NCBI GenBank assembly: GCA_032158125.1
Contig: JASKOT010000003.1
Coordinates: 916,465-980,464, forward strand
Direction of reading: 5' to 3'
Length of the DNA: 64,000 bases
Source of the DNA: Papiliotrema nemorosa
Lineage: Eukaryota > Basidiomycota > Tremellomycetes > Tremellales > Rhynchogastremaceae
The notes under the pieces are model-generated. The model was not told where the DNA came from. It made no database searches and saw only the letters and a list, made by a program, of their open reading frames with translations. Position numbers and translations under genes: made by a program. Each line of letters begins with the position of its first letter. The first letter of the stretch is position 1. This document shows positions 1 through 64,000 of this stretch, piece by piece.

Positions 1-47
1 CCAATCCAGTATCAGCACACATGTTGTGGGGCATCGTCACAGACTTC

Positions 48-3000
48 TTAGGCGAGATCGTGCGGGGATGGAGAGAAGTCTTGTATGGGGTCCTCTTGAC
101 TTTCAGACGGCTTTACCCTCTTAGGCGGTTCCTGCGACTCGAACTCTTCGACTGGGTCAGAAGCTGTAGAGGCGCCACGTCTTCGTTTCCTCACGGTGGT
201 ACTGTTTTGTGTGTCAGAGCTGGGCAGATCTCCGTCTCCAGCCGAATTGAGAGGAGCACGATTTGACGAGCGTTGAACAGCCATGGTCGAGCTTTCGGCA
301 ACAGAGGGCATTTGACCTGACGGTTTTCGAGTGTCGACAAACACGGGGGCAAAGAGGCGCGCGGATCGCTGTCCGGGCGGGTCGGGCGAGAGCGTCCGGA
401 CTCTCAACGGTCGGTCCTTCGGTGATGGCGCCGCAGCCGTCTCTTGCACGTCTGTCCTTGTTGTCACGACAAGCTTTGGAAATGACCCATCGACCGTCAT
501 CACCCCTCGGCTAGCTGCAGCGATTCTATCAATCTTTTTGTTTCGAGGGGCAAGATGTGTCACCTGACCCTTCTTTCGACAACTGGTCCAATACCACTGC
601 CATGCTTCCGCCATACTGGCCGGAATCCGGAAGACGTTTGGAATGAGTTGCTGAGTGACCAATTGCGCGTGTTCGTATCGAAGATCCGCTAGGTCATCTA
701 GAAGACCATTGAAAGTCTCGTCCTTGCTGAGAGACTCTGGGGGGTTCCTGTCTGCGGTGACCGCCTTGTAAGCCCTCAACGGTTCTTCGAGCAATTCGAA
801 TATTTTCGCGAGTCTCTGCTCGATCTTGTCCGCCGAAGCCTTTGAAGCTTGTTCAATCATTAGGCTAGTCACCATCAGCAATGACCACACTTTTAGACGC
901 ACTGCGCGTCCTCTTGTAGCTGTTTGAGGCTTCTCCTCTCGACGTTTTGCAGAAAGTCGTTGTCTATAGGCGGCTGGGCGATATCACCTTCTTCTATGAG
1001 TTCCAGGTGTTTGAATTCCATCGCAGTGAGCGGTTGTTGAGGTTGATTTTCGTTGTTTTCCGCTTTGGTCGAGTTTGACAACATAGTGGAAATCCTTCGA
1101 GAGCAGAATCTCAGGTGCTCGAAAATGAAATCACACTGGACGGAGCGAAGTCTGCGACGTTGCGCGGTCGTGAAGAGTTGTTTGTAGTTGCCGACAGCCG
1201 GGAAAAAGTGTCGTCCGATTTCGGATGGTCTGGTCCTCGGTGCTTCTCCCAGGGAATCGTATGCGGATGGTTGGAGCGTGAGCATCGGACAAGCGAACAG
1301 AGTGGACTCTAGACGAGCTTTGGCACACGCGGTACCCCACACCAACAAGTCGACGCTGTTTATGCACAGAATGGAATATACCTTCACGTCCAGCGCCTGC
1401 CTCATCACGTCGGCAGGCGGAGACCGATGCGACCGACCGATCCTTTGAGCGTAGGCTGCGGCGGACCAAGGCAGAGACTGCTGTCAGTAGAGATCGCGCT
1501 CAACCTGATAGACTCACGAGGTTGATGACCCGATTCATCCGCCACAGGTTGATCCCCACTCCTGCTACAGGAGTGCAGATTAGGATTCTAGTCTTCGCAG
1601 GACTACCTGGCCATGCGGGATTCGGCGTGGATGGATGATCCTCGTCGCTGTTGACCTCTTGGTACAATTTCAGGCGTTCCTTGGCGGTGGAACTGCCGCA
1701 ATACACCCTCACGGAAAGTCCCTGCGCCTTGAACGCCTTGTGCGTCAGCACAATGACAATTGTAGGTGTGATGGACTTTCCTCCATAATGGGCGGTATAC
1801 TGAGGAGGAGGTCAACATGTAGTACGACCTTGCACTGCTTCTCTTTCGGTAGCTCTCGATCGTTTTCGATCAACACCTTGGCCAACTCTGCAGCCATTCT
1901 GAGTTTGGTCGGAATCTGCGCGTGGAATGGTTCGCCGGCTTTGGGTGCCCTCTTGAAGTAAGAGTGCCAGGGGTGGATTGTGGCGCCTATGGCCGACGAA
2001 TAACATACTCCGTACCATTCGAGAGACCCCCTGCACGGGATCAGCGTCGGTATAGAGGACCAGGCCTCCACCTACTCTGCCACTTTTCGCTTCCTCTTCT
2101 TGTTCTCCTTTCTCAAATACTCCTTGACTACTTCTGTCTCTCTCACCGTCAACATGGCAGGGATGATGTACTCTGAAAGGTGACCGAGAGGGACAGCTGC
2201 TTGACCTGCCTTGTCCTTTGTTCCTCGGGTGCGCCTTATCATGTACTTGACAAAGCAAGACAGATAAGTCCCGATCGTCTGGTCGTACGCAGTGACAGTC
2301 TGTTTCGTACTTGCCAGCTCGTCACCCAGTCGAGCTGCGAGCGTGTCGGAGAATACTCCCTTTGCGGGATATGTTTTGCCGACCAACCCGACTTGGTCGA
2401 GACTTTTGAACCACTGTCTTGAGCTGCTGTACGCGACAGTCTTATCGGCCTTCTCTTGGATTGCCACGACCTCCTTGGCAGCAAGGTATTGCGGTATTGC
2501 GAGTCGATCATCCCCAGGCAACACACCTTCGCCCTCAGGCAAGCCAGCCACTCCGGCCAACACCGCAATGTCCAGAGGTGACTTGGTGATAGGCGTAGCC
2601 GTTTGCAGCACCACAAAGTTGGCTCGTCTGTTCATCGCGGCAGCAGCCATGGTGAATCCGCTCTCCGGAGACTTGAGAAAGTGTGCTTCGTCGTTTACCG
2701 CCACGTTGTACCGCATACCGAATAGGTCGACGTCGCGGACATCATCGACGTTTTCCGAATCACTCTCAGCGTCGCTGGCTTTCGCTCTACCTTTACCCCT
2801 CTTACGTCCACTCCGCTTCGCCTGCTTGTAAAGGGACCCGACTTGATTGTAGGAGATGATGACAACGTGTTTTGCCGGAGTGACTTCACTGTCGTGATTT
2901 TTGCTCCACTCGGCTTCGGCATTCTTGATAGACTTGACCGCCTTGGTTCGGTCTCTCTTGGTCTTTATGAGATGTATGGACAAGTCCGGGAAACAACGTG

Positions 3001-4944
3001 AAAGTTCCGACTGCCAGACTGTCGTCATGACTGCAGGCGCGATGATGATGGAGGGCAATGCGGGAGGCACGGGAGATTTCGTCTTGGCGAAAGGTCTCGG
3101 ACGATATGATTCATCCTCGTAAAGGAGGTCGATCTGAGTATCGTGGATAGTCGGGTGCGATCCGAATTTCTTGTTGATCTCATCCGGCGTGAGCCTCATA
3201 TATAGAGGAAAGGATTTGTTGTAATCTGATCGCAGCTTCTGCCTCTGCTTTTCGTCCATGTCTGGATCGCACTCGTCAGGCGGGGTGAGGTGATGATGCG
3301 TTGTCGATCGATGTGCGATTTCGGCTATAAAGGTTCCCGCTTGAATCGTTTTGCCAATCGATGTTTCGTCGGCTATTATTGCTGCAGGATATGCGTGCGG
3401 TCTGTAGGCTCTCGAAACCAGCTCGCTAACGCCCGTGACCTGGGTGTCTCGAAGGCTGAAAGACGGCATGTCAGGGTCATCGGGCGGAGACAGATAGGAC
3501 ATTTCGTCCTCATTGTATGACATGTACGCGAATGTCGCTGCGCGGGTCCAGCTCTTGAAGTGTTCCACTCCAATCTGTACGTCGGAATGATCATCGTCCA
3601 CTTCCTCTGCTCCGTCTGGCCGATGTCGTGCAAAGACGTCGTTTACTTCCTCCAGTGCTCCATCATCTCCGTCTGCCTTGTCTGCTGCCTCGACCTGTAT
3701 TTCTTCCGATCGCTCCTCTTGATCGCTCACTGCCTCAACTGCAGGACTTGTACCGGATGTCTGGCTGGATTCCAAGCCAGTCTGCTTCGATACTTGAAGG
3801 TTGATAATCGCAAGGTCCAAGGCTGTGCGCGCGGCGGTGATATCGTCGTCAACACCGAGGTGGGGAAACTGAATGCCGTAACACTCCTCCCAAGACTGCA
3901 GATGCTTTGTCATCTGCCTGATTTGCTCAAGTTGGGCTTCTATTCCCGCTGCCTGATCGTCGGCAGATTTCGGTTGAGAGGACTCTTGAGATGAATTGTT
4001 TTCTGCACGGCGTCAGTATTGAACACTTGCCGAGCAGGAAACACCAACCTGTGGAAAGGACAGTCAGTTTTCGATGCGCAGTATCAAATCTCTGTCTCGC
4101 TTCCTCCCCATTGGACTGCGCATCCTTGACTCTTTGATACAGCGAGGCTGAGATGAAAGCTGAATGGCATTTTCTCCAGTAATTTTGAATATCCGGGCGT
4201 ATTTGCGTATCGTAATCTAGCCAGTCGAGGTCTTCTCCCTCTTCCCACTCCCCGGTCACAACGGCAGCGGTGCCAAAGGTCGCCACGCAAATTTTGGCGC
4301 AGATCCTGGCAGGAATACGGATCTGAAAGGGATCGTCAGCAAAATTAAGTCCCTATCTGACTCATACGTACTGAGTTGGCAATGGCTGTGATGGGGGGGT
4401 CTTTGCCCTTTACTGTAATCCAGCTGCCTGCTACGCCATGATAATTGCCCTTTGGACCGTCCCGACATCGAACCAGATAGGCCGTCAAGAGATCCCACTC
4501 GGCCGCCTCGCATGCAGCATAGATGTTTGCCTTGACGAGTTCGTGCATTGGCGTTTCATACCTCATCAAGGACTTTCGAAAGGCACCGCTGGGTATACAG
4601 ATCTCAGCGAAAGGGAATATCCTAGCACCCTCTGGGGGGGTCTCGAGCGATCGGACCAAATCCTCCGGTAGGTTGTGAGCTGCAGACTGCGGCATTGATG
4701 GTTTGTTGTGTCCGTATACAAGACTCAGCATGGTTTTGACATGCTCGCTCTTGTAAGGGTTTGTCTCTAAACGAACAAACGCATCCACTGGCTGCTGCTT
4801 GGGGCTGTGCTTCTTTGTCTTTTTGTCGCTCTTCTTTTTCACCGGATTATGGACGGCACTCCCACCAGAGGTTGCCTTGCCCTTTCCTTTGCGGTTGCCA
4901 TCGGCGGGGCCATCCTTTTCCTTTGCCGGGCCTGTTGACGACAT
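48..4944 (-). CDS. SNF2-family helicase-like ATPase, copy 1
   Basis: This is a multi-exon gene of about 1,500 residues, with its start at 4944 (MSSTGPAKEKDG) and stop at 48. The N-terminal third is Lys/Ser-rich and then acidic. A SNF2 ATPase core follows. Motif I reads ADETSIGKTIQAG (near 3,360), which keeps GKT but replaces the usual DEMGLGKT. Motif Ib-like PSIIIAP comes next, and the Walker B/DEAH box is in VNDEAHFLKSP (near 2,690). The helicase C lobe has TPVAGVGINLWRMNRVI (near 1,540) and motif VI QRIGRSHRSP (near 1,430). The C-terminus is a charged tail with basic KRRR patches, which suggests a nuclear protein. Major exons fall near 4944-4376, 4320-4050, 4005-2072, 2070-1800, 1760-1510, 1470-910 and 880-48. 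The layout matches the downstream copy exon by exon. SNF2 proteins translocate on DNA to remodel chromatin or displace proteins. Which subfamily this belongs to is not clear, and no HIRAN, bromo, chromo or RING domain was seen. Confidence 0.8.
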
Positions 4945-5638
4945 GTTGACGTGCGCCTACCGAAAGAACAACACCTCGAGCCGGAACGAGTGTAAAGCGC
5001 GCTTGTGGTACCGAAGAATATGGTCACAACGTTGTGGGTAGACAGCGATTTGATGAGAGGGAATGAGGAAGAAGGGATCGTTGTACGTCGACCGTGGTGA
5101 GAAGAATGTCGTGTTGGCAGTGGAATGATCTGCTGCGTTTACTGAGCGAGGCCTAGATGAGATTCGGAAGGAAGGGAGAAAGCAGGTGGTGACCGAGAAG
5201 AAGAAGGGGAAGAAGAAGAGGAAGAGAGAGAGAGAGACAACGAGGTGGATGGACAAGGTTGAACGGTGAGGGTGACGTGTTTGATCTGGATGGCCCATAC
5301 CATCAAAGCGCACAGATCCCTAGCCTACGCCGATGCCTTTGGGCATGAACCGGTCAGTACAAAACGTCATACTCGAATCGAGTGCGCATGAGAGATCTCA
5401 CTGTAATGCGTTCGATATGGCGGTGAAATCATTGGAAGGCTCGACAGTGCTTTCACAGTTCGTGATGGCATTGCTCGTGGGGACTATTATCGAGAGGTGG
5501 TGTAATGCTTCATCCTGCTCAATCTCTCCTTGAAGAGGCTAGATGCCGTTCTTTTACAGTGTCAACATGAAAGCTAGAGGAGATCAGTACATGCCGTCTT
5601 CTGAGCGTCCGTATAGATCGGTTGCAGAAACCACTAGG
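4945..5638. promoter_or_regulatory. Upstream region of SNF2 copy 1 with a CT-rich tract
   Basis: No gene is visible here. Around 5,185-5,245 the plus strand is almost pure purine (GAAGAAGAAG and GAGAGAGAGA runs), so the strand of the SNF2 gene is CT-rich about 240-300 bp upstream of its ATG. CT tracts like this are common in basidiomycete promoters. No convincing TATA box was seen. Confidence 0.4.
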
Positions 5639-5648
5639 GTGACCACGA

Positions 5649-5679
5649 CCGGAAAGTAGGATGCCAAGTCGATTTGGTT
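5649..5679 (-). repeat. Bipartite 31-bp motif, copy 1 (minus)
   Basis: On the minus strand it reads AACCAAATCG, ten bases, then CTACTTTCCGG followed by T. It matches the consensus (TGTCRAATCG, N10, CTACTTKCCGG) with exact spacing. Confidence 0.75.
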
Positions 5680-5729
5680 TTGCCACCCAGGTAGCACAAG
5701 CATGGGAGCCCCGTCTTGAGTGACCACGA

Positions 5730-5760
5730 CCGGAAAGTAGGATGCCGAGTCGATTTGGTT
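5730..5760 (-). repeat. Bipartite 31-bp motif, copy 2 (minus)
   Basis: This copy matches copy 1 except for one base in the spacer. It lies in the second unit of the 81-bp-period duplication. Confidence 0.75.
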
Positions 5761-6271
5761 TTGCCACCCAGGTAAAACGGGTTTCGTCCTCTTCGACAAC
5801 TCCCCAGACCTCGATGGATCTATGTCGGCCCACGTCGTGACCTCACCCGGGACTTTATGGCGAGATCCGTCTGCAGTCCACGACACTTGTGCTTCTAGTG
5901 GTGCTTGCGGCACGCAATGGCTCGTTGACTCTTCCCGCGTCGTCTGAACAATGTTTAGCCTTATCGTCCCTCCCTCCTCATCAACATCTGGTGAAGACGA
6001 CTAGAATCGAATCTCGTGCGTTGTCTTTTACTGATATATCAGGTCTCGGCTCAAATCGCGCAACTTTCACTCAGCTCATTCTAAGTGCGACAGATGATTT
6101 CATGTGACGACGTGTGTGCCAATCTTGGTTCACACCAGTAAATGGCTACAAATCCAGGATCAGCCGCACCTCAAACCAGTCCTCACACGTCGATCATGAG
6201 AGTCGTCTCGTATCCCTTGTAGTCCCCGACAGTCGGCTTTGCGGATGCCTACCATTCTCAAGCGTTCCCCA

Positions 6272-6302
6272 TGCCAAATCGACGTGAGCTTCTACTTTCC
6301 GG
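6272..6302 (+). repeat. Bipartite 31-bp motif, copy 3
   Basis: It reads TGCCAAATCG, ten bases, then CTACTTTCCGG followed by T. It lies in the gap between the two SNF2 genes. Confidence 0.75.
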
Positions 6303-6577
6303 TTCGTGTTTGCTGTCAGCCGTCCTTCGACCTGCTTCGTAGCTGTGTGCCAAGGAAGAACGTTACGCATACAGGTAGCAAGCGGGTGAGGGCTAGAAGG
6401 AACGACACTGGATGGCTAAAGCACGGACCGGGCCCCGTATTGGGTCATGGATGACTGGTTAGCCGAGTGTTCATAGCAGAGATTGAGCCATATTGGCGGG
6501 ATCGTCAGAAGATGCATTGACAATATTCACGTTCATATCGTACAAGATGTCCACTCAAACTTCAGCCTCCCGCTCGG

Positions 6578-6608
6578 CGTCAAATCGTCAAAGACTTCTA
6601 GTTGCCGG
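6578..6608 (+). repeat. Bipartite 31-bp motif, copy 4
   Basis: It reads CGTCAAATCG, ten bases, then CTAGTTGCCGG. It lies about 250 bp beyond the stop of SNF2 copy 2. The rest of the 4,945-6,853 gap holds no gene. Confidence 0.75.
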
Positions 6609-6853
6609 CACGCATCTCTTGTGCTGACACACGAGGGCGTTTCGATTGATGTGATGACCCACCGAACCTGTACACAAGTATGACATTGGGGATAATTCTC
6701 TTTTGGTAGCAAGACATGCATCTCAGCCCGGAGAAGCCGTTTGTCGACCGCAGACGTGATGCCAGACGATGGAAAAGATGCATTTTCACCTAAAATCGAG
6801 CTATCCACATTCTCGCAAAGATCCTTCGTGTTCTCACATATCGGGACCAGCAC

Positions 6854-9800
6854 TCAATCGCTGGACAATTCGATGGGTTCCTCGGCAACCTGCAGTTTTT
6901 TCCCCTTTACTCTTGCCTTTGCTTTCTTATCAGCTTCCTGCGAAGAAAATTCTCCGATAACCTCCTCGAGCGAGTCCTGCTGCCGCGAAGGTCGAGAGAA
7001 TCCAGTGACAAACGGTTTACTCCGCGACTTGTATGTGATGATCTTCTTTGGTTTTGGGTCTGGAGAGGAGAATCGTGGCCTCTTCGAGATCGACTTTGAC
7101 GACCGCGTGTCATCAGCCATACGCTTGAGGACAGGAGCGTTCCGAGAATTCGGAGCGGCTGCTGATCGTCGTTGTAAGCCCATGGCATGTGCTGGTTGGC
7201 GAGAAGTTGATGTCGGTGGCAGTCGGGAGCTGGAAGCTTGAACTTGTTGGTGGGAACTAACGGTGGGTTGAGGTGCTCGGGAAGTGGATGCGAGCGGCTG
7301 ATCGGCCGTCCGTCTCGACTCAAGGATCGCCTGGTGCATCTCGCTGGGATCAAAGCCGTCGTGGTTGTCGTTCTCCGACGAGACTGACACCAGTGATCGA
7401 GGGGGAGGCGTTCGAGCTTTGCCCTTACCCTTGGAGATGGCGCTGGTCTGCTTGTTTGTCACTGGCGTCGAGTTGCGAACGGGGTCAAGGGAGGAACGAG
7501 ATGAAGGCGGAAATCGTTGAACCATACGGCTCATCACTACCGGCGACTTTGACCTAGGCTGTAATTGTGCACTCGACTTGGTAAAGTTCAATATTGGGAA
7601 AGCGCCAGTTCTAGTCACCACTCCCCCGGCCAACGCACCAAGGTGATCTCTAGGCAGCTGCACCAACTTTAGGTTTCGAACGTCTCCGTTTGATGACCTT
7701 GCGCTAATGTACCATTCCCAAACCCCCTGTGTTGTGGAGGGGACTGAAAAGCCGTTGGGGATCCGATTCGACTGGACAAGCTTGCGGTGCTCACGCGCGA
7801 CATCTGCGAGATCCTCTACATAGCCTCTGAAGTGTTCGTTCTCCCTCACAGTGTTTGTCGGGTATCGGCTGGTCGGCACCTTTCTCAAAAGTTGATCAAT
7901 TTGGGCGTAGATGGTCTTCAACCTCTTGACGATCGAATTTTCCAAGTTTTCCGAATGCTTCTTGAACAGAGCCCTATCGTGTCAGCGTTCATCTCAAGCC
8001 GCTAATAGTGCTGAAGACAATCAACTCACGCCGACTCGGCTTGAATCTGTGCAAGGGTTTTGAGCCTCGCGTCTTTTAGGAATGCTCTGTCAATGCGCAA
8101 GTTGGCCTGTTCGTCTCCCGACTCCAGCCACTCCAATTCCTCTAGAGTCCGAGTGGGCAGCGACGTATTCTCCACCGTTGCAGGTGGCTTCCTCTTTAGC
8201 CGCAGAAAGGTGTATATAGATTGAGAGCAGTATCGCAGATGCTCCAAAAGGTATTCGGCGCCGTTGTCCCGAAGTATACGTCGTTGTCCTCTCGTGAAAG
8301 CAGCTTTGAGGTCGTCGACTCGCGTCTTGAAGTACTTGCCGAATTTCGAGCTTGGATCGGAAAAGCCTACTTCCGTGTAGTCGACTTTGGTCAGTCCGAG
8401 GTCGTCGTTTTGGAAAAGAGCATTTTCGAGCGACGCCTTGAAGCACGCCGCCGCCCAGACTGCCATATCCACCGAGTTCAAGGCGACGATAGTGAAAACC
8501 TGCACTTTGAGGGGGGTCTTTTTGGAACCAGCCGGTGGGGACCTGTGAGATCGTCCTATCCGCTGTTGGTACGCCGCGTGTGACCAAGGAACGGACTGTG
8601 AGGCATCAGTCAACCATTTCGGAGGGACTCGACATCTGACCCACAAGATTGATGACAACATTCATACGCCATAGAGTGATCCCCAAGCCGGCGACTGGGG
8701 TGCAGATAAGCACTCGACAAGTCCTTGGGGCGTTTGGCCAATTCGGGTGACGAGTCGCGGGATGATCTTGGTCTCGATTTACAGTTCTGAAAAGGTCCTC
8801 TCTTTCCTTTTGAGAAGACTCGCCGGTAAATATCGCTGCAGACTGATTGATGGTCGCCAATGCCTGACGTCAGCACGGCTCTCGGTAGAACACATTCCAG
8901 CACACGAACCTGTAACAAAGGTTCCACGCTCGCAATGTGATCCACGTGAAATATGAATTTCGACTTCTGTTCTGTTCTTAAATCCTTCTCCTCTTCCATG
9001 ATCGTCTGGATCAACTCCATGGCCTTTTGGAGCTTTGTCGAGATTTTATCGTGAAAAGGTTCTCCCTGCTTCGGCAATCGCTTGTACAGGCTGTAGTATG
9101 GGTGGATCGTTGAATCGATCGCTGCCCCATACCCCGCGCCAAACCATCCCAATGATCCGCTGCTCATAAGCGAGTGCTCGACTGCATCGAGATGGCTGAT
9201 ACTCACACTTCGAGCTTCTTTTTACGCTCAGCATTTCTATCCCGTAGGCAAAGCCTTACCACCTCGGATTCTCGATGCGGCAAGATGATTGGTATGAGGA
9301 GCTCCGAGATTTGGCCTAGCTGCAGTGCCGGCTGACCCGCCTTGTCCAAGCTGCTTCGGGTCCGCCGGATCACATACTTGAGAAAATCTCCCAGGAACGC
9401 CGTGACGACTTGCGTGAAGCCAAACACTGTGGTGGTCAAGCCAGGCTGACCCCTCTGGACCTCCGCCGCCAGTGACGGTGACAAGATGCCCTTGGCCTTG
9501 TAGCCTTGAACTGCGGTACCGTCCGCCCTGACCCCACGAAACCAATCGCGGGAACTAATCCAATTTGCCTTTTTATCGGCCTTCTCCTGCGCCTTCACGA
9601 CGTCTCTCGCTGCTCGGTACTTGGCAGAGAATCCAACGCCGGCCAGGATGCCCCGACTTTCTCTGACCGCTGCCACTGCGCCTAATACACCAATGTCCAA
9701 GGGATTCTTCAAAATCGGCGTTGCCGTTTGAATTATGCGATACTTGGCCTGAGCACACATCGCCAGTGTGGTCTGGGTGAAATTGCCGTTGGGCTCCTTG

Positions 9801-12010
9801 AGGTAATGTGCTTCGTCACATATCGACACACAGTACTCGAGATCCATCAAAGAGCCCCCTCTGTATGTCCGACCATGCTTCCTGGCCGCCTTGATTGCAG
9901 TGTCTCTTTCTTTCCATATCGACGCGACTTGATTGTAGCTGGCCAAGACTAGATGTCGCCCTGGATATCGAGCGCCGCTCCCCAATCGCCCCTTCTGAAC
10001 GTTCTCTTTCCAGTACTTCTGATCGAAGGTGATGGTTTGGTACGCCCCATCACGATCTCTGCGAGCCTTGATTTGATGGATAATGAGTTTGGGAAAGACC
10101 GCTTTTAGTTCCCGAGACATGGCGTCCATTGTCACGGCCGGACCGATGATGATCGAGGGAAGGGCCGGGGGTATGGGTGAATTTGTCGAGCCAAAATTGT
10201 GCAACTTGAGAGTTGTCGAAGATTGCACACTGGCGATGGCCTGGTCAATGGCGGACGATTTCGCCATGGTGTTGACATTGGCTGGCGTGACTCGAGCATA
10301 AGGAGGAAAGGCTTGCGGATCAGGATCGTCGCCCGCTTGAATAACCCGTGATTGGAGTGCGGCCTTCTCTCCCCAATAAGCAAAAGTATGAATCGCTAGT
10401 CCTGCTTGTAGAGTCTTCCCCATACTCGTCTCGTCGCAGACGAAAGTAGCAGCTGGATGTGATGGATAGTGAGCACGCGAGCAGATTCCACCAACACCGA
10501 CGAGTTGTAGGTCCCGGAATCGCAAAAGCTCACCAGTTCCCGAAGGGGAATGCACATTGGGGATCGATTCGGGCTGGTATCCGAGATAGGCGAACTGGTC
10601 GCGACGAGACCAGGATCTAAAGGCTTCGACCCCGATTTGAACATCTTCCGTTTCGTCCTGGTCGACGGCGCCAGAAGGTCTATGTCGGTCGAAGAGTCCA
10701 GTCACGCTCTCAATTCCCCCCTCTGCTTCTTCTTCGTCGTCCTTGCCCACCTCTGCTTCTTGCTCCTCCAGCTCTCTTTCCGCTTCTTGACTCTGAGACT
10801 CTTCTCGAGCTACCTCATCCGACCTCTTCTCGCCAACGATAGGACTCTCTGCTCGGACCTGCTTCCTCGTGTCGGCAATCAATGCCCTGACATCGGCCTT
10901 GGCATCCGTCAACTCTACATCTTTCGGACCATTGGGATTGACGATCCTAAGATTTGCCTCCCAGTTGTGCAGTTGCTCGTTTAGGTTCTTGATCTTGATC
11001 GTACGCTCAGCGGTGGGCATTCTCCTTCGTCCAAACCCCGAGACTTGGCTCCGTGACGCGAGCTCTACAATACTCAGCGTGTCTGCAAGCAGGAGCGCCA
11101 ATTAACTTACCGTTCGACATTTTATTGAAAGTGTCCTTGGCGTTCGTAAGAGCCGTGGAAGCAGATCTTACTTTCGCCTCCAACACACCCGTAATGAATT
11201 TCGAGTGACAAGATTTCCAATATAGCTTAACATCATCTAGGATATCTCTCTCAAAATTCAGAGCATCCATCTTTGAATTAAAGTCGAATGACGATTTCAC
11301 CGCTTCCTTTCCAAACGCGGCAACACATACTTGTGCAGCAATAGAACCGGGAATAGTGATCTCGAACGTTAGCATTGTTTCGGTGGCTTCGTGGTCAAGG
11401 CTGCTAAACTTACTGTTCGTGCGATGGCGGTAGCATGCTTCGGACCCTCCAAGGCACAGGTCTTGCTCCACGAGTCGCTTTTCCCATTGTAACTTCCACC
11501 AACTCCTTGAGCCATCCGTGCACTGTATGCGTCAAAGATCTCCCAGCCCGAGACGCCACACGTCGTATGGATGAGGGAAACCATCAGGTTGTAATGAACA
11601 TCCGCCAACTGCTTCACTTTCTCCTTCTCCGGCCCAACGTAGAATGTGTCTTTGGAAGGAAAGCAATGAGCCGGTGATTCCGTCAATATCTTCAAGACGT
11701 CGTCGGGGATTGCGTGTATGATAGAGTCGTCCGTCGAGGTCTTATTGAAACCGAAAACCACGCTGATCAGGGCTTTGGTCTGATCAAGGGAATATGGATT
11801 GAGGTGGAGACGAGCGAAGTAGTCGACGTTGGTAGCTTTCCTCGAATGTGCGCCGGTTGAGATAGCTCCAGAGTTAGTTTTGATGGATTTGACACCCGCT
11901 CGTCTGCTCGACGTAGGAGCAGCGGCAACGGATGTACTGATCAAGGGTTGCAGGCGATGTTGGTTGCCCAAGGTCCCCCCCTTCCCTGGCGGCTTTTTGG
12001 AGCTAGACAT
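6854..12010 (-). CDS. SNF2-family helicase-like ATPase, copy 2
   Basis: This is a tandem paralogue of the gene at 48-4944, about 1,600 residues. The start MSSSKKPPGKGG at 12010 was chosen because copy 1 also begins with MSS, and the longer frame upstream is low-complexity. Landmarks are motif I CDETSMGKTLQAG (near 10,430), PSIIIGPAVTMDAMSREL, DEAH in ICDEAHYLKEP (near 9,815), TPVAGLGITLWRMNVVINLV (near 8,680) and motif VI QRIGRSHRSP (near 8,560). A Ser/Arg-rich tail ends in EEPIELSSD. Exons are near 12010-11412, 11370-11120, 11060-9205, 9200-8880, 8855-8640, 8590-8030 and 7970-6854. Both copies share the N-terminal block with an NPYS/NPYK motif and the post-helicase block QRR.L(R)..EHLR(Y/F)CS. 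Overall divergence is large, so the duplication is old although the genes remain adjacent and co-oriented. Confidence 0.8.
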
Positions 12011-12114
12011 GGGGGCAAAGGCCTTTTGATGCAAGTGGAATAAGAGCTCTGGAAGTCGGCCTAGCTTGCGTCCACCCGGCAAATGTCTCGATAAACCTCG
12101 ACTATGGTAGGGAA

Positions 12115-12150
12115 GATGTAGATGATGTTGATGATGTTGATGATGAGGAG
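12115..12150. repeat. GATGTT/GATGAT microsatellite
   Basis: An imperfect trinucleotide/hexanucleotide array (GATGATGTT repeated, then GATGAGGAGG) lies about 105-140 bp upstream of the SNF2 copy 2 ATG, probably in its 5' UTR or promoter. Confidence 0.7.
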
Positions 12151-12349
12151 GGTTGGGTTGAGGTAGAAAGATGAAAGTTGAGGGAACTTCGAGGCATCGA
12201 CCACCACATCCCAAAATCCTGCGCTATGACCCCAGCCATCAACACACGATTCCGACGTATTTACCACTCACAATCGTGTGACTCATCTCACCCATGTCCC
12301 TTGTGCATCAATCGCCGTCCAAAGAAAGATGTATAGGTGACAAATTTCT

Positions 12350-12380
12350 GGTCGAATCGCAGGGCCAGGCCACCTGCCGG
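12350..12380 (+). repeat. Bipartite 31-bp motif, copy 5
   Basis: It reads GGTCGAATCG, ten bases, then CCACCTGCCGG. The left half is perfect. The right half has two C-for-T changes. Confidence 0.6.
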
Positions 12381-12500
12381 ATCTCACTGTCAGTCTCGAC
12401 TATACGCGACTCAGCGGCTATTCTTACCGTCTGATTCAAGGCCGTAGGGCATGTATTCGAGGGCGAGCTATCTGCTGAGCTCGAGCTTGCCCTGTAAAAC

Positions 12501-12531
12501 CACCGAGGCAACCTAGCGACCTACTTGCCGG
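12501..12531 (+). repeat. Degenerate bipartite motif
   Basis: The right half CTACTTGCCGG is perfect. The left half at the expected spacing is only weakly similar. Confidence 0.35.
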
Positions 12532-12679
12532 CAGCCAGCTTCATTTCAGCCACCTTTGCTTCATCACCCAGAGGACCGGTCTCTGTCTACAATTTCGAAA
12601 GAGTCGACGCTTCTCCCTCCTACGCTGGACCTCGGAGTATCCAGAGTTGAGATGCTCAATGTTTCGGAAGCTCGACTCC

Positions 12680-12710
12680 CGTCAAACTGGCACATGGCTC
12701 TAGTTGCCGG
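12680..12710 (+). repeat. Bipartite 31-bp motif, copy 6
   Basis: It reads CGTCAAACTG, ten bases, then CTAGTTGCCGG followed by A. Confidence 0.7.
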
Positions 12711-13277
12711 AGATGCTTTCCAGCTCAATCGCTGTCGACCTCTCGACCCGACACGAGTTTTCGTACATTCTCCAGTTCCAAGAACTCGCATGGTATCATA
12801 GACCGGAAAAGACAGAGCGTGGCAAGGTCGAACTTCTGCAATTCTATACGTGATACGTTGCATAAGAGGAATGAATAGGATCGTAAAGCTGAAATCATCT
12901 GACTGTGATTAGTAACGCCGACGGGCAGTACTCACACGAGTTCCACCGTAGGCATTCAGCTCCAAGTCTGAGGGCTTCTCAATCACATCACTGCGATGCA
13001 AGCGATGGTGCGGTGAATGAACGTCAAGATGGAACGGAACAGCAAACGGGGAGTGGGAACAGTCTCGAGTGGCGCGTTCAATTTCGAGCCGACCTCGACT
13101 TTCACTTTATCCTTTCAAGACGAAGGCCCATCCTTGGACGAAGTTCCGATTCGACTCTCACAATCAACATCTACAAAGTGAGCAGTGTCATATAGAACCC
13201 CGAGATCGAGGTGGGGAGGCGCCCGACATGACGTGAACGTTGGGGGTCTCCCCAATTTGCTATTAGCTCCTGTCGTC

Positions 13278-13308
13278 TGTCGAACCGAGAGTCAAGTCTG
13301 GTTGCCGG
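13278..13308 (+). repeat. Bipartite 31-bp motif, copy 7
   Basis: It reads TGTCGAACCG, ten bases, then CTGGTTGCCGG followed by A. Copy 8 lies 40 bp further on. Confidence 0.65.
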
Positions 13309-13317
13309 AGGCGGACA

Positions 13318-13348
13318 CGTCAGAATGCACAGAGCCTCCGATTGCCGG
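13318..13348 (+). repeat. Bipartite 31-bp motif, copy 8
   Basis: It reads CGTCAGAATG, ten bases, then CCGATTGCCGG followed by A. It is more degenerate, but the spacing is exact. The remainder of 12,011-13,530 shows no gene. Confidence 0.5.
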
Positions 13349-13530
13349 ATCGTCCTAACCATTGACATATATCAGGTCATGATGTGCATGGGAATCTGCG
13401 TTTCGCAGCTATGGTATCAGATGCTATGGCTCATGACGATGGAGCTGGTAAAAACGTGGAAATGTCGGAAACTACACATGGGTCCAAAAGCCACCTATCC
13501 GGGTCCACATGGGTATAAGCGCAGCACCAC

Positions 13531-16500
13531 TCATCTTCGGAAAAAGCCATTCTCGTCAAACAGACCAGAAGGTATCATGTCTTGAGAAAAGTCGAGCATT
13601 TGATTCTCAAACATTTGAGGCAAGAAGGTCCACGGGACAGTCGAGATGGTCGCCGAGGTCTCTGCCAGCTCCTTTTTGGTCCCTACACCTTCGCCTCTTG
13701 ACCACCCCTGCTCTGCGAGCTTGATGCTCACATCTTTCCTTTGCTCGGCTCTCGTGTCAGACTTCAGCGCCGGTATCCAGCTGGCATCGATCTTGTCGGA
13801 ATGCGACATGACCACGTGCGATCGAGCGAGGTTTTGTCCTTTTGTGTCCTTCACATAGGCTCGTTTGAAGTTGCAGAACGGACAAATCCATCGCCCTTTG
13901 CGCGTATCAGTGACTAACGACTAACCGCTGAAAACTCACTATCTTGCAAATGGTGCTCCATCCATCGGTTTGCAGCGTGAAAAGGATGATGAAACTGAAT
14001 GACGTGCTTGTCCCAAGTCTTGGAACCAGGCGGGAAGACCTTTTCTTTCTGCTCCTTAGACGCAGTGGGATCCTGCGCACAAAGTTGGCATCTGCTCTTC
14101 CTGGAGCCGTCGACGAGTCCAATCACAGCCCTGTGCATCAACGGAGTTCGGTGATGGGTGATCCAGACTTACCGGAGGAAGGATATCTTGTCTTGAACCT
14201 TGTTATCTGTAGACCTCAGCGACTCGGGTTGCATTGATGCCTAGCTCAATCTTACCCTGGATGTCTGCCTGGCCGTCGCTACCCCTTGGCGCGTCTCTCT
14301 CCGTGCGACTGGAATGTACTTGAGGTTGTCCGGAGCCAGACTCGACCACCGGGAACGCGTTCCGAGCCGTGAGAACAGCTTGTGTGGCATCATTGACGGC
14401 CGCTTCATCCGCGGTGGACAGCCTGGCGTTCTTGGAGCGAAGCATAAAGTCTTGTAATTCCATCTCACCTCGGGCGACTTGCCCTTCGACGTCGTTGGCG
14501 TCGTCTTCTTCTCCTTGAAGGCCGTCGGTATTGGTCGATTTAGGGTTACCGGAAATGCCATTGCTGTCCTCTTCACCATCGACGATCAAATCAGGCTCGG
14601 TACCGTCATCTTCTTCGTCTTCGCCTTGCTCCTCCTCTTCCTCCTCATCCATGTCGTCGTCGGCAGAAGGCACATCAATGCTTGGCGCTGTTCCATCCAC
14701 CTGACCTTCCTCACCGGTAGACTGTTCGGTGGATAGCAGTGATTTCTCCCTCTCAACCAACCCTTTGACCAGCTCCTTTACCAGTTGAGATGCCCCTGCT
14801 TCGTCGTGTTCCGACCTGCGTTTCTCGACTAGTTCCCATTGTTCTTCCTCCATTGCCAAACGGGTCCTCTCATGCGCGTCGGCCCATATTGAAGCCTGAT
14901 ACTTGGTCTTTATGGTCGAGAGACGGTTGCTGAGTCTTGCAATGAAAATCACCAAATATGCTTGATTCAATGCTGTTTTTCGGGCGAGGCTCTTGTACTA
15001 CAAGATTGTCAACACGAGCAGAGGCTGCGCGGGCCAACTCACAGGTTCAATGGTCATCCAATCTGAGCTACCTGTTGCCAAACATCGTCGTAACAGCGCT
15101 CTCTTGTGTGCGAGATGTTGAAATTCGGGGCTGGCACATAAAGCATCCTTCAAAGTGACTTTATTGGCAAGGGCGGGATCGGCAACCCTATGCAGTGTGA
15201 GCTCTGATGGTTTTACAGCAGGAAGGGTCAACGAGACATACCTAGAGAAAGATAGGGGAGTGATGACCATTGCTTGCTGCTCCGCATGACCCAGAACAGC
15301 TTCAGTCACGTTGAGGTCCTTGGCACCCTGATCGTATTTTTGCTCCAAGACACCCGAATTGGCATCATGGCCCAAGAAGAACCGGACAAAGCGACGATCT
15401 ACGTGCTTGGAGGTGTTGGTCGCAAAACCCCTACGACACCCGTAAAATGTGTCCTCAAAAGCTGAGACTGGTCAGAACAATGCTGCGACGAGATGAACAT
15501 ACGTTGACCACTGGCTATACCGTATCGCCGCATAGCGTGTTTGAGAATATCATTAGCCGTTTTGGCGTTGAGTGGTTTGCTGGTGTCAAGACTGCTCCTC
15601 GTAGCTCTTTTCCAAAGTACGGGCTGATCCTTGAACTGCGGGTCGCAGGTGAATGCTCGGACACCTGATGCGATGATCGAGTCCAACGTCCGGTCCCCCA
15701 AAACCCCGTGTCGAAGAGCATGAGCAAATAGCCATACTCCGAGGTCCAAAATGTAGTTGCGATTAATCTGTGTAGAGCGGATATTAAAGGTCACCCTGTC
15801 TCTCTCAGATATCTCGGCTCGATGCAGAAGGCATGAACATACCGCAAGTCCTTGAAACCGTGATACCCTTTGAAATGTCGCAAGGTGACCGCAACATCGA
15901 ATCCCAGGAATTTGTTGTTGTTGTCGTAACAGACGTGAAACTTGATATCCTGGGTATCAGCATCTTCACAATCGACAGACATCAGGCTCACACTCCAGGT
16001 CAAATATTCATCTGGATACCCCAAGGTGCTCACCAATGACCCTGCCCTTGCTCCAGTGTAGAAGAACAGTAGGACGAGAACTGTGTTCTGAATGGCCTAG
16101 GTAGGTTAGCTTGGGTGAGGCCGGAGTGTAAAAGACATCGCGACGCACCAAATCGTAATTCTCACCTGCAAATTCGAATATGGTGTCGATCAACCCTCGG
16201 ATATCTGCAGGGTGCAACACCGTCTTTCGTCGCGTCGGATTGTGTAGGCCAAACTTGTGCACCAGCGCCTCGGCGTGCTGCAACTATCAGCTCTTGTCCA
16301 CATGGACTCTCGCGCCTGTTGGGTAGACTTGCCTTGCGTAATTGCTCCGACCCATGGATCCTCTCGGCCCGAGACATTGCAGGAAATGAAACTAGGTCCA
16401 GCTTGTAAAGTATCAGCGAGGCGGAGCTATATGCGAGAAGACTGCTTACCACCAAAGAGGTCATTTGGTAGAGGTCGAGCAGAGTGCTAGACGACATGTA

Positions 16501-16949
16501 TGTTGGTTTGCCCTTGTATAGGATCGGCTTGTTGTCCGCATCGAATTTTTGTGACTCCACGACGCGCAAAGTCATAAAGTCCTTCAGTCTGTCTGTATAG
16601 CTTAGCAATGTGGGAGAGCCGCAGTCTCCCCGGGTCTGGGACACTCACTAACCAGCGTCCATTTGTCCCTCTCCTTCCCGACCATATTCCCGCCTCCAAT
16701 AGGTCGGATCCCCTCTGAATGGTATCGGATGAAGCGATGGAACAAGGCTAGCAACCTCTTCTGCTTGAGGGGCGGTCCCGTAATCAGATCCTCGCTCCAC
16801 TGGATGAGCTCTTCTCTATTCTGAACAGTTTGAGCTTGATCGAGAGTCACACGCTTGCGCTTGACCGCTCTGCTGTTGTCTATTTCGTCTAGCTGATCGA
16901 TCAGCGCATCGAGACCGGCCCCGATGTTGATGCCCGGAACGAGATCCAT
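13531..16949 (-). CDS. DUF3435-type tyrosine recombinase with C2H2-like zinc fingers
   Basis: This is a multi-exon gene starting at MDLVPGINIGAG (16949) and ending at 13531. When the exons are joined at GT-AG sites, a tyrosine-recombinase core appears. Box I is FFYTGARAGSL with the catalytic Arg (near 16,055). A Lys-containing hairpin VTLRHFKGYHG follows (near 15,880). The box II equivalent is FYGCRRGFATNT (near 15,445), then FLGHDANSGVLEQKYDQ with the GH pair and candidate nucleophile Tyr (15,330-15,376). The RRG...GHD..SG...Y arrangement is that of DUF3435, the family of Starship captain recombinases in ascomycetes. Downstream lie a coiled, very acidic segment and two C2H2-like fingers (CQLC...HVIQFH and CPFC...HVVMSH), a combination often seen in DUF3435 proteins. 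One intron appears to use a GC donor (near 16,336). No frameshift was seen, so it may be intact. It could instead be a domesticated or Crypton-like recombinase. Confidence 0.75.
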
Positions 16950-17390
16950 GTTGGCGACAAAGGAGGGGGGAAGTGGAGAGGGGGAGGGGGGAGGGGAGGG
17001 GCTGTCAGTGTAGATCGGGACAGGTAGAAGGGTGGGGTGGGGTTCGGGAGGGAGTCGTGGGAATTGATAATCGCGGCTGTGTATGTCCAGCTGCACAAAA
17101 CGGCGGAGGGCTCAGGATCGATCAACGAACGGCAGCGAGTTGGACAAGAGCGTAATATCAGTCTGTGAAGTGGGATGAGCAATTCCGAGTGCCAGTGATA
17201 TGCTCTGCCTCGGAATGGGTGAGGACCATGAGAAAGAGTCTCACGTCGTCAACGGGTCCACCCCGATTTTCTCGCCTCGACGAGATATCTCCGCAGTCAC
17301 GTTTCATAACACCGAAGGATGGGCGTGTGTCCTTTCGGCCAATCGAGGTGCTGCTGAGGATAGCATATCCTAGAATTAGCATACTTCGTC
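16950..17390. promoter_or_regulatory. Divergent promoter with a G-rich tract
   Basis: This 440-bp gap separates the recombinase (minus) from the small gene at 17391 (plus). At 16,963-17,002 the plus strand has repeated G3-G6 runs (GGGGGGAAG, GAGGGGGAGG, GGGGAGGGG), immediately upstream of the recombinase ATG. On the coding strand this is a CT/CCC-rich leader, and the G-rich strand could fold as a quadruplex. Confidence 0.45.
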
Positions 17391-18266
17391 ATGAGGGCCA
17401 TGAATACCCTCAACAGAATCAACAATGATCGAGCGGCTGCCGCTTCGGAAGAAGATGCGGTCGAGACGTCCATGGCAAATCAAGTCGCTGCCGCCCCCAT
17501 TTTCTCCTATCTGCGAGCCAGGGGACCACGTAAGTCGACTGCTGATATGACGGCCAAATCGGGTGACACGAGTAGAGAACGTAAGCGGTGGGGAATTGCT
17601 GGAGCACCTCATGAACACCCACGATGCTCGGGCCAAGGTTGGTCTCAAGCCACATTCTTATATCTAGGGGTAGTACTCACCTTCTACATGTAGGACGCCG
17701 ACAATGACAATTTGAAAGCTTGGAGACCCAAGAAAGGGGGAGCTGGCGCGAACTATGGGGCGGCAGCCGTACGTCCATGAGAAGATATCCCTTTCCCGAT
17801 GCAATGTACTGACCGATAGGCAAAGGGGACAAGCGCCTTCAAGCAAGCCGACGATTATCTCGAGACTGTTCGGTGTGTCTTGAAGGGCCAAGGGTTACCT
17901 CAGGAAGGGGAATGGCCCAAAATTCAGCGTACCATGGCGCAAATCAGAGCCCGACTGGTCTTGCTGGCGACAAGCGTGGAGGAAGAGAGAGCCAAAGCGG
18001 ATGAAGAAGCAGAGGTAGCAGAAATCTGTGCAAGGCAAATGGCGGAGTTGGCGGGTACCGCTTTGGGACAGTATTTGGCGAGGAGTGTGAAGCGACGGGG
18101 TTAGTCGAGTTGTGCTCCAAAAGCGCAATGACCGAGATTTTGTGACTGATGAGCAGGTAATGATGGTGACTCTGATGGAGCGAGTGACTCCGAGGATGGC
18201 GAGAACAGCGAAGAGGCAAGCGAAGAAGAAGAGTCTACAGATGAAGATCAAGAGGATGACGCCTGA
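17391..18266 (+). CDS. Hypothetical protein with acidic tail
   Basis: No family was recognised. Joining five or six exons gives about 220 residues. It begins MRAMNTLNRINNDRAAA, continues through NVSGGELLEHLMNTHDARAK and a KAWRPKKGGAGANYGAAA segment, then a helical stretch (QADDYLETVRCVLKGQG and an Ala/Glu-rich coiled region with ARQMAELAGTALGQYL). It ends in an Asp/Glu/Ser tail (SDSEDGENSEEASEEEES). Introns have good GTAAGT or GTACGT donors and TAG/AG acceptors. The acidic C-terminus suggests binding to a basic partner such as histones, but this is inference. It is divergent from the recombinase, with 440 bp between the two ATGs. Confidence 0.6.
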
Positions 18267-18442
18267 GAAAGATAAAGGCTGAAGAATAGGACAGCAGTAA
18301 TCTGGTAGGATCGAAAAGACTCAACTGTGTTTTCCATTGGTCCTGTCCGTCTTGTCATCCAGGCCGCAACCTACTCGTAGTGTCCAGAATCATGCTTGCT
18401 GAAGGGGATATACCGGTAGCGGATTCCCGAAAGGTCTTGGAC

Positions 18443-18473
18443 TGTCAAACCGCTCTGAACTTCTACTTGCCGG
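18443..18473 (+). repeat. Bipartite 31-bp motif, copy 9
   Basis: It reads TGTCAAACCG, ten bases, then CTACTTGCCGG. It sits between two convergent genes (stops at 18266 and 18629). Nothing else is visible in that 360-bp gap. Confidence 0.7.
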
Positions 18474-18628
18474 GGCAAGAAAAGTGGGTTTCGTGTGGAG
18501 TACGCTTCAGGTCGTGGACCGGGGAAGCTCGCGTTGAGATCATTGCCAGCTGCATAGCCATAGAGTAAGTCAGTAAGTATCAATAATGTACGAGTAGTGT
18601 AAATCGTGTAGAGCTGTACGAGAAAGTT

Positions 18629-19777
18629 TTATTCCGCTTCCGCCGATGGCCCTTGCCCATGGTTGGCGGGTCCTCCAATTGTCCCATCATCGCTCTTGGG
18701 GAGTTCCCCACAAATCTTATCCACCTCTGAAACCAAAAAGTCGGAGACCTTGTCGTCAATGTGTCGATCTGTTTGGACGATCGCGGTGATAAGTACTCCG
18801 AGCATACGGGTGTTGGCGGCCGATGCAGCCGTGGCCGTTCGAATTGCGGCGGTTCGCTCCCTCTCGGCCCGGATCTTCTCCTCACCTTGTCCCAACGACA
18901 GACCCGCAATCAATCCTGGCATGAGTGATCCTACTTTGCATACAGGCCGCCAAGTACTCACCGGTCTGGGCTTGATTAGTCAAACCAGTCATGATACCTC
19001 GACCAGCCTTCCAGCTGGGGATCACCGCTTCCGTGGACGCCGTGAATCGATCCAGAGCAATCTTCTTTTTGCCTCCATCCTTCTGCGCTCGGATCAGCAA
19101 TGCACGCAGGGGTTTCTTCGGCCAGCTCGACTTACCTTGGCGGTCCTGGTCGGTCCTCCATTGTCCTCCTCCTCGCTCTCCTCATCCTCGTCCTCAACGA
19201 CAAAGCCATCAAGGTCGTTCTTCTTTCTCTTGTTCGCACCCTTTCCCTTCCCCTTGGCCGATGGTTTGGGTTTCGTGGTCCCCTTTTTTGGATTCTCTGG
19301 CTTTCCTGTATCCTTTCCTTTACCCTTCGACTTGGACGCCCCTCCTCCACCCATCGTAGTCGAGTCTTCCTCATCGGTTTCGTGGTCGTGCAACTGCTTG
19401 TCCATATCGCCGAGCTGATGGGCGGCCTGTTAAGATCAGTGGGAGTGTGGTCAAGCGATACAATGAGGGCGCTCACTCTGACTACGTCTGCATCTTGCTC
19501 ATCATCACCACCATCCCCTCCATCGTCTTGATCATCCTTGTCATTCTGCCCTTCTCCTTGATCCTTATCGGAGGGTCTCGACGCCGCGGAACCCTGTTGT
19601 CAGTTCGCCCTTGGAGACGTAGCATGAAATGGTAGAGGTTGGCAAATGGCAAGTATAGGCGGGACCTTTGCTCACCTTCTTCTCACTCGACTTCTTCGTC
19701 TTTGATAACACGGTCTTCTTGGGAGCGACTTTTGGAGCCGATGAGGTGACCTGCGCTAATCGCTCCTGCAACGACAT
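18629..19777 (-). CDS. Hypothetical Lys/Glu-rich protein
   Basis: The start is MSLQERLAQVTSSAPK at 19777 and the stop is at 18629, with about five exons and roughly 290 residues. The first half is low-complexity and charged, with Lys-rich patches such as KKTVLSKTKKSSEKK, Asp/Gly runs, then GKGKGANKRKKNDLDGFVVE followed by DEDEESEEED. The second half looks folded and helical (KKIALDRFTASTEAVIPSW, then GQGEEKIRAERERTAAIR and MLGVLITAIVQTDRHIDDKV). Basic nuclear-localisation-like clusters suggest a nuclear protein. No known domain was recognised. It is convergent with the gene at 17391. Confidence 0.55.
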
Positions 19778-20143
19778 GGTTTGGATTAAGAGTTGTGGGT
19801 AGTCTGGAGGTGAGAAAGATGACAAGAAGAATGATGAGGAGAAAGTTTGTCGCAGGGGCGTCAGGAGGTGCGGAAATCTGTTTCAGCATCATTGCTCGAG
19901 CTTCCCTCACCCGACGCGTGGTCGCTCCGAGCGACTCCTTCAAATACAATCGATACATTCTGGGGCCAGACTGATACAGTGACATCGGAAATACACAAGA
20001 ATTGAGCTTATGCAAAGAGTATGGTACGGCAGCGAGGTGGATGGTCGCGATCTGGGCATCGTACGGACTCTTATTTGGGCCATCCAGTCAGACGTCTTGG
20101 AACTGCTCCATTCGAGAGCATTCATATCGCTCAACCGCCAAGG
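19778..20143. other. Gap without a recognisable gene
   Basis: Only short spurious frames occur. This is the start of a 2.4-kb gene-free stretch (19,778-22,179) whose main content is the motif cluster that follows. Confidence 0.5.
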
Positions 20144-20174
20144 CGTCAAGAGGTCATGTCAGTCTAGTTGCCGG
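20144..20174 (+). repeat. Bipartite 31-bp motif, copy 10
   Basis: It reads CGTCAAGAGG, ten bases, then CTAGTTGCCGG followed by A. It is the first member of a dense cluster. Confidence 0.65.
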
Positions 20175-20263
20175 ATCGGGGACATCTCGGAGAAGAAGAC
20201 GTGTCTGACGCGTGAAAGCATGATCACTGGCGGCACAGGAGTACCAACATCTGTCCTCCACCG

Positions 20264-20294
20264 TGTCAAATGGTGATGGCGGTCTACTTTCCGG
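20264..20294 (+). repeat. Bipartite 31-bp motif, copy 11
   Basis: It reads TGTCAAATGG, ten bases, then CTACTTTCCGG followed by T. Confidence 0.75.
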
Positions 20295-20393
20295 TCCTGG
20301 TGGTGTCAATACTAATGATCCTGATACCACCCAGCCTACAAGAAACATCGTACTTGGTCTTCTCCGGACCGCCAAGGGGAAGGAACAAATGCA

Positions 20394-20424
20394 AGTCAAA
20401 TGATTGGGTTGCCCTACTTGCCGG
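20394..20424 (+). repeat. Bipartite 31-bp motif, copy 12
   Basis: It reads AGTCAAATGA, ten bases, then CTACTTGCCGG followed by A. Confidence 0.75.
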
Positions 20425-20460
20425 ACCGACCCGTGAAGACGAGACGTTAATCAATATGCA

Positions 20461-20488
20461 TGTCGCTTGATGGAGCTCTACTTGACGG
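20461..20488 (+). repeat. Degenerate bipartite motif
   Basis: TGTCGCTTGA and CTACTTGACGG are separated by seven rather than ten bases. This is probably a decayed copy. Confidence 0.45.
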
Positions 20489-20557
20489 GGTTGGTGTATA
20501 ATATGCAGAAAGAGTATTGATGTGTAAGGGCATGTATAGATGGCGGTTCAGAGACCA

Positions 20558-20588
20558 AGTCAAGTCGCCGTGTCATTCTACTTTCCGG
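20558..20588 (+). repeat. Bipartite 31-bp motif, copy 13
   Basis: It reads AGTCAAGTCG, ten bases, then CTACTTTCCGG followed by T. Confidence 0.75.
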
Positions 20589-20636
20589 TCGCGATTGGAC
20601 AGCTGTATGGTGTTTGCCACTGCACGCCGATGACCG

Positions 20637-20668
20637 CGTCGAAATCGTCGTGTCAATCTACTTTCCGG
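20637..20668 (+). repeat. Bipartite 31-bp motif, copy 14
   Basis: It reads CGTCGAAATCG (one extra A), ten bases, then CTACTTTCCGG followed by T. Confidence 0.7.
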
Positions 20669-20731
20669 TCCACATATTCCACCTCGTGATACCAAGACAT
20701 CTCGTAGGCTTTTGCCACGTGCTATCATACA

Positions 20732-20762
20732 TGTCGAATCGCGCAGCCATCCTGCTTGCCGG
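20732..20762 (+). repeat. Bipartite 31-bp motif, copy 15
   Basis: It reads TGTCGAATCG, ten bases, then CTGCTTGCCGG followed by T. Confidence 0.75.
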
Positions 20763-20796
20763 TCTCGAGGTGATACTCCGTCAAGCGATCAGTGCA

Positions 20797-20826
20797 TGTC
20801 AGCTGTGCATTGGAGCAAGTTGCCGG
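20797..20826 (+). repeat. Degenerate bipartite motif
   Basis: TGTCAGCTGT is followed after nine bases by AAGTTGCCGG, so this is a one-base-short decayed copy. Confidence 0.4.
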
Positions 20827-21201
20827 GGAGAGGGTTGGATGTGCATGGTGTAATGAGACCGCCTAGATTGGATCCAACTACATGATCAGAATACATCTTT
20901 CACCCCTTCCAAAAGCCCTACGGATGAGGTGTCAACGTCGAGGAGTGCGCCAGTCGCCCGAGGATGGCAATGTTGATGCAAGTAATGAAGGTATAGGGGG
21001 TTGTATCCTGATGTGACGTTGAGAGAATAGATGTCGAGGAGGAGGGGAGTGCTTCTTGTCGCTTTTTCGGGTGACCATTCTCAGCATGCTGTTCATATAC
21101 ATGAGAAGGGCTGGTAGCCGGGATGGAGATTGGAGGCTGCCGAGCGGTCAAGGGGCAGGCTACGAGATCATGACGGGTACGCTTTACATTACGCTGCTAC
21201 G

Positions 21202-21232
21202 TGTCGAATGACGCAATCGCTCTACTTGCCGG
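21202..21232 (+). repeat. Bipartite 31-bp motif, copy 16 (last)
   Basis: It reads TGTCGAATGA, ten bases, then CTACTTGCCGG. No further copy was found between here and 64,000. Confidence 0.75.
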
Positions 21233-21533
21233 CGTGTCGGAGATGGATGCTGAAGGTTGAAAGAGCATATACATGCATGAGGGGTGTCTACCATTGTGCG
21301 AGGGAGAATGAGGAAGCGGTCTTGTCTGATTCAAAATCAGAAGACAACGAAAGTAACGTGTATCATCGCGGAGTGACCACTTTTAATGACGTGGCCATGT
21401 GGGAGTGGTGAAGGGAAATCATACGCGTCATTCTCGCCACTCAGTCGCAACAAACTTCCCCTTCCGGTAATTCTCAGGGCCGCCACCCGCGTCAAAACCC
21501 CTCCGGGGACTCCACTAGGCTGCCACAAAAAAA

Positions 21534-21576
21534 AGGTTCCGGGTTCGAATCCCGGATGAGGCTTCTTTTTGCCCGT
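21534..21576 (+). tRNA. tRNA 3'-end-like fragment (T-arm, B box, oligo-T)
   Basis: The sequence CCGGGTTCGAATCCCGG forms a perfect five-base-pair T stem around TTCGAAT, which is also a consensus Pol III B box. It is followed by seven bases (ATGAGGC) in acceptor position and by TTCTTTTT, a Pol III terminator. The matching 5' acceptor strand (GCCTCAT), a D arm and an anticodon arm were not found upstream; an A-run sits where the anticodon stem should be. It is therefore a tRNA pseudogene, a tRNA-derived SINE end or an integration remnant rather than a working tRNA. Confidence 0.4.
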
Positions 21577-22179
21577 GTCCATGGCATACTTTTCGTGTTG
21601 GCGCACCCTTTGCATGCATCAGATCTTGTGTTAAAGCAAGCCTCTGGCGTCGCGGTTTTTTTGAGCAGCTGAAAACATATGAAAATTTTGCTACAAGTGG
21701 AGTGCCACACTCGTGAGACGCGCGTGTGATTTTTGTTTTTTTCGTTTCGACGGACGGCCTTCGCCATCTACAAGAATTAGATTTCACCACATAACGTCTG
21801 CAGAATGTGTGTACAGGAGAACTTTCAATACCGAAACCGAAAGAGTCGTCGTAGAGCGTATGCCCGCACTCTTCTCGTCTCTGAATGAGTCCAGCAAGCA
21901 GCTCATTGCTCGCTCGTCACCTTTCCTTCGAACAAGGATCCAACGCAGGTGGATGAATGATGAGGGAGTAAGATTCATCTGAGCCACGAATGATAAACAA
22001 CGTCATTTGAGATTCGAAGTTACAGCCTTCAGAACTTGTCACCGTGCTAGCTTCCCAGCCCATGGCCCGTCATTGAAGACTGGATCTCAACGCGCGGAAT
22101 GATCATCGATCATGGAACTGAATCGAAGGAAGGACATTTACAACAACAGTGTGAGGCCTCTGACAGCAGAAGGGTACCT
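21577..22179. other. Gap without a recognisable gene
   Basis: This 600-bp stretch lies between the tRNA-like fragment and the 3' end of the cytochrome b2-type gene. Only short accidental frames are present, and no motif copy was seen. Confidence 0.5.
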
Positions 22180-24198
22180 CTATCTCCAGATCTCCTGCAA
22201 ACACTCAATCATCTCGGGCCGCAACTGATCCAGCTTGGATACGCCCATCAGCTGCATCGCCGTGACAATTTCGTTCTCCAGTACTGCCGAGCGTCAGTTC
22301 AAGTGCCATCGGTGTACACTACACTCACTCCTGACAGCTCGGATAGCACCTTTTTCACCATACGCAGCTTGAGCAAACAAGAAAGGCCGACCCAAGCCCA
22401 CGCCTTTGGCACCAAGGACCAATGCCATTAAGACATCGGTTCCTCGTCGAACTCCTCCATCCAGATAGACCTCCATCTCACGCATGATGGAAGGGTCTTG
22501 ATCGTATATACGCCTGAGACTGTCAAACCCACTCCGAGCCCGGTCAAGCTGACGACCGCCGTGGTTGGACAGAATACAACCTTTCACACCGTGGTCCTTG
22601 GCTATCCTGATGTCCTGCGTTTGTCAGCATAGTTACGAGTATGGTGGATCAGCCCACCTCTATACTCGAGACACCCTTTAGATATATCGGAACATCTCCC
22701 GCAATCTCCTTGAGCCATTTGAGATCGCCCCAGTTCAGGCGGGGATCATGTGGACCATGGGTGAAATCTGTAAACGGCCCGAACTTTCTGCCTTCCTCCG
22801 CACTACCCATCGTTCCCTTCATCTTCTCCACGTGTTGTCTAAAGTCCCCCACGTTCGAGTCGACCGTCAAGAGGAGAGCACTGTGGAGGATTAGCAGGGG
22901 GATTGTTGTGCGGACACCAAGTTCGCTCACCGACAACCACCATCGATGGCTTCCCTTACGACGGCCGCGTTCTTTTCTCTATCCGCTCTGACATACACCT
23001 GAAAGACCATTCCCATCTCCTCGCCAATCTGTGCGTCCATCTTCTCCTTCTCTGCCAAGATGTCGGTGAGAGGGTATGACGCGACGTAAGATATGCCTTG
23101 GACGATACCCGTCTTGGCAGCCTGGAATATTAGTACTCATAAAGCTGGAAGACGATACATACACCACGAGTCAGGTTTAGCTCACCATCAGGATGACCCA
23201 GTACCGCATTGGATGCAGGAGAGATGTATATCGGCAGTGCGGAAGGGATACCAAAGATTGTCGTCTGGGGTTCGACACTCGATACGTCTCTCATCACCCG
23301 AGGCACCACCCTGCACTTCTTGAAGGCGTCCTTGTTGCCGGCATGAGAGATCCCATCCAGAGCCCCAGTGTGGTAATACGCCGACGACTGTTTGGACATG
23401 ATCGTGTCTGCTGCCGCCTGTTGGTGTCAGAAAAGCCAACGGGGCGCATTTGAGCTCACCTCAAACTCCTCTATCCCTAATATCGTCTCCACGGGTGGCA
23501 GAGCATTACGTGCATCCATGACTCGCTTCTTTTCGGCCTCTTGAGCGGCCACTGCTTTCGCCGATACCTCTGGATCTATTAGACCTTTGAAGCTTTCTTT
23601 CGGTAGATTGTTTTCGATCGTCCCGGGTGGGTGCAAAGGATTGAATAGTGATCTAAGCCGTCAGCTCATCAAGGCTACAGATAAGGCTCTACAGTGACTC
23701 ACGAGACATCGCTCCCCGCATGCGAGACAATCACCGCTGCTCCGCCGGGGTGGTATTCGTGGAAATCTGTGACGCTAATGGGTGAGCCGGCAGAATTTCA
23801 AAGTGTCAACAGACTCACTCGTATACCTTTCCGTTGATGATCACCCACGCGTCTTGAGACAAGTTGTGCTTTGCAACCTCCTTCAATGTAATGTACTTTT
23901 TGGGACTGTCGGGATCCGTCCGTCTGCCAGACTCTTTGGCTATTGTTACAGGTGACTCTGCCTCAAGGCGGACTCGATTCCTTGTCAAGTCATATGCCCC
24001 CTACGATGTCAGACGATAGTCTTGATCGCTTGCCAGACTTACCACGGCGACAGTGATGCAACCAACAACCACCCATTGGGCGCGCCTTGACCGAGATGGA
24101 ACCGCTGGTAAGCCGGTCAGTTGCCTTGTCGAATACGCTCTCGCAGATCGACTCGATGAAGCTACTAGCTCTTTCCACATCATGAGTACCGAACACAA
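22180..24198 (-). CDS. CYB2: Cytochrome b2-type FMN-dependent 2-hydroxyacid (L-lactate) dehydrogenase
   Basis: Flavocytochrome b2 oxidises L-lactate or a similar 2-hydroxyacid and passes electrons to cytochrome c in the mitochondrial intermembrane space. Exon 1 (24198-24043) encodes MCSVLMMWKELVASSSRSAR, an Arg/Ser-rich presequence, followed by the hydrophobic stop-transfer WVVVGCITVAV. That layout fits yeast Cyb2. Next comes a cytochrome b5 domain (SQDAWVIINGKVYDF, then EYHPGGAAVIVSHAG with the haem His in HPGG). The FMN domain follows (RVVPRVMRDVSSVEPQTTIF, SPASNAVLGHPDGELNLTRG, ALLLTVDSNVGDFR, ILSNHGGRQLD with the catalytic His, YLDGGVRRGTDVLMALVLGA). It ends LQEIWR. There are at least seven introns. 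The substrate could be glycolate or another acid rather than lactate. It is divergent from the D-2-hydroxyacid dehydrogenase at 24556. Confidence 0.88.
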
Positions 24199-24555
24199 CG
24201 ATCAAGCTGTATGCGCAACCATAGTACAAGGCAACGCCTTCATAGCTGTTCAGAAATGTTCAGCTCGCTCGTCGCATAGCCGCGGAAAAGACCGATCAGG
24301 CGGGCAGAGTGGGGGGAGGGCTAATTCCGGTGGGAGGGCTAATCCCGCCAGGGATCGGATGTCATCCACTTCTGCTCTTACCCCACCTTCCCCCCACGAG
24401 TTCACCTCGTTCACTTTGCACCGTTTCGGCTCTGCTCGGGTTGCCTCGGGTCGAGCAATGTCTGAAGAGATATGTAGGCTTGAAGAGAAGGGAAAGGATA
24501 CAAGTAACAGTTATTTATCTCTCCGACACACCTCAAACTCAAGTCAAACATCGAA
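24199..24555. promoter_or_regulatory. Bidirectional promoter with GGGAGGGCTAAT direct repeat
   Basis: This 357-bp region separates the divergent starts of the cytochrome b2-type and D-2-hydroxyacid dehydrogenase genes. At 24,312-24,351 there are two adjacent copies of GGGAGGGCTAATYCCG, about 20 bp apart, which are candidate regulator sites for one or both genes. Confidence 0.5.
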
Positions 24556-25838
24556 ATGACCGTTACTCGACCCAAAGTCCTCCTCATGGGTGAGCTGTCT
24601 AGCTGCTCTGCCTCCGAAGAGCATCGCAAGCTGATGTATGCAGGCCCTATGCCCTACGTCAAGAAGACATTCTACGAGCAAGTAGGAACATATGCAGACA
24701 TCGTCGAACTCTCCTCGAACGATTACGACGAGCTCGAGCGCGACTTCAAGACGAAATACGCTGGCGTCAAAGCGATATACCACCTGCGCGACCCCGGCAG
24801 CTACTTTGGCAACCTGACGGAAGATTTCTTCAAGCTTGTGCCCGAGTCCTGCAAAGTCTGCTCGCATTGTGAGTGTAGCCACAGGTGATCAGCGGTGAGT
24901 TGACAAGTGCAGTGGGAGCAGGGTACGACGATATCGATGTCGCGGCTGCGAAGAAGTATGGAGTCACTGTAAGCCCTTGCGCTCTATCACTCTTCGTAGC
25001 TGACGATATGAAGGTGACACATACACCCTCCGCGGTCGACGACGCAACAGCGACTACCACAGTCTACCTCATCATATCCGCCATGAGACAATTCGCCAAG
25101 GCTGAAATCGCATGTCGTAACCTAGAATGGAAGAAGAACCTGCCTCTCGCCAGAGACCCAGAACACAAGACGCTCGGTATAGTCGGAATGGGTGGAATCG
25201 GTACAGTAGTAGCCAGGCGTATGGCACTTGGATGGGGGATGAAAGTCATCTACCACAATCGATCCAAACTCAAGAACGAGCCGACCGATTTCGACGTAGA
25301 ATACAAGGAGTCTCTTGAAGACCTACTGAAAGAGGCGGACGTCGTCTCGCTGCATATACCTGTGTGTCGATAACCGATATTGTTGGGTGTGAGCTGACTT
25401 TCTTGTAGATGAGCGCAAACACTAAAGGTCTCTTTGGTAAAGCTCAATTCGACGCGATGAAGCAGGGAAGCGTGCTCGTCAACACAGCTCGGTATGTGGC
25501 ATGGGTCGATTCCAGTCGAGGCTAATCAATCAGAGGCGGCCTCATCGACGAGCCAGCGCTACTTGAAGCAGTCAGCTCAGGAAAACTTCACGGCGTGGGG
25601 CTAGACGTCTACCCTCAGGAGCCGAAAATCAACCCGGAACTGTTCAAGCATCCATCTGTCACGCTCTTGCCACACATGGGCACAGAGTGAGTGGAACGTT
25701 CTCCTAGATGAAAGGCAGTTGCTGATGTCCAGAACATGGGACAGTCGAGACAAGATGGCTCTGATGGTCCTCGACAACATCTTGGCATCGCTGAAGGATG
25801 AGCCGTTGCCGAATATAGTAACAGAGCACAGGAAGTGA
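24556..25838 (+). CDS. NAD(P)-dependent D-2-hydroxyacid dehydrogenase (glyoxylate/hydroxypyruvate reductase-like)
   Basis: The protein has about 345 residues, beginning MTVTRPKVLLMGPMPYVKK, with roughly five short introns. The Rossmann motif is TLGIVGMGGIGTVVARRMAL. The family signature QGSVLVNTARGGLIDEPALL carries the active-site Arg, followed by LHGVGLDVYPQEP and LLPHMGTET with the catalytic His. The first catalytic block is VGAGYDDIDVAAAKKYGVTV. Members interconvert 2-keto acids (glyoxylate, hydroxypyruvate) and D-2-hydroxy acids (glycolate, D-glycerate) with NAD(P)H. It lies next to a tartrate-type dehydrogenase and near a glycerate-type kinase. In that context hydroxypyruvate to D-glycerate is a sensible assignment, but the exact substrate cannot be read from the sequence. 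No targeting signal was seen, so it is probably cytosolic. Confidence 0.88.
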
Positions 25839-26297
25839 TAGTCTTATTAGCCCATGCATAGACAGTCTCTACTCTACATGACTGGTTGCGGTCCAGCAAT
25901 CGTTCTTTGGAACCTCGCCGAATGTGGGCGAAACGGTCCATCAACCCACAAGTTCCAGTCACTGCGGCTCTTTGCGCGACGTCAGCTTGCTGCAATCCCT
26001 CGTCCACCGAGTGCGCTTCTGCATACGCTCTCTACGCTGTCACTGTAGCAGGCTTGCGGACCGCCTCAACCGCTTATGCCGAATCGCCGTAATGTGTGAC
26101 ACCGGAATTACGCCCCATCCGCCAGACGGAAATACGTTTTAACCTTTGCTCTCGCTTTCGGGACGAAGCGGATGGCCTGAAGCTGATGCACTTATCATGC
26201 ACGGCGTCTTGGTGCATATATAGAGTATATAAAGTCGCAGCTGGACATCGAGGTTGATACTATCACATAATTACCACTTGACATATAAAAATACAAG
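25839..26297. promoter_or_regulatory. Promoter of tartrate/D-malate dehydrogenase gene
   Basis: This intergenic region has a TATA-like stretch, CATATATAGAGTATATAAAG, at about 26,214-26,233, 65-85 bp before the ATG. An imperfect palindrome TCCGCC AGA CGGA lies at 26,118-26,130, about 170 bp upstream of the ATG, with a single GCGGA at 26,168. Similar elements recur in other promoters of this cluster. Confidence 0.55.
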
Positions 26298-27507
26298 ATG
26301 GCCATTTCGAACGGTACCAGCAACGGCTTCAAGGGCAAAGCCCTCAAAATCGCGGTCATTCCAGGAGACGGTATTGGCCAAGAGGTCATGCCAGAAGGAG
26401 TCGCCTGTCTGAAAGCAGCCGCCAAGAGGTGAGTTAGTTTTCCGTGTCCTGAGACATCGAGCTGAGGTATCAGATACCACATTGATCTCCAGTTGGACGA
26501 GAGCTTCCAAGACTGGGCCACATGCGACCGCTACGTCGAGACTGGAGCGATGTTGCCGGACGGATGGAAGGACACTCTGATGCAATACGACTCGATCTAC
26601 TTTGGCGCTGTCGGTGATCCTGCTCGTGTTCCTGACCACATCTCGCTCTGGGGATCTCTTATCCAGTTTCGACGAGAGTTCGACCAGTACATCTCCTTAC
26701 GACCCTGTCGACTCATGCCCGGGATCAAGTGCCCACTGGCGGACAAGAAGGTGGGAGATATTGATTTCTGGGTGGTCAGGGAGAACACGGAAGGAGAGTA
26801 CTCGTCCATCGGAGGGAAAATGTTCCCGGGGACGGACAGGGAGTTTGTGGTACAAGACACGATCATGACCAGGACGGGGGTTGACCGGGTGCTCAAATAC
26901 GCCTTTGATCTTGCGCAAAAACGACCGAGAAAGAAGTTGACAAGTGCGACCAAATCGAATGGAATCTCCATCTCCATGCCATATTGGGATGAACGGGTCA
27001 AGGAGATGCAGCAGAAATACCCGGACGTAGAAGTCGACAAGTATCACATTGATATCCTGACCGCATTCTTCGTTCTTCGTCCAGAAGCCTTTGATGTTGT
27101 TGTGGGATCAGTAAGTGTACAACAGCCGCCAAGCGTCCATATCTGATGAATAGAACCTCTTTGGTGACATTCTCTCCGACCTGGGACCGGCTTGCACCGG
27201 GTCTATCGGTGTTGCCCCCTCTGGCAACATCAATCCAGAAGGCAAATTCCCCTCCCTGTTCGAGCCTGTTCATGGATCTGCGCCCGACATCTATGGAAAG
27301 GGTATTGCCAACCCTATTGGTGCGATTTGGGCTGGTCAAATGATGCTTGAGCATTATGGACACAAGGAGGCGGCAGACAAGATGATGCAAGCGATCGAGG
27401 TTGCGCTGGAACAGGGAGGTCCAAGTGTCATCACGCCGGATCTGGGCGGCAAGGGGACTTGCGAAGGACTGGGAAGGCATATCGCCAAATTGATTGAGAC
27501 TTTGTAG
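26298..27507 (+). CDS. Tartrate dehydrogenase/decarboxylase or D-malate dehydrogenase (isopropylmalate dehydrogenase family)
   Basis: Three exons (26298 to about 26428, about 26472 to 27110, about 27154 to 27507) give roughly 370 residues. Family motifs are IAVIPGDGIGQEVMPEG, FGAVGDPARVPDHISLWGSL, LRPCRLMPGIKCPLADK, DFWVVRENTEGEYSSIGG and the metal-binding end SNLFGDILSDLGPACTGSIG with EPVHGSAPDIYGKGIANPIG. The WGSL..FRREFDQYI.LRPCR segment is that of the tartrate/D-malate subgroup (TtuC/DmlA) rather than LeuB or isocitrate dehydrogenase. These NAD- and Mn-dependent enzymes oxidise L-tartrate to oxaloglycolate, decarboxylate meso-tartrate to D-glycerate, or decarboxylate D-malate to pyruvate. 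Its neighbours make a tartrate/glycerate role attractive. Confidence 0.85.
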
Positions 27508-27734
27508 AGATATCTTCGAGGGATTTCCTAGCCTCCTGTATGATATGCAAGACGATGATGGACGTAAAATGAGCAGAAGATCTGCCTTGGTACAAACGGT
27601 GACTTGCGCGTTAAAAGCCACCACAACATCCGGGTAAACTCCTTGTCGATTTCCCCATTTCTAGCTATCTAGCCTGAGCATTCTTCTGCTTCGCACAGCT
27701 CGTAGCCTGGGCATCCGCTTAGAGAACGGCCGGA

Positions 27735-30159
27735 ATGTCGTCCGGCATAACTTTTGCTGCCCCTCGGCCTGCTTCTGGCCACACAGCGTCGACAAGTCCG
27801 GAGAATGCGCGCGCCGGTCCAAGTTCAGAGTCTTCTGCGCCTGGTAGGCATTGACATTGACTGTTTCAGCTGATCATCAGGGCATTCGGTACGCCGTCGT
27901 CGGGTCCCCGATGCATTGAGACAGAGAATAGAGATCAGCTGTGATCGCTGCAAGAAGCGAAAACGCAGATGCATCCGACACCATGAAGACGAGACATGTG
28001 CAGCCTGTGCAGAGGCTGGCGCAGATTGCACCTCTACACTTCCTCGAAAACGACGCGCCGTTCCCTCACATTCCGCACAACGATATGCTACCATGGACGC
28101 CATAATACGAAAGCTGTACCCCGACGAAGAGGTGGACTCTATGGGAGGCCTAGCAGGATTGGCAGAGCGATTGGGCGTGGATTTAGGAGGATTGGGGGAT
28201 GGGCAGGGGGACCAATCGATATTGTCACCTGCGAATCACCCGTCATCCTTTGAGAACCCAGAACTCCCGCCAGAAGGCTACCTCGTACCTGCTCCCAGAG
28301 GAGGATATCACTATGTCGGCCCGGCATCTCTCGTCTTCTTTGCAACATGTGTCCGCCATCTGGTAGCTCGATCGAATACGCTCAAACGACCTACTTTTGA
28401 TGGCGGAGGCTTCTCGAGATACCTACAAGCTGCAGAATTCACCAAGTACAAAGTCAGTCACACGATTGAAGCGAATATACAAGGCCACCCAGCGACATTT
28501 GCGGCAGGCAACGAGCCATCTCCATCGATCCCCTCACCCATAGATCCCAGGTCCAGACCCTCACCGGGAGGAGAAGCTCTTCGAAACGCTCGACTACCGG
28601 ATCGCAAAACCAGTGATCTGCTGGTCACTGCCTTTTTTGATCGAGTGCATTACAATTTCCCCCTCCTCCACCGAGAGGCATTTAATGTCATCTACGAGAC
28701 ATCTTTCACTGGGAGAAACCGAGACTCGGAACCCGGTCAATCATGTCTCCTCTACATGGTCTTGGTCCTTGGGGCGCAGTCACTCGAGGGCGACCTAGCC
28801 GACTCGACCGTTCTGCAGCAACACTACCTTTCCCTCGTCATCAGGGAGGGTCTAGGTCGTCTTATCCTGACCTCGTCATTGGAAAACGTCCAAGCACTAC
28901 TGCTCCTCGCGCTGTATCAGCACAATGCCGGTGAACGAAACACCGCGTGGATCTTGATAGGCCAAGCCGTGCGCGCTGCTGTGGCATCTGGTCTACACAG
29001 GGATGGCGAAAATACCCATTTCGACCCTTTCGAGCGCAACATCAGACGCATGGTATGGTGGTCCCTACATATAATCGAGCAAACGGTGTCTCTGGCTCTC
29101 GGTCGTCCTTCTTTTAGCGACGTCATTAATGTCAACGTCAGCTTTCCCGACCCAGCGTTCGAAGCAGGTATCAGCCAACCCGAGCAGTACCTCCGATACT
29201 ATGTCACGCTGACTCATTTCATGGTCAAAATCAAAAAGCTCAATGCGATGTTGTCGGTACACTATCAGGAGCCAAAGCGACTAGTGGAGCGGGCGCATAG
29301 CGTGCTGGCGATCCACAGCGAGATCATCTCTTGGAAGAAAAACCTGCCGGATACGTTGAGTCTAGGACAAAGATTCGAGTCACCGCTTCGACGTCGACTG
29401 GTTCTCCTTCTAATCATATGGGCAGACTACCTCGAAGCAGTACTATGCCGACCATATTTACTCGCGAGGGTCCATCAAGACCTTGATCAAACACCTGCAT
29501 CCAGTGAAATCGACGACATTGCAGCCTTGTCCATCTCGGCGGCGCACGCTTCAGCGACCAAACTCCTCATTCTAGCGGACAGCAATCTCCTCGAGGGCGC
29601 AGTTTGGCTCGACTACTACTGCGTGCAGCATGCGATCATGATCATATCGCTGCATTTTCTTGGCCGACCCGACTGCGAGGCATGGAGTGATACTCGCGAG
29701 ACCATTTCTCGGCTGATCGCTGTAGCCCAGAGCATGCGCTTGGCTCCCACTTATCGTATAACCATGAATGTGGCGTTGCAGCTGAGCTGCATCGCTGGCA
29801 TTGGCCCAGAATTCGGAGTCAAGTTGGGCACTGCCCCTGCCTCGAATACACCGGAAAGGGTCGGAGATCCCATGTCACCTTCATTCGCCCCAGCGCGTTC
29901 CGACATGGGTATGATGGCGCAAATGGATCAGATCAACTCAGCTGCGCCTCAGTTTCCGATCCACGCCGAACCTACAATGTATAGTGATCTGTACAATCTT
30001 GGTTTCGATGCGGTAGGCTCCAATCCCTGGGACTTCTTCGACATTGCCAACTTCACCGGAGATGTATCTCAACCGCCTCTGGAGGGCTACGGGAATGGGT
30101 TCGAGACAGAGACCGCTTTGAATGGTATGGGCGGACATCCGCAATATACGTATCAATAG
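27735..30159 (+). CDS. Zn2Cys6 transcription factor (fungal-specific), regulator 1
   Basis: Exon 1 starts at 27735 (MSSGITFAAPRPASGHTAS) and joins across an intron of about 37 bp (GTAGGC to CAG at 27880) to a long open exon. This restores a proper ATG to a frame that otherwise has none before the zinc cluster. The binuclear cluster ISCDRCKKRKRRC...CAACAEAGADC fits C-x2-C-x6-C...C-x2-C-x6-C and is followed by basic PRKRR. The middle homology region (Fungal_trans) spans about residues 230-480, with hallmark WILIGQAVRAAVASGLHRDG and RRMVWWSLHIIEQTVSLALG. The Met/Pro/Asn-rich C-terminus resembles an activation domain. The protein has about 785 residues. It is embedded among catabolic genes, so it is likely their pathway-specific regulator, possibly binding the CGG/CCG palindromes nearby. 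Confidence 0.88.
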
Positions 30160-30904
30160 CAAAGGGTATGGCCAGATAGTCCCCATATCTCTTCATGATG
30201 CGAAGGAGTCGTCCGTTCCATAACACACCGCTCCTTCACACGCTCATGGCCTCATACGAGACATCATTACACATGTTTCCGTATCACTGATTGAACACTG
30301 GTACACTGACAGTCGAGACAGATTGAAACAGCCGTCAGCCCTCGATTTGGTGTCTCCAGCAGACTAAGAGCTTCGCGCGATTCGCATCCTTCCTCGTACA
30401 TACCTTGAATTGCCACCAAGGGATCCGCTGCCGGATCACTCATGTCGCTGCTCCAGTATGCAGCCATTGATGTCTACTTCCACGGAAGCCTGCATCAGAG
30501 GGCAGGAGTCATGCATGGCCCGACCGTTCCGCAGTGATGTGATTTACAGGCAACCACTGATAGCCTCAAAGCGAGCAATAACACAGGATCCAGGCGGATG
30601 TCCGCCATCCGCCTTCGCCTACAGCCAATTCTCCATTCCGTCGTTGCGGCAGCTTGCACATCCGGACACACCGTTCAGAATCATCCTATGCAATCCTGGC
30701 GGAGATTCGCCTTGGCCCGGCGGAGGGATGCTATCGTGGTTGTTGTCGAATCTCAGCGATCACCATAACGCTCTTGGTACATAAAGGGAGCTGGATTTAG
30801 TCGAGGTCCACCCTCATCAACCGCTTCAAGCCTTCCCTCCACCAACGACACTGCTATAGATAACTAGACCTCGCACACAACTTCAATCCCTCACAGACCC
30901 CACG
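30160..30904. promoter_or_regulatory. Promoter region with GGCGGA/TCCGCC palindromes
   Basis: This 745-bp intergenic region upstream of the DHDPS-family gene contains a perfect palindrome GGCGGA TG TCCGCC at 30,593-30,606, directly followed by ATCCGCC. A second, imperfect one, GGCGGA GA TTCGCC, lies at 30,698-30,711, with another CGGCGGA just after it. The spacing and CGG/CCG content are typical of Zn2Cys6 dimer sites. They lie about 200 and 310 bp upstream of the ATG at 30905. The first part of the gap is the 3' side of regulator 1 and shows no gene. Confidence 0.6.
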
Positions 30905-31864
30905 ATGCCCATCTCCACCTCCAACGGTCACTCTACTCCAGGTCAAATCGGCTTTGACATTGCCGGCTTTTCCCCTGCAGCCGTCACTCCCTTCACCCCT
31001 GAAGGTGCAGTTGACTTTGAAGCCATCGACCGAATCGGTAAATTCTTCCTTCAATTCCCCAACATCAAGTCCATCCTCGTCCTAGGGCATGCTGGTGAAG
31101 GAACCGCCTTGTCATCGGATGAAAAGGTGGAATTGATCAAGGCGTTTGTCAAAGCGACCGAGGGCAAGATCCCCATTGTTGCCGGTATCACTTCCGAGGG
31201 AAACTACGTCGCCGGTGTTGAGGCCAAGGCTGCCAAAGATGCTGGAGCCGCTGCAGGTCTGGTCTACCCATCTCACGGCTGGTTGCGATTCGGTTACCAA
31301 AAGGGTGCCCCTCAAACACGATACGAGGACATCTGGAACGCCTCTCAACTTCCCCTCATCTGCTTCCAATACCCCCAGGCTACCAAAGCTACGCTCGACC
31401 TTCAGACCATCTTGGACATTGTCTCCAAACCTTACGTCTTCGCCTTGAAAAACGGTGTTCGAGACATGGCCAGGTGGGATGTCGAGATTCCCATCATCAA
31501 GAAGCGATGCCCCGGAAAGCCTATCCTTACATGCCACGACGAGTACCTCATCCACACGTCTTGGACGGCCGATGGATTCTTGGTCGGATATGGCCAGGTC
31601 GTCCCCGAAGCCATGGAGGAGCTCATGATGGCCTGCCGAAACAAGGACGTCGATGCCGCCTACGCAGTTCATGAACGACTCATGCCCCTCACCAAAGTCA
31701 TCTACCACCGACCTTCTCACATGGAGGGTACCATCGCCCTCAAGCATGGACTCATCTCTCGAGGTATCCTTTCACATGCTACTGTTCGACAACCGCTCCT
31801 TCCCCTCCCGGAGGATGCCCACGATCAAATAGATGCCGCTATGAAGTTTGCCGGTGCTGCTTAG
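30905..31864 (+). CDS. DHDPS/N-acetylneuraminate lyase superfamily aldolase or dehydratase
   Basis: This is a single exon of 319 residues (MPISTSNGHSTPGQIGFDIA). It is a (beta/alpha)8 class I aldolase. Seen are GFSPAAVTPFTPEGAVDFEA at the start of the barrel, VLGHAGEGTALSSDEKVELI in the position of the GTTGE loop, the substrate Tyr in LICFQYPQ, and the Schiff-base Lys in FALKNGVRDMARW. The GTTGE loop is changed (GHAGE), so this is not a lysine-biosynthesis dihydrodipicolinate synthase; fungi use the aminoadipate route instead. Relatives include 2-keto-3-deoxy-sugar-acid aldolases (such as GaaC of fungal galacturonate catabolism) and keto-deoxy-aldarate dehydratases. A catabolic role on a keto-deoxy acid is likely, but the substrate is unknown. 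Strong codon bias (CTC, ATC, GTC) suggests high expression. Confidence 0.82.
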   Translation: MPISTSNGHSTPGQIGFDIAGFSPAAVTPFTPEGAVDFEAIDRIGKFFLQFPNIKSILVLGHAGEGTALSSDEKVELIKAFVKATEGKIPIVAGITSEGNYVAGVEAKAAKDAGAAAGLVYPSHGWLRFGYQKGAPQTRYEDIWNASQLPLICFQYPQATKATLDLQTILDIVSKPYVFALKNGVRDMARWDVEIPIIKKRCPGKPILTCHDEYLIHTSWTADGFLVGYGQVVPEAMEELMMACRNKDVDAAYAVHERLMPLTKVIYHRPSHMEGTIALKHGLISRGILSHATVRQPLLPLPEDAHDQIDAAMKFAGAA

Positions 31865-31962
31865 GTTTCCCTTGTAGATCAGACCCTTGTATTACAGTGT
31901 ATCCTATGCATCTTTGGCTGTCCGGGACAGTACATGTTCAGAGACTGGTACGGATCAAGGAA

Positions 31963-31976
31963 GCGGATCGGCGGAA
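31963..31976. promoter_or_regulatory. GCGGA direct repeat upstream of glycerate kinase-like gene
   Basis: The sequence GCGGATCGGCGGAA carries two GCGGA elements in the same orientation, about 130 bp upstream of the ATG at 32107. It uses the same half-site as the palindromes in neighbouring promoters. Confidence 0.4.
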
Positions 31977-32106
31977 ATGATACCCGAAAAGTGCGGATCA
32001 ACTCGACTCCATTCTGCTTCTACTCCCCTGTAAATATGTCAGACCGACCTGATGCACGGCGCTCGCGAGTCTTCGCAAAGACATACCAAGTTAATTTCTT
32101 CTCAAC

Positions 32107-33039
32107 ATGTCCGCATTGAAGGCTGGAGAGACAGCAGCATCCACATCGTACAAAGCTCGCCTGATCGCATCGCACATCGCCCGGTATGTGGAACCGACCA
32201 AACGTCCACTCATGGTGGGACTACAAGGTCCACAAGGCTGCGGCAAGACGACGGTATGCAATGCTATCATAGCAGAGCTGAAGGATTCTCACGGTCTGTC
32301 GACTGCTGTGCTCTCACTCGACGACTTGTATCACACAAACAAAGGCTTGAAAGACCTTGCTGCGGCTCATCCCGAGGTGAAATTATTGGCCGGTCGAGGT
32401 CAACCGGGTACACATGACATTGACCTCGCATCAAGGACACTTTCCGCCGTGACAAGTATCAACAGCTCGAAGACCATTGTCGAGTTGCCGATATTCGACA
32501 AATCGCTGTGCGGTGGTGAAGGAGATAGGAGCAAGGAGTCTGTCAAAGTTGAAGCACCCCTCGACGTGTTCATTCTGGAAGGTTGGAGCATGGGATTCGC
32601 CCCCCTGTCAAAAGACCAACTGGAAGAGACGTACCAAACAAGTCGACCGGTCTCGTCCACCCCGTCCACCCGTCCAGGCGATCCCCCTTACTTTACGACA
32701 CATTCCCTTTCCTCGCTCCTCACCGTCAACGAATACCTCTCTGCTATATCTTCCGCCATCTACCCCTTCTTCTCGGTATTCGTACAGATTGAGCCGACGA
32801 CGTACCAAGACGTCTTCAAATGGAGGTTGGAGCAAGAGCATATGATGAAGAAGGCCAATGGGGGCAAGGGAATGTCGGATGAGCAGGTTGACGCTTTCGT
32901 ACAGAGGTATATGCCAGGATACGAGCTGTGGAAGGAGGGTATATGGCAGACAGAAGCACCATGGACAGGCAGGGGTCTCCGACTGGTCTATGGATCGGAT
33001 AGGGAAGTCGTAACGGTCGACGAAGGCGAGTCGGCATAG
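32107..33039 (+). CDS. P-loop kinase, D-glycerate 3-kinase type
   Basis: This is a single exon of 310 residues. Walker A is LQGPQGCGKTTVCNAI (about residues 37-52), and the lid-side LSLDDLYHTNKGLKDL motif follows. LAGRGQPGTHDIDLASRTL and ELPIFDKSLCGGEGDR are substrate-side motifs typical of the plant and yeast glycerate kinase (GLYK/Tda10) group related to phosphoribulokinase and uridine kinase. DVFILEGWSMGFAPL provides the Walker B-like segment. The C-terminus has PGYELWKEGI. The enzyme probably converts D-glycerate to 3-phosphoglycerate with ATP in the cytosol, which would close a tartrate or hydroxypyruvate route into glycolysis. Tda10's own substrate in yeast is not firmly known, so the substrate is inferred from family and context. 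Confidence 0.82.
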   Translation: MSALKAGETAASTSYKARLIASHIARYVEPTKRPLMVGLQGPQGCGKTTVCNAIIAELKDSHGLSTAVLSLDDLYHTNKGLKDLAAAHPEVKLLAGRGQPGTHDIDLASRTLSAVTSINSSKTIVELPIFDKSLCGGEGDRSKESVKVEAPLDVFILEGWSMGFAPLSKDQLEETYQTSRPVSSTPSTRPGDPPYFTTHSLSSLLTVNEYLSAISSAIYPFFSVFVQIEPTTYQDVFKWRLEQEHMMKKANGGKGMSDEQVDAFVQRYMPGYELWKEGIWQTEAPWTGRGLRLVYGSDREVVTVDEGESA

Positions 33040-33143
33040 AAAGGCTCATGGTCTCGATCAATTATACAGCCATGGATGGGTCCATGCTCATGCATACTGG
33101 ACATACATACAGTGCGAAAACGAATCAATCCCAAGGTCTGACC

Positions 33144-34121
33144 TCACAGATCATGTTTCCAGCCTAATACCGTTTGCGCTTTCGACGTGTCAAAGAAAGA
33201 TCTTCGAGGATTGCCCGTCCACCAATCCCGGTCTACATTCCTCACTCTACCTTTCCACGTGCGCTCCAATAGGTCCAGGGCCGAAACGTCCGTATCATCT
33301 GCGTAATAGATCTCGTCCGATGCAATGTGAAAGACCTCTGCGCCTGACCATCCCTCTGACGTGAGACCCAAGATACAGGCTCTGACCACGGCGTCGACCG
33401 ACGACCACGACCACAGACCGGTAGGCTTTGCAGTAGATGTGGTGTCATTCATCGATGAGCGGGTGAAATGCATGCGAATCGTGGCAAAACGTGTGTCTGG
33501 GTAATACCGATGTATCGCTGCTGCCTGCTCCTCGCAAATGCTGTAGATCGTCAGCACATACATCAGCCGATGGAACCTACAGCTTGGACAGACTGTACGG
33601 ATCCTCCTGCACAATCAGTCACTCGCAATGAATCAAGAAGCCTCTCTCACCGGTATCATGACGCTTTTTTCGCTGAGAGGGACAGAATCCAGGTGCCAAT
33701 GTTCTTTCGATGTCCAGCTAAGCCCTAAAGCATTGCAAGAACTCGCTTGAACCAGCTTCTTGACACCTCTGGCTGCAGCGGTCTGGAGCACATTGTATGT
33801 CGCTACGGCATTGATGTTATGCACCAGGCGAGCATCCATACCGACTGGACTTCTTATACCACCAATGTGCATGATCCCGTCGAGAGGTTTGGCAACAGAG
33901 TCGAATAATTCATCGACAAAGGTGATTTTGGTCAGGTCCCCAATGACTTCCTGGACGTTCCTCGAGTATTGGGCTATCTGATTGCGAACTACCGAGGGTA
34001 AGGGATTGATGTCGGTCGCAAGTACCATGTGTCCCTGTTGCAGCAAGGCGATCATGATGTTTGATCCGATCAATCCGGCAGCACCGGTAACGAGGACGTA
34101 CATGTCGTTGATGGGTTCCAC
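33144..34121 (-). CDS. NAD-dependent epimerase/dehydratase (extended SDR)
   Basis: Three exons give about 290 residues. The start is MEPINDMYVLVTGAAG at 34121 (an alternative Met lies six codons on). The nucleotide-binding motif VTGAAGLIGSNI, the acidic residue ATDIN that selects NAD, and LVQASSCNALG are visible. After removing an intron near 33,660-33,610, the catalytic YSLSK (YxxxK) follows in EDPYSLSKL. FDTSKAQTVLGWKHDL at the C-terminus is the typical end of UDP-sugar epimerase-like SDRs. It may act on a sugar or sugar acid such as a uronate. It is divergent from the MFS gene and shares its promoter with the TCCGCC palindrome. The substrate is unknown. Confidence 0.8.
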
Positions 34122-34679
34122 AATCAGAAGGGCTATTGGAGTGTGAAGATCTGCACGGAGCTATGTCAATTGCTCGACCATGCTCTCTCGAGCTCGACCT
34201 GATCTGCTCGCATGACAATGTTGCGACGAATCGTGGAAAGATTCGAAATCTATCGCCAGTGAACTCGGTCGTCTCCGCCAGCGCGTAAAGATTACGACGA
34301 GTTGCATTTATCCGCCTAGGCGGATCCCAGCTTCCGCCTCTGAGCGGATCGGGACCATGACCGGGCGACTCTCATCCACTTTCGCAGTCCGAAGTGGATT
34401 CTCCACCATCCTCCACTCAACTCCATGGAGCCCAAGCCGTCGTTTCATGGCATCGCAACTCTGTGTTTCCTGCCAAACAGCTCGTACTCAACGGAGAAAC
34501 AGGTGACCCCCGGAGATACCCCAGAGCAATCCAGAATGATTCCCCGCTCATAGCTTCTCTGCCTTGGCCCGGTCCACAATCTATATAACCCACCGATCTG
34601 GGATCCCCAAATACCCTATCCCGCCTCTCATTCGAGAAGTACATCCTCACAACACTACACACACAGAGTTCAGACCATC
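34122..34679. promoter_or_regulatory. Bidirectional promoter with perfect TCCGCC-TA-GGCGGA palindrome
   Basis: Between the SDR and MFS starts lies a perfect 14-bp palindrome TCCGCCTAGGCGGA at 34,311-34,324. It is followed by a second pair, TCCGCC (34,333-34,338) and GCGGA (34,344-34,348), and preceded by a single TCCGCC at 34,274-34,279. A TATA-like CTATATAA lies near 34,580, about 100 bp before the MFS ATG. This is the strongest site cluster of its kind in the window. Confidence 0.65.
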
Positions 34680-36464
34680 ATGAGCGCTCAACCGGCAGCT
34701 ATTCGACCTACACCAGAGATCGATGAGAAACATGCCATCGATGGTGTCGAGGATGTCGAAGCTTCATCCAAGAACGGCGATGTCCGTCACGTGATCGTTA
34801 CAGAAGAAGACGTGAGTGGCTCCGAGGGAAAAGGACACAGCTGATTACAGAACACCCGTATTCGAAGGAAGACCGATAGGTATCTCTTGTCCCTCTTGGT
34901 ATGGGTCTATTTCCTTCAAATCTACGACAAAACCGTTTTCGGATACGGAAACACCTATGGATTATCGAATGATCTCGGCTTGGTCAAGTCGCAATACTCG
35001 CTTTTGTCCAGTATGACTTCCATTGCCACCCTGGCGTGGCAACCTTTCTCCGCCTATATCATCGTTCGAGTGAACCACCGATGGTTCATGACTGCTTGTG
35101 TCTTCGGTTGGGGTACCGCTGCCGGTATGTCATAATATCACAATGCACCGGACTGACTTGTTCAGCATGCATGGCTGCCTGTAATAGTTTCGGAAGCATC
35201 GCCGCCTGTCGATTCCTCCTTGGTCTCTTCGAGGTAGGTCAAAGCCTGTCCGAGAGCCCTAACTAATCTCCAGGCTGCCAACATTCCACTTTTCTCGATG
35301 ATCACAGCCACTTGGTACCGTCGATCGGAGCAGCCGCTACGAGTGTGTGCGTGGTTCATCCAAAACAGTTCCGCCACCATCATCGCTGCTCTGATCTCTT
35401 ACGGATTGTGGGTCGAGTGTTCCGGACCTCCGTCGAGTAATTCTGACAGATAGTGGTCACATCAAGTCTGATAACTGGTACCCCTGGCAGAGTATCTATC
35501 TGTCGGCAGGTTTGATAACCGTTATCACAGCTCCATTCGTTTGGTACCGACTACCCGCCAATTTTCAAGAGGCAAAATTCTTCGCCGACGAATACGAGCG
35601 AGAACAGGCCATAGAGCGAATCCGAGTCAACCAAACTGGTGCAGTCTCCCGAGTCTTCAAATGGGTACACGTGCGGGAGATGTTTTGTGACCCCAAGACC
35701 TACCTCTTTGCCTCTTTGGTTTGTATCGCCAACCTCGGCGCTCACGTCGCCAACACGTTTGGACCTACTCTCATCAAGGGTTTCGGCTTCGAACCAAAGG
35801 TCGCTACCCTGCTCAACATCCCGTACGGTGTTATGCAAGCAATCTTCATCTTTGGAGGTAGCTATTCGGCCTACCGATTCAAGTACAAGTCGATTCCTCT
35901 CATCTTTTTGGCCCTGATCGCAATGGGTGGCGCGATCATGCTGTGGATCGCCAACCACGGTAAAAGCGTCAGGGTTCCTTTGGCCCTGGCAGGTTACTAC
36001 ATGGGTGCCGCACTCTTCGGTATCAGTCCCCTTACCTACTCTGTGAGTACAACTTCCCCAAAATTCTGTGAACCGCATGCTGATCGTTTTAGTGGACGAT
36101 CGCCAACGTCGGTGGAACCACCAAGAAATCGACCATGCTGTCATTCATGAACATCGGTACTGCCACTGGTCAACTGACTGGTCCTCTGCTGCTCAACGCC
36201 GTCGATGCACCACGATACCTTCCCGGTCTTCGATCTCTCATGATCAGTCAAGCGGTGCTCGTCTGTTGTGTGGTCATTCAAGTCTGCATCATCTATCTCT
36301 CAAACAAACACCATCGAGCCAGCCGAATCGCCGCTGGTGGATCTGGAGACGTTCACGATGCCTCCATGGACCGAAACTACAACAACCAAGCCCAGACCAC
36401 GGGCGAGACGGTCGAGGAGGATCTCACCGACTGGAAGAACAAGAACTTCGTGTATGTCTTCTAA
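34680..36464 (+). CDS. MFS transporter, anion:cation symporter (Dal5/allantoate permease-like) family
   Basis: The start is MSAQPAAIRPTPEIDEKHA and there are about five introns, giving roughly 510 residues. It has a hydrophilic N-terminus, then about twelve membrane segments. The first half includes YLLSLLVWVYFLQIYDKTVF with the conserved FGYGNTYGL, GWGTAA, CRFLLGLFEAANIPLF and ATWYRRSEQPLRVCAWF. The central loop is FFADEYEREQAIERIRVNQTG, and the second half includes YYMGAALFGISPLTYSWTIA and FMNIGTATGQLTGPLLL. The RxxxGxxE and WY.R.EQ..R motifs place it in the fungal ACS family, which imports carboxylates and ureides; bacterial tartrate transporters (TtuB) belong to the same family. It is likely the uptake system for the acid degraded by the cluster. 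Confidence 0.88.
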
Positions 36465-36939
36465 GGAAAGGGAGAACAGTCCCGAGGAGAGTGGGTGCGA
36501 TGGGGTTCCATGGAGACCAGTGTCTGTATTCTTTTTGTCCTACAGCGCAGAAGAGGCGCGAATAACTGCTTTGGGCGTACGATCGATGCAAGTCAATATC
36601 GAACACTTGACGCACTTGATCGCAACTCGATTGCGCAACTTTGGCAAGCCTTGACAATCGTAGAGGGTTATGAACGTAGTCATGCCCGCCTACGACTCCC
36701 ATCTAAATCGCAAGACTGATTCAGCAAAGCGATCGAAAGTTTCCGTCAACCCCACGCATGAAGCATACCACCCAACGACCATGTTCACGAAGCCACATCT
36801 GTGACAGCAAGTCAAGAAGAGGTAAAACTGTTCTCCAAGCTCGGTAGAAGACGACGACATACGAGGAAAAAAAAGCAGGAAGAAGTAGGGTGCATGCTTC
36901 AAGCTAAGACATCGTCTCGCCAGTAGAGTGATGCATGTC
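36465..36939. other. 3' intergenic region between convergent genes
   Basis: This 475-bp gap lies between the stop of the MFS gene and the stop of regulator 2. No gene or clear motif is visible. Confidence 0.5.
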
Positions 36940-39567
36940 TCACCAAGGAGGTTGATGCAGCGACTGCCAGCTACCCATGATGTTGTCGTTGGTGTCATTA
37001 TTAACGCCAAAATTCGCCAGTTCAGCATTGAACAAGCGCAAGGTATCCATGTCGAGAAACTGCGTGCTGCATGGTCAGCACCTCCGATCGTCGTTGCAGA
37101 AAAACACTCACATTGGGTCCGCCATTGACGTACTGTGAACACTTCCGTCCATAACGGGGAGGGAAGTCGTCCAATCGAGCGAGTCGACGGGGTGCGTCGC
37201 GACATTGGCGAGCTGGGCGAGGACGTCCGATCCCTGCTGTTGTCGAATCAACTACAGACGAATCAAGTCTGCGTGTGGACTCACCTCCGGCAATGCAGTG
37301 ACCTCGCCGATGGTAGGATTGCGATGAGACAGACCTGTGCTGATGAGCTGAAGGCGAATTTAAGTACTGCCTACTCACCGGTCTTGGTAGCAAGCCGGAC
37401 GACTATACTTGCGACCTGAGCAGCCGACTGCCATCTAGTACCGATGACACATAGCACCTCTAGGGTGCTATTCACCGCCGTTTCCGCATCGCTATGCGGA
37501 ATCTCGCCTGCCCATACAGCAAGAAAGACGATATATATAGATATGGTCACCCGTCGGAGCTGCATCCATGGCAAGTTGAGAAGACCGGCGCTGATCACCT
37601 GTATCGAATCAGCCTCACGCAGTTGACATGGCGCCACTCACATGCCGGTGGAATTGCAGAATCGACATGGCTGAACGTGCACATATCGACAAGGAAGAGT
37701 GACGTAGAAGGGGGTCTTTCAAGAATGGTGCACGCAAAGCGATTCGGGACCTGCGGATTAGTTCATTCACATTGTGCACACTGACCAGTTGAAGTGTATT
37801 TGTCTCAGTACCGATCCCGCTACAGCAGTCCTCTTGAGAGCATCGTTTGATGTGCTTTCGCTCAGATCAATATCGAAAGTCTGATTGCCAAGCCGTTCGC
37901 GCAGCTCATCCAGCTCCCCGTCTAGCTGCAGCACAATCTCTGCAGTAGTCGACCCTGAAGATCCCGCGTGAAGCTTCTCCAACATGGACCCCATGGTGGT
38001 CACTAGATCCACAAATGCCCGCAAACCACTGAGAGGAGTTCCAGACGGTGTGTCCACGCCCGAAGAGGCGGTCGTTTGATACACGACATCGAATACGTCT
38101 GCATCGTAATCTTGATGCTTGATGAGGGGTGGCTGATTATCCAGAGCAGAGAGATAGCTATAAATGTTAGCCCAGCCATTGGTGGTGCAACGTGAGTTGA
38201 CTGACACGTCTGAGAAGTAAACGTAGAGATAGAGCATCGCCCGTCTTCTGGTGGAATGCTTGTCATATTTGACCCTCTTGTTGACATGCAGATCCCTAGG
38301 TATCCTCCTGTTCAATGATAGCTCATGCGCCATCATGATCGCCCTTGCAACATAGTCTCTCGATCGTCTGCCCATTGATGTATTGCTGATGAATGTGTGT
38401 AGGAGGAAGAGAGCCTGTACAGCAGTTTCACTCGGCTGGTCCATTTGATCCAGCTCATCTTGTGCCAACCGGAACAAACATTGAGCGGTGGAGCGAAATC
38501 GAAAGGTTGCCGATCGAGTCGATGCAGGACTAGCCCCCGTGTTCTCGTCTAATACCAAAGAACTGCGAAATGGGCGATATTTGCCAGTACTACCGTCGTA
38601 CGTCTGCTCCCTCAGGCTACCCAAGGCGAGAATGGCATATAAGAGAGCAAGGTCGTCATGTTCTGGCTCATTCGTGTTGAAGCCAGAAGATCGCGCGAGC
38701 GAAGGAGGTTGAGCGAAGAATCTGCTAGCTGTATCGAGCACTTGTTGGAGGTTGAGAAAAGGTGTATTGTGATGTATCGCTCTGAAATGTGTATTTATCC
38801 AATGATGTGCTTGAGTGACAGCGCCAGGATCACCACGGGTGAGACCAATGTCTGCCAGGTCATATCGCTGGATCTGTATCGAGTCGAATATATTCTCAGG
38901 TTTGAGTCCGACTTCAAGCCGAAGATCTGTGATGAGCTACCTTAGAGTCGGGGGTCAAAGTATGTAGTCGCTCACCAAACCGCCTCAACGCTCCCTCTTC
39001 CAGCAGACTCTCTACCATCAATGGCCCCGACACTGGTCGTGTATATCTCTCAGAAACGCCAGATGATCCTCGAGCGCCGGTCCCATTGGCATGAGTTCCA
39101 TTATTCGTATTCCCTCCCATCTGGGGGAAGGATACCCTTTTACTCGGGCCCGCTTGACTGGGCGGATGCATGGCGTACGAGGCGCTGGCTTGGGGAGGTG
39201 AAGGAGCGATCTGCGGACTCGAAGAAGATGCTGCAGTCCTTTTCGTTCCCCTGTGCGCAGTATCTGACCGACCCGAAGGCGCGGTAGAGGACCCAGGAGC
39301 TGAAGTTGTCGAAGTTGCCGATTTCGCGGGCAATGGTCTAGCATGAGCTATACAGCATAGTGATCTCGTTTCAACATACCTGTTGGGCCTAGCTTTGTCT
39401 CTAATAGTGCATTGTCCTGCTTGATCCCGTTTCAGGCATTCTGAACACACAGACTGTGTTGCAATATCACATCTCGTCTTTCGCCCTCGACATGGGTCGC
39501 AGGCTTTCGACACCCTCGTGATACCCGTCGACTCATGCCCTCCAGAGGTCGCTGTCTCGCCTTCCAT
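36940..39567 (-). CDS. Zn2Cys6 transcription factor, regulator 2
   Basis: The start MEGETATSGGHESTG at 39567 was chosen because the longer frame upstream contains no conserved sequence. The zinc cluster is SKACDPCRGRKTRC...CSECLKRDQAGQC followed by RPNR. The Pro/Ser/Thr-rich linker includes GPSKRVSFPQMGG. The middle homology region is seen in DDLALLYAILALGSLREQTY, FRLAQDELDQMDQPSETAVQ, RDYVARAIMMAHELSLNRR and RRAMLYLYVYFSDV. After several short introns the protein ends in FLDMDTLRLFNAELANF...SLHQPPW, a typical C-terminal activation-type end. The stop is at 36940. It is convergent with the MFS gene, so it is probably a second regulator of the cluster or of its uptake step. A 42-bp sequence with perfect splice ends just after RPNR keeps the frame open if retained. 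Confidence 0.85.
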
Positions 39568-39988
39568 CCTTGCAAATACGGCCGGATCACTATGTTGAGC
39601 TGGGTAGACTACCTTGTGCAGAACATTTGATGGCTTTGAGCGATGTATATTGGCACAGTGCAAAAGTAATCCAACCGACATGGAATCGCACTCTCAACCT
39701 TTACGTAACATCCTCTTCTCTTTCGGATGTAGCCCTCAACTGGCGGAAAGGTGCAGCCGCTCCTCGTCTCAATTGTTCGTGAAGCCAGTGAGTTCGCGGA
39801 CAAAACTGTAACACGACGAGCAGCGTCTGCCTGCAGTGTACGATACAATTAAGCTGTGCGGGATCATAAAGCACTCAGTTGCTATCAAGAATGAATCTCC
39901 CGAGCTCAGGTCGGGCGCAGCTCGGATGCAAGGCAGCTCGGATGCAAGTGTTAAACTATCCAGCTGTACTCCTATACGCTTCGAATGA
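39568..39988. other. Upstream region of regulator 2
   Basis: This 420-bp gap contains TGGCGGAAAGG at about 39,739, one half-site of the cluster palindrome, roughly 170 bp upstream of regulator 2. A direct repeat of CAGCTCGGATGCAAG lies at 39,928-39,951. No gene is visible. Confidence 0.4.
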
Positions 39989-42445
39989 TCAATGACGGCG
40001 ACGCTGACCGGTGAGTTCCTCGCTATAGAATGTGATGCCCTATACCGTCAATACAAGGCTTGCTTGAATCGCAGACTTACATGTTGGTCCAGAAAGCGCT
40101 TCAAGGCGATCTTCCAGCCTCTATCGTTGATTCCAACTGAAATGGCTTTACTGATCAATTCGTCAAAAGATATCGGCTGGAATTCAGCTCACGCATCCTC
40201 ACAAGCAGAGGCTTGCTCACCTCGTATCGCAGCATTCGGAGCCAGAGCGCTTCGTCGTCCCGGATCATGTTATAAAAGCGCTTATCCAGGGGCACGACCG
40301 GCTCTACGTCCTCGGCGGGTCTCGCCTTCTTTTTGACTTTCTTCTTTGTTGAGAGCGGGACGTCTGCAGAGGTGATTGAGCTATCTGAGGGATTGGGCGA
40401 GACACGCTGGTTCCGGGTCTTGACTCGAGCAGCTTTTTGCGGCGCTGAAGGTGGATGAATGGCTTTCCAGCATTCCATAGCAACCTGTACCAAAGCCGAC
40501 TGATTCGATATGGGTCTGTAGCCGTAACCCTCGGTCAATTTCTGCTATCAGTCAAGGTGCCCAATCGCGAAATGTTGGTCAGCGTACCTGGAGTTTTGCC
40601 ATGGCCCAAGAGGGGTAATCTGGCATTCCGCGAGCAATCAGATCCTCCATCGTTTCGACATGCGGCTCTGACGAGGATTCTGCTACGAGAATCTCATCTT
40701 CGCTCATATTTTGTGACGCCTCTGACTCGCTGGGCCCATTTTCCTGCGAGGTATAGGTGTAGTCGATGATGGCGCCTCGACCCCAGCTGTCCTCGTCCTC
40801 TTCCGACAGACCAGCATCTTCGGGCAGGACAGAAGAAACGTCGTCGTCTGAGTCAACGGCAATGCCGCCTTCCCATTGTAGCACGGCGTCATCCCCCCAA
40901 CTATCATCCCCGTCGAAGACAAGTCGAGAATCATATGCACCGACGGCGGCCCTGGTGGGAGTCAGGGATGTCCGAGGTCGACTTTGCATGTGATTATTCC
41001 GAGGAGTGATGGAAAGCCGAGAAGAAGTGACGGTTGCTGGAGAGTCATCCTCCGGACCCAGAGGCGATTGTGGAATACTGGGTATAGGTGTCCTATGTCG
41101 ACCCCGTCGATCGGTCGGCGAGGATAGCCCTTGCTCCAGCGCATCATCCGACTCGTCATGCTGAACCCTCTCCCACACGGATGCGCTTGCCGGAACAGTG
41201 CTCTTTATATGCCGATTCGTATATCCCGGGAAGACTTCCACCGACTCGCAAGCCTCCCCTCCGCCGAAAGGGCGATAACACCTCTGGACTCGATGAATGT
41301 CGCCTAGATCGAGCCTTTTGAGACGAGGGCGGCATTGGCGGTATGTTCTCCTCATCCGATAGATCGGTATCGACCTCTTGCCCTGGCGAGCTTGGCAGGT
41401 CGGAATGGTGTGATAAAGGCTCAGAAAATACACGATCCCGGCTGTACCTTGTTGTCAAGCTGGATTCGCCCATAGGTTGAGTCGAGGGTAGACCCGTCGA
41501 TACCGGTGATAAAGGCATGTTTTCTGATTTAGCTGGCGAAGAAGGAACCCCCAGGAACTCCTCCATTCTCTCCTCAATCTCATTCGGCCATTCATGCCCT
41601 CTGTCCTGTGGTGATCTGACCGTAGTGATGTTGAGCGAGGTTGGAGCACTCTTTGGCTTTACTGATACCCTTGGTCGGGGTTTGGAATTCGCATCGAGAT
41701 ACCCTATTATGCCAGCCACACCCTCTTCTGAGGTCTCGCCCAACGTGTTGACGTGATATTCGATCAATGAGACCGGACCATTCTTGTTGTTTACCTCTTC
41801 AAGAGCTATGCCGATCAGACTCTGCAGATCAGGAGGAGGATTAGGTGGTCGATATAACGGTGGAAGACAGGTAGATATGTGTCGCTGGTCATAAGCTTTA
41901 CCCCTCCCGTGATTCGAGTGAACGACAGGCAAACCCACCCATCTCGCAGGTCCACTTTGAGACTTGGTCAATCTCTTCTTGCACACTGGGCAATCGGAAA
42001 GACGAAGGAGTATTTTGGGTTGACCGAGCCAGAGAGGCGGGGGAGTGGGATGTACAGTAGGGAGAGGAACCAATACGTCCCCGACATTGAGCCGTTTCTT
42101 GTCGTCTGAACCTTCTTCCTCCTTCTTCAACGCCTTGCGTGAGTTTGTCTTGGATTTTGCGATTGCCTTGCTCTTCGACTCGGAAGTGTTGGACCTGGAG
42201 CGTGATCGAGCGGATCGCGGTGGAGCTGCACTCTGATATGCAAACTTCTCGGTCAATTGAGCAGCTTTCGTAGCGCCCACAAAGACCGGCTCGTCATCGT
42301 CATCCGAGCTGAGCTGTACTACAGCGCGAGGTCTTGACGGTCCGGCTTCAGCGTTGTGTTGGAATGCAGGACTTGAACGGGGCTTTGAAGAGGATAGGGA
42401 AGGGGGAGGGTCGATGATCTTGATGTCCTCCGAGGAGCTGGACAT
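39989..42445 (-). CDS. SLX4: SLX4 structure-specific endonuclease subunit
   Basis: The start is MSSSSEDIKIIDPPPSLSSS at 42445, about 790 residues. The N-terminus is Ser-rich with SDDDDEPVFVG (a SIM-like acidic patch). A Cys/His block follows: CPVCKKRLTKS, then H...H and ISTC, perhaps a small zinc module. The long middle is disordered and Pro/Ser-rich. The C-terminus has TEGYGYRPISNQSALVQVAM followed by CWKAIHP, then LDKRFYNMIRDDEALWLRML with RYEPISFDELISKAISVGIN and WKIALKRFLDQHGITFYS after two introns. This matches the conserved SLX4 C-terminal domain that binds SLX1. SLX1-SLX4 cuts branched DNA (5' flaps, replication forks, Holliday junctions) in the nucleus during repair. The order of domains is as in other fungal SLX4 proteins. 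Confidence 0.8.
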
Positions 42446-42820
42446 ATTCCTCGATGTATGACAGTAAGGCCGCTAAAGATGAAATGTCGCAAGCCTGAGC
42501 GACACAAGGAGGCTCCTTATGGCCAGCTGGGAGCCGATTGACAGATGCACTGTGAAGCGTGGTGTGTTGTCTACTGATGAAATCTGTTTACAAGTAAGAC
42601 GATTGACGCGACCGTCTCGTGAAGAACGGCGGCTTCCTTCACATCATAGGCCATCTGTTCTGACCATTTTCAGATCAACAGGGCACGGCCAGTGTGTACG
42701 ATGATGCATATACTTGAATCATGAGCTAGCGACTGATATGTGCACAATGCTGATGAAGAGCGACGCCGTTATCTCACAACCTTTCCCTTCTCTGGACACG
42801 CGTCCTACAGTCACCACCGC
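42446..42820. other. Intergenic region
   Basis: This is the 375-bp gap between the SLX4 start and the stop of the Cid1-like gene on the same strand. No gene or notable motif is seen. Confidence 0.5.
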
Positions 42821-45544
42821 CTATATTGATTGCTTCTTGTTTGGGGACTTGGCGCCCGGTGCCGAACCAGCGGCACTTTTTGGCATAGAAGTTCCCACTT
42901 CATCTCTCCTCTTCTCTGTCGGATTCTCTGATCCCTTGCCCGGTGGACTTACACCCATCTGATCGAATGTGTGAGCCAGATTGTCAATGGCCGATGCAGC
43001 CGCAGCCGCGGTGGGCAACGTCGCTTTCCCAGCAGGAGGGGACAAGAGGGTACTCGGCGAGATGTATGACGCTGGCTCGCCGTTGAGTGGTCTCAAGGTG
43101 GTGGTAGGGAGAGGAGGAGAGAAAGGTGCAAAGGTTGGCAGATGAGACGGTGGTTCCACTGCGCTCTTGCCATTGGCAGTCCCGGGAACAAGAGAAGCCG
43201 ATCGGCCACTACCTCCCCGATGCGACGAGGAGGCCACAGGCATGCCCGCTGTCGAGTGATGTCGCGGATCATAATTAGCCATGTTGGTCGGCCAATTCTG
43301 TTGTGACAGTTGGGGTCCTTTCCCCAGTTCTAGCTGTGCGTAGAGTCGATGGGGAGAAAGAGGTGCCGATATGGATCCCGACCCAGCACCATCGTCATAT
43401 GCTGAGACAGCTCGTCGAGGTCCTCGGTAGTTGGCACCCGGTGTCTCCAGACCACGAGATTGCGTGTCGCGCCCTCGATTGCTGTTATTAGGATGACTAG
43501 TCCCGGTCGGTTCGAAACCCTGCAAGCCTAATGTACCCAAGCTGCCGAGACTTGTGCCCTGACTTGAGAGCCACAAGTCCTGGGCTGAAAAGTCGCTTCC
43601 AATGTCTGCTTCGCTTTGTCGAGATCGATTATTGGGGTCCAGAGGCGCACCACTGGTCATGGAACGCTCGTAGGGGTTTTGAGATTGGCTTCGCCAGCCG
43701 TTGTGGGTGGGCGTAGGAGTGAAGCCGCCTCGGGTGGCCGACATGGATCGAGGAGCCGGGGATGACGAGCGGGGTGCGCGATGAAGCTCGTCATCGCGCT
43801 CCTGACACAACTCTCCGAGAGCCAGAACCGCTCTGTCGGGACGTTGCGTCAGGATTCGAGTGGCTCGCATGAATTCCCCTCGAATCTGGAGGGTCAGCAT
43901 CGTTCACAGAGACGAGTAGGGATTTACAGTATACAATCCATCCTTGGTGACTGTTCTCGCGACGTTATACGTGATTTCAAACGGATCTTCAATGCAAAGT
44001 CTATTTCGGTCTCGTGCCATTTCGTTCAGGCCTCCGACATCAATCTGAACGTCAGCTGGGTACGGAAGATGAGAAGAGGCGACTTGCATCGTTGACCCAT
44101 CCTTTACTTTCTTTCGTCAATTGTCCGGCTCGTAAAGACAATACTGAATTGTTGAATTGGAAGTCATGCGAGAAAAATCGGAAAAAGTCAATCAGACTAA
44201 AATTTAGCTCAATACATCAACGGCTTGCGTGACAGGTCACTCACAGCTCGCCGACAGTCTCAAAGTTGATAGACGACCACTCCTGGCGTAATGTCTCCAC
44301 ATCGTCGAAAAAGTACACATTTCTCCCTTCCAGCATCACTTGTTCTTCTGTGAGAGGTCGGACAGGGGCTATTCGTTGAAGGTTTGGTAGGACGGGGGGT
44401 TGTTTGACGTGCACTAGGAAGTACAATACCATCAATGTGAAGCCATCTAGATCGTTAGAAGAGCTTGAATGTCTGAAGACGGGGACGAACAGGACGACAA
44501 GGTGCCTCGGTAGGGAGAGTTGATTCTACGCCTCTTGGCCCAGACTTTGACTGAGACGATTAGTCCATCGTTCACGACACAAATCTGCATACTCACGGAA
44601 GAGGACGAGTGTTCGTACACGGGCAGGGTCAATAGTCGCATAAGTAAGCAGCAAACGCGTGTTCTCTATGGCGAGTCGGTTTTCAATACCGATATCGCAA
44701 GCGATGCCTAATCAGTGAGCGAGACTCGTTTCGGCAGAAAAGTCGACTGACCAAACGGCAGAGCGGAAGAGGGGTTCAGTGTGAGTTTGAGTATGGGTAT
44801 CCGGGCCTTTGGCAGAGGTTTGACCTAGGAAGTGAGCTCGATATAATTCCCAGCTGTACGACCGACATCAAAATTTGTCTCCTGCAACGTCAGCTCGACC
44901 CCACAGACTTGAGCGGAATGTACGTACTCTAGCTAGTAGATCACCCATCATTTGCACCAAATGGGCTGGCTCTAATGCCGCCTCGGGGTCATCGATCAAG
45001 ACCACCAGGTCCATGTCTATGTTCGCCGTCAGCCTAAACCCTTCATGAGGTGAACATGACGACCCACCAGAGTTTCTGAGACCAAACGAATTGCAGCTAC
45101 TGCCGAAGCTCAGAAGACGAGCACTTGGCTCTATGGTCTTTATGAGCTTCTCGATCAGACCTCTGACCCTAAATTGATCAGCCCGAGGCGAAAATTCAAA
45201 TGTGGATCAGCTCAGACTTACTCTTCTTTGACCGTGAGCTCCTCATTTGTCGGCAACAAGGGCAAGACGAAGGAGAAAAGGGAGGATGATAGATCGTTGA
45301 GGAACCGACGGTGTAGAACTCCTGGATGCATGGTGAGCAAAGGAGAGGGGATAGAGTGGAGAATGGATTGGATTTTGTCCCAAAGGCAAAGGGGTTGGTT
45401 GAATTGGGACTTTGGGCCAAATTGGAGAGGCGCGCTGCAACTTGCGGGCGGCGACAACGGGGTGGGTGGGGTTTTGTCACGTGACACTCCCCCCTTCGAG
45501 CTCCCAATGGTGAGTGGTGTTTCAAGTATGCTGGGGGCGAGCAA
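42821..45544 (-). CDS. CID1: Cid1-like nucleotidyltransferase (non-canonical poly(A)/poly(U) polymerase)
   Basis: The protein has about 730 residues and eight or so exons. The start at 45544 (MLAPSILETPLTIGSSKGG) is uncertain, and MHPGVLHRRFL further in is possible. The catalytic nucleotidyltransferase motif is LLSFGSSCNSFGLRNS followed across an intron by DMDLVVLIDD, giving G-S...D-x-D. ARIPILKL and FGIACDIGIENRLAIENTRL follow. The PAP-associated domain is LFLKVWAKRRRINSPYRGTL with SSYG, then MVLYFLVHVKQPPVLPNLQR and IEDPFEITYNVARTVTKDGL. The C-terminal 330 residues are Ser/Pro/Gly-rich and disordered. Such enzymes add untemplated U or A tails to cytoplasmic RNAs and so mark them for decay. 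The gene is divergent from 45617, with only 72 bp between the ATGs. Confidence 0.85.
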
Positions 45545-45616
45545 GAGGTTTGAATGATCACGATAGGTGTTTTTACTTGTTTACTCTTCACTCGACTCTC
45601 ACTCAGCTCTGGCAAA

Positions 45617-46490
45617 ATGGCAGCTACACAACCCCAAGCACCTTCTGACCCTCTGGCCACTCCTCTACACATCCCATTTCCTCCCGAACTTCTTCAGCTC
45701 GGGGACGCTGTGCCTATCAAGGACTGACCCACGATCCATGGACAGACCTTTTTCACCTTGCCTACCTCCAATCAGGCCGTCTACGATATGTACAGACTCG
45801 TTGAGGCCGTTCACCTCTCTGATCTTCCTTTGCAGACTAGAAAAGTCATCGCTGGCCTCAATGCTGATGTCACCTGCGGAAGTGCGTTCAGCATCCCCGC
45901 CCCTGTATGAAAACAGGCTGATCACATGAACAGGAGCCATTGGGCTCGCGGGCCGATTCGCGGCGACGCTCTCTGAGCTCGTCCAATGGCATGAGCAAGG
46001 AGGCGCGGGGTCTGTGCAGCTGGCGCAACTGCAGGGGCAGATGAATCAGATGTTAGTGGACACCCAGAACCTGGCAGTAAAGGTCCAAGACTTGGTCGCG
46101 AGTGTCGACCACCAAGCACGAGTCAGCACCCTACGGGTAGGTCTATTCGGCGGCGACAGCCTAATGCTAATACTGATGTCAACAGGCTTACAATCACGAT
46201 GCAGGGGAATTTGGAGATTCGTTACTCCCTGTACCAGTACACCCCAAAGCTGAGAATCAGCTTCCCGTGAGTGTATCCCTTCAAATCACCGAAAAAGACA
46301 TAATCTCATGACAAGGCTGCGTTCTTGGATTTGGGCTACACGTCATTTGAGGCTATCGCCGAGGCCCATGAAACCCCTACGCTCGATGCTGTTCTTTTGG
46401 CTTACAATCTGGACGTGACCGAAGCCGATGTTCACTTGAAAAAAGCCAAGGTCATCTGGCATTACTTGGTTGGTCCCGGTCCCGTCTGAT
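45617..46490 (+). CDS. Hypothetical protein with coiled segment
   Basis: The start is MAATQPQAPSDPLATPLHIP. To continue past an early in-frame TGA, a short intron (about 36 bp, GTGCCT to GGACAG near 45,701-45,736) must be removed. The reading then continues as TLPTSNQAVYDMYRLVEAVH, LSDLPLQTRKVIAGLNADVT, LAGRFAATLSELVQWHEQGG, then the helical LAQLQGQMNQMLVDTQNLAV. It ends LDLGYTSFEAIAEAHETPTL ... HYLVGPGPV, about 210 residues. No family was recognised. The middle heptad-like segment suggests a coiled coil. The very short first intron is the weakest part of the model. Confidence 0.6.
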
Positions 46491-47102
46491 GCGCTGTAAG
46501 TAGGTGTCTAGCAGGCTGTTGTGAGTGCTAAAGTTCAGCCAGCATTTGTCGGCCTTCTTCGACCTAGGTGATTATGCTCGAATTGTATATAGGAACATAC
46601 CCGAATTGTATATAGGGATAGCGACGGGTATATTATGATGCAGTAGAGGACCGTCTCGCACTCACTGCGCGATTTGCATACTCCTCGCAGTCTCACTGCA
46701 ATAGGCTTACTCAGACGTGTTGGCAGCAAGCCTATATTACGTAATTGCCCCGCTTGTCGGTATTGTTCATGCAAAGAGGCGCGTCGCCGAACAACAGGGC
46801 AACTCTCTTGGTATCCTCGTCTCTGCCTTTTGATCAATCGATTATAGTCTCACTCGAAGAATAATTTCGCACAGGCTGCCATCGGGTCCTGGTACTGAGT
46901 AACTGGGGTCGCATCGTGAGCAGAACGTACACTCGTAAGTGGGAATTACATCACCGAATCGACCTGGTCCTCGACTGAACTTCTGCAGCCTGCTCTCGTC
47001 ATTGAGACTGCAGTGCACGGCAGTCGATCGTCGCGCGCAGCGAAAGAAAAGTCGCTTACTCTCACCAACTAATTCGACAGAGCGATATATGAGGTAAAAG
47101 GC
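46491..47102. other. Intergenic region with a 23-bp tandem duplication
   Basis: This 610-bp gap carries at 46,579-46,620 two copies of CGAATTGTATATAGGR with a period of 23 bp. They may be two TATA-like boxes or a chance duplication. Nothing else is recognisable. Confidence 0.45.
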
Positions 47103-48553
47103 ATGACCTCACGAGCCGAAATACCGCCCTCGCTGGGCGCTGAAATTAGCTTTCATCCTGGACAATCCGGTGCGTGATCTGTCGGCGCCGCCCTACCTAG
47201 AGTACTGACACTTTAGCTTCCCCTCCTTCATCGACCTTGACATCTACTCAGAGTCCCGAGGTCATGCTCACCAAAACCCCAGAGTCCATCACACCATCTC
47301 CAGCTCACAACGCATCCCCCTGCAAAACGAGCCAGCTCTCCTCGTCTACTTCAGCCTCCACACCGGCCATTACAACGACTGACGGGACGGAAATCACTGC
47401 TTCTGCAGCAGACGCACCACTCGTACATCCTATACCAACTAAACCCCGCTCCAACTCTCAATTGCACTCTTCCCGTCCAGCCCCACCTTCCCCTGCCCCA
47501 TCTCGTCCCAACTCGCAAATCCTCTCGCCGCAACTTTTAGCGTCGACAGGATTCTCATCGCCATCTCGTGATCGTGCAGGCTCGACTTCTTCATCGTCCC
47601 GCGGCGGAAGACGAGTTAGCAGGTCTTCAGACCTGTCCCGTGCTCCTTCAAAGCCTCGACCCCGGTCCGCATTGGGCGCTTCGTCCTTCTTACCTCAAGA
47701 CGCCGACACGTCAGGAGCTAGTACACCTACGAATGGCAACGATCCGTCCCTTGCGACGACTACGATACCAGAAGATGTGCCAGTCGGTCAACCGAGGTTG
47801 GTGAAACACCAGGTGGTCATACGTGACTTTGCCTTTCAACCGGAAGATGCCCGTTTTGCTGGACCCGGACTACCTCTCTCTGCGCCGGACCAACCTGATT
47901 CTCGCCGATCCTCACAATGGGGAACGCAAGACTCACCCGACCCAGCCTCCGCTTCGTCTTCCCAGAAAAACAGCTGGAGCGGGTTTGGTCTGTTATCCTG
48001 GCGAGGGTTTATGAGCCGACGAAGGGGATCATCAGGGTCGACTGGCTCGCCTGCAGATGACGAAGACGACTTTACGCACAACGAGCCGGATCATTATGAG
48101 GACGATTACGCTTTCTCAGATAGTGAAGCAGCAAGCGGAAGCGACGCTGGCGAGCCATGGGGATTCTATCATGCGGCATATACCTTTGAGGCAGTGGGTG
48201 AGCATGAGATGGACATGGAAGAAGGTGATTTGGTCGAGGTGAGGGGTCGAGGGGGAGGCGATGGATGGGTCATTGCGATACGCCGAAAGACAGATGAAGA
48301 AGGCAGGGTGATCAGGCTGGACGACATGGATCCGGCAGAGGCCAAGGAGGGTCTGGTGCCGGAAAGCTATATTGAAAAAGCAGGAGATCTTACGATGGCT
48401 CCAGCAAAAGAGCCCGAAGCAGAGGCTGACAAGAAATTGTTGGAGGAAGGCGTTCAAGGAGACGCAGTGAAGTCGAGCGCAGAGCTATCCGAGACGGCGC
48501 ATAGAGATGTAGAGGAAGAGCTGGCCAAGCAAATGACGACTACGACCCTTTGA
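47103..48553 (+). CDS. SH3-domain protein, Nbp2-like
   Basis: Exon 1 (47103-47170) encodes MTSRAEIPPSLGAEISFHPG and joins over a 47-bp intron to a long second exon, giving about 460 residues. The first 200 residues are Ser/Pro/Thr-rich. A conserved block RLVKHQVVIRDFAFQPEDAR follows, then the SH3 domain at about residues 335-405: FYHAAYTFEAVGEHEMDMEE, GDLVEVRGRGGGDGWVIAIR and GLVPESYIEKAG, with the ALYDF, GW and PxxY equivalents. The VxDFAF block ahead of a single SH3 is the arrangement of fungal Nbp2, an adaptor that brings the phosphatase Ptc1 to MAP-kinase cascades. The C-terminus is Glu/Lys-rich. Confidence 0.72.
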
Positions 48554-48855
48554 CGGATAAGACATGACTTTCTACTGGATACCCCTTGGAGCTACGGTGT
48601 ATTGTAATGATAGCATTTACGTGTGAGGGACGAGGCTCAATGGTAGCATATGTATCAATCTGATACGACAAACACAACGATAATGTACCTACAGACAGTT
48701 GATAGTTCGACGTTATCGGTGGATTGGCCATCTGACTCGCCTAGAGATTCGTATTTTCCGAGGAGATCCGCCCGAAACGCGCTTGCAGGTGGGAGTGAGA
48801 GTCGTCAGAAACGATCATTCTCATTCCTGAATCTCATTTTTCTCTTCACCGTAAC
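48554..48855. other. Intergenic region
   Basis: This 300-bp gap lies between the SH3 gene and the NIF3-type gene. No feature was seen. Confidence 0.5.
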
Positions 48856-49223
48856 ATGACTCAACGATACAAGATTGCAGTGTACGTGCCTGTACCTCAA
48901 GCCGAAGAAGTCAAACAAGCGGGTAAGGGCTTCATCTGCGTTATCTTCGACTCGCGCTGATAGCAGCCTTTGCCAAAGGAGCGGGTCAAATAGGTCTATA
49001 CAAAGACGTCTCTTTCTCTATACCCGGCGCGAGCGAGTTCACCCCTGGTCCGGATGCTACACCGGCGATAGGCAAACCTGGATCTGTGGAAAGAGTGGAA
49101 GAGGTCAAATTGGAAATGTCAGTGACTGGAGAGCAAACGGCGAGGGCTGTCGTCGGGGCCATAAGAGAGGTACATCCTTATGAAGAGGTCGTCGTGGATG
49201 TCTACAAGCTCGAGGACTTTTGA
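48856..49223 (+). CDS. NIF3/YqfO-type small PII-like protein
   Basis: Two exons give about 105 residues. It starts MTQRYKIAVYVPVPQAEEVK. After an intron of about 45 bp it continues AFAKGAGQIGLYKDVSFSIP, then FTPGPDATPAIGKPGSVERV, EEVKLEMSVTGEQTARAVVG and HPYEEVVVDVYKLEDF. This is the small alpha/beta domain that is inserted in bacterial YqfO/NIF3 proteins and is also found alone in bacteria and fungi. The biochemical function is unknown; related folds include PII and CutA, which bind small ligands or metals. The HPYEEVVVDVY end is the family hallmark. The length fits the stand-alone form. Confidence 0.8.
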
Positions 49224-49547
49224 TATCATCCATGGGACTACATGCATGCTCTCGTTGTAAACGCCCCAGGCCGTGGCGAGTGTGGAAGAGGTGCCACAGG
49301 ACAGGCTCGGGGTTATGTCGAGCTTCGGCCAAGTGCGTTGGATTTGCCGGCCGGACCACTCGAGGGTGGCACATAGGGTGGTGGAGGGCACAGGCGGGGA
49401 GGGGGGAAATGGCGTCAGACTGGCGGGACGCTTATATAACCAAAAGGAAATGCCGCACACCTTCCTTCCATTCTCTTTCTATTGCCTCTAGACACTCTCT
49501 CACTCATCCAAAACCCCCTCCTTATCTTATCAAACTACCCATCCACA
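49224..49547. promoter_or_regulatory. Promoter of SOD1
   Basis: This 324-bp gap has a TATA-like GCTTATATAAC near 49,431-49,441, about 110 bp upstream of the SOD1 ATG, and a CT-rich tract (CTTCCTTCC, TTCTCTTTCT) before the start. Both are typical of strongly expressed fungal genes. Confidence 0.5.
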
Positions 49548-50590
49548 ATGGTCAAGGTAGGCAACAACGCAATAAATTGGAATCGTCAAACGCTGATCTA
49601 CTTCCTCCTCCTCTGCCTCTCCCACCTCCCGCTTCTGCTCTACCGTTCGGGTCCCTCTGCTTCACGCCTCTACACCTCTCCGGTCTTCGCCTCTCGGATC
49701 TGTTCACGTGCTTCTCAACATCCTCACATGCACACTGAGGGTCTCTGCATCTCCGTACTTGGCTTTGTCGACATTATAGGCTGTCGCTGTTCTCAAGGGA
49801 GACTCTTCCGTTACTGGAGTCATCACCTTTACCCAAGAGGCTGAGGGAAAGCCCGTCACCGTCTCCGGAGAGGTGAGTGCAGTGATCTCCTTACTATCCC
49901 ACAGCTGCAAATCTCGTTTGGAGAAGCAAAGAGAGGGGGACATTGGATTCGACAGGTCTGAGCAACTTGCTGACATGTTCCCTTTAGATCAAGAACCTCT
50001 CGGCCAACGCCGAGCGAGGATTCCACGTTCAGTGAGCAGCAGATTGTTCAATGATTGAGAGGAAGCTAACATATCCAGCGAGTTCGGGGACAACACGTCA
50101 GTCTGGCAGACACTCAATCTCCTTCTTCAACTGACGAGGTAGCAACGGTTGCACTTCCGCTGGACCCCACTTCAACCCCCACAAGAAGAACCACGGTGGA
50201 CCTTCCGACGAGGAGCGACACGTCGGTGATCTCGGTCAGTTGTCCGTTCCTTTTGGCGGACTGGCGAGCTGATTTACCAGGAAACGTCAAGACTGACGGT
50301 TCGGGTCTTGCCTCTGTCAGCATCACCGGTGCGTAACCTCTTCTAGACAGTGTTCTCGAGTCCAGGCTGACCACCAGATTCCAGCATCTCCCTCTTCGGC
50401 GCCCAGTCGATCATCGGACGATCGCTCGTCGTGCACGAGGGTACTGATGACTTCGGTAAGGGTGGACACGCCGACTCGCTCAAGACTGGTAACGCCGGTG
50501 GCCGAGCTGCCTGTGGTGTCATGTGAGCATCTTTGTTGTGCTAGAAGAAGATAGGCACAAAGCTGATGGTACAGCGGTATCTCTGCCTAA
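49548..50590 (+). CDS. SOD1: Cu,Zn superoxide dismutase
   Basis: The spliced product has about 154 residues: [20 protein letters not shown], then [50 protein letters not shown] and [20 protein letters not shown], ending [13 protein letters not shown]. The copper ligands (two His in HVHEFGD, the His in AGPHFNP, the His in VVHEG) and the zinc ligands (His and Asp in [17 protein letters not shown]) are all present, as are the disulphide cysteines. There are six introns, the first about 225 bp long, placed right after MVK. The enzyme converts superoxide to hydrogen peroxide and oxygen in the cytosol and intermembrane space. There is no signal peptide. Confidence 0.95.
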
Positions 50591-50885
50591 GCGAGTGCCG
50601 GGTCGTTGTGGTATCAAGCCACACTTCGTAAAAGAGTTTTGAGTCGATAGTCGAGTAAAGTTGCGCAGTAACACGTATCTGGACTGCTTCTGGTATCTTT
50701 GATATCGATGAATGCAAGACGTGAAGAAGTACACCTCTGCATGTAGCAGCACCATTGAGCGATTCCAACAGAACAAAGATTGGATGACGTCTTGAGACGC
50801 GTCTGGATATTTCAACCATTTCATCTTCCTCCATCATCGCGTACTCGCCTCATTCTCCAACATCTTCAACATCAGGTAAAGCGAC
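50591..50885. other. Intergenic region
   Basis: This is the short gap between SOD1 and FEN1, which have the same orientation. No gene was seen. Confidence 0.5.
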
Positions 50886-52748
50886 ATGGGTATCAAGGGT
50901 GCGTCACTTTGCACCTTCTTGTAGTGGCGCACAAGGACTGGTGCCTCTCCTTGCTTCTCCCAGATCGTGCTTCAGAATCCGTGTCCTGACAGGGTTTAGG
51001 TCTGACGGCTCTTTTGAGCGAACATGCTCCTCGATCAATGAAGGAGCATGAAATGAAGACTGTAAGCCCACAACCGTCAACCAAGGACATGATTCTGATC
51101 AGAATCAGCTCTTCGGGAGGAAGGTCGCGATTGACGCGTCAATGTATGTGGTCACCTAGGGGCGTAAGAGGGGATGTTGATAGGCTAGGTCGATCTACCA
51201 ATTCCTCATTGCTGTCCGACAACAAGATGGTCAAATGTTAATGAACGAGTCAGGGGATGTGACGAGGTGCGTATAGACCCTTCGTCGGCCTTTCCTTCGT
51301 ACCGCGCAACGGACAGCAGCTGATATCAATAGTCATTTGATGGGGTTCTTCTATCGAACTATACGAATGGTGGATCATGGAATCAAACCTTGTTACATTT
51401 TCGACGGTAAACCACCAGAGCTCAAGGGTGGTGTTGTGAGTCCACAGTCATCTCGAGACCAATCGGGCTCACGGTCTAGTTGGCAAAACGGTTCGCAAGA
51501 CGAGAAGAAGCCAAAGAGGGCGAGGAAGAAGCACGGGAGACCGGTGAGCTCTTGTCTTGCGTATGGCTAAGCTGATTAATAGGTACGGCTGAGGACATCG
51601 ATAAACTCGCCAGGAGGCAGGTGAGGGTGACCAAGGAGCACAATGAGGAGTGCAAGAAGCTGCTTGCCCTGATGGGTATCCCGGTCGTCACGGTATGTGA
51701 AATGGGCAAGATAACGAAAGGGGGCAGAACTGACGCTCCAGGCCCCAGGAGAAGCCGAAGCTCAATGTGCAGAGCTCGCTCGAGCTGGCAAAGTCTATGC
51801 GGCTGGATCCGAAGATATGGACACGTTGACATTCTCAACACCTGTCTTACTCCGACACTTGACCTTTTCCGAGGCGAAGAAGATGCCAATCTCAGAGATC
51901 AACTTGAAAGTCGCACTTGAAGAGCTGGATATGCCCATGGAACGTGTAAGCAGATCAATTGCATCCAAGTGGATCAGGCGGGTCTGACAAAACAGTTCAT
52001 CGAACTGTGTATCCTGTTAGGTTGCGATTACCTCGAGCCATGTAAAGGAATCGGACCAAAAACTGCACTCAAGCTTATTCGAGAGCACGATGGACTCAAG
52101 GGAGTCGTCGAGTTTGTCCGAGGCAAGATGGCCGAGAAAGCAAAAGAAAATGCGGCAGCCATGGCAGAAGCTGAAGAGGAGGAAGAAGAAATCGTGCCCT
52201 CAGACAGAGAAAGTGAAGAAGGTGGAGCAGAGGGTGGTCCGAGCAGCAGTCCTGTGAAGGTGGCAGCTAAGAGTCCGAAGAAGAAGAAGAAGGTGACGAG
52301 CTCGGGAATGCAAATCCCAGAGCATTGGCCGTGGGAGGAAGCCAAGAAGCTCTTCCTGAACCCGGATGTGGTCAAGGCGGACGATATGGATGTGAGTGGA
52401 CGTTTGCCATGGAATAAATACTGATTTATCTAGCTTGACTGGAAAGCACCCGATGTAGATGGACTGGTTGATTTCTTGTGTCGAGACAAGGGATTCAAGT
52501 GAGTCGAATTTCCCGGAAGAAATATGCCGAGCAAGACTGAAACGTGTCGCAGTGAGGACCGTGTTCGAAGCGGGGCGGCTAAACTGGCTAAAATGCTTGC
52601 GGCGAAACAACAAGGTCGTTTGGATGGATTCTTTACCGTAAAGCCGAAAGAACCTACTGGAGGTGCATCTGCAGGTGGTAAGAAGGCTGGAGACAAGAGG
52701 AAAGGAGAAGAAAGCAAAGGTGGAGCGAAGAAGAAGGGTAAAAAGTGA
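50886..52748 (+). CDS. FEN1: Flap endonuclease 1
   Basis: The spliced protein has about 450 residues starting [20 protein letters not shown]. Catalytic residues are visible in [49 protein letters not shown] and [20 protein letters not shown] (H3TH). An acidic/Lys-rich insert follows ([18 protein letters not shown] ... KSPKKKKKV), then the PCNA-binding PIP box QGRLDGFF and a Lys-rich nuclear tail [12 protein letters not shown]1 (Rad27) removes 5' flaps during Okazaki fragment maturation and long-patch base excision repair. There are about eight introns. The insert before [12 protein letters not shown] makes it longer than the usual 380 residues. Confidence 0.93.
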
Positions 52749-53178
52749 CCGGTGAATGACGGTCATGAGGAATACCGTCGAGTCGATTCGTCTGTCCAGG
52801 TTACGACCGCCTCGAGTCGAACATCATTTTGTGTTGCAGGATTGGGACGATTTGAGCTTCTGACACAGACATGTGGGATGAGCGGTGTTCATTTTCATTC
52901 CCGTGCATGCATGCCAGTCCTTTGCACAAGACCAGACTGGACCCCGTTCCGCCCGGATAGTCGGAAATGAGGTGACTCTGTGCTAGGGATGTGAACGTAT
53001 TACGTAACCAATATTCTTTTGGGATTTTTCTTGGGATGACCAGCCGGTGGCAGAGGGGCAAAGACGCACCTTTTGACTCGAGTCGACTGATTGGACCGAA
53101 CTTTTCAACCCTGTCATATACTTCCACTTGACACCTTTCATCTATCTCTACCACTTACAGAACAAAGAATACACAGTC
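52749..53178. promoter_or_regulatory. Upstream region of homocitrate synthase gene
   Basis: This 430-bp gap has GACTCGAGTCGACTG at about 53,076-53,090, with two overlapping TGACTC/GAGTCA-like arms. It resembles a Gcn4-type site, which would suit an amino-acid biosynthesis gene, but this is a weak match. A CT-rich leader follows just before the ATG. Confidence 0.35.
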
Positions 53179-55119
<1,941 letters not shown>

Positions 55120-55341
55120 GCGGGTTGTTTAGTCAAAAGAAAAAGAGCAGTCAAGCGCGATGCTTGTCATTGTCGCTTGTCTGTCCCAGTGTGGCTAGTA
55201 GAATCTCCTTGTACGATCTATTTCGACGTTTCTCATTCTGCTTGTTCTGCATATCTCAGTAAAATGGCCCTTCTGTGGCTGCAAACGTGAATGCATACTT
55301 GCGCGATATCATACATACTACACGCCCTGCGACTCGCTCCC

Positions 55342-56968
55342 TCATCTTCTGTGCCTGACAACGGGCTCGCCATAGGTTCTAGGTCTGGCTCCTGGGGTCC
55401 ACAATGTCGGTGTCGAACACACAAAGTGTACTTCCCACTCCCCTCTGGCAAGGTTGCCTCCGACTCCCGACCATCCAGCTCTACTCTGCGCTCCTGCTCT
55501 GTCCATCTCTTCCCTCCTCTTTCTCCTTTCTCTCCTTCTCAATCTTGCCCTTTCATCCCGTCTAATCATCTTTTCTCTTCTGGGAAGATACATGTCCGCC
55601 CGTCTAGCCACCTGTTCATCTTCATACGTACTTTCCCCATCCAACGTTTCCGTCTCACTATCACTCCATTCGTCTGCAGCTGATAGTCCACGTCTTGAAG
55701 ATCCAGGGTCAAGCGGGGGAGGAATGACCCGATGTCCGTCGGCCGCTGCGTAGACTTTGATACCCCTCGGCGCGAAGAATGCCACGGCCCAACTGAGTAA
55801 GAGAGATTGGACAGAATCGGTGAGGACGGGTCGAGGACCTTTACCCAGTACACCCTTGTTCCGAGCAGTCCAGTCGTGTGTTGCTTGAGTGATACTTTCC
55901 CTAGCTAGATCCTCGATGAATTTCATCCTAAGCTTTAGCGCGTGCACAATCCCAAGAGGAATCATAGGACTCACCAATCTTCTTCGGTCACATCGTGGGA
56001 GACGAGTTCACGGGGTAAGTGTAATTCCCAAGGATGGTTCAAGGCGTGTGAAGGTAGACTGAAAGCTTCGAAATCGTCATAGCGGAAATAGCTGTCCTGC
56101 TGTGCCGGGGGACGCTCGAAGCACGCAGGTCTGACATCAACAGCCGGCTCCGTCAAGATTGCACATGACTCACTGGTCGGGTCTCCCGGTGGACGACCCA
56201 GATGTACCTGACATGGGGACGGTACCATTCGGAGCGGACGTCATGGCCATATCGCGGGTATTCGCCTGAGTAGGCACACCTCCACCAACGACGGCAGGAC
56301 CTTGACCTGCCGCTACGGCTGTTGCGGCTGCAGCGGGTACAGGCACAGGCTGAGCTGCAGCCGCAACGATAGGTCGACCCCATCCATCCCACCCTAGGCG
56401 TGAGCTATGAGGAAAGGATCACGGTCCAGCGGTTCAGATCTTACCTTCGGGAAGTTCAGGTGGTACTGCAGTCAGTACACGCCGATGGAGGGTCAAATAT
56501 GCTTACACATCCTTCCATATGCATCAAAGCCCTCTTGTCCAGGCCGAGCGATAAAGGGGAGTCCAAACGGCATGGGTCTGTAGGTGAGCGTACACCTTGC
56601 TATGAAGTTCGCCTCGACTCACGGCAACGCAGAAGGGTCGGGAGGTCGGTACGGTTGACTGAGATGAGCACGAGAACTACGTATAGTGTCTCTCACCTGG
56701 AGCCTACTCCTCCTGGACCTGCGAAATCTACTCCTCAGTGTCTCTCTCTTATGGCGCTGATGCAGGTGGACTCACCGCGTCCCAACATATCACGTCCAAA
56801 TCGACCAGGCATCGAATTGATCCATCCTGTACCTACCTGACCCGGGACCACCCCGGGAGTCGGCATGATGGGCGTCATCATTGGCATGCCCAGACCCATC
56901 CCCATCATTGGCATAGGCATGGGCATACCGAACGACCCTCCCATGGGCATACCAAAAGGTGAGAACAT
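55342..56968 (-). CDS. Unknown protein with Met/Gly/Pro-rich N-terminus
   Basis: No family was recognised. The start is MFSPFGMPMGGSFGMPMPMP at 56968. The first 40 residues are almost only Met, Gly and Pro. Further exons give WINSMPGRFGRDMLG, RPMPFGLPFIARPGQEGFDA, WDGWGRPIVAAAAQPVPVPA, then a more folded region (SYFRYDDFEAFSLPSHALNH, PWELHLPRELVSHDVTEEDW, KFIEDLARESITQATHDWTA). A partly hydrophobic LLLSWAVAFFAPRGIKVYAA follows, and the C-terminus is Arg-rich (RRDERARLRRRERRKRREEM). There are roughly eight exons and about 450 residues. The conserved-looking block is the middle one. It is convergent with homocitrate synthase, with 220 bp between the stops. Confidence 0.6.
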
Positions 56969-57868
56969 GCCGAAGAGGTGATGAGGTCGAAGCCGTCTAT
57001 TTCGAAGACAATGATGCTAGAGCAGCCGTCGACTTGATAGATGGCAGATTGACTGGAGTCGATCCGAGATGAGGTTACAAAAGTGTCTTGGGGTCGGAGA
57101 AAGTGTTGGTATGTCGGTTAACAGGCAGAACTCTTAGGGACCCAGCGTCTTTGTTCGTCGTTGATCTTGAGTAATGACAGTGACGTGACTATGTCAAAAA
57201 CCACCACGCATAAAGGAACGAAATTGGCCGATTGTCGTATTGTATTCTCGAAATGTAAAGGTTGGAGATGGACGATCAGAAGTCGCAGAAAAAGGACTCC
57301 CTTTGGGGATGATCTCGACGCATCCGGCGTGTGTCCGGCGTGTCATGCTGGACTCCAAGGGGGGTCCTGGGTCCCCGGTTCCTTCGTTTCAGCGTTACAG
57401 CAGTCAAGAGTGTGAGCAGTGACGTCCAGGGGTACGTCGTCGATCAGTCTGTGTGAGTCCTCTCTCCCGTTGGATGATATTCTCCGATCGGATCACTCGA
57501 GCTTTCACCTTCGACAACCAGGTTGGCTCTTGAGACTATCGATTGTCAGTGTCTTCTTGGTGTCGAGACCTCTTTCCATTCAGCATTGTGTACGCCTGAA
57601 CCTAGACTTGACTCTTGATGACAATCGAGATCAGGTAGAGATGGAAGTGACATTCACGCGAGGTACATTTTACATTCAACATGTCTCTGAATCTCTATCT
57701 GCACCCGTATCAAAAGTACACATACACAATAACGCACAACTCGATGCACCACTCTCCTCGAGCAGAAGCCGAGAAGAGTATATGATAATGTCATGCAAAA
57801 GAAGCCCAGCCGATCACCACGTCCAACTTCCACCCGTTGCACACGCCCTCGCCCAGTCTTCACTCCCA
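56969..57868. other. Gap without a recognisable gene
   Basis: This 900-bp gap lies between the start of the unknown gene and the 3' end of KDM5. Part of it is the promoter of the former. A longer plus-strand frame from 57419 runs antisense into the KDM5 3' exon and has no protein-like features. Confidence 0.5.
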
Positions 57869-63578
<5,710 letters not shown>

Positions 63579-63903
63579 GGTGGACGCAACGGCTCAGAGA
63601 TCGACCATGCGTCTGAATATGTATGTTCCGACCTTGCGCGTCCGATTCGATGCTCAAAGGGTGTCCGGTGAGCTTTGGCTGCAGAAGCAGGAAGGAGGGG
63701 AGTGTTGAGCCTGCAAGGACCCAAGGGAGGCGAACGAGTAGGGGGGAGCTTCAGAAGGGGTGGGTGACTCTACTCGTCTTGCCAATTACTGCGATTTCGG
63801 TTCGGGACCACTTTGGAAAGGTGGCCCCGGCTAATCTCGTTGAGCGGCGAGAAGAGAGGGAGTGGGTGGCTTATCAACATTCTGCCACGTCACCCTATTA
63901 GTC

Positions 63904-63904
<1 letters not shown>
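63579..63904. promoter_or_regulatory. Upstream region of KDM5/RUM1
   Basis: This is the gap upstream of the KDM5 start. No gene is seen before the homopolymer block. Confidence 0.4.
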
Positions 63905-63937
<33 letters not shown>

Positions 63938-63981
63938 AGAGGCCCCCCCCGGGGCCCGGGGGGGGGGGGGGGGGGGGGGGG
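63905..63981. repeat. Poly-C (33) and poly-G (24) homopolymer block
   Basis: Thirty-three consecutive C at 63,905-63,937 are followed by AGAGG, C8, GGGG, CCC and 24 consecutive G at 63,958-63,981. The mirrored C/G runs are unlike anything else in the window and look like a contig-end or sequencing artefact rather than biology. Confidence 0.8.
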
Positions 63982-64000
63982 ACGCAGGGGCGACCACCAG

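Follow-up and report, generated by a model that had tools for sequence, protein, structure and literature searches.

In Starships, the captain recombinase lies near one end of the element, the ends carry direct repeats, and other strains can have an empty site. Starships have been reported in the basidiomycete Tremella fuciformis where, in the excerpts of that report consulted, the elements measure 41,942-605,797 bp (PMC13066641). Excerpts on Cryptons describe short direct repeats (4- or 6-bp) at the element ends and give R-H-R-Y as the tetrad of tyrosine recombinases (PMC3212892). In the case of Kat1 of Kluyveromyces lactis, the excerpted text describes subterminal repeats of a hAT-type element that this enzyme needs (PMC4763223).

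The locus considered here lies in a stretch of 64,000 nucleotides of Papiliotrema nemorosa (the window; positions without a prefix are those of the window). It resembles Crypton/DUF3435 transposons in its spliced gene for a DUF3435-type recombinase, in low copy number and in putative ends without clear terminal repeats, and it differs from them by carrying, in addition, two SNF2 genes and dispersed copies of a 31-bp motif; no 4- or 6-bp repeats of the Crypton type were seen by eye at the putative ends. As in Starships, a recombinase of the DUF3435 kind is accompanied by further genes; however, with the ends that we propose, the recombinase (13.5-16.9 kb) would lie mid-element, at neither edge and thus not in the position of a captain, no direct repeats were found, and the element would be smaller than those of Tremella. 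The subterminal repeats of hAT elements are, as far as the excerpts describe them, repeated recognition sites within the element used by its own enzyme, which is the point of likeness; the enzyme class is different, and the site here is a 31-bp two-part sequence that occurs in the middle of the region as well. The genes of the locus are the following.

48..4944, minus strand: SNF2-family gene, copy a (approximate model; core ORF 2072-3913)
6854..12014, minus strand: SNF2-family gene, copy b (core ORF 9203-11101; 38% identity to copy a over the core)
13531..16949, minus strand: intron-containing gene for a tyrosine recombinase that has CxxC...H segments close to its C-terminus (exon borders hand-chosen)
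17391..18266, plus strand: small gene, weak prediction, without Pfam match
18629..19777, minus strand: gene for a small charged protein, without Pfam match
21535..21562, plus strand: candidate 3' half of a tRNA gene, proposed right edge of a putative inserted element

The gene predictor had merged SNF2 copy b and the recombinase into one model; the two were separated, and the start placed near 12010, by eye. A search of solved structures with copy a gave five matches (best 8.6e-05), to helicase-like proteins and fft3, and none with copy b. The protein search with copy b, which like those with the recombinases below scored ∼8,000 candidates sharing most words with the query, returned the window's own protein alone.

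The motif has the consensus TGTCRAATCG-N10-CTASTTKCCGG. A scan with spacer 10 found 15 window sites matching at least 17/21 positions, all in 5649-21232, a count that is partly circular since the consensus was derived from the window. These sites, with one weak site, are listed below.

5649..5679, minus strand: motif site, 18/21, within a 55-bp duplication shared with 5730
5730..5760, minus strand: motif site, 18/21, within the 55-bp duplication shared with 5649
6272..6302, plus strand: motif site, 20/21
6578..6608, plus strand: motif site, 20/21
12350..12380, plus strand: motif site, 18/21
12501..12531, plus strand: weak site, right half perfect, left half poor (15/21)
12680..12710, plus strand: motif site, 18/21
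13278..13308, plus strand: motif site, 19/21
18443..18473, plus strand: motif site, 20/21
20144..20174, plus strand: motif site, 17/21
20264..20294, plus strand: motif site, 20/21
20394..20424, plus strand: motif site, 18/21
20558..20588, plus strand: motif site, 19/21
20638..20668, plus strand: motif site, 17/21, left half with one extra A (earlier given as 20637)
20732..20762, plus strand: motif site, 20/21
21202..21232, plus strand: motif site, 19/21, the last of the cluster

The sites at 5649 and 5730 are not independent, because both lie in the duplication (98%). A further good site was seen at C3:916213, ∼250 bases left of the window. Of the sixteen good sites of an earlier note on this DNA, 15 stand, while the one at 13318 (14/21, a score common all over the window) is noise. 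Two sites regarded as weak, 20461 and 20797, consist by eye of a right half (at 20478 and 20816, respectively) preceded by a poor left half at a spacer of 7 in the former and 8 in the latter.

In 200 random sequences generated under a Markov-1 null, matches at this threshold and spacer averaged 0.08 over the whole window (maximum 2) and 0.035 over 5.0-21.3 kb (maximum 1), so that random sequence produces nearly none of what is observed. When spacers from 0 to 30 were scanned in the window, lengths other than 10 gave between 0 and 4 sites each (1 at 9 and 1 at 11), confirming the fixed ten-base spacer. The claim that the spacer sequence varies freely held for most positions, which are near background, and failed for two: G was found at position 15 in 14/19 sites and Y at position 20 in 17/19 (15 C3 sites, leaving out 5730, and four of the seven C6 units described below). 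The bases flanking the motif are near background composition, RNA folding of the sites is at background level (mean z 0.1), the centres of the half-sites are 20.5 bp apart, and no phasing among separate window sites was evident by eye. As had been noted, all sites lie outside genes: none of the 16 (the 15 window sites and C3:916213) overlaps a gene model (P 4e-9 if the sites were placed at random within the putative element), and 14 of them are on one strand. The reported lack of sites at 21.3-64 kb was borne out as well, no site there reaching 16/21 and five reaching 15.

Across the 19.2-Mb genome we observed 25 matches with three or fewer mismatches and none for the reversed pattern. Twenty of them fall in two clusters, in the window and in C6, and so the distribution is not that of random frequency; the other five are single, all with imperfect right halves, and no third cluster was found at this threshold. 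The second cluster, C6:186988-187264, is a 41-bp tandem array of seven units (41/82-bp period) in which half-sites succeed one another at a constant step of 20 or 21 bp. A matrix built from this array alone is free of the circularity mentioned above; its 16 best matches in C3:890000-980464 were all inside the window's cluster, at 17.1-29.8 bits versus 15.1 for the best of 10 random sequences (the weak site 12501 scored 9.1). This is an independent replication. All seven exact genome matches of YCTASTTKCCGGTC fall in the two clusters, the reversed control giving 3. The two loci have no common DNA longer than 14 bases, and repeats between the C6 flanks did not go beyond 11-mers. In 257 billion bases of prokaryote genomes, the exact core pattern had four lone matches, taken as chance; in viral contigs it had none. 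Iteron arrays of bacterial plasmids resemble the C6 array in being direct tandem units, like binding sites, near genes of DNA-acting proteins; in contrast to them, the C6 array is chromosomal and no replication protein was seen. The near-background flanks, the background RNA folding, the distance of half-site centres and the constant step in C6 all fit the two-part protein-binding site that the earlier note had proposed, and such a role is probable on sequence grounds. No described fungal motif of such form was found in the consulted parts of PMC3212892, PMC10799480 and PMC13066641 or in the other literature searched, which lay mostly outside subscription journals.

The proposed tie of the motif to recombinases was strengthened by the second locus, where the array sits between two recombinase-like genes, both with PF11917 matches below cut-off (E 0.048 and 0.031). 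The hand-spliced window recombinase matched PF11917 (DUF3435) at 27.6 bits, above the cut-off of 25.8, and PF00589 at 19.9 bits, below the cut-off of 27.1. By eye, the catalytic R, H/RxxR, H and Y appear to be present in this protein and in that of the first C6 gene, and in both Cys/His segments follow the catalytic part; Pfam gave no confident zinc finger. A six-frame genome scan with PF00589 had a single match, the gene adjoining the C6 array, a lower bound as the scan is blind to the spliced window gene; the PF11917 scan of the genome gave 0 matches, as it also did in 14 controls. Recombinases of the window and C6 could not be aligned (best E 1.2; 27/300 shuffles equally good) and their finger regions aligned marginally (23/500 shuffles equally good), so the sequences do not support the idea that members of one protein family recognize these 31 bp at the two loci. 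The protein search with the first C6 recombinase gave three matches, one 100% identical and the others, at 48% and 37%, coming from metagenomic assemblies. The window recombinase had no match in such a search, and among solved structures it gave four chance-like RNA polymerase matches (E 0.026). Elsewhere in the genome, the second C6 recombinase weakly matches a single place (C38, E 0.37, 22%). The tie to SNF2 proteins suggested earlier was not seen, no SNF2 being found among the C6 gene models, inspected by eye and in part searched with Pfam.

Elements of prokaryotes whose integrases target tRNA genes adjoin the chromosome at such a gene. A candidate 5' half of a tRNA gene was found at C3:914832-914869, to the left of the window; both this half and the 3' half at 21535 are unique at three or fewer mismatches, except for a whole tRNA gene adjoining the 5' half. 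The joined halves fold into a cloverleaf (run without control) with an acceptor stem complementary at 7/7 positions; Rfam called neither half alone. The tRNA gene may thus be split around the window cluster, and the split suggests an insertion of ∼23 kb, a recombinase element spanning C3:914870 to about 21.5 kb with the cluster inside it. The GC content of this span equals that of its flanks. No target duplication or direct repeats were seen by eye at its putative ends, nor any word of five or more bases common to the tRNA junctions. An inverted repeat of 71 bp (96%; C3:915984-916054 and 22035-22105, no further copy found) has one arm inside and the other outside the span, which does not match the proposed edges; DNA transposons of the terminal-inverted-repeat type have such repeats at both ends, together with a target duplication. 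In 30 kb of C6, Rfam gave three matches below cut-off, none of them tRNA. ARAGORN produced hundreds of tRNA calls at loose settings, judged false, and at default settings in C6 a tRNA-Pro with a 1475-base intron, taken as false.

The likeliest of the readings considered, at roughly 0.4, is that the motif is a binding site of ∼31-33 bp for one dedicated protein or fixed pair, marking tyrosine-recombinase loci. The observations in support are the fixed geometry, the rarity, the confinement to two clusters, the intergenic position and the recombinase-like genes at both loci. The binder would contact both half-sites from the same face of the DNA, with two helical turns between them. It could be linked to the element, the simplest candidate being the zinc-finger-like tail of the recombinases, or else be a host factor, and it might act on the element's promoters or bring parts of the element together. 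Speaking against this reading are the failure of the recombinases of the two loci to align, the C6 matches below cut-off, the absence of a confident Pfam zinc finger, the place of the window recombinase away from the edges of the putative element with its nearest upstream site 1.5 kb away, the inverted repeat that does not match those edges, the tRNA halves that Rfam does not call alone, the lack of a target duplication by eye, and a GC content equal to that of the flanks.

It is possible, if rather unlikely, that a host protein, a silencing or transcription factor, binds the sites and represses or co-regulates the recombinase loci and neighbouring genes. Such a factor would account for one motif at two loci with unlike recombinases, and each site is 242 to 1634 bp upstream of the nearest minus-strand start in the gene models; however, the head-to-tail gene order places every gap upstream of some gene, which lowers the weight of this position. 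The absence of a third cluster also speaks against a host factor: the five single matches compare with ∼3 expected by a rough extrapolation (two hits among 200 random windows, or 0.01 each, scaled up to 300 windows; reversed control 0). We find it doubtful that the window sites are functionless remnants of a minisatellite, a decayed C6-like 41-bp array spread by copying. The array itself would agree with this origin, as would the pairs 5649/5730 (81 bp apart, in the duplication) and 20558/20638 (80 bp apart, 85% over 39 bp); yet half-sites and spacer length have been kept while flanks and most spacer bases are near background, no tandem array of the motif was found in 1-26000, and the sites span 21 kb, between gene models only.

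Recombinase core sites, with two arms round a spacer and many potential crossover points, seem improbable. Arms of 10-11 bp do flank a less conserved 10-bp middle, and by eye GTCAAATCG agrees with the reverse-complemented right arm GGCAAGTAG at 6/9 positions, an agreement estimated to be barely above the best chance offset; in addition, no site of at least 15/21 lies at the tRNA junctions, and many same-strand copies would be expected to let the element delete itself. That the repeat acts as a transcript or coding sequence rather than as a DNA site we regard as hardly credible: the strand bias is what it would predict, but RNA folding does not depart from background, and neither the 41-bp period nor the CTAG variant is compatible with a common reading frame.

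To extend the binding-site reading to an undescribed class of fungal tyrosine-recombinase elements, inserting into tRNA genes, bringing their own SNF2 remodellers and having a private 31-bp address read by zinc fingers and common to dissimilar recombinase lineages, would be speculative, and we give it a low probability. Targeting of tRNA genes is described, in the excerpts consulted, for retrotransposons of Dictyostelium and yeast (PMC5006619) and for the Dada DNA transposons of fish (PMC8869645); in the portions of the literature covered by our search on mobile elements targeting tRNA genes, no fungal tyrosine-recombinase case was found. Should other strains confirm the split tRNA gene, this would be a fungal recombinase element that targets tRNA genes. 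A 31-bp motif limited to two recombinase loci gives a handle on a protein that recognizes recombinase-borne elements in fungi, the 31-mer being a ready probe for which the loci supply candidate binding proteins.

Scanning the window for TGTCRAATCG-N-CTASTTKCCGG with every spacer from 0 to 30, at a threshold of ≥17 of the 21 consensus positions, we found 15 sites with a spacer of 10, one site each with spacers of 9 and 11 and at most four with any other. An earlier note had described a two-part motif with a fixed ten-base spacer, and had named equal counts in random sequence as the observation that would speak against it; 200 Markov-1 sequences gave a mean of 0.08 and a maximum of 2 spacer-10 matches, although, as the consensus was derived from the window itself, this comparison is partly circular. 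The S (C or G) at motif position 24 is our widening of the original C; with the original consensus the same 15 sites rank top at 16 to 20 of 21, the rest of the window reaching no more than 15. All 15 lie within 5649-21232, with none elsewhere in the window (C3:916465-980464), whose right end is the end of contig C3.

Across the genome (19.19 Mb, 68 contigs) there were 25 matches with ≤3 mismatches: 13 in C3:916213-937696, seven in C6:186988-187264, on a second contig, and five scattered. The motif is thus not spread at a random genome-wide frequency, 20 of the 25 matches being in two clusters and the reversed pattern giving none. The features of the C6 locus are as follows.

C6:182918-186685, first recombinase-like gene, 1224 codons, Phage_integrase 6.4e-05, below cut-off
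C6:186945, degenerate further motif unit, 16/21
C6:186988-187264, tandem array of seven 41-bp motif units with an 82-bp higher-order unit (96%)
1.6 kb beyond the array end, second recombinase-like gene, DUF3435 0.031, below cut-off

The array begins 0.3 kb past the first gene and stops 1.6 kb short of the second; within it left and right half-sites alternate, following one another at regular intervals of 20 or 21 bp. Within window positions 1-26000 the motif was not found in tandem.

A matrix built from the seven C6 units only, with the spacer masked, was scanned over C3:890000-980464. The top 16 scores (17.1 to 29.8 bits) were the 15 window sites and C3:916213, just left of the window; this recovery is an independent replication, free of the circularity of the window consensus. 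Rank 17, C3:916032 on the minus strand (15.8 bits), is a candidate site barely above the best score, 15.1 bits, of only 10 random sequences of the scanned length, and the next score was 13.8 bits. The word YCTASTTKCCGGTC, the right half with edge bases, had seven exact genome matches, every one in the two clusters, while its reversed control had three. The longest DNA word common to both loci is 14 bases, and one such word is part of the motif.

Across 19 sites (15 C3 sites without 5730 and four of the seven C6 units) both half-sites carry much information, the middle carries little and the flanking bases stay close to background. The spacer had been described as ten unconserved bases; most of it is weakly conserved, but G at position 15 (14/19) and Y at position 20 (17/19) are favoured. 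Because the half-sites are informative, the flanks near background and these spacer bases preferred, a putative binder would likely make continuous contact over about 31-33 bp. On C3, 14 of the 16 sites are on the plus strand. Sites 5649 and 5730 are within a 55-bp duplication, and 20558 and 20638 align at 85% over 39 bp; therefore some sites were multiplied by copying.

None of the 16 C3 sites overlaps a gene model, in agreement with the claim that the motif is confined to intergenic parts. Intron-rich genes and domain matches including Fungal_trans, Zn_clus and DUF3435 suggest a fungal genome. The minus-strand models are an ORF (C3:915481-915972), SNF2 copies a and b (sharing 38% identity across the core), the recombinase and a gene for a small charged protein; a weakly predicted small gene is on the plus strand. 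The predictor merged SNF2 copy b with the recombinase, and the boundary between them was set by eye; the hand-spliced recombinase matched DUF3435 at 27.6 bits (cut-off 25.8). The SNF2-family genes form a diverged tandem pair (48-12014), the only two candidates scored in a genome search. Metabolic genes occupy 22180-31864, right of the cluster: models resembling cytochrome b2 and hydroxyacid dehydrogenase were recognized by eye, and the stretch also has a Zn2Cys6 regulator and a gene of the DHDPS family. At the contig terminus (63880-64000) there are long C and G runs, possibly an assembly artefact.

The C3 cluster may have a recognizable edge, formed by these features.

C3:914832-914869, plus strand, putative tRNA 5′ half
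C3:915032-915137, minus strand, whole intron-bearing tRNA gene, 52.6 bits
C3:915984-916054 and window 22035-22105, 71-bp inverted repeat, 96%
window 21535-21562, plus strand, putative tRNA 3′ half

The two halves, 23 kb apart on the same strand, have acceptor stems complementary at 7/7, fold as a cloverleaf when joined without the intervening bases (a fold with no shuffled control) and enclose all 16 C3 sites, which suggests that an element inserted into a tRNA gene, with the halves as its proposed ends. At ≤3 mismatches the 3′ half is unique in the genome and the 5′ half recurs solely in the adjacent whole gene, whose anticodon is tta by ARAGORN and could be read as TTT in the Rfam alignment. 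Against insertion, Rfam made no call on either half alone, the right half contains additional A residues, inspection by eye revealed no target duplication, and the inverted repeat links a copy inside the inferred element to one outside. No further copy of this repeat was found; its left copy overlaps the motif-like C3:916032 (16/21).

As to what binds the motif, we give a probability of roughly 40% to a recombinase-linked protein and a somewhat lower one to a host protein. Tyrosine recombinase is the sole protein type observed at both loci, and Cys/His segments follow the catalytic part in the window recombinase and the first C6 gene (by eye). The latter has an acidic middle and about four such segments (by eye), and relatives in metagenomic assemblies at 48% and 37%. 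However, the window and C6 recombinases did not align (27 of 300 shuffles scored equally well), their finger regions aligned only marginally (23 of 500 shuffles equally good) and Pfam named no confident zinc finger in them. Searches with all three proteins found no second genomic copy of any, the second C6 gene having one weak match on contig C38 (E 0.37). A whole-genome PF00589 search gave a single match, the first C6 gene, below cut-off, a count to be read as a lower bound, the spliced window recombinase having been missed.

No described counterpart of the motif was found in the literature searched. The motif is probably protein-bound; it is genuine and very specific, and it is tied to two tyrosine-recombinase loci.
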